43,548 nt of DNA from a virus. The DNA is taken from positions 1-43,548 of IMG/VR virus record IMGVR_UViG_3300037493_002337, one strand, 5' to 3'. The position numbers and the translations under genes are program-made. The notes below the pieces were generated by a model. It had not been told where the DNA came from and did no database searches. It was given only the letters and a program-made list of their open reading frames with translations. Shown here one piece after another: positions 1 to 43,548 of the stretch (positions within the stretch are counted from its first letter, which is position 1; every line of letters starts with the position of its first letter).

Positions 1-276
1 AATGAGGGATTTCAAGGAAGTCAAGGACTAGAAGGTTCTGGGAATCAAGGATTTCAAGGGAATGCGGGGAATGAGGGGAATCAGGGATTTCAAGGAAATC
101 AAGGTCCGCAGGGTTATCAAGGAGCACAACCTTCCGGGGCATTTCTGAATGATCTTGGGAATAACAATGTCAGACAGAAGAATGATGGGACGATACAGTT
201 TTGGGATTACGGAATATCGAAGTGGAGAACACCAGTTTTGACGAGTGGCGTCCTTGGATGGGATGCGGGGGAATAG
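1..276 (+). CDS. Collagen-like tail fibre protein, C-terminal part
   Basis: The reading frame is open from the first base and stops at TAG 274-276, so this is the C-terminal 91 residues of a longer protein whose start lies outside the window. Residues 1-41 are a collagen-like G-X-Y repeat rich in Q, N and E (GFQ, GNQ, GPQ, GYQ) with one irregular step. A non-repetitive tail of about 50 residues follows and contains QFWDYGISKWRTP. Collagen-like triple helices are common in phage tail fibres and bacterial surface fibres. The fibre-like gene directly downstream supports a fibre role. The exact function cannot be told from this fragment. Confidence 0.75.
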   Translation, partial: NEGFQGSQGLEGSGNQGFQGNAGNEGNQGFQGNQGPQGYQGAQPSGAFLNDLGNNNVRQKNDGTIQFWDYGISKWRTPVLTSGVLGWDAGE

Positions 277-278
277 AT

Positions 279-3200
279 ATGAAGCGATCACTGAGTTTAT
301 TGTCGATGTTTCTGATTGTAGTAGGGCATGTTTTTGCACAAGGTCCTACTGGAACACCACCTCCAGTGGTGGTTTCCCAGGTTACGGTCAGCAATGATAC
401 GAAGAGATTGGTATTCCCCACACCTTCGGAGTTCGCTCAAAGTAATGATCTTCTGATGACTAACGGAAGCGCATTCAACTTGACTAACTTCCCTTCATAT
501 CTGCTCACCAATACTCTAATCAACGGTCGTTTAGGGAATGTTAGCAATCGCATAGCTGTAACGACACTTTCGCTACAGGATATTACGAGTGCCGATGGAA
601 CGAATGTGATCAACGGCGCACTGGCTGTTTATGGGGACATCTATGGAAGTGCATCTGGATTGACCAACTTCCCAGCGAATGTATGGCAGAACCCCGCCGA
701 CTCTACCAACTGGACGTGGACAAAGACTGCTACTGAGGTGACTCTCACAAGTTATACCGGCCCTGTTGATGTAGTGATCCCAGACATGCTTGATAATTTA
801 CCAGTCACAGGATTCGGGCTGACATTCAAAGACAATAATGCAATTAAGACAGTGACAGGCGGAAACAATGTTCGTAGTATTGATGTTATGGCGTTCAGGA
901 ACTGTTTGGCACTAACTAGCGTTTCATTTCCCTCTGTTATTACAGTTGGGGATGATGGATTCGTAAATTGCAACAACTTGACGAACATATCCTTGCTATC
1001 TGTATCCACACTTGGAGATTCTGTATTCGGCGGTTGTGACTACTTGAATCGGATATATTTTGGTCAAAATGCTCCGTCAGGTCCATCGCAACTTTTGAAT
1101 TCATCTACCCTCACTAACTACGTCATGTCTCCTACCGCCACCGGCTGGGGCGCGACTTGGAACGGAAGGCCCGTTGTGCGCCTTCCTGTCTCCGCCGATA
1201 CTTTCTATGGGAGTGCATCTGGACTGACCAACTTCCCAATAGTTGCGACCGCATCTAATGCCCTCTTGCTAAATGGATTGACTTCCGAAGAAATCATGCA
1301 GGTTGGTGCGACCTATTATTTCACAACCAATGTTATATCCTATGGGGCTGTCACAGGTCGTCAAGCATCTCTTACTGTTCCAACCGTAACGCAATCCTCA
1401 ATATACACTGGTCCAGTAACAGCCGGACAATATTTTGCATCGTATCTTATCCCAAGCAATCAAATGCCAACGGTGCTCGAAATAGGTACTTACATATTCC
1501 AATTCTATGGCGGTCATATAACTCAAGCGGCTAAGAATCCAACTATCATGGGCGATTTATACGTCAAAGATGCTGTGACCGCCACCACAATTCAAGAATT
1601 TGAATCACTACCAGTGGTTATCCCTTATGGTACAAATGAGCCTTTCAAAATACAGATTACCACAACCAATGCATACCCCAAAGATGGGTATGCGTTCTTA
1701 TTGAGAACCAAACTTGTTGATACTGACGGGTATACAGGAGATTATCAGTCTCAATTTGGGCCTAGGGGGTATGCAGGTTTTACTATAAGTCGAGTAGTTG
1801 GAGTATATGTTACTCATGCTGAATGGGATGCTGTAACTCCTTATCGGATTAACTGGAATACGAATAACACGTATTCTGCTGGAACTACACAGGACTTCAG
1901 GAACGCAGTACTTCTTGGTGGTACGGTGACGATATCAAATCTTACAGTGACTGGAGGGAATGTTGTTCAGACAAATCAGACTCAATACACCACGACTGTT
2001 GCTAAGGCATCGACGGCATGGCAGAACCCCGCGAGCGCGACCAACTGGACTTCTTGGACCTCAGACGGTACGAATATCACGCTTACGGGTTATAACTTCG
2101 CCAATCTGGATGTGGTGATCCCCGACATGCTGGACGGAAAGCCGGTGACGGGGTTCGGGACAATATTCTATGGCACGGCTATTACGAGCATCCGCGGTGG
2201 GGCGAAGGTAACAAGCATCGGTAACGATGCGTTCGCCGACTGCACCACTCTCACAAGCGTAACCCTGCCAGCGGCAACGAGCATCGGTAGTCGCGCGTTC
2301 TCCTTTTGCCCCGCCCTCACAAGCGTAACCCTGCCAGTGGCAACAAGCATCGGTTCCGAGGCGTTCGCCGACTGCTCCGCCCTCACAAGCGTAACCCTGC
2401 CAGCGGCAACGAGCATCGGGGGTAATGCGTTCGACGACTGCACCGCCCTCACAAGCGTAACCCTGCCAGCGGCAACGAGCATCGGGGATAATGCTTTCAT
2501 TATTTGCCCCTCTCTGACTTCCGTATACGTCGGACAGAACGCCCCAGCAGAAGCATCGGGCGTCTACAATAACGCCCCCAACGTCACCAACTACGTCACC
2601 AACCCCACCGCCACAGGCTGGACGAACACATGGAACGGCAGACCCGTTGTACGCTTGCCTGTCTACGCGGGCAACTTCACCGCCGCAGGAGTAGGGGCCG
2701 TGTCTACCAACGACGCCCGTTATCTGGCCAGCGTAACCAACGGCCAGACCAATGTCGTGTTCAATACTAGGGCAACGGTGAACGGGCGAGTACAGTCCAC
2801 AATTTCAGGCACCGAACTTGGCTTCTTTGAAGGCAGAACTATCGGGGTTTACAACATTGGAATAGGAGATTTTTTGATCAGGGGGGTTGATGATACCTCA
2901 GGATTCCCGCTACTGTCTGCAAATAAAACATATGTGCGTCTGTATTCTAGTAGCAACGAAACTATGCGTGTCACTGGTGGCAAAGTGGGGATAGGAACAA
3001 ATATACCTAACGCGACTCTCCACGTCAACGGTAGCGTCCGCATCGAAGGCGCGACCACCAACGTCGGGCCGCTGGTTGCGCTGGGCGGCGGGAATGTGCT
3101 GACCAACGAAACCGACACGCTTCAGACCGTTGTGAATCGCGGGAGTGGCCCCGTCACCAATGCGCCGTATTTGGTTCAGACCAACGCGACGGATGTTTCG

Positions 3201-4508
3201 TTCGCGGGGTGGAGGTTTTACAAGGAGCTATTAACACCGCCATTTTACTCATACCTTCGCCCTGCTCCCGGACAAGCTGCATACTTTATGGATTACAATG
3301 GAAATAACCATATACTCATAGCCCCTTTTGGTATTTATTTCTATTCCACTAACTTGAACACCGCAGCGGATATCACCGACGTTCTTCGCGCTTATGACGC
3401 CGATGGAGCGAACGGAGTGGCAGTGCAGGAAAGTATAACCAACCTGAACGCGCAGATGACAACGAAGCTATCCACCACCGGCGGCACGCTCACCGGCCCG
3501 CTTCTCACGACGCTTGACCACATCACCACGCCACCGGGCGATTACGAACTGCCCTCTGCGAGATGGGTGCGAGGGTTGGCCATGGCTGGCTCCGAATGCT
3601 ATTTCACGCCGACCATCACGAACGGATACGGAAACAAGACGACCAACTTCGTCCTGCTTTCTGAGACTCTGCCAGCATCGCTGTTCACGAACTCCATCGC
3701 GTCTCCGGTGGCATCTGACTCCTACATCGCGGGCGGCATCTGCACGAATCTGCTGACGGCGATACGGTCAACGATCACTATAGACGCATGGCTTGCGCGG
3801 GTGGGCGGGTCGTCGGCTTCTACCATCCCGATCTTCGGAGAGATTTATTACATTTATGCGGGGACGACCAATCACCTCGGGGACTGGACGGTTGGTCCGC
3901 TGTACCTGACTGACACCATTCCACAGCCTATGCGGTGGGTGGTGTCATTCAACGAGCCGACCGTAACGGGGGCTGTGCAGATCATCGGCTATCTCAAGAC
4001 TGGAACCGTCTCAGGTCCAGCGGCAGGCGTGAATATCTACGGCGGCGGGCAGTACAGCAGTCACCTGGATATTCAGTCGTCGGCATCGGAGTACACGCTG
4101 ACGGCAGCGGGCATCGCGGCGGCTGGCGGGGCAACTACGCAAGATACCAGCTACGCTGCGGCACCGTTCTGCTATCAGATAACGCTGACAAACACATCGC
4201 CGCTTACCTTCACGAACAACTGGAGCCCGACTCAATCCATATCGCGGATCACGGCGATAGGCACGGGTACTGTGACGCTGGCAATGAACTGGCCACAGAA
4301 CCAGATGGCGTACTGGGGCTTCTGCTACGACGCGACGGGCATGCCAAGCACGGTCTTTCCGGCTGGAGCGATTTACTACACGAGCGGCGTGTTCACCAAT
4401 ACCGTCCCTACGCTTGGGAAGAGCAACTATGTGAGTGTGATGCACAGTTGCGCCTCATACCAGATAATGGCATTCACCAACACGCTCAGCACATGGGGGA
4501 CGCCATGA
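279..4508 (+). CDS. Large secreted fibre/adhesin-like protein with BspA-type LRRs
   Basis: This 1409-residue protein starts at ATG 279, three bases after the previous stop; an earlier in-frame start at 201 would overlap that gene and hide the signal peptide. The N-terminus (MKRSLSLLSMFLIVVG...FAQ) is a Sec signal peptide. Two BspA/LRR_5-type regions lie near residues 165-300 and 612-760; the second contains four near-identical 23-residue units (ALTSVTLPAATSIG). Each LRR region is framed by the same flanks: WQNPA at the front and WNGRPVVRLPV behind. A VGIGT..P..LHVNG motif near residue 900, frequent in phage tail fibres, is followed by a long low-similarity C-terminal region. BspA repeats bind host proteins or glycans in bacterial adhesins. 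Base composition alternates between AT-rich and GC-rich blocks, suggesting domain shuffling. The role is probably surface binding; the exact ligand is unknown. Confidence 0.8.
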   Translation: MKRSLSLLSMFLIVVGHVFAQGPTGTPPPVVVSQVTVSNDTKRLVFPTPSEFAQSNDLLMTNGSAFNLTNFPSYLLTNTLINGRLGNVSNRIAVTTLSLQDITSADGTNVINGALAVYGDIYGSASGLTNFPANVWQNPADSTNWTWTKTATEVTLTSYTGPVDVVIPDMLDNLPVTGFGLTFKDNNAIKTVTGGNNVRSIDVMAFRNCLALTSVSFPSVITVGDDGFVNCNNLTNISLLSVSTLGDSVFGGCDYLNRIYFGQNAPSGPSQLLNSSTLTNYVMSPTATGWGATWNGRPVVRLPVSADTFYGSASGLTNFPIVATASNALLLNGLTSEEIMQVGATYYFTTNVISYGAVTGRQASLTVPTVTQSSIYTGPVTAGQYFASYLIPSNQMPTVLEIGTYIFQFYGGHITQAAKNPTIMGDLYVKDAVTATTIQEFESLPVVIPYGTNEPFKIQITTTNAYPKDGYAFLLRTKLVDTDGYTGDYQSQFGPRGYAGFTISRVVGVYVTHAEWDAVTPYRINWNTNNTYSAGTTQDFRNAVLLGGTVTISNLTVTGGNVVQTNQTQYTTTVAKASTAWQNPASATNWTSWTSDGTNITLTGYNFANLDVVIPDMLDGKPVTGFGTIFYGTAITSIRGGAKVTSIGNDAFADCTTLTSVTLPAATSIGSRAFSFCPALTSVTLPVATSIGSEAFADCSALTSVTLPAATSIGGNAFDDCTALTSVTLPAATSIGDNAFIICPSLTSVYVGQNAPAEASGVYNNAPNVTNYVTNPTATGWTNTWNGRPVVRLPVYAGNFTAAGVGAVSTNDARYLASVTNGQTNVVFNTRATVNGRVQSTISGTELGFFEGRTIGVYNIGIGDFLIRGVDDTSGFPLLSANKTYVRLYSSSNETMRVTGGKVGIGTNIPNATLHVNGSVRIEGATTNVGPLVALGGGNVLTNETDTLQTVVNRGSGPVTNAPYLVQTNATDVSFAGWRFYKELLTPPFYSYLRPAPGQAAYFMDYNGNNHILIAPFGIYFYSTNLNTAADITDVLRAYDADGANGVAVQESITNLNAQMTTKLSTTGGTLTGPLLTTLDHITTPPGDYELPSARWVRGLAMAGSECYFTPTITNGYGNKTTNFVLLSETLPASLFTNSIASPVASDSYIAGGICTNLLTAIRSTITIDAWLARVGGSSASTIPIFGEIYYIYAGTTNHLGDWTVGPLYLTDTIPQPMRWVVSFNEPTVTGAVQIIGYLKTGTVSGPAAGVNIYGGGQYSSHLDIQSSASEYTLTAAGIAAAGGATTQDTSYAAAPFCYQITLTNTSPLTFTNNWSPTQSISRITAIGTGTVTLAMNWPQNQMAYWGFCYDATGMPSTVFPAGAIYYTSGVFTNTVPTLGKSNYVSVMHSCASYQIMAFTNTLSTWGTP
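642..674 (+). repeat. 33-bp direct repeat, copy 1 (second copy 1206-1238)
   Basis: The 33 bases coding for YGSASGLTNFP recur at 1206-1238 with two mismatches. The two copies bracket the first LRR module of the large fibre-like protein. They could be traces of the recombination that duplicated or inserted that module. Confidence 0.7.
2229..2504 (+). repeat. Four tandem 69-bp LRR_5 units
   Basis: About four head-to-tail 69-bp units encode a 23-residue leucine-rich repeat with the core LTSVTLPAATSIG. The units differ mainly in the few residues after SIG and before LTSV. DNA identity is high enough that unequal recombination could change the copy number. The edges are approximate. Confidence 0.85.
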
Positions 4509-5515
4509 TCCACCGCAAGCTGATAGCGTTTGCCTGCTCTCTGCTCTTGACCCTGTGCGGCATTGCCGTCGCGCAGCAGCAGGGGATCGGGTGGCACTTT
4601 GATATGATGAGGGGGAGTGGGAACAGAAGTGAAGCAGTTTACACCCCTCTGTGGATAACTCCTATCATGACGGGATCAAACGCTCCGTCAGGTTTGGTGA
4701 CCGCCAGCAGCTCATTTTCCGCAGCTAGGTTGCCGTGGTTCGCCATGGATGGCGACATTGGCATTGACAACGACTGCTGGACTTCTGCCGGAAGTTCGTT
4801 TCCTAATTGGCTCCAGTATCAGTCCATTAGCAGGAATGCGGCTAAACAGGTTCTATTGCTGACTCTTGCCGGGAATGCTCCTAAAGACTATGCGTTTGCA
4901 GGATCGCTTGATGGAGCGTCGTGGACAACGCTATCATCTGGGACGTGCACTGACGTCGTTACAGGAATCAAGCAAGTGTACCAGTTTACAAACAACACTG
5001 AAGCGTTTTATTACTACAGGCTTACATCTACGAACGGATACTCTTCCTATACGGCGATTGCGGAGTTTGACGTATCATCGGGAATAGATATTCCTTTGAT
5101 GACATCCGCGAGCAATCCATCTCCGTTTGTCATAACTGAATCGTCTCTAAGCTCTACCGCGTTAGCAGGATGGAAGGCATTTGACAATACTGCAAATGGA
5201 ACAACGTGGCAATCTCAAATCGGCCCAATAACGCAGCAATGGGTAAACGTAGACTTCGGATCTCCAAAAGTGGCCGATATAGTTGTAATCCGCAACACGC
5301 TGAACTTCGGATTTAATAATTTGAGTGTTAGCGGATCTTCCGACGGAACTACGTATTCGGTGCTGATGGTTACCAACGCGGCTAACACGGCAACGCCGCA
5401 GCGTTTTGCGTTGAACAATGCCAACGCATATAGGCATTACAAGGTGTCAACAACCAATGGGTATGCCACTAATGTCGTATCTGTTGCCGACATAAGGTTG
5501 CTATACGCACCATAG
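4505..5515 (+). CDS. Secreted protein with two discoidin-like domains
   Basis: This is a 336-residue protein whose ATG overlaps the previous stop (ATGA at 4505-4508), so it is probably translationally coupled to the large fibre gene. Residues 1-24 form a signal peptide (MIHRKLIAFACSLLLTLCG...AVA-Q). Two similar segments, about residues 80-180 and 215-330, have the pattern of F5/8 type C (discoidin) carbohydrate-binding domains: an N-terminal W, then W(L/V)...F or VDFG, SGSSDGT(T/S)(W/Y)..L, and a closing YRxYKVSTTNGY. In that family the loops bind sugars or lipids. A longer frame reading back to 3935 overlaps the fibre gene and lacks a signal peptide at its start, so 4505 is preferred. The likely role is glycan binding at a cell surface or on a fibre. 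Confidence 0.75.
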   Translation: MIHRKLIAFACSLLLTLCGIAVAQQQGIGWHFDMMRGSGNRSEAVYTPLWITPIMTGSNAPSGLVTASSSFSAARLPWFAMDGDIGIDNDCWTSAGSSFPNWLQYQSISRNAAKQVLLLTLAGNAPKDYAFAGSLDGASWTTLSSGTCTDVVTGIKQVYQFTNNTEAFYYYRLTSTNGYSSYTAIAEFDVSSGIDIPLMTSASNPSPFVITESSLSSTALAGWKAFDNTANGTTWQSQIGPITQQWVNVDFGSPKVADIVVIRNTLNFGFNNLSVSGSSDGTTYSVLMVTNAANTATPQRFALNNANAYRHYKVSTTNGYATNVVSVADIRLLYAP

Positions 5516-5530
5516 ACAGGAGGCTGAACC

Positions 5531-6106
5531 ATGACCATGATCTGCCACGCTAACAACGGACAAGCACCGACGGGCGTACAACCGATTCCCGGCGCGCTGA
5601 GAAACATCGCCAACCCTACGTTGCAATACATGATTGCTGACGGCTGGCGGGAGTACGTTCCGTCTGATCTGCCCAACATCAAGAGCAGCACTTGGGTGGA
5701 CAACGGGACCAAGTGCGTGCAGAGCCTTGTCGTTCAGTGGACACAGGAAGAGCTTGATGCGCAGGCTGTACAGGCCACTACTGACGCTGCAACGGCAGAC
5801 CTCCAAGCCAACGGCGAGCGGTGGGTTGCCGAGAACGAGTACATCCTGCTCTGCGATATGCTTGCGAACACTGAAGGGGCGCATATCAAGCTTGGGCTTG
5901 GGGCGATCCAGACGCTCATGGTTGCCATGATGTCAGTTGCACCGCAGCGCGAGGCGGCTTTGTTCCAGTACCTCATGGGATTGCAAGTCGCGCTTCAGAG
6001 ATTCGCTGGCGTTGGTTGGTGGGATACGTGCGCGTGGCATGATAATCCGGTGGTTGTGAACGCGGCTGGTGAACGGCACAACGCTATCGTGGCGGTAATG
6101 CCATGA
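5531..6106 (+). CDS. Hypothetical protein of the fibre cluster
   Basis: This 191-residue protein has an AGGAGG-type ribosome site 8-10 bases upstream. It has no signal peptide. The N-terminal third (NPTLQYMIADGWREY) resembles short leader-like regions of small phage tail-associated proteins. The middle (WTQEELDAQAVQATTDAATA) is strongly helical and alanine-rich. The rest is helical and ends with GVGWWDTCAWHDNPVV. It lies between two secreted fibre-like genes and a small membrane protein, and overlaps the next gene by four bases. An accessory role in fibre assembly is possible from position alone; no family is firmly recognised. Confidence 0.7.
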   Translation: MTMICHANNGQAPTGVQPIPGALRNIANPTLQYMIADGWREYVPSDLPNIKSSTWVDNGTKCVQSLVVQWTQEELDAQAVQATTDAATADLQANGERWVAENEYILLCDMLANTEGAHIKLGLGAIQTLMVAMMSVAPQREAALFQYLMGLQVALQRFAGVGWWDTCAWHDNPVVVNAAGERHNAIVAVMP

Positions 6107-6303
6107 CCAAAGGCCGCTTCCATATGAGTCCTCCTGACAATGGGCCTAAAACGGCAACATGGGTTGTGCTCGTCGTCCTCGCCGTCATGGCTGTGTGTCT
6201 CTATGGCTGCGGATGTGCGTCTAACAGGCCTACTTCCAGATATCCAGTGCCTCACATGCTGGATCCTGTAACGGGGGAGACTCCCAATGTCCAAGTCAGA
6301 TGA
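6103..6303 (+). CDS. Small membrane or lipoprotein-like protein
   Basis: This 66-residue protein overlaps the previous stop (ATGA). A single hydrophobic segment at residues 19-36 (WVVLVVLAVMAVCLYGCGC) ends in a Cys-rich stretch that could be a lipid-attachment site, although the lipobox is imperfect. A short polar tail follows. An alternative start at 6124 gives a shorter N-terminus. Small one-segment proteins in phage late regions are often holins or spanins, but nothing here proves that. Its last bases overlap the glycine-rich reading frame that follows. Confidence 0.55.
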   Translation: MTKGRFHMSPPDNGPKTATWVVLVVLAVMAVCLYGCGCASNRPTSRYPVPHMLDPVTGETPNVQVR

Positions 6304-6565
6304 CGGTGGAGCAGGTGGCTCAGGTGGCGGCGGGAACGGGTCTACCAATAATGCAGCATCTGGGGTTGCAAGTACTGGCGGGGGTGGCGGGGGTGGCGGA
6401 TATGTAGGCACTACAGGATATAGCGGTGGCAATGGCGGTTCCGGTATCGTGATTGTGCGGTACGTCAGCGGTGGCGGTGGCGGGGCTGCTCCGCGATACT
6501 TTTACCAGCCGAATCTGCTAATGCGACCAAATAGGGCAATCAAAAATCAGGAGAGCGCACAATGA
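6287..6565 (+). CDS. Glycine-rich fibre-domain fragment
   Basis: This 92-residue protein consists of runs of glycine followed by GGSGIVIVRY, a signature that closes a glycine-rich domain in many adhesins and tail proteins. The same end occurs as GGSGVVIVRF in the full-length glycine-rich protein at 28489-30219. Here only the C-terminal half of such a domain is present, with no signal peptide, so it looks like a truncated paralogue or a left-over module. A GGGGGAG ribosome site precedes the ATG. It overlaps the previous gene by 17 bases and the next by four. It may be expressed as a short polyglycine tip or may be decaying. Confidence 0.55.
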   Translation: MSKSDDGGAGGSGGGGNGSTNNAASGVASTGGGGGGGGYVGTTGYSGGNGGSGIVIVRYVSGGGGGAAPRYFYQPNLLMRPNRAIKNQESAQ

Positions 6566-6882
6566 CAGAGAGAGCTTGTGATGGAAGGTTTTGGGTGCCG
6601 GTTGTAGATGGGGAGCGCATTGTACCTCTTGGATCAAATAACGTATCTGAAATATTCCGTGGACCAGCAACGAATGAATTCACATATACCAGTGGAACAA
6701 TGCACCAATATGCTGAATTTCCCTCTATTGGTGGTTCAGAGGCAAACATCTCATCTATCATTAGGATCAAATTACATAGACGGGGAACTTCTGGAACCGG
6801 ATCTATAACCGTAACTGATTTTGATTTGCATTATCAAGTGGATGGATTTGGCTCAGATTCCGAGCTGAACAAGTCCTACTGA
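6562..6882 (+). CDS. Hypothetical small beta-rich protein
   Basis: This 106-residue protein starts in an ATGA overlap with the glycine-rich fragment. Its composition and alternating hydrophobic pattern suggest a beta-sandwich (NVSEIFRGPATNEFTYTSG, SITVTDFDLHYQVDGFG). It has no signal peptide. Similar short proteins often lie beside phage receptor-binding genes, but no family is recognised. It ends the first fibre operon; the 92 bases after it hold only an AGGGG ribosome site for the next gene. Confidence 0.6.
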   Translation: MTERACDGRFWVPVVDGERIVPLGSNNVSEIFRGPATNEFTYTSGTMHQYAEFPSIGGSEANISSIIRIKLHRRGTSGTGSITVTDFDLHYQVDGFGSDSELNKSY

Positions 6883-6974
6883 TAGTAAATAGGTTGTAGT
6901 CACAAAAGGAGTGTAGTACCGCCAGAGGTGTTAATTGATCATTAGTAAGAAATTTCAAACGTAAAGGGGTAATT

Positions 6975-7799
6975 ATGAAAATGATAAAGTTGTCATTGTG
7001 TGGGTGTATAATTCTACTTGGGTGCTTGAACGTATTTTCTCAAGATTCTGGATCATATGGTATTTTGGCACAAAGTATCAAATTGAATACTACAAAAGTT
7101 AAAGGGAATATTCGTGCTAACGGTGTCATTTCATTGAATAGGAATTCTGTAGAAGGACAGATCACAGCTAGTGAGAAAATCAGATTAATATCAGGTGAAT
7201 CAACCAGTAATATGGTTGCACCGAATATAGAATCTAATGAGAATTTGAATCAATCTCTTACCCCTCGTTCTAAATCAAGAGATGTAGATTCTGTTTCGTC
7301 TTTTACAAATTGGCCAAGCCTTCCTTTAGACTACTATAGGTCTATTGCACAATCTAATAGCCATTATTACACTGGCGATGTTAAGTGGACAGATCGAGAT
7401 GTTGATTTGATTGCGCACTCTGGCATAATATCTGGTGGGGTTGTGTATGTTGCTAATGGATATTTTTCTCTTGTGTCGTCTAAGAAATCCTCTCTCAATG
7501 TGTGTATTGTTGCGGATAAGGGTATCAACATTAGTGGGGCGTGTGACCTTGTAGCCCCAACTGGATTTCCGGCAATGGTTGTGTTCGGTGATAATAGTAA
7601 GGAAAAATCTAGCGGGATACGAATAGCAGTTACTCGTTCTTCTATTCGTGGACTCATATACTCAATCAATAACAAAATCAATGTATCTGGTATTGCCTAT
7701 ATAGAGGGACAACTAATATCTAAAGATTCTGTTAGTATTAGTGGAGACTCTACATTGGTATATTCCAATTGTATCGACTCTTTAATTATTCAGCGATAA
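6975..7799 (+). CDS. Putative secreted/lipoprotein beta-solenoid-like protein
   Basis: This 274-residue protein has an N-terminal signal (MKMIKLSLCGCIILLGCLN) with a lipobox-like LLGC, or alternatively SPase I cleavage after VFS. The body has repeating short strands: IKLNTTKVKGNIRANG, ISLNRNSVEGQITAS, and later IRGLIYSINNKINVSG and AYIEGQLISKDSVSISG. This resembles bactofilin-like or pilus-tip PilX-like beta-solenoids. It is more AT-rich than its neighbours, which suggests separate acquisition. The gene sits alone between two non-coding gaps. Cell-surface anchoring is inferred from the signal only. Confidence 0.65.
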   Translation: MKMIKLSLCGCIILLGCLNVFSQDSGSYGILAQSIKLNTTKVKGNIRANGVISLNRNSVEGQITASEKIRLISGESTSNMVAPNIESNENLNQSLTPRSKSRDVDSVSSFTNWPSLPLDYYRSIAQSNSHYYTGDVKWTDRDVDLIAHSGIISGGVVYVANGYFSLVSSKKSSLNVCIVADKGINISGACDLVAPTGFPAMVVFGDNSKEKSSGIRIAVTRSSIRGLIYSINNKINVSGIAYIEGQLISKDSVSISGDSTLVYSNCIDSLIIQR

Positions 7800-7814
7800 G
7801 ACAGTGCTGATCGT

Positions 7815-7866
7815 CCCAACAGTACACTAATATCCATCCCTTAGTGTCGCAGTAATATGAGTTGGG
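7815..7866 (+). promoter_or_regulatory. Nested inverted repeat after the secreted protein gene
   Basis: An inner perfect 7-bp stem (ACACTAA 7824-7830 with TTAGTGT 7841-7847) lies inside an outer 6-bp stem (CCCAAC 7815-7820 with GTTGGG 7861-7866). No U-run follows, so it is not a standard intrinsic terminator. It could be a structured RNA 3-prime end or a transcription barrier just before the promoter-like motif at 7871. Confidence 0.45.
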
Positions 7867-7870
7867 TAAT

Positions 7871-7890
7871 TGTAACGATTGTTTTATATT
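7871..7890 (+). promoter_or_regulatory. Phage promoter-like motif, site 1 (TGTAAC-N8-TATATT)
   Basis: TGTAAC at 7871-7876 and TATATT at 7885-7890 are separated by exactly eight bases. The same two-part layout occurs at 15380, 31040, 32163 and 40213. It lies 56 bases before the ATG of the membrane protein at 7947. This is the weakest match in the spacer, which is less T-rich than at the other sites. Confidence 0.5.
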
Positions 7891-7946
7891 GTGGCTATTG
7901 GTAAGGTGATAGTGAGTTTCATGGAGTCATACGATGGGAGGAAGTC

Positions 7947-8687
7947 ATGGATTTTTGGGGCATAGGAATAGATCGTGTCAAAAGTGTTTCTCTCACCACG
8001 GTAATAGTTCTAGGTTCATTTCTTATGGGCTATTTGGTTCGACTTCTTTGGGTCAAGTTTTTCAGAAACCATGGTATGTCGCTAGGACAAGAAGCTAAGA
8101 AGAACCATGATATTTACAATGAGTTGTTAGCCCTGAAGGCGAAGACGGACGCAGACCGGGCGTATATCATGCGGTTCCATAATGGGGTGGAATTCCTTCC
8201 AGACCAGTCGGCGTGGAAGATCAGTTACACACATGAGATAGTCAAACCCGGAGTAACTTATGAATCCGCGAGACTTCAAAACGTATTGGTATCTCTGATA
8301 CCAGATATTGTCTATCCGTTGATCTCTGGCTATTCTTCGGCTCCCGGAGTTTCTTTTGTGACTTGCCCTGAATGTCCTTTCAAGAAAAAGTGTATGTCTG
8401 ATAGTAAGAGGATCATTGTGATTCATGTGGAAGATATGGCGAGTAGCTACTGCAAGTTCCATCTTGAGAACCAGAATGTCAAGACGGTGATTATGTGTGG
8501 GATCGCGATTGGAGGGTCTGTGTATGGAGTTGTTGGTATAGACTTTACGGGAACGAGAGTTCCAGACAATATGGTTCTTCCTATGGCTCAGAAGATATGT
8601 GCGGCGACAGAACATACGCTATATCACCTCAAATATCGCAAGGCCACGGTAGACCTGCCAATCCCTGATAGTCCCATTACACAATAG
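7947..8687 (+). CDS. Membrane-anchored GAF-like protein
   Basis: This 246-residue protein has a strong ribosome site (GGGAGGAAG). A single transmembrane helix spans about residues 15-37 (LTTVIVLGSFLMGYLVRLLW). After a short linker comes a GAF-like domain containing the phage-typical DRAYIMRFHNG segment near residues 70-80. A four-cysteine motif (CPECPFKKKC) lies near residue 145, and the domain ends with YGVVGIDFTGTRVP. Proteins with this FHNG segment behind one helix recur in large phage genomes and are usually left without function. The layout suggests a membrane-tethered sensor or lysis-related regulator. Two small cysteine pairs could bind a metal. Confidence 0.65.
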   Translation: MDFWGIGIDRVKSVSLTTVIVLGSFLMGYLVRLLWVKFFRNHGMSLGQEAKKNHDIYNELLALKAKTDADRAYIMRFHNGVEFLPDQSAWKISYTHEIVKPGVTYESARLQNVLVSLIPDIVYPLISGYSSAPGVSFVTCPECPFKKKCMSDSKRIIVIHVEDMASSYCKFHLENQNVKTVIMCGIAIGGSVYGVVGIDFTGTRVPDNMVLPMAQKICAATEHTLYHLKYRKATVDLPIPDSPITQ

Positions 8688-8706
8688 TTTGATGAGAATC
8701 ATCAAA
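8688..8706 (+). promoter_or_regulatory. Perfect 7-bp hairpin after 7947-8687 gene
   Basis: TTTGATG (8688-8694) and CATCAAA (8700-8706) form a perfect stem with loop AGAAT, starting immediately after the stop codon. Only ACTTTCCC follows, so termination would be weak at best. It could also be an operator for the TATAAT box 17 bases downstream. Confidence 0.4.
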
Positions 8707-8722
8707 ACTTTCCCATTCGGTG

Positions 8723-8728
8723 TATAAT
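8723..8728 (+). promoter_or_regulatory. TATAAT -10-like box
   Basis: A perfect TATAAT preceded by GGTG lies only five bases before the ATG at 8734. No -35 hexamer is found at the usual distance. If used, the transcript would begin at or near the start codon and be leaderless. It may be a chance match. Confidence 0.3.
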
Positions 8729-8733
8729 GGGTC

Positions 8734-9003
8734 ATGGCAGCAATATCATGGTCAGAGATTCGTGGGCAGAAATTCACTGAAGAGGAATCTCGTGAGGCTT
8801 CCGACTTTCAGGAGGTTCTAGCCAATTTCGACCTTGCCCCCGACCTAATCTTTGATCTGTTTCATAGTGAAACACTTACAACTGCCAAACGTTTGTTTCT
8901 GGCGGAAAAGTGTCCCATATGTAGTGTTTCACAAATGTTTCTATCAGAACAAGACGCTCGAATCAGAGCAGTGATTCAGGATCGTATTAGCAGGGAGAAC
9001 TAA
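8734..9003 (+). CDS. Hypothetical small protein before metallopeptidase
   Basis: This 89-residue acidic, helical protein has one CxxC (CPIC) near residue 60. Its ATG lies just behind a TATAAT box and lacks a clear ribosome site. It is separated from the VWA/metallopeptidase gene by one base, so the two are probably co-expressed. No family is recognised. In other bacteria and phages VWA/metallopeptidase genes are often paired with a MoxR-type ATPase, but this small protein is no ATPase. Confidence 0.6.
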   Translation: MAAISWSEIRGQKFTEEESREASDFQEVLANFDLAPDLIFDLFHSETLTTAKRLFLAEKCPICSVSQMFLSEQDARIRAVIQDRISREN

Positions 9004-9004
9004 A

Positions 9005-11371
9005 ATGTCACCGGCGGCATCCATATCCGTTGAAAGAGAATTGGTAAAAGGGATTGTGGATATTGCCCGTCACAAGGAATTCTACGGGCATGTGATTCAA
9101 CAGCTCGAAAGGGTGATTGTTGATGATGATCACACTGTTAAGACAGCAGCCGTTGGTCGTGTGGCTGGGGATCGCTTCATCAAGATGTATCTGAACCAGA
9201 ACTTCTTTGGGAAACTATTTGAAGACCACGGGAAGCAGAAGGGTTGGACCTACATGCTGGGGGTTCTGGAACACGAGATCATACACTGTTTTCCTGCCGG
9301 GACGATGGTCGGAGGTTCTTTCTTGCCAATAGAAAAGATGGTCAAGGGGAGTTTAATCATCGGGTCGGACGGTTGTGGACATAAGGCGGAGCAGGTAGAG
9401 GCGAGGAATTATTCCGGCGGATTGGTAACAATCAAGCCTGCTGGCGTGATTGGGTTTGATGTTACTGACAATCATCAAATTCTTGTGGCGGATATAGGAT
9501 GGAAGACGATCAATACAGAGGTTCCAAGAAGGAATGTTCGGATTATTCGGAATGTGGACTGGAAGAACTCTCAGGAGGTCAAGAGGGGAGATTGGTTGGC
9601 TGTTCCGAGGATGAAAGGGAACAGGAGTGATGCCGTAATCAATGTCTCCCCATATCTGCGAGGGAATCTGTGGAGTCTCCCATCTGGTATTCGTGGCGGT
9701 TCTATTCCCCTGAATGAGGATATTGCATGGTTGATGGGATATTATTGTGCTGAAGGGTGCGCTAGTGAGACAAGTGGACAAGTCAATTTTTCAATGCACT
9801 CCAAAGAGGAAGTGACGAATGGGGCGAAGATATTTGACATTGTGAAGAGGTGGCAACTTGGAGGTACGCCGTTTTTTCAAAGACCAGATGATACTGATGG
9901 GGTGCATGTTGTCTTCAACTCGATTGTGATGGCGAGGATGCTTCATGACAAGGTAGGGAATGGAGCTTCGAGAAAACGAGTGCCTGACGAGATTTTCTGG
10001 CATAAGGACAGTCGGATCGTTCGAGCATTCTTGAGGGGATATTTGGATGGAGATGGTGCCGTAAAGAGTCGGATATTTTCGTCGGCTACAGCTTCTCGTG
10101 TTTTGGCATATCAGATTCAGATGATGTCGGCAAGATTGGGTGCTTGGATGAATATGCACTTTGATGAGTTGTCTAAGAATCATCCAAAAGTCATTGTAAA
10201 AGGCCCTCCAAGAATGGTGAAGGATCAATATCGTTTATCTTCTGGGGGAGATGATATTCGTGGCATATTGGGGTATGATGCCTTTGAATTGAAGGGTCAT
10301 CCTACAAAGCACCATGTTATGACGGATGATTACATCTTTGTTCGAGTAAGGGGGGTTTCTCGGCGTGAGTGGGCTGGAAAGGTTTACAATTTGAGAAGTC
10401 CTACGAGAGATTATTTGGTAAACAATGTGGTGGTTCACAACTGCATTTTTGGACATTTGTTCCTCAAATTTCAGGACAAGACTAGGGGCAATATAGCGAT
10501 GGATTTGGTGGTGAATAGTATTATCCCTAATGACACATTGCCAGGGGATTATGTTATTCCGTCGAAGTATGGGTTGGAGACTGGTAAGTCAGCCATGTGG
10601 TACTACACCCATCTTCAGGACAATAAGAAGTATCAAGAACAGTGTATGAATGGGGAATTGGGGTCTGGCGGGATTCTATCGAAAATCATGTCATCACATA
10701 AGATGTGGGAGGACGTTCAAGACGATTTGATTGCAAAGGAGCTTGGAAAGGATATAGTTCGCAAGGCCAAGGAATTGTGCAATAAGAACTATGGCAACAT
10801 TCCGGGTGTCGTGCTCGCTCAAATAGAGGACCTCCTTAAGAGGGGAAAGGCGATAGTGCCTTGGTCCAAGGTTTTGAGGATGTTTGTTGCATCTTGCGCT
10901 GAGAGCGTTTTGGACTATACTTTGAAGCGGATTAGCAGGAGATATGGGACTCGTCCCGGTACGAGGAAGGGCGATGTCCTGAATATTGCAGTGGCAGTGG
11001 ATACATCCGGGTCTATTTCAGATTCACAGCTCAATCTCTTCTTCAATGAGATAAGGTATATCTGGAAGAATGGTGCTAAGGTTACGGTGTATGAGGCAGA
11101 TTGTAGGGTATGTGCGTCCTACCAATTCAAGGGCAAGTTCAGTGGCAAAGTACATGGGCGTGGTGGCACTGATTTGGAGCCAGTGTTGAAGGAAGTTGAA
11201 GGAAAGTACGACGCCTTGATATATTTTACAGATTTTTACGCACCGCCTATCGAGAAGCGGTATAGAATACCAGTGTTGTGGGTCTTACACACGGATATGG
11301 ATCGGTCAGCTTACCCCGTGAAGTGGGGCAGACATATCAGGATAGATAGTGGCAAGGTAGTTGCGGCATAG
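9005..11371 (+). CDS. VWA-like metallopeptidase (DUF2201-type) with intein
   Basis: This 788-residue precursor is interrupted by a 385-residue intein at residues 95-479. After splicing, the 403-residue product has HEIIH joined to CIFGH, giving HExxHxxxGH, a zinc-metallopeptidase motif of the DUF2201 N-terminal domain. The C-terminal half is a VWA-like domain with the metal-site motif DTSGS (D666 of the precursor), then GRGGTD and YFTDF. In cells, such proteins usually act with a MoxR-type AAA ATPase; none is seen nearby. The ribosome site is GGGAG, six bases before ATG. The role in the phage cycle is unknown, perhaps protein remodelling or regulated proteolysis. The family call is confident; the substrate is not known. 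Confidence 0.88.
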   Translation: MSPAASISVERELVKGIVDIARHKEFYGHVIQQLERVIVDDDHTVKTAAVGRVAGDRFIKMYLNQNFFGKLFEDHGKQKGWTYMLGVLEHEIIHCFPAGTMVGGSFLPIEKMVKGSLIIGSDGCGHKAEQVEARNYSGGLVTIKPAGVIGFDVTDNHQILVADIGWKTINTEVPRRNVRIIRNVDWKNSQEVKRGDWLAVPRMKGNRSDAVINVSPYLRGNLWSLPSGIRGGSIPLNEDIAWLMGYYCAEGCASETSGQVNFSMHSKEEVTNGAKIFDIVKRWQLGGTPFFQRPDDTDGVHVVFNSIVMARMLHDKVGNGASRKRVPDEIFWHKDSRIVRAFLRGYLDGDGAVKSRIFSSATASRVLAYQIQMMSARLGAWMNMHFDELSKNHPKVIVKGPPRMVKDQYRLSSGGDDIRGILGYDAFELKGHPTKHHVMTDDYIFVRVRGVSRREWAGKVYNLRSPTRDYLVNNVVVHNCIFGHLFLKFQDKTRGNIAMDLVVNSIIPNDTLPGDYVIPSKYGLETGKSAMWYYTHLQDNKKYQEQCMNGELGSGGILSKIMSSHKMWEDVQDDLIAKELGKDIVRKAKELCNKNYGNIPGVVLAQIEDLLKRGKAIVPWSKVLRMFVASCAESVLDYTLKRISRRYGTRPGTRKGDVLNIAVAVDTSGSISDSQLNLFFNEIRYIWKNGAKVTVYEADCRVCASYQFKGKFSGKVHGRGGTDLEPVLKEVEGKYDALIYFTDFYAPPIEKRYRIPVLWVLHTDMDRSAYPVKWGRHIRIDSGKVVAA
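9287..10441 (+). mobile_element. LAGLIDADG intein in the metallopeptidase HExxH motif
   Basis: The intein runs from C1 (TGT 9287) to the terminal Asn (AAC 10439-10441), with next extein residue Cys. Block A is CFPAGTMVGG; block B contains VTDNHQI; the C-terminal blocks are KVYNLRSPTRDYLVNNVVVHN-type ending in HN. It carries two homing-endonuclease motifs, LMGYYCAEG (residue 243) and LRGYLDGDG (residue 343). All splice-site residues expected of a class 1 intein are present, so it should be splicing-competent, and the endonuclease looks intact. Confidence 0.92.
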
Positions 11372-11401
11372 TGTTGCAATTGAAGTATGAAAGGAGACAG
11401 T

Positions 11402-11698
11402 ATGAGGTTGGACCAAAGACCGGGATATGATGATCGTCTGGATTTTGAGAATGGACTGACACTCCATTGTTGTCCAGAAACGGAAAATTCACCCCTGGTG
11501 GGACCGTTTGGTGTGAATGTGTGTGTTGGCTTCACAATACATGGAGGGGGTAGTTCTACGGTTGTAATTCCACTATCTACTAAGAAAGAAGTTAGGATGT
11601 TCACTCGGTTCATATCAAGGTCATTTGATAAATTCAATGCAGAACCAGATGGGTTGGAGAAGAAAACGGCAAAAACAGTAAGAAAGGGAAAGAAATGA
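11402..11698 (+). CDS. Hypothetical protein
   Basis: This protein has 98 residues from ATG 11402, chosen because AGGAGA lies six bases upstream; the in-frame ATG at 11387 has no ribosome site. The middle is beta-rich (GVNVCVGFTIHGGG, STVVIPLSTKKEV) and the C-terminus is basic (KKTAKTVRKGKK), which could contact nucleic acid. It overlaps the next gene by four bases. No family is recognised; it belongs to a tight operon of small unknowns between 11.4 and 13.8 kb. Confidence 0.6.
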   Translation: MRLDQRPGYDDRLDFENGLTLHCCPETENSPLVGPFGVNVCVGFTIHGGGSSTVVIPLSTKKEVRMFTRFISRSFDKFNAEPDGLEKKTAKTVRKGKK

Positions 11699-12048
11699 AG
11701 ACTATGATTGTGGTTTCTGAAAATTCGATCAATCGGCATGTCGGAGAGGAGTATGACATCATCGTCGAAGTGCCTTATGAGCCTACGACTGAGAACATTC
11801 AGGCATGTGCCGATAAGGTGATGGCTGGAATCAAGGAATTGTGGAAGGCACAAGAGGGGGATCAGGATCGGAAGGTTGTGGTTCATCTTGATGCTGCTAC
11901 GCCATTCGGAGTCATGCTGGAGAATCTCCAGATCATTCTGAAGGCACAGAGCGGGATCATCATTGAACTTCCGTGGATGAAACTACCGGATGTTGAGGAA
12001 TTGGATGCGGAATCTAGGGAGATTCTGCACAAGTTGGAAAACAGATGA
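11695..12048 (+). CDS. Hypothetical alpha/beta protein
   Basis: This 117-residue protein starts in an ATGA overlap. It has alternating strands and helices: MKTMIVVSEN, VGEEYDIIVEV, a helix with IQACADKVMAGIKELW, then KVVVHLD and a long helix with GVMLENLQIILKAQ, and a last strand GIIIELPW. This is a small Rossmann-like layout. A VVHLD...G..LENLQ pattern could suit a nucleotide or sugar pocket, but no catalytic motif is clear. It overlaps the following gene by four bases. Confidence 0.62.
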   Translation: MKTMIVVSENSINRHVGEEYDIIVEVPYEPTTENIQACADKVMAGIKELWKAQEGDQDRKVVVHLDAATPFGVMLENLQIILKAQSGIIIELPWMKLPDVEELDAESREILHKLENR

Positions 12049-12545
12049 ATATAAAACAAGTTGGCATCACGGAAATGGAATTGCCATTTGGCGCATATCC
12101 AAGCATCTTTAAGAATGAATTGCAATTTCATATGGCGAATGGTGTCGTCAAAAAGATGGCATTGCCGGGTGAGCCCAAATTGGCAAGGGGCGAATCCGGT
12201 AGAATGGTTCGCCTCTCTTCTGATCGGATACATTCAGGGAAATTGATTCCGTTGTATATCTACGAGTTCGCAGTTAATCCTTTGATTCCTGCGGGTGAAA
12301 TCAGATTTCTTATGAGGAAACTGGGGAAGATGGGAAAGAATCGGAAGAAGGACCGGGAAGAAGTTATCTTGGATATGGCAAGGTTCAATCTTCTTGTTGA
12401 AGATCAGAAGAGTAATCATAAAATGATGATGAAATGCACCTGGATGGTAAAGGTTTACCGGTGTTTTCCGGTTGCTATTGGACAAAAAATACACGGCAAC
12501 TATGGAGCAGTTGCATATCAGCAGTTGTGTGTGGTTGGTGGGTGA
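12045..12545 (+). CDS. Hypothetical protein
   Basis: This 166-residue protein starts in an ATGA overlap with the preceding gene. The N-terminal half is beta-rich (QVGITEMELPFGAYPS, ELQFHMANGVVKKM). The middle is basic (LMRKLGKMGKNRKKDREEV), and the end is again beta-rich (MVKVYRCFPVAIGQK). It has no signal peptide and no known motif. Position in a coupled operon of unknown genes suggests early or middle expression. Confidence 0.6.
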   Translation: MNIKQVGITEMELPFGAYPSIFKNELQFHMANGVVKKMALPGEPKLARGESGRMVRLSSDRIHSGKLIPLYIYEFAVNPLIPAGEIRFLMRKLGKMGKNRKKDREEVILDMARFNLLVEDQKSNHKMMMKCTWMVKVYRCFPVAIGQKIHGNYGAVAYQQLCVVGG

Positions 12546-12588
12546 GTGTTCAACAAGGTAATAGGTAATAAAAAAGGAGGAATGGGAT

Positions 12589-13152
12589 ATGGCTAAGTTC
12601 GTTGATTTCTATTCGGATCGGGAAGTTCTGGACATTATGGAGGCGTATCTGGAACGCTTCCCAACGATGTTCGAGGGGTTTGACACTGGCAAGATTGGCT
12701 TTGTGACCACGAAGAAGAAGGGCAAGAAGGCAGGGGCTGCTCTCAAACTCCACAAGGTCGGATACCCCCACAATGTTTGGGTATCAAAGGCGTACATTGT
12801 CGAAGGGTCGGACAGTGTGTGGAAGAAGCTCGACCAGAAGCGGAAGAATCTGAGCGTGTTTCGTGCTATGTGTGCGATTCCACAGGGCGGATTCGACGAG
12901 CAGAGCAAGGCATACGGCAAGGTGAAGAAGCCTGACATTCAGATGTTTACCTTGGAGTTTGCGGCTAGTGGTGGGGTTCCGAATTGGGAAGAGAATCCGG
13001 ATGCAAAGGACCCGATGGATCAATCCACGGATCAGGTGGTTCGGGCTATTCCTGTCGTGGAGGCAATCCCGGCGGATGACGGTGTCGAACGCAAAGCAGT
13101 GTCGAATGAGGACATTGCGGGTGTGGTACCGGGCAAGACTGCGGCCAAGTAG
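12589..13152 (+). CDS. Hypothetical protein, weakly like phage metallopeptidase-type proteins
   Basis: This 187-residue protein has a strong AAAGGAGG ribosome site. The first 120 residues (EVLDIMEAYLERFPTMFEGF, GKIGFVTTKKKGKKAGAALK) have the general look of a phage family in which a helix precedes a DxxRIGFV-type strand and in some members a metallopeptidase site. No HExxH is present here, so activity is unlikely or absent. The C-terminal 60 residues are acidic, proline-rich and disordered. The gene is more GC-rich than its neighbours. Its function is unknown. Confidence 0.6.
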   Translation: MAKFVDFYSDREVLDIMEAYLERFPTMFEGFDTGKIGFVTTKKKGKKAGAALKLHKVGYPHNVWVSKAYIVEGSDSVWKKLDQKRKNLSVFRAMCAIPQGGFDEQSKAYGKVKKPDIQMFTLEFAASGGVPNWEENPDAKDPMDQSTDQVVRAIPVVEAIPADDGVERKAVSNEDIAGVVPGKTAAK

Positions 13153-13160
13153 GGTCTATT

Positions 13161-13763
13161 ATGCGGAATGCTGAGGATATCTTGCCGACTCCTGATGCTG
13201 AACGCAGACGACTTCGTTTGCGAAAGCGATTCCGCAAGTATAAGAAGCGGCATCCAAGGGTGCAGCTTTCAGCCGAGGACATGATAAAATACCTGCGTGA
13301 ACGTCAAATCCGTTCACGCAGTGTTCTCGAACAGACTCGTGGTCCTGATGACCCAAACAGAAATGACTTTCAGAGGGTCTTTGGGTCTTGGGGCGAGGCG
13401 ATACGTCAAGCCTTTGGAAGTCCATTAGCGGTGGACAACAAGGGTGATTATATGATAAAGGCTGTACACGAATTCAATCTTTGGTCTGTGAAGCGTTTTC
13501 GAGAAGTTCGTAAGCAGTCTCCAGATGTTCCATCTTGGGTTGCAGTAAAGAGAGAGTTCGGGACTTACAGGAATTTGATTGAGTCGGCTAGGCGTAGTAA
13601 TCTGTGGATGCTTCTGACGGAGTACAAGAAACTGATTCGTAGGTTAGGCAGACCTCCGACTCTGGAAGAGGTTAGGGCCTCACACCTTCGCATGGATGCG
13701 GCAATCTCCTTTTACGGCGGAAAGAAACAGATGGATGACTTCGTGATGTCCATGAAAGGATAA
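13161..13763 (+). CDS. Protein of three HNH-associated helical DNA-binding repeats
   Basis: This 200-residue, strongly basic protein starts nine bases after the previous stop with AGGG upstream. It holds three copies of a roughly 45-residue helical repeat like the HNH-endonuclease-associated repeat (HNH_repeat): one ending FGSWGEAIRQAFG near residue 88, one ending FGTYRNLIESAR near residue 142, and one ending YGGKKQMDDFV. No HNH catalytic motif is present, so it is either a stand-alone DNA-binding protein or the remnant of a homing endonuclease that lost its nuclease. The N-terminal stretch RRRLRLRKRFRKYKKR would bind nucleic acid. Confidence 0.7.
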   Translation: MRNAEDILPTPDAERRRLRLRKRFRKYKKRHPRVQLSAEDMIKYLRERQIRSRSVLEQTRGPDDPNRNDFQRVFGSWGEAIRQAFGSPLAVDNKGDYMIKAVHEFNLWSVKRFREVRKQSPDVPSWVAVKREFGTYRNLIESARRSNLWMLLTEYKKLIRRLGRPPTLEEVRASHLRMDAAISFYGGKKQMDDFVMSMKG

Positions 13764-13764
13764 T

Positions 13765-14217
13765 ATGAGAGATAGATCAGAAGTGCTTGAAAAATTTCGC
13801 GAGATGAGTGGGCGGTATCTTGCAGAGAGAAAGGAACAATATCTAAGCAGGAAACCAATCAACTGCGGAAACAATACTCGTCTTCGTGTGAAGGGCAAGG
13901 GACATATTGGTTTTTGTCAGAATCCTTGTGTGTTGGCCAAGTGTGGGAAACACAAGATGTTTATTTGCAATGAGGATGATACGGCACACCGTTGTATTTT
14001 TTTCGAGTGTAAGAGTACAGATGAATTGGTGGAGCAGAATTTCAAAGAGATTTTGTTGTCACCGTCCAGATGCGGGAATGATTATCCCAAACTTGCGATG
14101 TTGATTTGGTTTCTCCAAGAGTTTGAGACATCTAGTCGAACTTCTCGACTCAAACGACTCTTACAGAGGGTTTTTGACTCTGTCTTGGATATTATGACCT
14201 TTCGGTGGTGGCGGTGA
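13765..14217 (+). CDS. Hypothetical Cys-rich zinc-binding-like protein
   Basis: This 150-residue protein starts one base after the previous stop. Between residues 33 and 82 it carries seven cysteines and several histidines (NCGNN, GFCQNPCVLAKCGKHK, FICNEDDTAHRC, FFECK), consistent with a zinc-binding fold. The C-terminal half is helical and basic (TSRLKRLLQRVF). It ends in TGATG, sharing bases with the NusG-like start, so translation is probably coupled. A transcription- or DNA-related role is plausible from the company it keeps, but no family is recognised. Confidence 0.6.
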   Translation: MRDRSEVLEKFREMSGRYLAERKEQYLSRKPINCGNNTRLRVKGKGHIGFCQNPCVLAKCGKHKMFICNEDDTAHRCIFFECKSTDELVEQNFKEILLSPSRCGNDYPKLAMLIWFLQEFETSSRTSRLKRLLQRVFDSVLDIMTFRWWR

Positions 14218-14819
14218 TGGATAAGGCATGGATTGGTCTCATGGTGAGCAGAACGCTACCCCATGATGACGGCACAGCTATTTCAAAGGAGCTGAAGCTC
14301 ATTTTCAGACAAGACCTGATTGGGTACAAGGTGGTCTGTAATGAATCCATGTCATCGTCTGGGGAATACTTCCTCTTTGTGAATTGCAACAACTATTGGG
14401 AGCACACGGAGGCTCTCAACAGGTGTCATTACATAACTGGCGTAATACCGTCTAGGGAATCTCCTCACCACTTCTCGAATAAGGAAATCTTGGAGTTCAT
14501 GAATTCGGCGGGGTATAAGGAGGAAAATCCCGTCAGTCTTGGTAATGGAGATGTTGTACTGGTAAAGGATGGGTACCTCAAGGGGCTGTATGGGATCATT
14601 ACCAAGAATTTGCCGCGCAAAAAGGCAAAAGTTTTCTTTAGTTTTTACGTGAGGCAGTTTTTCGAGGTTTTGAGCGTGACATCTTTGGAGTTCATTGGTA
14701 AGGTGTCAGGGTGTGAGTTTCCATCAGGAAATGTTGATAAACCTATTGTAATAGGGGCACATGTTGTCCACCACCGTAAACTACATCGGGAACAAGATCG
14801 AAAACATAAAGCTGGGTAA
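14217..14819 (+). CDS. NusG-like transcription factor with KOW domain
   Basis: This 200-residue protein starts at ATG 14217, overlapping the previous TGA; a GTG at 14205 is less likely. Residues 4-95 look like a NusG N-terminal domain: WIGLMVSRT at the start, then a YFLFVNC strand and a helix. Residues 111-160 match a KOW domain (GDVVLVKDGYLKGLYGIITK) followed by strands ending LEFIGKV. NusG paralogues bind RNA polymerase and change elongation and termination. The sigma-like gene directly follows, overlapping this one by 59 bases. The protein could be an antiterminator for late operons. The NGN part is divergent; the KOW call is firm. Confidence 0.72.
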   Translation: MDKAWIGLMVSRTLPHDDGTAISKELKLIFRQDLIGYKVVCNESMSSSGEYFLFVNCNNYWEHTEALNRCHYITGVIPSRESPHHFSNKEILEFMNSAGYKEENPVSLGNGDVVLVKDGYLKGLYGIITKNLPRKKAKVFFSFYVRQFFEVLSVTSLEFIGKVSGCEFPSGNVDKPIVIGAHVVHHRKLHREQDRKHKAG

Positions 14820-15384
14820 TGTCAGCGAAGAACGGGTGCTGCCATATTTCAGTGTAGATCAGGTCCGAGCTTTTCGTTCGATTTTTTGTTTTCTCAATGA
14901 CAAGGATAGGGACATCCTATACTTGATATTCGTTTCGCGTAAAAAGCAGAAGGACGTTCAGCGAATCCTGCATCGTTCACAACCCTCTCTTTGCTATGAC
15001 ATTAAGAGGATTCGGAGGCGTCTTCGATATATCTTTTATCTTCATTCTGTATTCGACATTTTCGTTAGGTTTGTTGAGGAGAAGTCGAAATACTTTACCC
15101 CGGACGAGATGGAGATATTGACGCTAATGTTCTATACATCAAGCTTTACTATGACCTCAGATATGATGGGATTATCTCAGGTTAAAACTAGGTATGCCTA
15201 TAATAAGTGCTTGCGGCGCATAGAGTTCCTCGCCCAGTCGTTCAATACGGATGGTAAGAAGACGGAAGAGGACGAGATGTGGGAGATTCGTGAGATTTTC
15301 ATGTGCATTAGGGAGAACTTGAATTCGGTACGCAGGGTTTACAAGGGGGATGTTTGCGGATTACAGGAACTCTCAATAGTGTAA
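14761..15384 (+). CDS. Sigma-70 region-4-like factor (two HTH units)
   Basis: This 207-residue protein starts at ATG 14761 inside the NusG-like gene, behind AGGGG. Two similar helix-turn-helix units are seen: residues about 43-95 (LNDKDRDILYLIFVSRKKQK, then QPSLCYDIKRIRRRLRYIFY) and about 110-160 (FTPDEMEILTLMFYTSSF, then KTRYAYNKCLRRIEFL). Each resembles sigma region 4, which reads the -35 element, or a duplicated YlxM-like unit. No region 2 is present, so on its own it cannot be a full sigma factor. It ends within a promoter-like motif that recurs four times elsewhere, which makes it a candidate reader of that motif. Confidence 0.65.
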   Translation: MLSTTVNYIGNKIENIKLGNVSEERVLPYFSVDQVRAFRSIFCFLNDKDRDILYLIFVSRKKQKDVQRILHRSQPSLCYDIKRIRRRLRYIFYLHSVFDIFVRFVEEKSKYFTPDEMEILTLMFYTSSFTMTSDMMGLSQVKTRYAYNKCLRRIEFLAQSFNTDGKKTEEDEMWEIREIFMCIRENLNSVRRVYKGDVCGLQELSIV

Positions 15385-15399
15385 GTTTTTCCTGATATT
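15380..15399 (+). promoter_or_regulatory. Phage promoter-like motif, site 2 (TGTAAG-N8-GATATT)
   Basis: TGTAAG (15380-15385) overlaps the stop codon of the sigma-like gene and is followed, after an eight-base T-rich spacer, by GATATT (15394-15399). It precedes the packaging operon whose first ORF starts at GTG 15425 behind AGGAGGG. It shares 19 of 23 bases with the site at 40212-40234. Confidence 0.65.
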
Positions 15400-15424
15400 T
15401 TGAGGTGAGGTAGGAGGGCGTGTT

Positions 15425-15703
15425 GTGAGTAATGACATTTTAGAGGGTTTTTGCTGGCATAGTTCCGTCGGGATTGATTCGACAATGGACGGAAACAAGA
15501 AGTTTGTCACTAGGCTTCAGAATAACAAGGAGGCTAGGGCCATGTTTACAGCTTCTGGGAATAACCTTCTAATCCATAAAACGACCCGGTGTTTGTGGAA
15601 GTTGTCTGAGGATAAGAAGACTATTGAACCAGTATTCAGTTCGGATGTGTTATCATCTGATGATGTGGTTGAGGCTATGGCGATGGAGGGAGCAGAACAA
15701 TGA
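15425..15703 (+). CDS. Hypothetical small protein at start of packaging operon
   Basis: This 92-residue protein starts at GTG behind a strong AGGAGGG. It has a beta-rich N-terminal half (GFCWHSSVGIDSTMDG, LIHKTTRCLWKLSE) and an acidic C-terminal helix. It overlaps the next gene by four bases. It is the first gene after promoter-like site 2, so it is probably produced with the terminase and portal. No family is recognised. Confidence 0.6.
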   Translation: MSNDILEGFCWHSSVGIDSTMDGNKKFVTRLQNNKEARAMFTASGNNLLIHKTTRCLWKLSEDKKTIEPVFSSDVLSSDDVVEAMAMEGAEQ

Positions 15704-17034
15704 ACTTAACGGCAATCTTTAAGCGTGATGCAGCAATTGAAGACCATTCTTTGGTAGACCATTCATGGATGAAGGAAACGGGTTTATCTCGGGACGATGG
15801 TGCAATTTTGAATATCGAATCCATGAGGAATCCAAACAATGTCAAGCCACAGCTTGAAATGGAATGGGGCTTGGGTGGTCCAGATATCAACCTTGATGAA
15901 CCAGCAGGGATGGTAAAGCGGAATATCCCAGAAGAGAGTCTTGGCGATTCAGATGCAGTTATTTTGTTCGCAAGGGATTTGATGAATCGCGGGTTTCGCG
16001 GCAGACAGGTAGTGGCATCTCTTCGTGCTAAATATCCTCATGTATTGATCGCAAAGGCACAGAAGGGTCTTAGGGCTATGTTTGCCCTTGAGGGGTTGGT
16101 TGGTAGGATCATGGTTGATGCGAGAGGATATAAGAACTGTCAGGCGGCGTTGAAGGCGGCATCCAGTTCTCCACACAAGAAGTTTATCAAGTACGTCTAT
16201 GGATGTACTTGTGGTGATCCACATGTTCTCCCGATGAATGATCGAAGCGTTATTGGGAACATTTCGGCTTCTTCTGGAAATGGATTTGACGACTTCTTGG
16301 CGGGCGAAAACACCACATTGAAGTTGGTATCTCACTGTCGTTCTACGATGCTTCCCATTATGGCCTCGCAGGGTGATATGGACAAATCACTATTGGATGA
16401 TACGTTTGTCGAGATGATGAACTTGACTCCGATTCCGCAAGGCGTCATTAACCAGGTGACGGCAATGTCGACGAGCAATCTTGGCAAGGTTCGGGCGGCG
16501 TTCAGATGGCTTGATAAGAGAATTGATGCGACGGAAGATGCAAAGTATGCAGGCGGCGTAAATGCAAGTGAGTTCGAGATTCGTCGGGCAGACAATGAGA
16601 TAGACTTGTCTGGGTTACCTCAAGATGATTTATCGGTTGATGGGACACAACCATCCCTGATGACGGATATTGAGACGGAAGGGTTTGCGCCAACAAACTT
16701 TGATGGCCCGGATACGTTGCCGAGCATCTTTGAAAATGTGGAATTGATGACTTCGCCAGACCAAGAGCAGATTCCAGTCGAGCTGATGGATGAAGAGAAT
16801 ATGGCTGAAATTGGTCTAGCGGATGATGTTACAGCACCCGGACAGATTGACATGGATGAGAGGTCTGGGGACATTGAGGTTGAATTGTTTGACTCTCCTC
16901 AACTTGACATTGAGATGAGTCAGTTCAATGAACCGGAGTTTGAAGGAACAGACGAGATTGATCTCGAATGTCCTAAATGCATTCCATCCGACTTGGATGT
17001 TAATATGACTCAAGGGCAGGATATCGAATTGTAA
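15700..17034 (+). CDS. Hypothetical protein upstream of terminase
   Basis: This 444-residue protein is coupled to the previous gene (ATGA). Residues about 85-140 contain a helix-turn-helix-like region (ARDLMNRGFRGRQVVASLRA, then ALEGLVGRIMVDARGY). A CTCGDPH segment lies near residue 168. The central part is helical. The last 150 residues are very acidic and low in complexity (EFEGTDEIDLE, VELFDSPQLDIEMSQF). It ends in TAATG shared with the next gene. Similar LEGLVG.I.VDA..Y segments occur in uncharacterised phage proteins near packaging genes. A head or packaging accessory role is inferred. Confidence 0.6.
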   Translation: MNLTAIFKRDAAIEDHSLVDHSWMKETGLSRDDGAILNIESMRNPNNVKPQLEMEWGLGGPDINLDEPAGMVKRNIPEESLGDSDAVILFARDLMNRGFRGRQVVASLRAKYPHVLIAKAQKGLRAMFALEGLVGRIMVDARGYKNCQAALKAASSSPHKKFIKYVYGCTCGDPHVLPMNDRSVIGNISASSGNGFDDFLAGENTTLKLVSHCRSTMLPIMASQGDMDKSLLDDTFVEMMNLTPIPQGVINQVTAMSTSNLGKVRAAFRWLDKRIDATEDAKYAGGVNASEFEIRRADNEIDLSGLPQDDLSVDGTQPSLMTDIETEGFAPTNFDGPDTLPSIFENVELMTSPDQEQIPVELMDEENMAEIGLADDVTAPGQIDMDERSGDIEVELFDSPQLDIEMSQFNEPEFEGTDEIDLECPKCIPSDLDVNMTQGQDIEL

Positions 17035-17612
17035 TGGATGACTTCCAAAAAACCGATGTCGATGCTGGTGTAATGGATGCAGAAGTTCTTGCACCTGAAA
17101 GGGATACTTCTGTATCCCACAATCTTCCTCCGACTACGGACTTGTTGCAGTTCAGGAAGCAACTTGTCGAACAATATCACCAGGGTGCTCCCAGTTTAAT
17201 CGCTAGATTGAAGTTGGCTGGCAAGGAGGACTTGGAATCCCAGATTGTGGCGATGGTCGATGAGATTTTATCAGAGACCGACAATCTTCTGGGAAACCAG
17301 TTGGTAGCGACTAGCAACGGTAATTTGAGGGATGCATCGGTTATATCGTTCAAGAGGGCGGAGGTATTGGAGAAGGCACTCAAGGCTGTTCAGACTAGAC
17401 AGCAGTTTGAGAAGCAGAGTGGGATTGACTTGGACTCACCATCAATGATGGTCGTATTCAGGTTTTTTATGACCAAATCGAAAGAGACTTTCAGTCGTAT
17501 GGGAGTTGGACCTGAAATCAATGACCTATTCTTCAGGATGTTCGGCGAAGTAACGAATAACTGGAAGAAAGAGTTGAGGGAAAATTTTGAGGCCATGAGG
17601 AACCAAAAGTGA
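17034..17612 (+). CDS. Possible small terminase subunit
   Basis: This 192-residue protein starts in a TAATG overlap and ends seven bases before the large terminase. It is almost wholly helical: a disordered acidic N-terminus (1-38), then helices including LLQFRKQLVEQYHQGAPSLI and VISFKRAEVLEKALKAVQTR, and a C-terminal helix pair. Position and helical makeup fit a small terminase subunit, which recognises DNA and regulates the large subunit, but no helix-turn-helix is obvious. An alternative is another head-assembly accessory protein. Confidence 0.5.
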   Translation: MDDFQKTDVDAGVMDAEVLAPERDTSVSHNLPPTTDLLQFRKQLVEQYHQGAPSLIARLKLAGKEDLESQIVAMVDEILSETDNLLGNQLVATSNGNLRDASVISFKRAEVLEKALKAVQTRQQFEKQSGIDLDSPSMMVVFRFFMTKSKETFSRMGVGPEINDLFFRMFGEVTNNWKKELRENFEAMRNQK

Positions 17613-17619
17613 GGTTTGA

Positions 17620-19428
17620 ATGGCAACGAATCTTCTTGCTGAACTATCAAAGGAGTTTGTTTCTGGAACATCTGAGACTGCGGACATTATAACGTTCGTA
17701 GAGTCTCCTTGGGGCCTTGGCGTTACTTTGACGCCAGTGCAGAAATTCACTTTGAAATGCACGTATGGGCTCCCACTCGACACAGATGTAAGAAACATAG
17801 AGATTCCAGACATTGTCAATGAGCATATCCTTTATCGGTTTACAGAGAGGGAGTTTCTTCGCTGGTTGTACGCTGAGAAACGGTGCAATGTTGAGGAAAC
17901 GGAAGGCAAGATTTGGCAGAACTTGATTCTCGCATGGGGCCGTCGATCTGGAAAGAGCCTTCTAGCTGCTTGTATTTCCAACTATGAGATGTACCGTCTA
18001 TTGAGGCAGCCAGACCCAGCCAAGTTCTATAATCAGAGTCCGGGTGCAATCATTTCCATCTTGAACGTTGCTCCTACAGACGATCAGGCCGGGGAACTGT
18101 TTGATACGGCACAGACGATGGCAATGAAGTGCCCCTATATCAAAGACAGGGTGTTGCATTCTACAATGACATATTTCGATCTTCAGTCGGATGTTGATAT
18201 GAAGATGGGTGGTAGACCAAGGGCGAGTTTGGTATCAATGTCTGGTGGATGTTCCTCAAGTTCTCTTCGTGGTAAGAATGCCATCATTATCATCATGGAC
18301 GAGATGGCCCACTTTATTGACAACAATGGCCGGTTTTCAGGATCGGAAGTATATAACGCCTTGGAGCCTTCTCGTTTGACTTTTAGGCGTGACGGAAAGC
18401 TGATTTGCATTTCTTCTCCTTATGCCAAATTTGGAAAGTTCCATGAATTATGGCAGGAGTCTTTTCAAGGTTCTGAAATCACATTGGCGTTCAAGATGTA
18501 TTCGGCGATGGTGAACCCTCCACGATGCGAGCCAGCAATTTTGAAGGCAGCTCGGAAGGCTAACCGGACGAAGTTCATGTGCGAATATGGAGGCGAGTTC
18601 TCAGACACTATTACTGCTTGGATTGAGGACGAGTCAGAATTCAAGCGGTGTGTTGTTACAAAACCTGCTCCGAATAAGGGCGTCCATGATGTTCCATACT
18701 ACTATGGGATCGACCTTGGATTCAAAAATGATGGAGCGTCAATTTCCATTGTCCATAAGGATACGGCAACAAATAAGATTGTCTTGGATTATGCAAATGT
18801 GTGGTATTCTGGTTCATCTGATGTGTGGGAATTAGACGATAGCATCTACAAGCCTTGTACCAAATATGCTGGGAATGATCTAATTCGCATGTCGGACATA
18901 GTGATAGAGACTAGGGAATTGGCGAAGTGGTTTCCGGCAAAGGAAGGGGTTTTTGACCAGCACAATGGATACGCACTGGCGGAACTCTTCAAACAGGAAA
19001 ACATGAACCAATTTGAGATGGAGAATTTCTCAGAAGCCACTAATAGCGAGGTCTATCAACTCGTTAAGAGACTTTATGCTGAACAGTTATTGGAGTTGTA
19101 TGACCATCCAATTCTTGTCAAAGAAATGTTGACCTTGGAGGCGGAAAAGAGAGCTAAAGACAAGACGATTGTACGTGCTCCGGTTCGTAGAGGAGCGCAT
19201 GATGACATTTCGGATTCTTATTGTCGGGCGGTTTGGAAATGCTATAACGGCTTCAAGGAACGTCCTTCCAATATATCTACAGGCACAGGCGGTAGAACAC
19301 TTTCATCATTATCTGGGAAGATTGAGACACAAGCATCGTTTATCGTTAAACGTATGAGACTACATGGGGATCATCCTCGTGGCCTATATAATGTAGGGAA
19401 GCGTCGTCCTATGCCAATGGGACGGTAA
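17620..19428 (+). CDS. terL: Terminase large subunit
   Basis: This is a 602-residue protein, a usual length. Walker A is GRRSGKS at residues 107-113. Walker B is IIIIMDE with D227 and E228, and the coupling motif CISSPY follows. The nuclease domain begins YYGIDLGF with D365; further acids are in VFDQHNG and in HDDISDSY (D528, D529). The motor packages DNA through the portal, and the RNase-H-like nuclease cuts the concatemer. No intein interrupts it, although the portal next door is interrupted. A GAGG ribosome site lies seven bases upstream. This is the most secure functional call in the window. Confidence 0.96.
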   Translation: MATNLLAELSKEFVSGTSETADIITFVESPWGLGVTLTPVQKFTLKCTYGLPLDTDVRNIEIPDIVNEHILYRFTEREFLRWLYAEKRCNVEETEGKIWQNLILAWGRRSGKSLLAACISNYEMYRLLRQPDPAKFYNQSPGAIISILNVAPTDDQAGELFDTAQTMAMKCPYIKDRVLHSTMTYFDLQSDVDMKMGGRPRASLVSMSGGCSSSSLRGKNAIIIIMDEMAHFIDNNGRFSGSEVYNALEPSRLTFRRDGKLICISSPYAKFGKFHELWQESFQGSEITLAFKMYSAMVNPPRCEPAILKAARKANRTKFMCEYGGEFSDTITAWIEDESEFKRCVVTKPAPNKGVHDVPYYYGIDLGFKNDGASISIVHKDTATNKIVLDYANVWYSGSSDVWELDDSIYKPCTKYAGNDLIRMSDIVIETRELAKWFPAKEGVFDQHNGYALAELFKQENMNQFEMENFSEATNSEVYQLVKRLYAEQLLELYDHPILVKEMLTLEAEKRAKDKTIVRAPVRRGAHDDISDSYCRAVWKCYNGFKERPSNISTGTGGRTLSSLSGKIETQASFIVKRMRLHGDHPRGLYNVGKRRPMPMGR

Positions 19429-19446
19429 CTATAAAAAGAGGACATT

Positions 19447-20004
19447 ATGAAAACAGTAAAGAAGTTGGGAGTGAGTGGGAGTCTATTATCAGCAGTCAAG
19501 AATGCTGAGGCGTCTCTTGCCAGGCAGGAATCGAGGGATTTGGAACATGGTCTTCCAGAAGGACATCCTCTCCATGAAGAGGTTGAAAAACAAAAAGCAG
19601 TATTAGGAGACTTGAGTGGATTACCTCCTGGCCATCCTTTATTGATATCAATGCAGGCTGCCAAAGAACGTTTTGATTATCAACAATCTCAGAAGGACAA
19701 AGAACAGAAAAAGACAGCAGAAGTCCGTAAGGCACAAGATGTTGCGGCTGACAGGATAAAGAAAGCATCCAGACGGGCAGAGGAAGAGCAGAATGAGCAG
19801 TTGGTGGGAGTGGCGAAACAGATCAATGGTGGCATTGATGGTACATTGTCAGAAGTCAGGAGATTGTATAAAGTGATGGCTGACAATGAAGAAATATTGA
19901 ATATAGACCATGTTAGTAGAGCTAAGGCTGGAAGATTGAAGAGATTACTCTTCGCCGTAGAACGTGGTATATCAGAGTGTAGGATCGTGAAGGCGAGGGC
20001 ATAA
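19447..20004 (+). CDS. Coiled-coil protein between terminase and portal
   Basis: This 185-residue, lysine- and glutamate-rich helical protein has an AGAGG ribosome site. It carries two GHPL motifs (LPEGHPLHEEVEKQK and LPPGHPLLISMQ) about 26 residues apart, then a long coiled coil (about 70-125) and a second helical pair. It sits between terL and the portal gene. It may be a portal- or head-associated accessory; no family is recognised. Confidence 0.62.
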   Translation: MKTVKKLGVSGSLLSAVKNAEASLARQESRDLEHGLPEGHPLHEEVEKQKAVLGDLSGLPPGHPLLISMQAAKERFDYQQSQKDKEQKKTAEVRKAQDVAADRIKKASRRAEEEQNEQLVGVAKQINGGIDGTLSEVRRLYKVMADNEEILNIDHVSRAKAGRLKRLLFAVERGISECRIVKARA

Positions 20005-20007
20005 GTT

Positions 20008-23000
20008 ATGGCAAAGAAAATAAAAACAGCAGCGTCTGGCGGATTGCCAAGACCAGATGTTACGGTAGGACCGGCGGACCCTGCTAGGGCTAGAATTGCC
20101 AGAAAGTCAGTTGGAGCTGGCGGATTTGGTAGCCGTAATCGTGAAGCTGGAATGTTGATTGATACATCTCAGGTTTCTGCCCCATACAGTACTGGCTATA
20201 AGTTGGAAGCATACCGGAGTTCGTATGCCTACGGTTTGAGTGATCGTACAGGCGCATATGATATCCCAACCTATTTCGTTCAGATGAATGAACAGAATGG
20301 CGGAATGCTATATTGGCCCGTCACTCTGCATGAAAAATACAGTTGGTACAGATATTGGGCACGCTGTATCTACCTGGACGACAAGCACTTAGGTAATGTG
20401 CTAATGTCTGATGGAACCGAGAGAGACATCAGAAAAATCGTAGCTGGAGACAAGGTTGTTACTGCCTTGGGAACGATTCGCCCTGTTAAGTGGACATTTG
20501 AAAGGATGTGTGAGGACGAAGCTTATAGCATAGAGGCTGTCGGATGTTCTCCAATCAAGACGACTCATCATCATCCTTTCTATATTCTGCGTCGTGAGAA
20601 GGTGTATCAGAGTTGGAAAGATGGAAGTAAGAACGGGAATCACTACCGGAAGGAAATCAAGTTTGAGCCGGAGTGGGTACATGCAGAACATTTGAAGGTT
20701 GGAGACCATATTCTTAGACCGATGAATCCCCAGCTTGGCAAGAAGAGTAGGTCTATTGGAAGTATGGCAGCCTTCCTTGGATTTTATTGTGCTGAGGGGA
20801 ATCTGTGTGATTTAGATGGTCATCATCTCATCCAGCTTACTGTGCATGACAAGGAGTTGGAATATACTCAAAATTTAATGGCTGGTGCGATAGCATCGTC
20901 TAGGAACAAGGTTCGGACATATAAGTCGGACGTAAGCGACTGTGCATGGAAGGTAAAGGGATCATCTAAAGAGGCATTCGCTCTTTGTGATGAGCATGTT
21001 GGTCGTGGATCGGCAACCAAGCGGCTGTCTCAGGAGATAATGTCACTACCTAGAGTCAATGCTCTTGAATTCTTGGGAGCATACTTCAATGGTGATGGGA
21101 GTAGGACGAATGATAAATTCTCGAATCGTGGAGAGTTGACGGCTACAACTACGTCTGCTTGTTTGGCTAGTCAGATCGAAACGCTTTGCCTGAAGCACGG
21201 AATGGTGTGTCGTAAGAGTGGTCCTTATGAGCAAATGGGCAAGGGAGATGCTCCGTTTTGGAATATGTCCATTCCAAGGAAGTATGCCAAGATATTGATT
21301 GGTTTCTCAAAATGGGTAGCTACTTCTGAGCCTAAATTTGAGACCGGTGGTGGATCGTTTATATCGAATGGTTATCTCGTGTCGAAGATTCAGTCTATCA
21401 CTCACGAGGTGACTAAGGATATGGTCTACAATATCGAGGTAGACGCAGAGGGTGATGAGAAATCATTCATTTGCAATGGTATGGTGACCCATAATACTGA
21501 TGCTTATATCGGACGGGCATTGGAGCTTCTATCGGATTTGCCGATGTCGAAGCTAACTTTGAATATGCCCAAGATGGCCGAAGACAAGAAGGAACTATCA
21601 GAGGAAATCTTGGCCTTTTTCACTTATCAGCTTGAGGTGATAAACGCCTTCGAGTTGTGCCAGAACATTCTCTGGGAAATGAACATGATCGGGAATGTTT
21701 ACATTTTCCATGAGTGGGATGACAAGAAGATGATGTGGAGTCGGGCGGTTATGCTTCCCCCAGAAGAGGTTTACGTCTTCCAGTATCCGTTCACAGAAAA
21801 TAAGCGGGTTGAGTATCGTCCTCAGAGGCTGATTTCACTTATCAAGGCACAGGGGGAAGGGGATTCGTCCAGTGGAACACCCAAGGGGGATTATGATCGT
21901 TCAGCGATGAATGAGAAGATCGTTGAAGGTGTTCCGCACGAATTGCAGGAGATGGTTCGGAAAGAGGGTTGTATTGTGATGGACACGGACCCATCGACTG
22001 GTTCATTTGTTCATCATGTAGCTCGCCGTCGTTCTCCTTACCATGATTTGGGAGCGTCGGTATTGGAAAGAGTACTTGTGCCCATGTTGCAGAAGGAGCA
22101 TTACCGGTACACCCAACTCAGTTTGGCTTCTAGGAATATGACCCCTAAGAATCTCATTACGGCTCCTGGCTTGATGCCTTCCGAGTTGGATGAATTGAGA
22201 ACACAGGTAGACTTGTCGTACATGGACCCTGAATACTCTGTTATCACCAATTACGAGGTGACCTGGCAGCAGATTGGTGTACAAGATCGAATGCTGGACT
22301 TCAGTAGGGAATATGAGCAGATTGAGAATCAAGTCTTTTCGGCTCTTGGTGTTACAAGGGAACTTTTGACTGGTGAGGGACAGTTCTCTGGTACGAAGAT
22401 CACGGTAGAGATTCTGAATACGATGTTCTTGCTGACGCGGGAGGTATTGCGAAACTACATCGAGAAGCAGCTTTTCATTCCTATCTGTGAGGCTCATGGA
22501 TGGTTTGAGGAGGACAAGAATGGGGCTAAGAAGTATTTCTACCCGCAGCTTGGTTTCAACCGGTTGACGATTCGGGATAATGCGGAAGTGTTTGATTCGT
22601 TGTTCCAGCTTTACAGCAAGGGTAGTTTGCCTGTCGAAGTCATTTACGAGTTGTTCAATCTCAATGCAGAGGAAATGCACAACAAGTTATTGGCAGGCAT
22701 GTTTACTGCGAAGGATTCGACATTCAACCGTATGACGGAAGAGGTTAATACGGAGGTTGGCAGGTCGATTGTTCAGCAAACAGATGTTGTAGAGAAGGTA
22801 TCGAAATATCTTGGACTCAAGTTCAAGGGACCGCCGGATGAGGGTGGAGGCGAGGCTGGTGGAGTTCAAGAGGGTGGCGGTGGCGATCAAGAGGGTGGCG
22901 GAGTATCTCCGCAGACTGATGATGGTACGGCCCCTGATAATGGTCAAGCGGAAGATAATCAGGAATCTGGTGGTTCTGATGTTGATCCAGATGCTGTGGC

Positions 23001-23091
23001 AAAGGAAGTTGCTGATGCGCTTCCACCTGATGCTTCTGACAAGGACATACAAGAGGCCATTGATGAGGCTGGTAAAGCACACGGAGAATAG
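20008..23091 (+). CDS. Portal protein with intein
   Basis: This is a 1027-residue precursor; removing the 377-residue intein (residues 120-496) leaves 650 residues. The extein joins WYRYWAR to TDAYIGRALELLSD, a segment that fits the portal family, and later shows RRRSPYHDLGASVLERVL, LASRNMTPKNLITAPG and GVTRELLTGEGQFSGTK, typical of portal wing, crown and clip regions. The last 130 residues are glycine/glutamate-rich and disordered. Portals form the dodecameric DNA gate of the head and dock the terminase encoded just upstream. The start is ATG 20008, three bases after the previous stop. Confidence 0.9.
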   Translation: MAKKIKTAASGGLPRPDVTVGPADPARARIARKSVGAGGFGSRNREAGMLIDTSQVSAPYSTGYKLEAYRSSYAYGLSDRTGAYDIPTYFVQMNEQNGGMLYWPVTLHEKYSWYRYWARCIYLDDKHLGNVLMSDGTERDIRKIVAGDKVVTALGTIRPVKWTFERMCEDEAYSIEAVGCSPIKTTHHHPFYILRREKVYQSWKDGSKNGNHYRKEIKFEPEWVHAEHLKVGDHILRPMNPQLGKKSRSIGSMAAFLGFYCAEGNLCDLDGHHLIQLTVHDKELEYTQNLMAGAIASSRNKVRTYKSDVSDCAWKVKGSSKEAFALCDEHVGRGSATKRLSQEIMSLPRVNALEFLGAYFNGDGSRTNDKFSNRGELTATTTSACLASQIETLCLKHGMVCRKSGPYEQMGKGDAPFWNMSIPRKYAKILIGFSKWVATSEPKFETGGGSFISNGYLVSKIQSITHEVTKDMVYNIEVDAEGDEKSFICNGMVTHNTDAYIGRALELLSDLPMSKLTLNMPKMAEDKKELSEEILAFFTYQLEVINAFELCQNILWEMNMIGNVYIFHEWDDKKMMWSRAVMLPPEEVYVFQYPFTENKRVEYRPQRLISLIKAQGEGDSSSGTPKGDYDRSAMNEKIVEGVPHELQEMVRKEGCIVMDTDPSTGSFVHHVARRRSPYHDLGASVLERVLVPMLQKEHYRYTQLSLASRNMTPKNLITAPGLMPSELDELRTQVDLSYMDPEYSVITNYEVTWQQIGVQDRMLDFSREYEQIENQVFSALGVTRELLTGEGQFSGTKITVEILNTMFLLTREVLRNYIEKQLFIPICEAHGWFEEDKNGAKKYFYPQLGFNRLTIRDNAEVFDSLFQLYSKGSLPVEVIYELFNLNAEEMHNKLLAGMFTAKDSTFNRMTEEVNTEVGRSIVQQTDVVEKVSKYLGLKFKGPPDEGGGEAGGVQEGGGGDQEGGGVSPQTDDGTAPDNGQAEDNQESGGSDVDPDAVAKEVADALPPDASDKDIQEAIDEAGKAHGE
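20365..21495 (+). mobile_element. LAGLIDADG intein in the portal gene
   Basis: The intein runs from C1 (TGT 20365) to Asn (AAT 21493-21495); the next extein residue is Thr. Block A is CIYLDDKHLGNVLMSDG; block B contains TTHHHPFY; the C-terminus is VYNIEVDAEGDEKSFI then MVTHN. Endonuclease motifs are LGFYCAEG (residue 257) and LGAYFNGDG (residue 356). It is clearly different in sequence from the other two inteins here, indicating separate acquisition. All splicing residues are present. Confidence 0.92.
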
Positions 23092-23094
23092 CCT

Positions 23095-25605
23095 ATGAGT
23101 ACGATGGTTCTACGGCGGGCGCAGATTGATGAAAAGACCAAGAAACAGATTCATCAACGGGTAAAGACGCTTATCCAGCAGAAAAATAAGGACGTTGATC
23201 AGACAGAACAGTCGGATTATGCCGATGAACAGTCTGCCGATGAACAGGATACGGGTGAGGGGACAGTCTATCTCTTTGATGCGTCAGACCATTCTCCTAG
23301 GAATATGGTTGCCTGGGAAGGAACGAAGCAGGAGTTGGAGACATATAAGAAAACCTTGAAGGAACACAAACTTGATCCTAAGACGAAGATCACTATTCTC
23401 TCTCCCGAGGAAGCTGCGAAGCGTGATGAGGAGAAGGGCGGGAAGCGTGGTCCGGCAAAGGAAGAAGAAAAGGGAAAGAAGTCTCCGAAGGAAGAAGAAA
23501 AGGGGAAGTCACCGCTGAAGTCTCCAGATGAGCGGGACGATAAAGACAAGAAGCCGAATGATAAGTCCAAGGAAGAACCACAGAAGAGTGAGACAGACCA
23601 AGGTGATAAGGGTAAAGAAGAAGATAAAGAGAAAAGACAGCCTGGTGAGCTTTTAGAACATTCTCACCCAGCCAGAATTCCAGAAGGTTCTCATCGACAG
23701 GTCGCCATCAAAGATCGACTGATTGATGAATTCGGCACTGAAGCAAAAGACTGGAAGGTTCACAAACTGGACAAGTCCCAGCTTACGGTTGGTGTGAAGG
23801 TTAAGTTTCCTGACGGCACAGAGAAGAAATATGGTCAGTTATCCCAGGATGAGAAGGCACGAGTAGATAAAGCGATTTCGGAAGGTCTGGCGGCAACGAA
23901 GGGCTTTGAAGACTACACAAGCGTTTCACCGGCATCGTTCCAGTCCAATATGAAGGTCAACCTTGACAGGTATGATGATCAGAGTGTGGAAGAATCCAAG
24001 AATGAGAATGAGGAGCCTATCTCGAAAGAGAATATTGGAGAGTTCTCGTCTGGTCTGAGAGAGAATGGTCGGACTCTTTTGAAGAAATATTCCAAGGCAA
24101 TGTCCAGGATTTCTCGGCCTATGGCGGAACAGTTCGTAGACGAAATCTCAAATACGGTATCGGAAGGCGTAAGAGATGGATCACTCGGGAACGTCAAACA
24201 GTCAGATGTTGACGAATTTGTCAGGGAGAGTGTGAAGAGGATGCTTCACCAAGAAGTCGAAACTCGTCGTAGATCACTAGGGGATCACGGCATTCGTCAC
24301 GTTTCTGGAAATTGTCAAAGCACTATGAAGATGTTGGGAGAACTCCAGAACAGTGGTATGAAGATCACTGGCAAACAGAAGCTCATGGGGCTGGCAACGA
24401 TGGCAGATCATGACATTGGATACACGGTTGGTGATGTAGGAACAGACATTTCAAAAGGGAAGAAACATAAGGAATACTCGAAACAGTTGGCAGATCAGGG
24501 TAAGGATCGATACGACAAGGTTTTTGGACGAGAAGACGGAGACAAGATTAGGGCGATGATTGCTACGCATGATGATCCTGTTTTTGACTGGGATAATGAC
24601 CCTGTGGCATCATCAGTGCGGTTGGCAGATAACACTTCTCTCTTTGGCAAAGATAAGGTTCAAGACCTGTTTCTGCGTAGTCCTAGGGCTACAGAGTTGG
24701 CTTGCAAGTTGCGGCTGGCAGCGGAGGCCAAGCCGGATGATAAGAAACTACAGGAAAACATTAAGGCTCAGATGCATGAAGTCGTGGACAGCGGCGAGTT
24801 TGATGACCCAGATGTTGAAGCAATGCATTCTCAAATTGATGAGATGAGCGAGGGCAAGTTCAGTACCACAACGGACATTCTGAGTCGTTTCAGTGGGGAA
24901 TTGAATGGATTCAAGTATGATGCTGACAAGAAGATGATGAATGTCAATATGAGGTATTCGTCTGAGGGGCAGATGGTTGATCAGTTGTTTGGGGATGAAG
25001 TGGCATGTAAGCAGTTTGAAAAGTTTTCCAAGGACCTTGGAGGGCAGCCTGTCCGTGGAAAGCGTGGGAATACGATATTCAAGAGTCAAGATGGTAAGCC
25101 AGCATTTCAGCTCAACATTGATGGATTCAATGACAAGGATGATCCTCAAACGGCGGCTATGAGGGATTTTGCCAAAAGGACGGCTAGGACAGAGTTGCGA
25201 AGGGCATCTATGATGATGTATCCACCTCCACAGGCAGGTGAGAAAGACATTGAGAAAGCCAAGAAATCAATGGAACCTGCCAAGGAGAAGTTCACAGAGG
25301 AAGAGTGGAAAAAGCTTATGGAGGCGTTTGATGAGGGGAAGGGTGATCCAGCAGCCCTTGCAAAGCAACTAGGCATGTGGGCTCTTTTACAGTCTGAGTT
25401 TGCGTTCCTTGCTGGGAAGACGGCTTCAGATAGGATTATCCGCAGATTGGTTATCGCAGTTTTGGCAGACAAGATTGCGAATGATTTCTTGGCCGACACG
25501 ACTCTTCAGGAATCGGTTTGTGTGGACAGGGAATACAATCGACAGGCTATGATTCTGAGAATTTCCAATTTGACGGACAGGATTATCAGAGGCCAGATCA
25601 AATGA
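23095..25605 (+). CDS. HD-domain protein following the portal
   Basis: This 836-residue protein starts three bases after the portal stop. Residues about 105-185 are a charged K/E/D/P-rich linker (KGKKSPKEEEKGKSPLKSP). Residues about 395-515 form an HD-superfamily metal-dependent phosphohydrolase domain: H402 (HGIRH), H439-D440 (MADHDIGY), H492-D493 (ATHDD) and D512 (RLADN). That matches the H...HD...D signature. The C-terminal 200 residues are helical. HD enzymes cleave nucleotides, cyclic dinucleotides or nucleic acids. Location just after the portal suggests packaging into the head, so it might act as a virion-carried nucleotidase. Substrate unknown. Confidence 0.75.
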   Translation: MSTMVLRRAQIDEKTKKQIHQRVKTLIQQKNKDVDQTEQSDYADEQSADEQDTGEGTVYLFDASDHSPRNMVAWEGTKQELETYKKTLKEHKLDPKTKITILSPEEAAKRDEEKGGKRGPAKEEEKGKKSPKEEEKGKSPLKSPDERDDKDKKPNDKSKEEPQKSETDQGDKGKEEDKEKRQPGELLEHSHPARIPEGSHRQVAIKDRLIDEFGTEAKDWKVHKLDKSQLTVGVKVKFPDGTEKKYGQLSQDEKARVDKAISEGLAATKGFEDYTSVSPASFQSNMKVNLDRYDDQSVEESKNENEEPISKENIGEFSSGLRENGRTLLKKYSKAMSRISRPMAEQFVDEISNTVSEGVRDGSLGNVKQSDVDEFVRESVKRMLHQEVETRRRSLGDHGIRHVSGNCQSTMKMLGELQNSGMKITGKQKLMGLATMADHDIGYTVGDVGTDISKGKKHKEYSKQLADQGKDRYDKVFGREDGDKIRAMIATHDDPVFDWDNDPVASSVRLADNTSLFGKDKVQDLFLRSPRATELACKLRLAAEAKPDDKKLQENIKAQMHEVVDSGEFDDPDVEAMHSQIDEMSEGKFSTTTDILSRFSGELNGFKYDADKKMMNVNMRYSSEGQMVDQLFGDEVACKQFEKFSKDLGGQPVRGKRGNTIFKSQDGKPAFQLNIDGFNDKDDPQTAAMRDFAKRTARTELRRASMMMYPPPQAGEKDIEKAKKSMEPAKEKFTEEEWKKLMEAFDEGKGDPAALAKQLGMWALLQSEFAFLAGKTASDRIIRRLVIAVLADKIANDFLADTTLQESVCVDREYNRQAMILRISNLTDRIIRGQIK

Positions 25606-26774
25606 GAGTGCCTCAAAAACAACAGGATGTTATTGATAACTTTCGGAAGGTTCATGGGGAACTATTCGATTATGATTTAGTTCGATATGTTAATGCCAAT
25701 ACTAAGGTAGACATTCGCTGTTGTAAGTGTGGAAAGGTATTTTCTCAGAGGGTTAGTGCTCATAAGGATGGTCAGGGATGTCCTAGTTGCCGTCGTCTTC
25801 ATTTGGCAGAGATGAAGGCGGAGATTCGCGGGAAAAATGCTGACAGGATCATAGATCGTTTTCGAGAGATTCACGGCGATCAGTATTACTACAGTCGGGT
25901 CAATTATCGGGGCGCAGATAAGAAGGTAGAGATTGGTTGTATGAAGTGTGGTCTATGGTTCTGGTCTTTCCCTCACAATCATCTGCGGGGCAAGGGATGT
26001 AAGATGTGTGCTCAAAGAATTCGAGGACAAAGAGATAAGGATGAAAATTCTAAGACCATCATAGCAGAGTTTCAGAAGGTTCACGGCGATAAATACGACT
26101 ATAGTGGGGTGGTCTACAAGGGAGTGGATGTTGATGTGGAGATAAGATGCAAGGCTTGTGGGAGTGTATTTCTGCAAACTCCGGCGTGTCATAAGAACGG
26201 AGGGTGTAAGAAATGTGCGGATCAGACCAGAGGAAAGATCATATCTGATCGGGCTGCCGATAGGCTCATTGATGATTTTGTAGGAATTCATGGGGATCGG
26301 TATGACTATTCAAAGGTTGTATACCAAGGGGACGAAGTGGCGGTGGATATAGGATGTAAAAAGTGTGGCAGGTCATTTTACCAAGATCCCGGACATCACA
26401 AGTCTGGAAATGGATGTCCAAGATGTTCAGAATCTCATGGGGAGAGAATGATTGATAGGGTATTGACGATGGCCGGTATCGACTTTGAGAGACAGAAGAA
26501 GTTTGAGGGATGTAGGAACAAGATGTTGCTACCTTTTGATTTTTATCTGACAAGGGAAGGGACTCAATTTGTCATAGAATATAATGGTGCTCAACACTAT
26601 ATGCCCGTTGAACGATTCGGAGGCACAAATGCATTCGTAGGAGTTCAAGAGAGGGATGCGATCAAAAAGAGGTTTTGTGATAGTGCTGGCATCAGACATA
26701 TTGAGATTCCTTATTGGATATCATCAAAGAGGGAAATAAAGAAGATGTTGGTTGTGGAGGGTGTTCTGGTATGA
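25602..26774 (+). CDS. Vsr-like homing endonuclease with four zinc ribbons
   Basis: The protein has 390 residues from ATG 25602, which overlaps the previous TGA. Four repeats of about 60 residues each carry F..(I/V)HG..YDYS.V.Y followed by C..CG...H..G.GC..C zinc-ribbon elements. The C-terminal 110 residues are a PD-(D/E)XK/Vsr-like nuclease with PFDFYL, FVIEYNGAQHY (E326) and RDAIKKRFCDSAGIRHIEIP, resembling the EDxHD phage homing endonucleases. The zinc repeats would place it on its DNA target. As a free-standing gene in the middle of a structural operon, it is best read as a mobile homing gene; it is intact. Confidence 0.85.
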   Translation: MRVPQKQQDVIDNFRKVHGELFDYDLVRYVNANTKVDIRCCKCGKVFSQRVSAHKDGQGCPSCRRLHLAEMKAEIRGKNADRIIDRFREIHGDQYYYSRVNYRGADKKVEIGCMKCGLWFWSFPHNHLRGKGCKMCAQRIRGQRDKDENSKTIIAEFQKVHGDKYDYSGVVYKGVDVDVEIRCKACGSVFLQTPACHKNGGCKKCADQTRGKIISDRAADRLIDDFVGIHGDRYDYSKVVYQGDEVAVDIGCKKCGRSFYQDPGHHKSGNGCPRCSESHGERMIDRVLTMAGIDFERQKKFEGCRNKMLLPFDFYLTREGTQFVIEYNGAQHYMPVERFGGTNAFVGVQERDAIKKRFCDSAGIRHIEIPYWISSKREIKKMLVVEGVLV

Positions 26775-27055
26775 AATCGATTTCAAAAGAGTTGATGAGG
26801 ATTGCTGGAGAACTATCGGGAAGTTCTGGGCGTCAAACTCAGCGTAAGGACAAGGACTTGATGAGTGATACTGGCGGGATTTCCAAGAATCGGCAGCGTG
26901 ATCCGTTGCAAAAGCCTCCAAGGTCTGACTCTCACAATCGGTATCGGACGAAGGATAAGACCCCAGATCAGAGAGACCCGGATGTGGACAAGAAGGCTTA
27001 TGTCTCAGCATGGTGGGGAGATGACCAAAGACAGTGCGGAAAGTTTGATAATTGA
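26771..27055 (+). CDS. Small protein with AxE amphipathic N-terminus
   Basis: The protein has 94 residues from ATG 26771 (ATGA overlap with the homing endonuclease). It begins with an amphipathic helix, MKSISKELMRIAGELSG, which resembles helices found in the MORN protein and in the core protein at 39906. The rest is polar, disordered and rich in charged residues (RKDKD, RYRTKDKTPDQRDPD) and ends with AWWGDDQRQCGKF. Its function is unknown; the N-terminal helix might be a head-targeting segment. Confidence 0.6.
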   Translation: MKSISKELMRIAGELSGSSGRQTQRKDKDLMSDTGGISKNRQRDPLQKPPRSDSHNRYRTKDKTPDQRDPDVDKKAYVSAWWGDDQRQCGKFDN

Positions 27056-27082
27056 GCACTTTAGGTAAGCGGGAGGTAGAGG

Positions 27083-27394
27083 ATGACTGACGAAAGGATT
27101 TCTAAGATGGCGGATAATGTGGTGGCAGAGATTATGGAAGAGGAATTTTCGCCAACAATACCGCAGGTCAGGACGGCAGCTACACCTGATGAAGATGTTG
27201 CTTTGGCGAATGTGGATCAGGCATTTGATGCGATGCTTGCGGCTATATCAGTGATTGATGACAATTTACAGAGCATCAAGGTTGAAAGTGTGCCAGAACA
27301 AGCGGCGGTAGATGCTATCAAGGATTTGATGGCCACTGCGTTAAAACCGTATCTTGCCGATGCTCTAAAGGCAATGCAAGTATTTGGAAAGTAA
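27083..27394 (+). CDS. Hypothetical helical protein
   Basis: This 103-residue, acidic, helical protein has a GGGAGG-type ribosome site. An N-terminal amphipathic helix (RISKMADNVVAEIMEEEF) is followed by a linker and a longer alanine-rich helical region (FDAMLAAISVIDDNLQSIK and a second helix). No signal peptide or metal motif is visible. It sits directly before the second secreted-fibre cluster. The role is unknown. Confidence 0.6.
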   Translation: MTDERISKMADNVVAEIMEEEFSPTIPQVRTAATPDEDVALANVDQAFDAMLAAISVIDDNLQSIKVESVPEQAAVDAIKDLMATALKPYLADALKAMQVFGK

Positions 27395-27406
27395 AGGAGT
27401 ACAGTT

Positions 27407-28492
27407 ATGAAGGTATGTAATTCGGTTGGGGTATGGTTGTTTTTGATAGGGGTAGCTTTTGGGGCCACTCCCATTCAGGACTTAAAACTGATTGATTCAG
27501 CGAATGGCAACAAGGTGGCATTCACGAATCTGGGATCGGTATCGGTTGGTTCTGGGACAACCGTGACTACGATTTCAAGCAATTTGATAACGGTCTCTGG
27601 GAACATCATGCCTGGGGCTAGTAACACCTATGACATTGGATCATCCAATGTGCCATTCCGTCATGGATACTTTGGAACGAACGCTTTGTATCTTGGACCA
27701 TACCTCATGGGTGTCAATTCAAATGGTTCATTAACATATAATGGCTATCCTTTTGTGAGTACTAGTGGTGTATCGATAGCGGCTCAGGATGGAGTAATAA
27801 CTGGCGGGCAGAATAACGTAAGACTGGGCACGAATGTAACAACCACGGGTGATGTCATTGTTGGCGGCGGTCTGAGTCAAACAGCGGAGACCATCTCATT
27901 CAGCAATACAGCTACTGACAACTTTGGATTGCAGAGTGCTGCATTCCCTGTATCAGGACAGACATTAAGTACTTGGTTGGGATTTGCCGCCCTCTACGGT
28001 TCCACCGGCTCGTATAACAACGCTATGGGATATTTAGCTGGCTACAATTCCCCCGGAAATTACAAAAGCGCAATGGGAGCTTACGCCCTTGCCTATGCCG
28101 CAGGTTCATACAACACCGCAATAGGAAGTGACGCCCTTCGCGGAGCACCCGGAAATTACAACATCGCAATGGGATATTCCGCTGGATACTTCGCAGGAGG
28201 GGAGAGCAATACGTTCTTGGGATATCAGGCAGCAATATCAGCAGGGAATATCACAAACGCCATCGTCATTGGGGCTAATTCAGTTCCGTTGGGGAATAAC
28301 TCAACGGTCATCGGAAACTTACAGACGACAAACGTCTTGATCCACGGAACTGTCAGGGCAAGCGGAGGTTTCTTAGGTTCACTAACTTTGACCAACGGCA
28401 CCACGATATCTGACGGAGTCCTGAACGGAACGAACGGTATCTACTTCACGCCAAGAGGTTCTACAACCAACTACTGGATAACATTCCCATGA
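27407..28492 (+). CDS. Secreted fibre-like protein with YadA-type beta-roll repeats
   Basis: This 361-residue protein has an AAAGGAG ribosome site. Residues 1-20 are a signal peptide (MKVCNSVGVWLFLIGVAFGA). Around residues 76-92 an NTYDIGSSNVPFRHGYFG motif occurs, a hallmark of phage tail-fibre shafts. Residues about 193-281 are a set of GSYNNAMGYLAGY, GNYKSAMGAYAL, GSYNTAIGSDAL, GNYNIAMGYSAGY units, the left-handed beta-roll of trimeric autotransporter (YadA-like) heads. It probably forms a trimeric adhesive fibre. It overlaps the next gene by four bases (ATGA). Confidence 0.8.
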   Translation: MKVCNSVGVWLFLIGVAFGATPIQDLKLIDSANGNKVAFTNLGSVSVGSGTTVTTISSNLITVSGNIMPGASNTYDIGSSNVPFRHGYFGTNALYLGPYLMGVNSNGSLTYNGYPFVSTSGVSIAAQDGVITGGQNNVRLGTNVTTTGDVIVGGGLSQTAETISFSNTATDNFGLQSAAFPVSGQTLSTWLGFAALYGSTGSYNNAMGYLAGYNSPGNYKSAMGAYALAYAAGSYNTAIGSDALRGAPGNYNIAMGYSAGYFAGGESNTFLGYQAAISAGNITNAIVIGANSVPLGNNSTVIGNLQTTNVLIHGTVRASGGFLGSLTLTNGTTISDGVLNGTNGIYFTPRGSTTNYWITFP

Positions 28493-30219
28493 ATAGAATA
28501 GTAGCAATCTTTATCGGATTATGTCTTGGAACCGCCCCGTTTGTCTCGGCAACGGACGTGCATCTGGGGTCATTGTCTAGTTTGACTTGGGGCGAACCTA
28601 TTCTTTCTGTAGTGGCTTCAGGAAACTATTACTCCACCAACTATACGGAGAACGGAACCAATTTTGCGGCAATTGTTTGGACGAATGGGACCGGGACATG
28701 CACAGTGAGTGAACCGGTGAACTGCGATTTGCTGGTGGTGGCTGGGGGAGGGGCGGGGGAGACAATGGGACCCGGTGGTGGTGGGGGTGCTGGGGAGTTG
28801 TATTACAAAACCGGAACAAGCTTTGTCGCTGGAACGTATGACGTAGTGGTTGGGAACGGTGGGCAGAATAGTAGCTTCAGTAATTTGGTATGCGCTGCCG
28901 GAGGAGCTGGAGGTAATGGAGGCGGGGGAGCGAATGGTGGATCTGGCGGGGGTGGATCGGCTGCAAGTCCTGGCGGATTAACCGTGAAGACTATTGGGTT
29001 TGGAAATGCTGGGGGTGGTGGTGGAGACGTAGCTACTGCCGGTGGCGGAGGTGGTGCTGGTGGAGTGGGAAGCACAGCAATTGATTACCGTGGTGGTGAT
29101 GGTGGGGTTGGAAGGCTTATTTCTATAGATGGATCGAATAGATGGTATGCGGCGGGAGGCGGTGGCGGTGGTGCGGGATCGGGTGGCGGTGACGGCGGGT
29201 CACCGGGAGCGGGAGCGGGTGGCGGGGATTACGGAAGGCACTACGGAACTGACGCATTACCGAATACAGGGAGCGGTGGTGGTGGTGGTACTTGGGATGC
29301 TGGTGGGCAGGGCGGCAGCGGGGTGGTGATTGTGCGGTTCCCCAGAATCGCAAACAGAACGACACTAGTTGGAATGTTTATACCCCCAGTTGATTACAGA
29401 AATGTTGTGGCGTGGGGACAGGATAGATATGGCCAGCTCAATGTACCTGCTTCTGTAACAAATGCTGTCACCATATCCAGCGGATATCAATACACTTTGG
29501 CACGTCTTACGAATGGGACAGTAGTTGCGTGGGGACTTAATAGTGATGGCCAGTGCAATATACCCGATTCAGCTACAAACGCAATTGAAGTGGCTGCTGG
29601 AGGTTACCATGCTTTGGCACGTCTCGCGAACGGTTCAGTAGTTGCGTGGGGACTTAATTTTGCCGGTCAAACCAACGTCCCTGCATCAGTGACAAACGTA
29701 ATTGCTATATCTGGTGGGGGTAGCCATTCGTTAGCTCTTCGTTCAAACGGTCGGGTTGTAGCATGGGGAGATAATGGCTACGGTCAAACCAACGTCCCTG
29801 CATCAGTTACGAATGCAATTGCTATATTTGGTGCGGGTAACCACTCGTTAGCTCTTCGTTCAAACGGTCGGGTTGTAGCATGGGGAAATAATGATTACGG
29901 TCAAACCAACGTCCCTGCATCAGTTACGAATGCAATTGCCATATGTGGTGGAGTTAGTCATTCCATGGCCCTCCGCACAAACGGCACAGTTATAGTGTGG
30001 GGGTCTAATGTTTTCGGTCAAACAAACGTCCCCGATTCAGTAACAAATGTTATCGCTATTGGGGGTAGAGCTAACCACTGTCTAGCACTTCGTGCGAACG
30101 GTTCTATCATAGCGTGGGGATATGGTGATGAAGGCCAAACCAACGTCCCTTCTTACGTCACAAATGCAACTGCCGTGGCTGGCGGACAAACATTTTCAGC
30201 GGCAATCATAAGAAGGTAG
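28489..30219 (+). CDS. Secreted glycine-rich and RCC1-repeat protein
   Basis: This 576-residue protein starts in an ATGA overlap. Signal peptide: MNRIVAIFIGLCLGTAPFVSA. Residues about 80-285 are a glycine-rich domain ending GGSGVVIVRFP, seen in adhesins that may fold as polyglycine-II bundles. Residues about 304-570 are six or seven 39-residue RCC1-type repeats (VVAWG..GYGQTNVPASVTN, then HSLALRSNG), predicted to form a beta-propeller. This combination suggests a secreted or fibre-borne binding protein. The same RCC1 style is frequent in Verrucomicrobiota-type genomes. The neighbouring YadA-like gene is probably its partner. Confidence 0.82.
   Translation: MNRIVAIFIGLCLGTAPFVSATDVHLGSLSSLTWGEPILSVVASGNYYSTNYTENGTNFAAIVWTNGTGTCTVSEPVNCDLLVVAGGGAGETMGPGGGGGAGELYYKTGTSFVAGTYDVVVGNGGQNSSFSNLVCAAGGAGGNGGGGANGGSGGGGSAASPGGLTVKTIGFGNAGGGGGDVATAGGGGGAGGVGSTAIDYRGGDGGVGRLISIDGSNRWYAAGGGGGGAGSGGGDGGSPGAGAGGGDYGRHYGTDALPNTGSGGGGGTWDAGGQGGSGVVIVRFPRIANRTTLVGMFIPPVDYRNVVAWGQDRYGQLNVPASVTNAVTISSGYQYTLARLTNGTVVAWGLNSDGQCNIPDSATNAIEVAAGGYHALARLANGSVVAWGLNFAGQTNVPASVTNVIAISGGGSHSLALRSNGRVVAWGDNGYGQTNVPASVTNAIAIFGAGNHSLALRSNGRVVAWGNNDYGQTNVPASVTNAIAICGGVSHSMALRTNGTVIVWGSNVFGQTNVPDSVTNVIAIGGRANHCLALRANGSIIAWGYGDEGQTNVPSYVTNATAVAGGQTFSAAIIRR
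29665..30015 (+). repeat. Tandem 117-bp RCC1-type DNA repeats
   Basis: GGTCAAACCAACGTCCCTGC recurs at 29665, 29782 and 29899, giving a 117-bp (39-residue) period. The second and third units are nearly identical at DNA level while outer units have diverged, which points to recent local amplification. Confidence 0.85.
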
Positions 30220-30237
30220 TGAACCCATGATCGGTGG

Positions 30238-30256
30238 CGATATTTACAGAATATCG
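30238..30256 (+). promoter_or_regulatory. Perfect 7-bp hairpin after RCC1 gene
   Basis: CGATATT (30238-30244) and AATATCG (30250-30256) form a perfect stem with loop TACAG, 18 bases after the RCC1 gene stop. The bases after it (TCTTTAGACGGG) are only weakly T-rich. It may slow or end transcription of the secreted-fibre operon, or be a protein-binding site. Confidence 0.4.
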
Positions 30257-30279
30257 TCTTTAGACGGGAAGGTTGAATA

Positions 30280-30597
30280 ATGGCTTTTTCATTTCCCCAA
30301 CCAGTATTGGGAACAGTTCGCAGACCTCCCGGCCAAGGCTGTAAGTCTTGCGTCCATTTCACTTACTGTCCATCGATGTATTGGTTCAAGAGATATGGTA
30401 TAGAGGGCAGAACGATTGATAACCACAATGGGATTCAGTGCGCTTCTTGGTCAAACAATATGGCAGATCAGGTAAAAAGCAAGGCAACGGAAGATGATTT
30501 GAACGAGGCGGATTACATATTCATTCAGGGAACTGGTTCAGAAGCAGACCGTTGTGGATTGACAGATGCAATCACAGCATCGAATAGGAAACCTTAG
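30280..30597 (+). CDS. Small Cys-rich phage protein
   Basis: This 105-residue protein has conserved-looking motifs PGQGCKSCVHFTYCP and YWFKRYGI, followed by a further Cys in GIQCASW and one near the end (DRCGL). Short proteins with PG..C.SCVH..YCP...W..R recur in phages of this style, usually unannotated. Five cysteines could bind zinc or an iron-sulfur cluster. It ends one base before the WYL-like gene, so they are probably co-expressed. Its function is unknown. Confidence 0.65.
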   Translation: MAFSFPQPVLGTVRRPPGQGCKSCVHFTYCPSMYWFKRYGIEGRTIDNHNGIQCASWSNNMADQVKSKATEDDLNEADYIFIQGTGSEADRCGLTDAITASNRKP

Positions 30598-30598
30598 T

Positions 30599-31006
30599 AT
30601 GGCACTCACATTCGCAGAGGCACTAAAAAAAGACCTTAGTCGGATGGACTTCATCTCTGAACAGGAGGAGAAGGCCCCTAGAAGGAAACCCAAGAGAGTT
30701 GGTAAGACCCCAGCTTATGGGACTCTGTATGCCCTGAGAAATACCCGGATGGCAATTCGTGAGGGTGCTTTAAGGATGGTCCAAGTCATTCTGACATACC
30801 GTAAGGAAACCAATGGAGAAACAAAGAAATACGTCGTTTGTCCATATTCCTACAGATACCGAAGACTGAAAAAGGGCTTGAAGAAGCTCCTGTTCGCCTA
30901 TGATATCGAAGACAAACACATCAAGGGGTTTATTGTCGGGAATATCAAAAAAGTGGCTTTGACTGATAAGCGGTTCAAGCCCCGATGGCCTGTTGAAATA
31001 CAGTGA
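30599..31006 (+). CDS. WYL-like domain protein
   Basis: The protein has 135 residues from ATG 30599; a longer frame back to 30566 overlaps the upstream gene and has no ribosome site. The region from residue 60 onward (MVQVILTYRKETNG, VVCPYSYRYRRLKKGLKKLL, FAYDIEDKHIKGFIVGNI, KRFKPRWPVEI) fits a WYL-like SH3 fold, known to sense ligands such as nucleic acid in transcriptional regulators. The N-terminus is basic and disordered. It might be a phage regulator; there is no helix-turn-helix in the protein itself. Confidence 0.68.
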   Translation: MALTFAEALKKDLSRMDFISEQEEKAPRRKPKRVGKTPAYGTLYALRNTRMAIREGALRMVQVILTYRKETNGETKKYVVCPYSYRYRRLKKGLKKLLFAYDIEDKHIKGFIVGNIKKVALTDKRFKPRWPVEIQ

Positions 31007-31039
31007 GTGTACTGTCCATTTCGACTTGTTTTTTCTTTC

Positions 31040-31059
31040 TGTAATAATTCTTTGATATT
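31040..31059 (+). promoter_or_regulatory. Phage promoter-like motif, site 3 (TGTAAT-N8-GATATT)
   Basis: TGTAAT (31040-31045) and GATATT (31054-31059) have the same eight-base gap as the other four sites. A T-run (31029-31034) lies just upstream. The ATG of the LAGLIDADG endonuclease is 23 bases downstream, behind GGTGGAGG. Confidence 0.6.
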
Positions 31060-31082
31060 GCACTCATAGGTGGAGGTGCAAC

Positions 31083-32156
31083 ATGAAAGAGTTCTTGCAA
31101 AGATGGTATGAGGAGAAGGGGATAGGATGGTGTGCCAAACAATTGGGGAAGTCTTATGGTTCTGTCACGCAGACGGCTCATACGATGGGGTTGAGCTATC
31201 GTAAGGCGAAACAGGAGAGGATCAGAATTCATCTGTCGGAAAGGTTGTTGGTGGATGGATGGAAGAAGGTGGAAACGGATTTGGGTTTGTCGGAAGGAAA
31301 GGCTTATTTGTGGGCCAAGAAGTTGGGAATCGACGGGCCACCAGACGGTAGGGGTGCGAAACCAACCGAATTATCGGACGATCAGAGGAAGGCGATCTTG
31401 GAGCAATATCCTCTGAAAAGCACAAATGTTCTCGCTGGCTTGACGGGGTTGACGAATGACATCGTTATTGGATTTCTCCAAAGGAACGGACGATATGTCG
31501 GATTTGACAGGAGGGTGGATACAGTCATAGACAAGAGTCGATTTGAGTGGAGCAATGATTTGGCCTATGTGTTGGGGTATATGTATGCAGATGGATCGGT
31601 TGGCGAATATCCAAAGTCTGACTGTGATGGACGGACGGATCGTCGGTTGACGTACAGTAGTATCTCATCGAAGGATGAGCATATTCTGTGGGATATTCGG
31701 GCAAGGATGGGATGGAAAGCAAAGCCGTGTTCATTCGTGCGGGATACTGGTGAAAGATATTGGCAGATTGCGACTTCATGTCGGTGGGTGTTTGACAAAT
31801 GGGCGAAGTTGGGATTAAAGCCCAGAAAGTCTTTTGATGGGATGGAGATTCCGAATGTCCCGGTCGAGTATATTCGGCACTTCGTTCGTGGTTTTTTTGA
31901 TGGTGATGGATCGAAACGGAAAGATGGTTATGTTGTCAAGTTTGGATGTACTGACGAATTATTTATGTTGTGGCTGAGAAACATTGTGATCGAGGTTGTT
32001 GGAGGTAAGGTTTTCAAGATGACCGTTGAGCAGAATGCTACGACATTTTACTCATTTGTGGTGTGTGCGGATAGGGCAAAGGTGTTGTTGGATTGGATGA
32101 TGCCGGGGGTTTCAGACCTTCGATTACATCGCAAATGGGATGAAAAGATTGGATAG
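31083..32156 (+). CDS. Free-standing LAGLIDADG homing endonuclease
   Basis: This 357-residue protein has its own promoter-like site and ribosome site. Residues 1-100 hold helix-turn-helix-like segments (WCAKQLGKSYGSVTQTAHTMG, split by the turn; DLGLSEGKAYLWAKKLG). The endonuclease core has two motifs, VLGYMYADG (L164) and VRGFFDGDG (residues about 268-276), each followed by DNA-contacting strands. No intein splicing blocks are present, so it is not within a host protein. It likely makes a site-specific cut to spread its own gene. It sits exactly between promoter-like sites 3 and 4, as if the whole block inserted as a unit. Confidence 0.88.
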   Translation: MKEFLQRWYEEKGIGWCAKQLGKSYGSVTQTAHTMGLSYRKAKQERIRIHLSERLLVDGWKKVETDLGLSEGKAYLWAKKLGIDGPPDGRGAKPTELSDDQRKAILEQYPLKSTNVLAGLTGLTNDIVIGFLQRNGRYVGFDRRVDTVIDKSRFEWSNDLAYVLGYMYADGSVGEYPKSDCDGRTDRRLTYSSISSKDEHILWDIRARMGWKAKPCSFVRDTGERYWQIATSCRWVFDKWAKLGLKPRKSFDGMEIPNVPVEYIRHFVRGFFDGDGSKRKDGYVVKFGCTDELFMLWLRNIVIEVVGGKVFKMTVEQNATTFYSFVVCADRAKVLLDWMMPGVSDLRLHRKWDEKIG

Positions 32157-32162
32157 CCTTTG

Positions 32163-32182
32163 TGTGATTTTTTCTTTATATT
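32163..32182 (+). promoter_or_regulatory. Phage promoter-like motif, site 4 (TGTGAT-N8-TATATT)
   Basis: TGTGAT (32163-32168) and TATATT (32177-32182) flank TTTTTCTT. This site differs from the one at 40212-40234 at a single base over 23. The ATG of the ferritin-domain gene is 24 bases after the TATATT box, with GGAGG in between. Confidence 0.7.
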
Positions 32183-32206
32183 CTGAACACAAGTGGAGGA
32201 CTGGAT

Positions 32207-34144
32207 ATGATAACACGTAGAGGTAGCCTGTTGAATGGCACAATTTCAGGGGATGCAATCCTGATGTATAAGCCAGGGGATGTTGTGAAGCCGGTCACGG
32301 TTATGGACCAGTTCTTTACCGGCGTTGTTCGTGCTGTTGACACAAAGACTAACAAGATCACTGTTGCTTGGGGTGGCGGACCAGAGAGTCAACACGACTC
32401 AGATGAGATTATGCCCATGCCTTTCTTCGGACCATCACATAAAGACGGCAAGATAGCCTCTCGTCGCATGCGGTCAAATATGAATGACCTCCTTGTAGAT
32501 ATCCCCGAAATTGACGAGGAGACCCAACAGAATCCGCCAGAATCTATTGAACAGACGGACTTTATAGCAGATGACATGGAAGCATTACTCAATCGTCAGG
32601 TTGGTAGTGAGTTCTATTCGGCGTACCTGTACTACATGATTGCGGCAGTATTCCAGAGTAAGGGATTGGTTGGATTCCAGAACTGGATGGAGAAGCAGGG
32701 CGATGGCGAGATTGGTCATGCCATGAAGGTGTATAACTACCTAGTTGATACGGGTTCGGCTCTTGAACTTCCAGCAGTGCCAAGTCCTAAAATTGATCCG
32801 GCGATGGAAGTTGTCGAGATCACTCGTGCTATTCTTGACCATGAGATGCGGGTTACGGAAGATTGGAAGAGGATTGGGCAGCTTTCTAAGCAACAGGATA
32901 ATCCGGCAACATGCAAACTCGTTCAGGAATTCATGGTTGAACAGGTCGAGGAAGAGGATTCGGCGTTGACTCTTCACCAGAAGGTCCAATTGGCGGATAC
33001 CGGCAGTGGTATCTTATTGATTGACAATGACTTGAGGGATCGTGGACCGATTAGTGCATCTGAGAAGATCGCCGACACTCATAAGCAGATTCAAATGAGG
33101 GTCCATCCAGCCAGATCTTGTAGTCCACACGATATTCTGGTTGTATCTGAGGGATTGCAATGTGGCAATTGTGGGGCCATATCAGAAGATCATGGTAAGA
33201 ATTGGGAAGCATCTCCTGGCCGCTGGGCATCTGAGAAGACGGCAACGAATCCTTCGATGGAGCAGTTTTGTGGGGAGCCGGATACGCATGGGCTGGATGT
33301 TCCGGTATCTGGTGGCACATCTGTGATGAAGGACTTGGCGTATCATCTGCATGATGAAGCCAATGAGTTTGCTGATGTTGATCCTAGGTTTGCAGGGATT
33401 AAGGCTGGATTGAAGGCGATGGCAAGGGAAGTGAATGCTTCCAGTTCTTTCGATATCAATCAGTTCCTGAAGATGGCAACTTCCGGGGATGAGCCCTCAG
33501 CACAGAGAACTATCTGGGAAGAAACTGCGAAAAAATCTTCAGTTTTGGCAACACGGAAGGCATCTGACGGTCTCCGTTCTCGTAGAGCGATGTACTGGTG
33601 TGCTCCTGATAGGACATTTCGTTTGACGAAACAGGAACAGGATCAGGGTATATGCACCTGCCCCAAATGTCGGATTGAGATGAATAAGGAGAGATTCACT
33701 AGGTCAGACAAGCTTCTGAGTTGTCCGGAGTGTGGATTCAAGGTTCCTACAAGTAAGGCGGTCACAAAGGTCGAGGTAAAGGTTCCAGCAGGGGTTGAGG
33801 TGGATGTGACCACACAGAACGATGGAGAGGAAGTTCAGGGAGAGGTGATTATGGCAACAACAATGCGTCGTGGTCGTTTTGCATATGCTGATCCTGCCAA
33901 TTTGGTAGACTTGCCAAGAATGACATTGGACCAGATTTCATCGATAGTCTATCGGGACTGGAAGAATGTCAACTATGCCGCCAAACCGTATCTGGAAGCT
34001 ATGTCCACACTGAGGAATGTAAGTGATATGTACATGGCGGATACTGGAACATCAATCGTGGCATATTTCCTGTCGAATGCTACATCATGGCGTGGAGATG
34101 TTGCGAAGGCAGTAAAGAAGGAATTGCAAAGGAGAATTAGATAA
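32207..34144 (+). CDS. Virion-like protein with an embedded ferritin domain
   Basis: This 645-residue protein has four visible parts. Residues 20-70 are an SH3/KOW-like barrel (YKPGDVVKPV, FFTGVVRAVDT, EIMP). Residues about 125-265 are a bacterial ferritin domain: E135 (SEFYSAYLYY), E168 and H171 (GEIGH), E213 (HEMRVT), E245, Q246, E248 and E249 (VEQVEEED). Spacings (33, 3, 45, 33) agree with E. coli FtnA ferroxidase residues E17, E50, H53, E94 and Q127. Residues about 300-330 and 465-515 hold CxxC zinc-ribbon elements. The end is helical. Ferritin oxidises and stores iron; here it could load iron or protect DNA in the virion. Confidence 0.85.
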   Translation: MITRRGSLLNGTISGDAILMYKPGDVVKPVTVMDQFFTGVVRAVDTKTNKITVAWGGGPESQHDSDEIMPMPFFGPSHKDGKIASRRMRSNMNDLLVDIPEIDEETQQNPPESIEQTDFIADDMEALLNRQVGSEFYSAYLYYMIAAVFQSKGLVGFQNWMEKQGDGEIGHAMKVYNYLVDTGSALELPAVPSPKIDPAMEVVEITRAILDHEMRVTEDWKRIGQLSKQQDNPATCKLVQEFMVEQVEEEDSALTLHQKVQLADTGSGILLIDNDLRDRGPISASEKIADTHKQIQMRVHPARSCSPHDILVVSEGLQCGNCGAISEDHGKNWEASPGRWASEKTATNPSMEQFCGEPDTHGLDVPVSGGTSVMKDLAYHLHDEANEFADVDPRFAGIKAGLKAMAREVNASSSFDINQFLKMATSGDEPSAQRTIWEETAKKSSVLATRKASDGLRSRRAMYWCAPDRTFRLTKQEQDQGICTCPKCRIEMNKERFTRSDKLLSCPECGFKVPTSKAVTKVEVKVPAGVEVDVTTQNDGEEVQGEVIMATTMRRGRFAYADPANLVDLPRMTLDQISSIVYRDWKNVNYAAKPYLEAMSTLRNVSDMYMADTGTSIVAYFLSNATSWRGDVAKAVKKELQRRIR

Positions 34145-34386
34145 TGAATGCAGAACTGAAGAGGATCGTGGATGAGTCACAGGCGGCAAATGCGTGTGCT
34201 CCCGGACTCAATGAGATTATGAAGTTTGATACGCTGGAACAGGTTTTGGCATCGGAGCATGGTCCTTTGCTGGCAGCATTGTATGCAATCAAGGTGAAAA
34301 AGGCTCGTTGGCCGGAGGCTGAGGGCGTGATTCAGAAGAGCGTGTATGCTTGGTCGGCATATCGGACAGCGTTTGGTATCAATTAA
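34144..34386 (+). CDS. Hypothetical small helical protein
   Basis: This 80-residue protein starts in a TAATG overlap with the ferritin-domain gene, so its translation is probably coupled. It is mostly helical (MNAELKRIVDESQAANAC, LEQVLASEHGPLLAALYAIK) and ends with SVYAWSAYRTAFGIN. It has no signal, metal site or known motif. It is one of a run of small structural-type genes before the tail or head genes. Confidence 0.6.
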   Translation: MNAELKRIVDESQAANACAPGLNEIMKFDTLEQVLASEHGPLLAALYAIKVKKARWPEAEGVIQKSVYAWSAYRTAFGIN

Positions 34387-34398
34387 GGGAGACATTCT

Positions 34399-34770
34399 AT
34401 GACTGGAATCAATAACTGGGAATACGCACAATGGACCATTTCCATTGGACGGTCACTTCGTCTTAACCCGCCTATTAACCCGTCGGCTGAATTGACGATG
34501 TGTCAGGAGTTTTATTCTTACATTTACTCACAGAGACCTTGGCTCAAGGATAATTTCTTGGGCAACTCTGAAGAGATGCAGGGTCTAGTCACCACGGACA
34601 ATCCGCAGGTGCTTGGAAAACAGATCGAGGTAATCGGTCGAGATATGATGAAAATACAGGTGCAACATATTTCCGAGAAGTTGTACGTCGATCTTTTGGT
34701 CGGCGCAACAGGCAATCGGAGATTTGGTGTTCAGGGTGCGAGGTCGTCATCGAGTGTGACGGTGGTCTAA
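34399..34770 (+). CDS. Hypothetical structural-type protein
   Basis: This 123-residue protein has an AAGGGAGA ribosome site. Strands and a helix alternate (NWEYAQWTISIGRSLRLNPP, TMCQEFYSYIYSQRPWLKD, VLGKQIEVIGRDMMKIQVQ), and it ends with a serine-rich strand SSSSVTVV. This alpha/beta makeup suits a small virion protein, but no family is recognised. The gap of 42 bases to the next gene has a weak CTTCC/GGAAG hairpin and AGGAGG. Confidence 0.6.
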   Translation: MTGINNWEYAQWTISIGRSLRLNPPINPSAELTMCQEFYSYIYSQRPWLKDNFLGNSEEMQGLVTTDNPQVLGKQIEVIGRDMMKIQVQHISEKLYVDLLVGATGNRRFGVQGARSSSSVTVV

Positions 34771-34812
34771 GTAAAACCTTCCAAAACGGAAGAAAAATAG
34801 GAGGAATTAGTT

Positions 34813-35127
34813 ATGGCATGGAGTGCAGTACCTACGGCGTATATGGCGAACTGGTCTGAGGATGGAACGGACATCACTGTACCTATCGCAAGTTTCTCGG
34901 AATTAACAGCAGCGGAAGCTGATGCAGTAACTGGAGATATTCGCAAGATTATCTTCGCGTTCATGCAACAGTGGTACACTGTGTGGAACGGTCTGGCAAC
35001 AGGGGATAAGTCAACGAAGATGACCATGCAGAAGAACGATACATTGCTGAGTAACGGCAATATCAATCGTCAGTTCATCGTGACGTTCCAGATTCAACCA
35101 TTAACGATTGAAGTTCCGGCGGAGTAA
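34813..35127 (+). CDS. Putative small virion structural protein
   Basis: This 104-residue protein lies behind AGGAGG. The pattern WSEDGTDITVPIASFSEL, then LTAAEADAVTGDIRKIIFAF and MQKNDTLLSNGNINRQ is one I recognise as recurring in uncharacterised phage structural clusters. It starts and ends with beta strands around one amphipathic helix. Its place before a similarly sized gene and the head genes suggests a virion role. No biochemical function is known. Confidence 0.62.
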   Translation: MAWSAVPTAYMANWSEDGTDITVPIASFSELTAAEADAVTGDIRKIIFAFMQQWYTVWNGLATGDKSTKMTMQKNDTLLSNGNINRQFIVTFQIQPLTIEVPAE

Positions 35128-35148
35128 GTCTGGAAGAAGGAGTAAGTT

Positions 35149-35403
35149 ATGTCATATTCTCGTGCATACCAAACAGTAACGGCAGGCCGAGTTCGTGAGG
35201 ATGAGGCTATCACATTCTTGGGCAAGAACAAGATTGCGACACCGGCTCGTGTAACCAGTTTCAACTCTCTTGGCGGCGGTACGCAGCCGACAGTGGTTGA
35301 GGACCCGAACGAGTTCGTTGGCAAGAATGTTGATTTGGGCGATGTGACGAGTACGAAGCGCAACAAGAGCGCATATCGTCCTCCAACAGTCCAGATCTCG
35401 TAA
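35149..35403 (+). CDS. Hypothetical small structural-type protein
   Basis: This 84-residue protein has an AAGGAG ribosome site. It is beta-rich and polar (YQTVTAGRVREDEAITFLG, ATPARVTSFNSLGGGTQP, VGKNVDLGDVTSTKRNK). Together with the two preceding genes it forms a run of small structural-type proteins. Just after its stop lies a strong nested hairpin that may control the next gene. Confidence 0.6.
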   Translation: MSYSRAYQTVTAGRVREDEAITFLGKNKIATPARVTSFNSLGGGTQPTVVEDPNEFVGKNVDLGDVTSTKRNKSAYRPPTVQIS

Positions 35404-35418
35404 GTCAGTTGCCGCAAG

Positions 35419-35477
35419 GGCTGGTTCCAGGGGCAAAATTGTTGCCCGCCAGCCTTCCCCTATTCCTGGAAGGAACC
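35419..35477 (+). promoter_or_regulatory. Nested GC-rich hairpin with a competing fold over the ribosome site
   Basis: Fold A: GGCTGG (35419-35424) with CCAGCC (35449-35454), enclosing a perfect inner stem GGGCAA (35431-35436) with TTGCCC (35442-35447). Fold B, exclusive with A: GGTTCCAGG (35423-35431) with CCTGGA and GGAACC (35465-35477). Fold B would pair the AAGGA ribosome site (35470-35474) of the gene at 35481. This resembles a translational switch or attenuator. No U-run follows, so it is not a standard terminator. Confidence 0.5.
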
Positions 35478-35480
35478 AGA

Positions 35481-35801
35481 ATGAGTGAACAACGTATTGC
35501 TGAACGAGTGGCACGAGTATTCATTGCTGGTGAGGACTGGGTTATTACGGACGACATCAAGAAACTCATTCCGCAGGTCATTCGAGAGATTGGCAGGCGT
35601 GGTGGGCATGCTTCACTGTCTGGTATGAAGATCAAGGTCTCGAAGTTTGTTCTGGACCACTTCATTCTGTTCCGTTGGATATCGAGCTTTATGAGGGGGA
35701 TTACGAACCTGGCAAAGTGTTGGTATGGGCTAATTTTGGTCCAGCTAGACATCCAGTTCCGGTACAGGATCGGCAGCCATTCGATGCGAAGGCGATTGTG
35801 A
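35481..35801 (+). pseudogene. Frameshifted N-terminal gene segment
   Basis: ATG 35481 lies behind AAGGA. Residues 1-62 look natural (RIAERVARVFIAGEDWVITD, DIKKLIPQVIREIGRRGGHA). From about base 35660 the frame gives a basic, improbable tail (YRIGSHSMRRRL). The -1 frame instead continues with PLDIELYEGDYEPGKVLVWA and then RQPFDAKAIVSAIADALISL, which is clearly protein-like. A single missing base near 35650-35675 would explain this; no slippery heptamer for programmed frameshifting was found. Without the shift the protein would run on into the MORN protein frame, since no stop separates them. Confidence 0.55.
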
Positions 35802-35875
35802 GTGCGATTGCGGATGCATTAATATCATTGGTGAATTACCGTGAAGTAGAGTCTATGGATAAAGGAGTAAATGCG

Positions 35876-37588
35876 ATGGATAACAGGAAGATAGCGAGTC
35901 GGCTATTGTTTATGGCGAAGGAAGTTTTGGGCATGGACTTCCCTACTCAAAAGGCTTTGGATAAGTATTTGAAAGATCATCCATATGAACACAAGAGTGA
36001 TCATAGGGTAAATAGAAGTGTTTCTTGGGAAATTGAAGATCATGGGAGAGGAAAATCATGGAAAGAAGAAAGGGATTTGGAGTGTGAAGATTGTGGCGGT
36101 AAGGGTTGGCTTTGGGAAGATGGCATAAGGGAAAGATGTGATTCGTGTAGGGGAACTGGCAATAAATCGAGAATAGCAAGTGCGTTAGTAAAGATTGCCA
36201 AGGAGTTGATGGGTATGGACTTTCCTACTCAGGATGCTATGGATAAGTATATGAAGGATCATCCAGATGCGAATCGGTCCAATCATAAGGTTGTGAAGAC
36301 ACCTGAAAAGAAGGAGCCTGCGAAGAAAGAGTCTCCGAAGAAGGAGTCAGAAAAGAAGGATGTTTCTAAAAAGATTCCTAACGACATGATGAATCATAGT
36401 GTTTTCGGATTTCACGAAATGGCCAATCTGCAATCTCTTAGGCATGTGGAAGATTTTGGTGAAACGATGGAAAAGGCGGGGATTGGTGGTAAAGCTAAAG
36501 AGTTGTATGATGAATTGTTGAAACATACAGAGAAAGCTACTGAGATTCAAGAAGACATAGATCATTCCAAATCTGACGACGAAGAGGAAACAAAGAAACT
36601 GGTGAAACGGCAAAAGGAACCTTTGGAGAACATGTTAAAGGCAAAGAAAGACTTGAAAAAGTATTTGGTGGATACCTATTTTTCAGGAAACAAACCGGCA
36701 ATTTCTATCAAAGACGGCAATGGGAAAATGAAATGGAGTTTAGGTGAATTGAGGTCTGATGAAGGCGTCTATAGCGGCGAAATCAAAGACGAAAAACCAA
36801 ATGGGAAAGGATCGTGGGTAAAGCATGATGGTAGCAATTACAAGGGCAATTGGAAGGATGGCAAACTAGAAGGAAAAGCAACAATAGAATATCCTGATAA
36901 TAAAAAAGTCGATGGAGAATTTAAGGATGGAAAACTTCACGGAAAGGGAAAAATAAGCTGGGGAATTGGTTTTGAAGACATGGATGGAAAACAGAAGGCT
37001 CGGGCGAATCTTGATGGGATTGAAGTAGATGGCAATTGGGAAGACGGAAAGATGCACGGGATAGTTGTTAGGAAGTTTCACGATGGAAGGTTGTTCGGAG
37101 TTAAAGGCCCTGTCACTATCCAAGAGAAATGGGAGCATGGTGAGAAAAAAGATAGTAGTTTTGTTAAAGAAGAAAAAGATGGGAAGATAGCTTCGAGATT
37201 GTTGTTTATGGCGAAGGAAGTTTTGGGTATGGACTTCCCGACACAGGACGCTATGGATAAGTACATGAAAGATCATCCAGACGCAGATAGGTCTAACCAT
37301 AAGGTTGTGAAAGACCCGAAGGATGAGACATCGGATGAGGTTGAAGAGAGACTGAAGAAGAAAATGGGTCCTTCATATAAGACACAAGAGCAGCGGCTAG
37401 AAGATGCGAAGCCTAAGCATGGTCCTGCCCAATCTCCTTCGGATGATATGGAAAATCATCCGTACAATCAGATGCGTAAGCGTCAGAACGAGAAGGCGAT
37501 GAAGGAGATCGGGGAGCATTACAAGAAAGACCCGAAGGATTTGACAGTTGATGAGATAGTGCAGTTCAATCAACGTGGCAGGAAGTAG
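35876..37588 (+). CDS. Modular protein with MORN repeats and DnaJ-like zinc finger
   Basis: The protein has 570 residues from ATG 35876, chosen because AGGAG lies eight bases upstream; the frame itself is open upstream to about 35570. Three copies of a module (RIA..L..(M/I)AKE(V/L)(L/M)GMDFPTQ, then AMDKYMKDHPDA.RSNHKVV) occur at residues about 3-45, 99-141 and 434-480. Between copies 1 and 2 is a DnaJ-like zinc finger (C70-x2-C73-G-G-K-G and C88-x2-C91-R-G-T-G). Residues about 298-412 are MORN repeats (YKGNWKDGKLEGKATIEY, GEFKDGKLHGKGKISW). MORN repeats bind lipids or proteins. It could be a head-packaged scaffold-like protein. Confidence 0.82.
   Translation: MDNRKIASRLLFMAKEVLGMDFPTQKALDKYLKDHPYEHKSDHRVNRSVSWEIEDHGRGKSWKEERDLECEDCGGKGWLWEDGIRERCDSCRGTGNKSRIASALVKIAKELMGMDFPTQDAMDKYMKDHPDANRSNHKVVKTPEKKEPAKKESPKKESEKKDVSKKIPNDMMNHSVFGFHEMANLQSLRHVEDFGETMEKAGIGGKAKELYDELLKHTEKATEIQEDIDHSKSDDEEETKKLVKRQKEPLENMLKAKKDLKKYLVDTYFSGNKPAISIKDGNGKMKWSLGELRSDEGVYSGEIKDEKPNGKGSWVKHDGSNYKGNWKDGKLEGKATIEYPDNKKVDGEFKDGKLHGKGKISWGIGFEDMDGKQKARANLDGIEVDGNWEDGKMHGIVVRKFHDGRLFGVKGPVTIQEKWEHGEKKDSSFVKEEKDGKIASRLLFMAKEVLGMDFPTQDAMDKYMKDHPDADRSNHKVVKDPKDETSDEVEERLKKKMGPSYKTQEQRLEDAKPKHGPAQSPSDDMENHPYNQMRKRQNEKAMKEIGEHYKKDPKDLTVDEIVQFNQRGRK
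35882..37311 (+). repeat. Three dispersed 120-130 bp module repeats in the MORN gene
   Basis: Copies lie at about 35882-36010, 36167-36300 and 37178-37311. Copies 1 and 3 share almost the same bases over the MAKEVLGMDFPTQ part; copies 2 and 3 are alike in the KYMKDHPDA part. The pattern fits intragenic duplication with later mixing. The interval given is the span of all three copies. Confidence 0.75.
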
Positions 37589-37608
37589 AATTTCAGGGGA
37601 AAATCATC

Positions 37609-39867
37609 ATGAACAGACGATGTGTAGGAGATAGTTGTTTGGCGGCAGCGGGAGCACGATCAGTGTCTCTCGATATGCCAATCGCTACTGTTCTGATGAA
37701 CCCTCGACAGGAATGGAGTCGTCTGGCCAGCGGGTGCGGCAGGATGCGTGTCGCCAGAAACATGGAAGTAGACTGGAAGAAGTTCACACTGGATAGGTAT
37801 CTGTTTACTCATGTTACCATCGTTGCCTCCGTTGCCACAGAAGATAATGGCTATCTCATCAAGCCAGCTTGCAATGACTTGGTGAACAACAACGGCAATG
37901 CTTGGACGAATGAAGTGTTGCTGGCGACGTTCCGGACCTTCGTGGGTGGAGAGAACTACCTAGAACACTGTTTCATTTCTGGGACTAGAGTGTTAATGGC
38001 AGACGGCACATACAAGGAGATTCAGGATATTCTGCCGGGCGAAATGGTCATCAATCGGTTGGGAAACCCAAGTAGGGTAAAGAATCTCCAGAAGCGGAAG
38101 TCAGACTCTTTAGTCAAAGTGTCGTCAACGGACATTTTATGCCGAGATATGTTCGTTACTGGGAATCATCCGTTCTGGGCATTTCACGCTCGGGAGACCT
38201 GCCCCAAGACGGGAAGACCGAATTCTTTCAACAAGGATAATGATTTTTGGCACTTGGATACCTGGACTGGTTTCTCGGTTGGAGTCCACAGAAGGAAGGG
38301 AGAATTATACGATTGCGGGATTACTCCTCAATGGACGAAAGCGGAAGACCTGAATCCAAATCGTGACTTCCTTTCTCATCCCGTTTCCGACAGGGTTGTG
38401 GAGAATGCAGAGATCAATGAGAATCGGGCAGAGTTGATTGGATGGTTTCTAGCAGAAGGCAGTTATGCTCATACGAATGCGTTCAGCGATGAAGATTCTG
38501 GAGCCATCTTCAATCTCGGCAATGACGAGTGGGATATTGCCGAAAGGATCAAGAGTCTGCTGATTGTGGAGTTTGGAGATTCACTCAGGAAGGATTGTGA
38601 GCCTCGTATTCGGGAATCTGAAAGTGGCTCACTGACTGTCGGATTGAGCAACAAGACTGTTGCCGAGTTTTTCTTCAAGTGGTGCGGCAAGTATGCTTGG
38701 GCGAAGAAGTTGAATGCTGATGCGATGTGGCTCCCCAAGAAGTTGCAGGCATTGATGCTGAAGCACTGTCTGAATGGTGACGGCACAGGAGAGACGGAGT
38801 CGAAAGGTTACTCTATCGAACTAAAGTCGAAGGCTTTGGTTCAACAACTTCTATTCATCTCTTGGCGTCTTGGTCTGTGTCCTACATATCGGGAAACGGG
38901 CGTGCTTCCAAGATATACGGATGTCGAAGTTGTGGACGGCTATGATGTGTTTTCCGATCCGCTGACTGGCAAGAAGTCTCGTCCGGGTTACGGCTTGTGG
39001 TTCCATGTTGGAGACTCGAAGGCACTGAATGATTCTCTCGGTATTGAGGATGTCAGGATCGCAAGTAGGGCTTCAAAGTCGAAGACGCATATTTTCTCTG
39101 ATGGATGCGGCAAGTGGCTGCTGTCGAAGATGGATGCCGCCGAGAAGGTGGGTGTCGGAGCGGATGTTTTCAACCTCGAAGTGGAAGACGACAATTCTTA
39201 TATTGCCGAGGGAGTTGTTGTTCACAACTGCCAGGTGCCTGAGTTGTCCAAGGGTAAGATTCTTGATGCCGTTCTGAGGCCGTTGACTTACAGGGACAAA
39301 GAGGGTCGGACGGCAGATATTTTCTATACCGACATCCTTGTAGCCACAGATAGGAAACATGATCGTTTGGTGAAGAAGATCGCTTCTGGTGAACTAGTCA
39401 CTATGTCGATGGGTTGCCTCGCGGATTGGGTGACGTGTTCCCGTTGCGGCAAGGTGCTTGGCGACAATATGCCTAATTGTCGTCACCTTGACCATGAGTT
39501 GCTAGCTAAGTTCAAGGACAAGCAGGGTGTTGAACGTATTGTAGCTGAACTTTGTGGTAGAACGGTTGTTGGCAAGGATGGTAAGAGGGAGGGTGATTCC
39601 AAGAGTGTTCGGTTTATTGAGGCATCATGGGTTGAGAAACCGGCGTTTTGTGGGGCGGTATTGAATCACTATATAAGTGATCTTCCAAAGTCTGCCTATA
39701 GCATTTTGGAATTTCCGACTGACAGGCTTCAATTGGCTGTGGAAGACATTTTCAAATTGCGAGTTGCGGACAAGAATGGCATGATGGTGTTACGAGTTGC
39801 TCAGGCGGAGATAGCTCGTCGGATGCGTGAAGACCGGTTGTGGAAGATTTCAGGTAGACTTGTATAA
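37609..39867 (+). CDS. Prohead protease-like protein with intein
   Basis: This is a 752-residue precursor; removal of a 420-residue intein (121-540) leaves 332 residues. The extein reads FVGGENYLEH joined to CQVPELSKGKILDAVLRP, later LVTMSMGCLADWVTCSRCGK. This matches a phage head-maturation protease family in which the His of LEH (H120) and the Ser of SMGC (S600 of precursor, 180 after splicing) are likely catalytic. A four-Cys/His cluster (CSRCGK, NCRHLDH) follows. Prohead proteases cut core and capsid proteins during head maturation; core-like genes follow directly. The start at 37609 has AGGGGA upstream. Confidence 0.8.
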   Translation: MNRRCVGDSCLAAAGARSVSLDMPIATVLMNPRQEWSRLASGCGRMRVARNMEVDWKKFTLDRYLFTHVTIVASVATEDNGYLIKPACNDLVNNNGNAWTNEVLLATFRTFVGGENYLEHCFISGTRVLMADGTYKEIQDILPGEMVINRLGNPSRVKNLQKRKSDSLVKVSSTDILCRDMFVTGNHPFWAFHARETCPKTGRPNSFNKDNDFWHLDTWTGFSVGVHRRKGELYDCGITPQWTKAEDLNPNRDFLSHPVSDRVVENAEINENRAELIGWFLAEGSYAHTNAFSDEDSGAIFNLGNDEWDIAERIKSLLIVEFGDSLRKDCEPRIRESESGSLTVGLSNKTVAEFFFKWCGKYAWAKKLNADAMWLPKKLQALMLKHCLNGDGTGETESKGYSIELKSKALVQQLLFISWRLGLCPTYRETGVLPRYTDVEVVDGYDVFSDPLTGKKSRPGYGLWFHVGDSKALNDSLGIEDVRIASRASKSKTHIFSDGCGKWLLSKMDAAEKVGVGADVFNLEVEDDNSYIAEGVVVHNCQVPELSKGKILDAVLRPLTYRDKEGRTADIFYTDILVATDRKHDRLVKKIASGELVTMSMGCLADWVTCSRCGKVLGDNMPNCRHLDHELLAKFKDKQGVERIVAELCGRTVVGKDGKREGDSKSVRFIEASWVEKPAFCGAVLNHYISDLPKSAYSILEFPTDRLQLAVEDIFKLRVADKNGMMVLRVAQAEIARRMREDRLWKISGRLV
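37969..39228 (+). mobile_element. LAGLIDADG intein next to the protease catalytic His
   Basis: The intein runs from C1 (TGT 37969) to Asn (AAC 39226-39228); the next extein residue is Cys. Block A is CFISGTRVLMADGTYKEIQD; block B contains VTGNHPFWAF; the C-terminal blocks read VFNLEVEDDNSYIAEG and VVVHN. Endonuclease motifs are LIGWFLAEG (residue 276) and LKHCLNGDG (residue 384). All splicing residues are intact. It is the longest of the three inteins in the window. Confidence 0.92.
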
Positions 39868-39905
39868 GGGAAAAAGAGGGGAACCTCAGAAACAAGGAGA
39901 GAAAC

Positions 39906-40205
39906 ATGAGCAGGAGCAGGATAACGAGCAGGGAAGCGGAAGCATCGGAAATTCTCAGGGCTGTTGAAAGTCTGGAGAGGTTCTCGGCTGTCGTGGATGA
40001 TTCTGGATTGGCAAGTGAGGCTAATTCGGCAGCCAAGGAAGACATGAAGACGGTCAATGAGAGTCGTCCGGCAGGTGCTGCTGATCTTAAGGATCAGGGT
40101 GACCAGAACGCCAAGGCGAACAAGAATTGGCCGGTGTCGGAAGCTGACAAGGTTAAGGTTGCGAGGAAGCTCGTAACGCTTGCAAAAGAACTTCTACAAG
40201 ACTAA
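39906..40205 (+). CDS. Putative prohead core/scaffold peptide
   Basis: This 99-residue protein has an AAGGAG ribosome site. It is polar and helical, with an acidic N-terminal helix (EAEASEILRAVESLERFSAV) and a C-terminal amphipathic helix (KVKVARKLVTLAKELLQD) of the same A-K-E type as the MORN modules. It stands between the protease and the acidic core proteins, a position typical of scaffold or core proteins. No family is recognised. Confidence 0.6.
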   Translation: MSRSRITSREAEASEILRAVESLERFSAVVDDSGLASEANSAAKEDMKTVNESRPAGAADLKDQGDQNAKANKNWPVSEADKVKVARKLVTLAKELLQD

Positions 40206-40212
40206 CAGTTAG

Positions 40213-40232
40213 TGTAATTTTTTCTTTATATT
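40213..40232 (+). promoter_or_regulatory. Phage promoter-like motif, site 5 (TGTAAT-N8-TATATT)
   Basis: TGTAAT (40213-40218) and TATATT (40227-40232) flank TTTTTCTT, as at 32163. A palindrome ACTAAC-A-GTTAGT (40201-40213) lies just upstream. The leader to ATG 40300 is about 60 bases and can form GGTGT/ACACC pairing before GGAGG. It precedes the core, decoration and capsid genes. Confidence 0.7.
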
Positions 40233-40299
40233 CTTGTTATAGGTGTAAGCGAGTGCTGTGCAACACCCGAGTATTTAGAGAGAAAACGGAGGAAATAGC

Positions 40300-40815
40300 A
40301 TGAGTGTGGACATTGAGAAGATGGCAAGTCGTTTGGCTGCTTTGGAGGCGAGATTCGCCGCTGAAGAGTCGAAGGATGATAAGAAGGATGACGCAGACAA
40401 GAAGGAAGCTAGTGAGCGTATGGCGATAGCTTCTGAAATCGCGGCTCTTGAGCGCAGACTTGCTGCGGAAGAAGATGAGAATGAGTTTGAGGACAAGAAG
40501 GCATCCGACGAAAAGGATGAGAAGGTCGACGAGAAGAAGGCTTCTTTGGTTGACCCTAATGGGGTTGAGGAACAGATCACCCAGAAGCGGTTTACGGAAG
40601 TTGAGGACCTCGAACACGGTACGGAACTCACGACCGATGATACAACGTTGGATGCGGCTCCTACGGAGTACGTGGCACGGATGAAGAATGCGTCGTCCCG
40701 GTTGGATGCTGTGGCGACATATTTGGAAAAAACTGGCCGGACGGCTATGGCTCTGCGTCTTGATAAGATTGCAGATTCTATTGACGCTCGTGTTGCCAAA
40801 ATTACAAGGGCGTAA
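40300..40815 (+). CDS. Putative prohead core/scaffolding protein
   Basis: This 171-residue, highly charged, helical protein has a CGGAGGA ribosome site. Two similar segments, MASRLAALEARFAAEES and IASEIAALERRLAAEED, are followed by K/D/E-rich stretches, a central neutral part, and a C-terminal helix (GRTAMALRLDKIADSI). High charge, coiled-coil makeup and place before the capsid gene fit a scaffold or core protein that is cut and lost at maturation. Confidence 0.68.
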   Translation: MSVDIEKMASRLAALEARFAAEESKDDKKDDADKKEASERMAIASEIAALERRLAAEEDENEFEDKKASDEKDEKVDEKKASLVDPNGVEEQITQKRFTEVEDLEHGTELTTDDTTLDAAPTEYVARMKNASSRLDAVATYLEKTGRTAMALRLDKIADSIDARVAKITRA

Positions 40816-40847
40816 TAGCAACTAGTAACACTAGGAGGAATGAAGCA

Positions 40848-42056
40848 ATGAGCAGAGTTAGACTTACATCTCGCGACCGGTCTTCGGCGGATCAAACCCC
40901 GTATCCCGGCAATGTCAATCAACCAGATCGCAATGATCCTAAGTGGGAGCAGTACCACACGTTCGAGCAACGTGTGAATCATGAGCTTCCTGATATGCGT
41001 CATGATTGGCAGAACGATAGTCGTGATGACATCGGTTTTGGCGTTCCTGAGACATGGGGCAAGTCTCCTACAGTGGCATCGGCTCGTGCTGCTGCAACAA
41101 GAGCAGTTCGTGTTGCCATGCTGTTGCTGGGTGATAAGGTCTCCGATGAGGTGATCGAGAAGCAAGCGCAGGACCTTCTGGCAATGGGACAGGTGGCCAT
41201 GGATCGTACCCTTCAGCGTTTCGCCGATACGCAGAAACTCTATGCTGACGAAGCAGAGGACAAGGATGAAGAGTGCGTGGCCAAGAAGTCAGCAGACGAG
41301 AAGTCTGAAAAGGTCGAGGACGAGAAGAAGGCCGCTACTGGCGAAGCCAAATTCACGCCCAAGATTGAGACTCCTGGTGCGGAAGTAAAGGCTGCGGACG
41401 AGAAGAAGGACGAGAAGGACGAAGACAAGAAGTCCTGTGCGGCAGCCGATGCGAAGGAAGAAGACAAGAAGGAAGAAGACAAGAAGGAAGATGCTAAGGA
41501 TATGAAGGCGATGATCGTCGCCGCTGTAGCCGAAGCAATGAAGGCAGCTCTCCCTGATTTCATCCAGAAGAAGGTGGATGAGAAGAAGGAAGACAAGAAG
41601 GACGAGAAGAAGGACGACAAGAAGGCAGCCGACGAGAAGTCCGAGAAGGTTGAAGAGAAGAAGGACGACAAGAAGGCCGCTGACGAGAAGTCTGAGAAGG
41701 TTGAAGAGAAGGTTGAAGAGAAGAAAGCCGCAGTCGAGTCCGATAAGGACGAGAAGGCGGAAGAGAAGAAGGCTTCCGTAACGAAGAAGGGGATGAACGA
41801 GTTTGACATTGAGCTTACAAGCGCAATGGACGACGAGATCGAACCGGATGCGGATGCGGATGAACGGTTGGCTTCTGCATTGTTCTCTGATGATCAGGGA
41901 GCAGGGAACTCGGATGGTAAGTCTGAGTCGTCCCAGAAGAAGGCCGGTATATCGAAACTCGGCGGGCAGCCGAGAGTCGCCTCCGTTGGTGCGGCAGGCG
42001 TAGACATCAGTTCCATCTGGCAGTCGGCTCCAGATGTGAGCGAAGCGTTCAGATAA
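40848..42056 (+). CDS. Lysine/glutamate-rich prohead core protein
   Basis: This 402-residue protein has an AGGAGG ribosome site. Residues 1-130 form a folded part with VASARAAATRAVRVAMLLLG and VIEKQAQDLLAMGQVAMD. Residues 130-320 are almost entirely K, E, D and A, with two near-identical 17-residue units, and one helix in the middle (MIVAAVAEAMKAALPDFI). The last 80 residues are acidic and then polar, ending DISSIWQSAPDVSEAF. Strongly charged coil proteins before capsid genes act as prohead cores (as in T4 gp22). The many acidic sites could be cut by the upstream protease. Confidence 0.75.
   Translation: MSRVRLTSRDRSSADQTPYPGNVNQPDRNDPKWEQYHTFEQRVNHELPDMRHDWQNDSRDDIGFGVPETWGKSPTVASARAAATRAVRVAMLLLGDKVSDEVIEKQAQDLLAMGQVAMDRTLQRFADTQKLYADEAEDKDEECVAKKSADEKSEKVEDEKKAATGEAKFTPKIETPGAEVKAADEKKDEKDEDKKSCAAADAKEEDKKEEDKKEDAKDMKAMIVAAVAEAMKAALPDFIQKKVDEKKEDKKDEKKDDKKAADEKSEKVEEKKDDKKAADEKSEKVEEKVEEKKAAVESDKDEKAEEKKASVTKKGMNEFDIELTSAMDDEIEPDADADERLASALFSDDQGAGNSDGKSESSQKKAGISKLGGQPRVASVGAAGVDISSIWQSAPDVSEAFR
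41610..41711 (+). repeat. Two tandem 51-bp units in the core gene
   Basis: Units at 41610-41660 and 41661-41711 encode the 17-residue repeat (KD)DKKAADEKSEKVEEK. They differ at only a few third positions, which suggests a recent slip or unequal exchange. Copy number may vary between related phages. Confidence 0.8.
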
Positions 42057-42092
42057 GCCGGGGTAGTACAAGGAAAAGAGGAGGATCGGAAA

Positions 42093-42587
42093 ATGGCTCT
42101 GACCATACTGATTCGCGGACAGCTTAACTCTATTCCTGTTCTGTCGGATAACTGCTTCACAAAGCAGAATTACGACGTGAACACGAATACGACGTTGAGC
42201 ATTAATACGCCTCGGGGTGTACTTGGTGGTTCGATTGCGGCAGTTTCTGCTGGGTTGGATTACACAGTTGTCCCGATGGCGACCTCGTTGATGCCTGTTG
42301 GTTTGTTCGTAAATGATGCGGCGGGAGCTGCATTTGAGAACAGCCCAGCGGTAGCCAGCGGGAAGATCGCTGTAATGAAGGCGATGGCATCGGTAGAAGT
42401 TGACGTGTATGAGACTCGGAATGCGGCAGATAACGCAGACCTGTCTTATGCGGTAGGCAACTACCTTTATGGATCGGCGCAAGGTTTTCTCACGAAGGAG
42501 ACAACGGCGTCTGATGTTGTGATCGGTGTTGTGACCAAGGCACCTTCCACAAGTTCACCAACCCTTGGCTTGGATATGCGCATTTGA
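42093..42587 (+). CDS. Putative head decoration protein
   Basis: This 164-residue protein has a GAGGAGG ribosome site 9 bases before ATG. It is beta-rich, with no signal peptide: ILIRGQLNSIPVLSDNCF, NTPRGVLGGSIAAVSAGL, VEVDVYETRNAADN, NYLYGSAQGFLTKE. Proteins of about this size and beta makeup encoded just before a major capsid gene are typically decoration or cement proteins that trimerise on the capsid surface. It lies 37 bases before the capsid gene, separated by an ATCCGT/ACGGAT hairpin (42587-42601). Confidence 0.7.
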   Translation: MALTILIRGQLNSIPVLSDNCFTKQNYDVNTNTTLSINTPRGVLGGSIAAVSAGLDYTVVPMATSLMPVGLFVNDAAGAAFENSPAVASGKIAVMKAMASVEVDVYETRNAADNADLSYAVGNYLYGSAQGFLTKETTASDVVIGVVTKAPSTSSPTLGLDMRI

Positions 42588-42624
42588 TCCGTCTAACGGA
42601 TAATGCACTTAGGAGGATATGACA

Positions 42625-43485
42625 ATGGCTGTTGATAACCAAACCAAGCAAGACATCATCTCGCAGTATATTCGCACCGCCGCAGGGCGTCAGCGTTTGG
42701 CAGCGAGCATGATCCAGCCCCTTCGTCGCCGGAGGGACTATATGTCCGTGGGTCGTAAGGCGTTCTTCGTGGAAGCTCTCCCCGATGGCGCATTGCCGAT
42801 CTACGACAAGGACCCCAACATCACCGCATACGTGGTTGGTGAAGAGGGTGAGAATATCGTGGCCGTAGCGAAACCGAAGCGGGTACTTTTCCCGTTGTTC
42901 GAGATCGCATCGAACCCCGAGATTCAGTTGACAGAAATCAAGCAGCGTCGGTTCGATTTGATCGAGCGTTCGGTTGATTTGGGTAAGTCTGAGATTCAGG
43001 CTGAGGAAGATCGCAAGGTCTTCGCGGTCATGGATGCTCTGTCTGCTGACCCAACCAACCCGAATCCTTTCATCCCGGTGACTGGCAACCTGACCGCAAA
43101 CGCATTGGCTGACGCCTTCGCGAACGTGGAGCGCACCGACATTCGTGTCGCGACTGTGTTCCTGAACGCCAAGGACTACGCCGACCTGCGTAAGTGGGAT
43201 CGGGACACGCTGGACATCGAGACTCAGGCGATCCTGTTGAAGACAGGTCTGATGGCTACGCTCTGGGGAGCCAAGCTCATCGTTTCGCGTATCGTGCCGG
43301 AAGGCGTCGTGTACGTGTGCGGCGAGGCTGAGTTCTTCGGTCGTATCCCGGTTCGTACGGAGTTGACGGTTCTGTCCGCCGACGATCCTAAGAACCGCTT
43401 GATCGGATTCTCGATCTTTGAGCAAATTGGCATCGGGGCGTATAACCCCTTCGCCTTGCAGGTGCTCCAGATCACCCGCGTGTAA
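42625..43485 (+). CDS. Major capsid protein (HK97 fold)
   Basis: The protein has 286 residues from ATG 42625. Two ATGs lie behind AGGAGG (42611-42616): 42619 is only two bases away, 42625 is eight, so the second is preferred. It contains RRRRDYMSVGRKAFFVEALP, FELIASNP-like FEIASNPEIQLTEIKQRRF, a helix DRKVFAVMDALSAD, the domain-like ATVFLNAKDYADLRKWD, WGAKLIVSRIVPEGVVYVCG and FEQIGIGAYNPFALQVL. The last parts are typical of the P and A domains of HK97-fold capsids. It builds the head around the core proteins encoded just upstream. The codons are more GC-rich than in most of the window, as is usual for high expression. Confidence 0.9.
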   Translation: MAVDNQTKQDIISQYIRTAAGRQRLAASMIQPLRRRRDYMSVGRKAFFVEALPDGALPIYDKDPNITAYVVGEEGENIVAVAKPKRVLFPLFEIASNPEIQLTEIKQRRFDLIERSVDLGKSEIQAEEDRKVFAVMDALSADPTNPNPFIPVTGNLTANALADAFANVERTDIRVATVFLNAKDYADLRKWDRDTLDIETQAILLKTGLMATLWGAKLIVSRIVPEGVVYVCGEAEFFGRIPVRTELTVLSADDPKNRLIGFSIFEQIGIGAYNPFALQVLQITRV

Positions 43486-43509
43486 TTACGCGGCTCGGTG
43501 AAGCATTGA

Positions 43510-43548
43510 AAGACCTCGGAGGGGTAACTCTCCGGGGTCTTCTTTTTT
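43510..43548 (+). terminator. Strong intrinsic terminator after the capsid gene
   Basis: AAGACCTCGGAG (43510-43521) pairs with CTCCGGGGTCTT (43530-43541) in a 12-bp stem with one G-U pair and an eight-base loop. It is followed by a C and at least six T (43543-43548, cut by the window edge). It lies 25 bases after the capsid stop and would end the capsid transcript. Confidence 0.92.

Follow-up and report, generated by a model that had tools for sequence, protein, structure and literature searches.

A classical ferritin domain inserted into a head-cluster protein of a phage G-like jumbo phage

Proteins of the ferritin superfamily are already known from phages, where ferritins and Dps are usually read as helpers acting in the infected cell; both Dps and catalases have been described from gut phages (PMC8008677). 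A phage ferritin is also represented by gp217 of Vi01-like phages (Sajous1), which a virion study identified by mass spectrometry but which is free-standing and shares its operon with a tail gene (PMC10892097), whereas the ferritin described here is fused and lies in the head cluster. The Dps-like proteins of phages (phage G gp346, LP65 orf120 and those of Gratiaviridae) likewise belong to the superfamily, one of them coming from a related jumbo phage; gp346 of phage G, however, is of the Dps type and is encoded far from the head genes (at 255 kb vs. 23 kb for the major capsid protein, MCP).

The HK97-fold shell genes of encapsulins are accompanied by a ferritin-like protein. Encapsulin cargo belongs to another subfamily and bears a short loading peptide, whereas here a DNA-packaging phage encodes a full ferritin within a multidomain protein. 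The inner-body proteins of phiKZ and the internal head proteins of T4 are packaged and cut by a head protease, two properties that we infer for the protein described here; to our knowledge, none of them carries a ferritin. Classical prokaryotic ferritins (Pyrococcus, Archaeoglobus, Thermotoga; PF00210) share with the present domain the fold, helix E and the ferroxidase residues at about 34% identity, but the cellular relatives found are stand-alone, whereas here the ferritin is an insert within phage proteins of 420-933 aa. This fusion into a head-cluster protein is the new part, as no such case was found in the literature searched, with subscription journals mostly outside its scope. A Foldseek search against viral models returned chiefly viral ferritins and Dps that are separate proteins, along with the protein's C-terminal domain in Gordonia phages; a few low-ranking models of uncultured-phage 'prohead proteases' may contain Dps-like parts.

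All predicted genes of the window (the whole 43,548-nucleotide stretch analyzed) lie on the + strand. They follow the order large terminase, portal (with an intein), an 836-aa protein, one homing-endonuclease gene and moron-like genes, the ferritin-bearing gene, a protein with the repeat tag, head maturation protease (with an intein), scaffold-like proteins, a small protein and the MCP. The main features of the cluster around the ferritin-bearing gene are:

20008-23091, + strand: portal protein, probably intein-bearing, in the upstream part of the cluster (phrog_16240; the insert is missing from the portal of L074)
37609-39867, + strand: head maturation protease, interrupted by an intein (phrog_18299; Hint match just under Pfam's cut-off)
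40300-40815 and 40848-42056, + strand: two acidic scaffold-like proteins (composition and place before the MCP; conserved in relatives)
42619-43485, + strand: major capsid protein (phrog_2522; tblastn)

Both ends of the split protease match the intein-free protease of Tunturi_5, a jumbo phage with a 309-kb genome whose host is an acidobacterium (PMC11924767). By tblastn, the MCP was 69% identical to that of LR745208, an uncultured huge phage of 485 kb, 48% to that of Tunturi_5 and 36% to gp27 of Bacillus phage G, and from these relatives the window is taken as a fragment of a phage G-like jumbo phage. A GTDB scan with the whole 645-aa ferritin-bearing protein returned no relative and, therefore, neither a host nor a prophage was assigned.

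Intein-like inserts were observed in three genes of the window (9005-11371, 20008-23091 and 37609-39867), the portal and head protease genes among them, and the protease of one relative (L071:10331-13645) appears to carry two. A strong terminator-like hairpin of 14 pairs (43510-43541) directly follows the MCP gene. Further, possible host-surface or virion decoration proteins are encoded at 28489-30219, 201-4508 and 3935-5515; their features are RCC1 repeats, in a protein that also has a glycine-rich domain, as well as BspA leucine-rich repeats and F5/8C domains.

An earlier note on this DNA had described a complete ferritin domain encoded in the structural region; its gene indeed sits in the head-assembly cluster, in the same position as in its relatives. 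Its parts are as follows:

32168-32206, + strand: promoter-like TTTTTTCTTTATATT and a good ribosome-binding site, GTGGAGG, preceding the 645-aa gene (sequence)
32207-34144, + strand: head-cluster protein with ferritin cassette, 645 aa, ATG start (same-place homologues in seven other related contigs)
32207-32425, + strand: N-terminal domain, residues 1-73, possibly KOW/SH3-like (kept in eight phages)
32450-32461, + strand: KIAS, candidate site for the head protease, ahead of the ferritin (motif at residues 78-83 in five ferritin-bearing homologues)
32570-33043, + strand: ferritin domain, residues 122-279, helices A-E (Pfam, PDB, AlphaFold, Foldseek and residue conservation)
33065-33076, + strand: KIAD, candidate site 8 residues past the ferritin (KTAS, KTAS, KVAS and KASS there in the other four copies)
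33092-33196, + strand: possibly a small zinc ribbon, with CxxC at 318-321 (sequence motif; this copy only)
33257-33316, + strand: conserved segment with GEPDTHGLDVPVSGG (common to L001, L027, L074 and L005)
33569-33766, + strand: zinc-ribbon core MYWCAPDR..CPKC..CPECGFKVPTSK, residues 455-520 (in eight relatives, with or without ferritin)
33920-34141, + strand: C-terminal domain phrog_13953, widespread in phages (in L228 fused to a head maturation protease)

The Pfam Ferritin family (PF00210) spans residues 126-261 of the protein (E=1.5e-25, 90 bits vs. a cut-off of 24.5). The top PDB sequence matches were the archaeal ferritins 3kx9, 7ohf and 2jd6 (E ~1e-25 to 1e-26), which cover residues 120-281 and thus include helix E. 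AlphaFold predicted helices at residues 122-151, 155-181, 202-229, 233-262 and 266-278, with block pLDDT values of about 80-94, and a Foldseek search retrieved archaeal and Thermotoga ferritins (TM 0.90-0.93, 1.1-2.3 Å). The four-helix bundle by which the ferritin assignment was to be judged was hence recovered, with helix E in addition.

When aligned with Pyrococcus ferritin, residues E135, E168, H171, E213, Q246 and E249 fell on E17, E50, H53, E94, Q127 and E130, in agreement with the previous mapping of the first five onto FtnA-type positions. All six were invariant in the five phage copies, so the metal residues are retained in relatives, and the same was true of Y142, E245, E248 and E250; the E49 position was variable (G167 in the window copy, D in the other four). 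The other phage ferritin domains were 46-76% identical to that of the window. Since synonymous sites were near saturation, a dN/dS ratio was not computable and pN (0.15-0.18) was compared with pS (about 0.75) instead; the low pN at near-saturated pS indicates strong purifying selection. Residues 122-279 constitute a complete classical ferritin with an intact set of ferroxidase residues, apparently active. Two neighbouring classes were rejected: bacterioferritin (Bfr), where the position of the heme-ligating M52 is occupied by I169 (E168-I-G-H171), and Dps, which was ruled out by helix E and the intrasubunit ferroxidase residues.

The layout previously proposed for the protein, an SH3-like barrel followed by the ferritin and zinc ribbons, held only in part. 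A zinc ribbon does lie behind the ferritin, but the barrel is weakly supported, the N-terminal region being modelled with low confidence (pLDDT about 40); its best case is a weak KOW-type profile match (L24/NusG; E 0.03-0.1), which makes an SH3-like nature plausible. As to the ribbons, the second (residues ~462-517) stood, being conserved in eight relatives and giving a weak PDB match (E=8e-4) together with weak profile matches to TFS4, RPA12 and L37Ae, while the first (CxxC 318-321) did not align in relatives. The C-terminal phrog_13953 domain is present in most homologues of the 645-aa protein; in many phages it constitutes a separate protein of ~75 aa, located near the genome end in Gordonia and Mycobacterium phages, and in others it is fused, as in L228, where the partner is the head maturation protease. 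No solved relative of this domain was found, a single match at E=3.4 being discarded as chance.

Scans of viral contigs yielded seven further distinct homologues (L001, L002 = L004, L003, L005, L027, L071 and L074). As far as each contig reaches, the neighbourhood (genes 30280 and 30566, the core gene, 35149, the protease, the scaffold-like genes and the MCP) is kept in the eight contigs. Common to the homologues is a core made up of the ~73-aa N-terminal domain and the zinc ribbon MYWCAPDR..CPxC..CPxCGFKVPTSK, and LR745208 encodes a 131-aa zinc-ribbon homologue in the matching place. The ferritin was found in five of the eight homologues (window included) and was missing from L071, L074 and L005; it is an optional cassette, apparently inserted once between the parts of the core. 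In the ferritin tree, the five inserts formed a single clade (99/97) on a long stem, separate from cellular ferritins, of which the 80 nearest were all stand-alone proteins. With this long stem and weak deep branches, the tree identified no cellular donor.

The neighbour-gene tree placed the phage of L071 within the group of the window, L001 and L003 (100/100), the node joining it to the window and L001 being supported at 84/89. Given this position inside the ferritin-bearing clade, the phage of L071 most likely lost the cassette. It encodes, however, a separate 212-aa ferritin/rubrerythrin-like protein of another subfamily (L071:14134-14772; Pfam E=1e-19), located one gene past the head protease, at a distance of about 6 kb to the core gene, which is the sole PF00210 match in the 151.8-kb contig. 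For this second ferritin, a 47% partial match was found in one phage record, and the viral contigs held no relative besides L071's own. A replacement located in the head cluster argues for a head-related function, although a single case is no proof. The cassette is nevertheless dispensable, as three relatives do without the insert and a PF00210 search of LR745208 and Tunturi_5 gave no match; among the phages without the insert, a known substitute ferritin was present only in that of L071.

The promoter-like site reported upstream of the gene found some support. Exact copies of the 13-mer TTTTCTTTATATT were confined to two sites, one at 32170 ahead of the ferritin-bearing gene, the other at 40220 ahead of the scaffold-like genes; allowing up to 2 mismatches, 5 matches were counted vs. 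1.15 expected. T-rich/TATATT tracts were also present upstream of the homologous gene in several relatives. Co-expression of the ferritin-bearing gene with the scaffold genes is plausible. Scanning this region for sigma-70 promoters returned no more matches than shuffled sequence.

The linkers of the core proteins are rich in the motif [KR]xA[ST], which was picked by eye before counting. It was found 19 times in 1794 linker residues and not once in 2406 domain residues (Fisher p=9e-8); matches lying wholly within linkers numbered 18 vs. 2.8 in shuffled linkers, and 4 for the reversed motif. Within the window, 24 matches fell in head-cluster genes, where 6.9 were expected, and 6 in other genes, where the expectation was 7.1. 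Pooling seven related contigs gave 72 matches in head genes (31 expected) and 151 in the others (120 expected), with no head-gene enrichment of the reversed motif; the contrast between head and other genes was weak in short contigs, among which G008 showed none. A looser form, [KR]x[AS][STD], flanks the ferritin on both sides in all five copies, upstream at residues 78-83 (KTSS in one copy) and downstream within about 8 residues of the ferritin end, and cuts at these motifs would release ferritin fragments of 178-234 aa. According to a reference cited within PMC13282480, a morphogenetic protease processes proteins of the phiKZ head and inner body. The K-x-A-S/T linkers are candidate sites for the head protease, to be taken as a lead rather than a demonstration.

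Two peptide tags were also observed. A dispersed helical peptide resembling IASRLLFMAKEVLG, sometimes followed by MDFPTQDAMDKYMKDHPDADRSNHKVV, occurs in many proteins, mostly directly behind the initial Met or C-terminally, in the window (35675-37588 and 39906-40205) and in contigs L001, L002, L003, L005, L027 and L074, with 33 regex matches in the seven contigs (window included) vs. about 0.25 in shuffled ORFs. It is possibly a packaging or targeting tag, by analogy with the capsid-targeting sequence of T4; as the ferritin protein itself lacks it, it was not taken as evidence for packaging of that protein. In LR745208, two head-cluster proteins (L084:13167-13745 and L084:15204-15869) share the N-terminal tag TAxLDNxAxLFQxxHxSLGIxxKVAMDFAxRCDLLSD.

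The explanation that we favour is that a classical ferritin, inserted between the N-terminal domain and the zinc ribbon, has been kept as a working ferroxidase in a protein of the prohead or inner head. The 645-aa protein would enter the prohead together with the scaffold, and the head maturation protease would cut the K-x-A-S/T linkers, leaving a ferritin fragment in or on the head. There, it would oxidize and store Fe(II) and thereby spare the packaged DNA from Fenton damage. Read from sequence and gene setting, this explanation as a whole has, in our view, about an even chance of being right. Of the functions suggested in the earlier note, protection of packaged DNA fits the gene setting better than carriage of iron into the host.

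The main rival holds that the late protein stays in the infected cell, where its core would bind RNA polymerase or ribosomes and its ferritin would lower free iron in the cytoplasm. The weak matches to the NusG/L24 KOW domain and to the zinc ribbons of TFS4, RPA12 and L37Ae would suit such a role, free-standing ferritins and Dps are common in phages, and the Dps-like proteins of gut phages have been read as helpers against oxidative stress (PMC8008677). However, the place in the head cluster is fixed in all relatives, the replacement ferritin of L071 is also encoded in that cluster, and the linkers carry the motif of head genes. We regard this rival as rather improbable, albeit worth serious consideration.

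Ferritin geometry bears on whether the protein would have to be cut. A ferritin cage consists of 24 subunits around a cavity about 8 nm wide. The 366-residue C-terminal part, multiplied by 24, amounts to about 1 MDa by calculation, which exceeds this cavity. A cage is therefore unlikely to close unless the protein is cleaved or helix E is flipped, and excision at the linkers would solve the steric problem. The same bulk of tails would also suit an uncleaved, full-length head component, in which the ferritin would act as a dimer or in an open assembly, or chiefly be a structural oligomerization module, and the heads of jumbo phages hold many unique proteins (PMC13282480). A purely structural role, however, would not demand invariant ferroxidase residues, and candidate cleavage motifs flank the ferritin; we consider this alternative distinctly unlikely. 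That the virion displays ferric iron to exploit host iron-uptake receptors, a Ferrojan horse discussed on account of the MS-detected, tail-operon gp217 and echoed in the earlier suggestion of an iron-bearing ligand, is very improbable here, as the gene belongs to the head and not the tail cluster and the Vi01 work saw no pathway dependence in the tested host (PMC10892097).

Returning to a protease-released ferritin handling iron near the packaged DNA, a more far-reaching, joint reading is that of an encapsulin-like head, in which the excised ferritins would form iron-storing cages by the DNA and the replacement in L071 would mean that a function in the head is selected. As a combination we hold it doubtful; if true, the cages would shield the DNA from Fenton chemistry or bring iron to the next host. 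The selection acting on the cassette and its apparent replacement point to an iron or oxidative chemistry of the capsid, a role not described in the literature searched, and suggest that iron is handled by some giant phages within their own heads or close to them.
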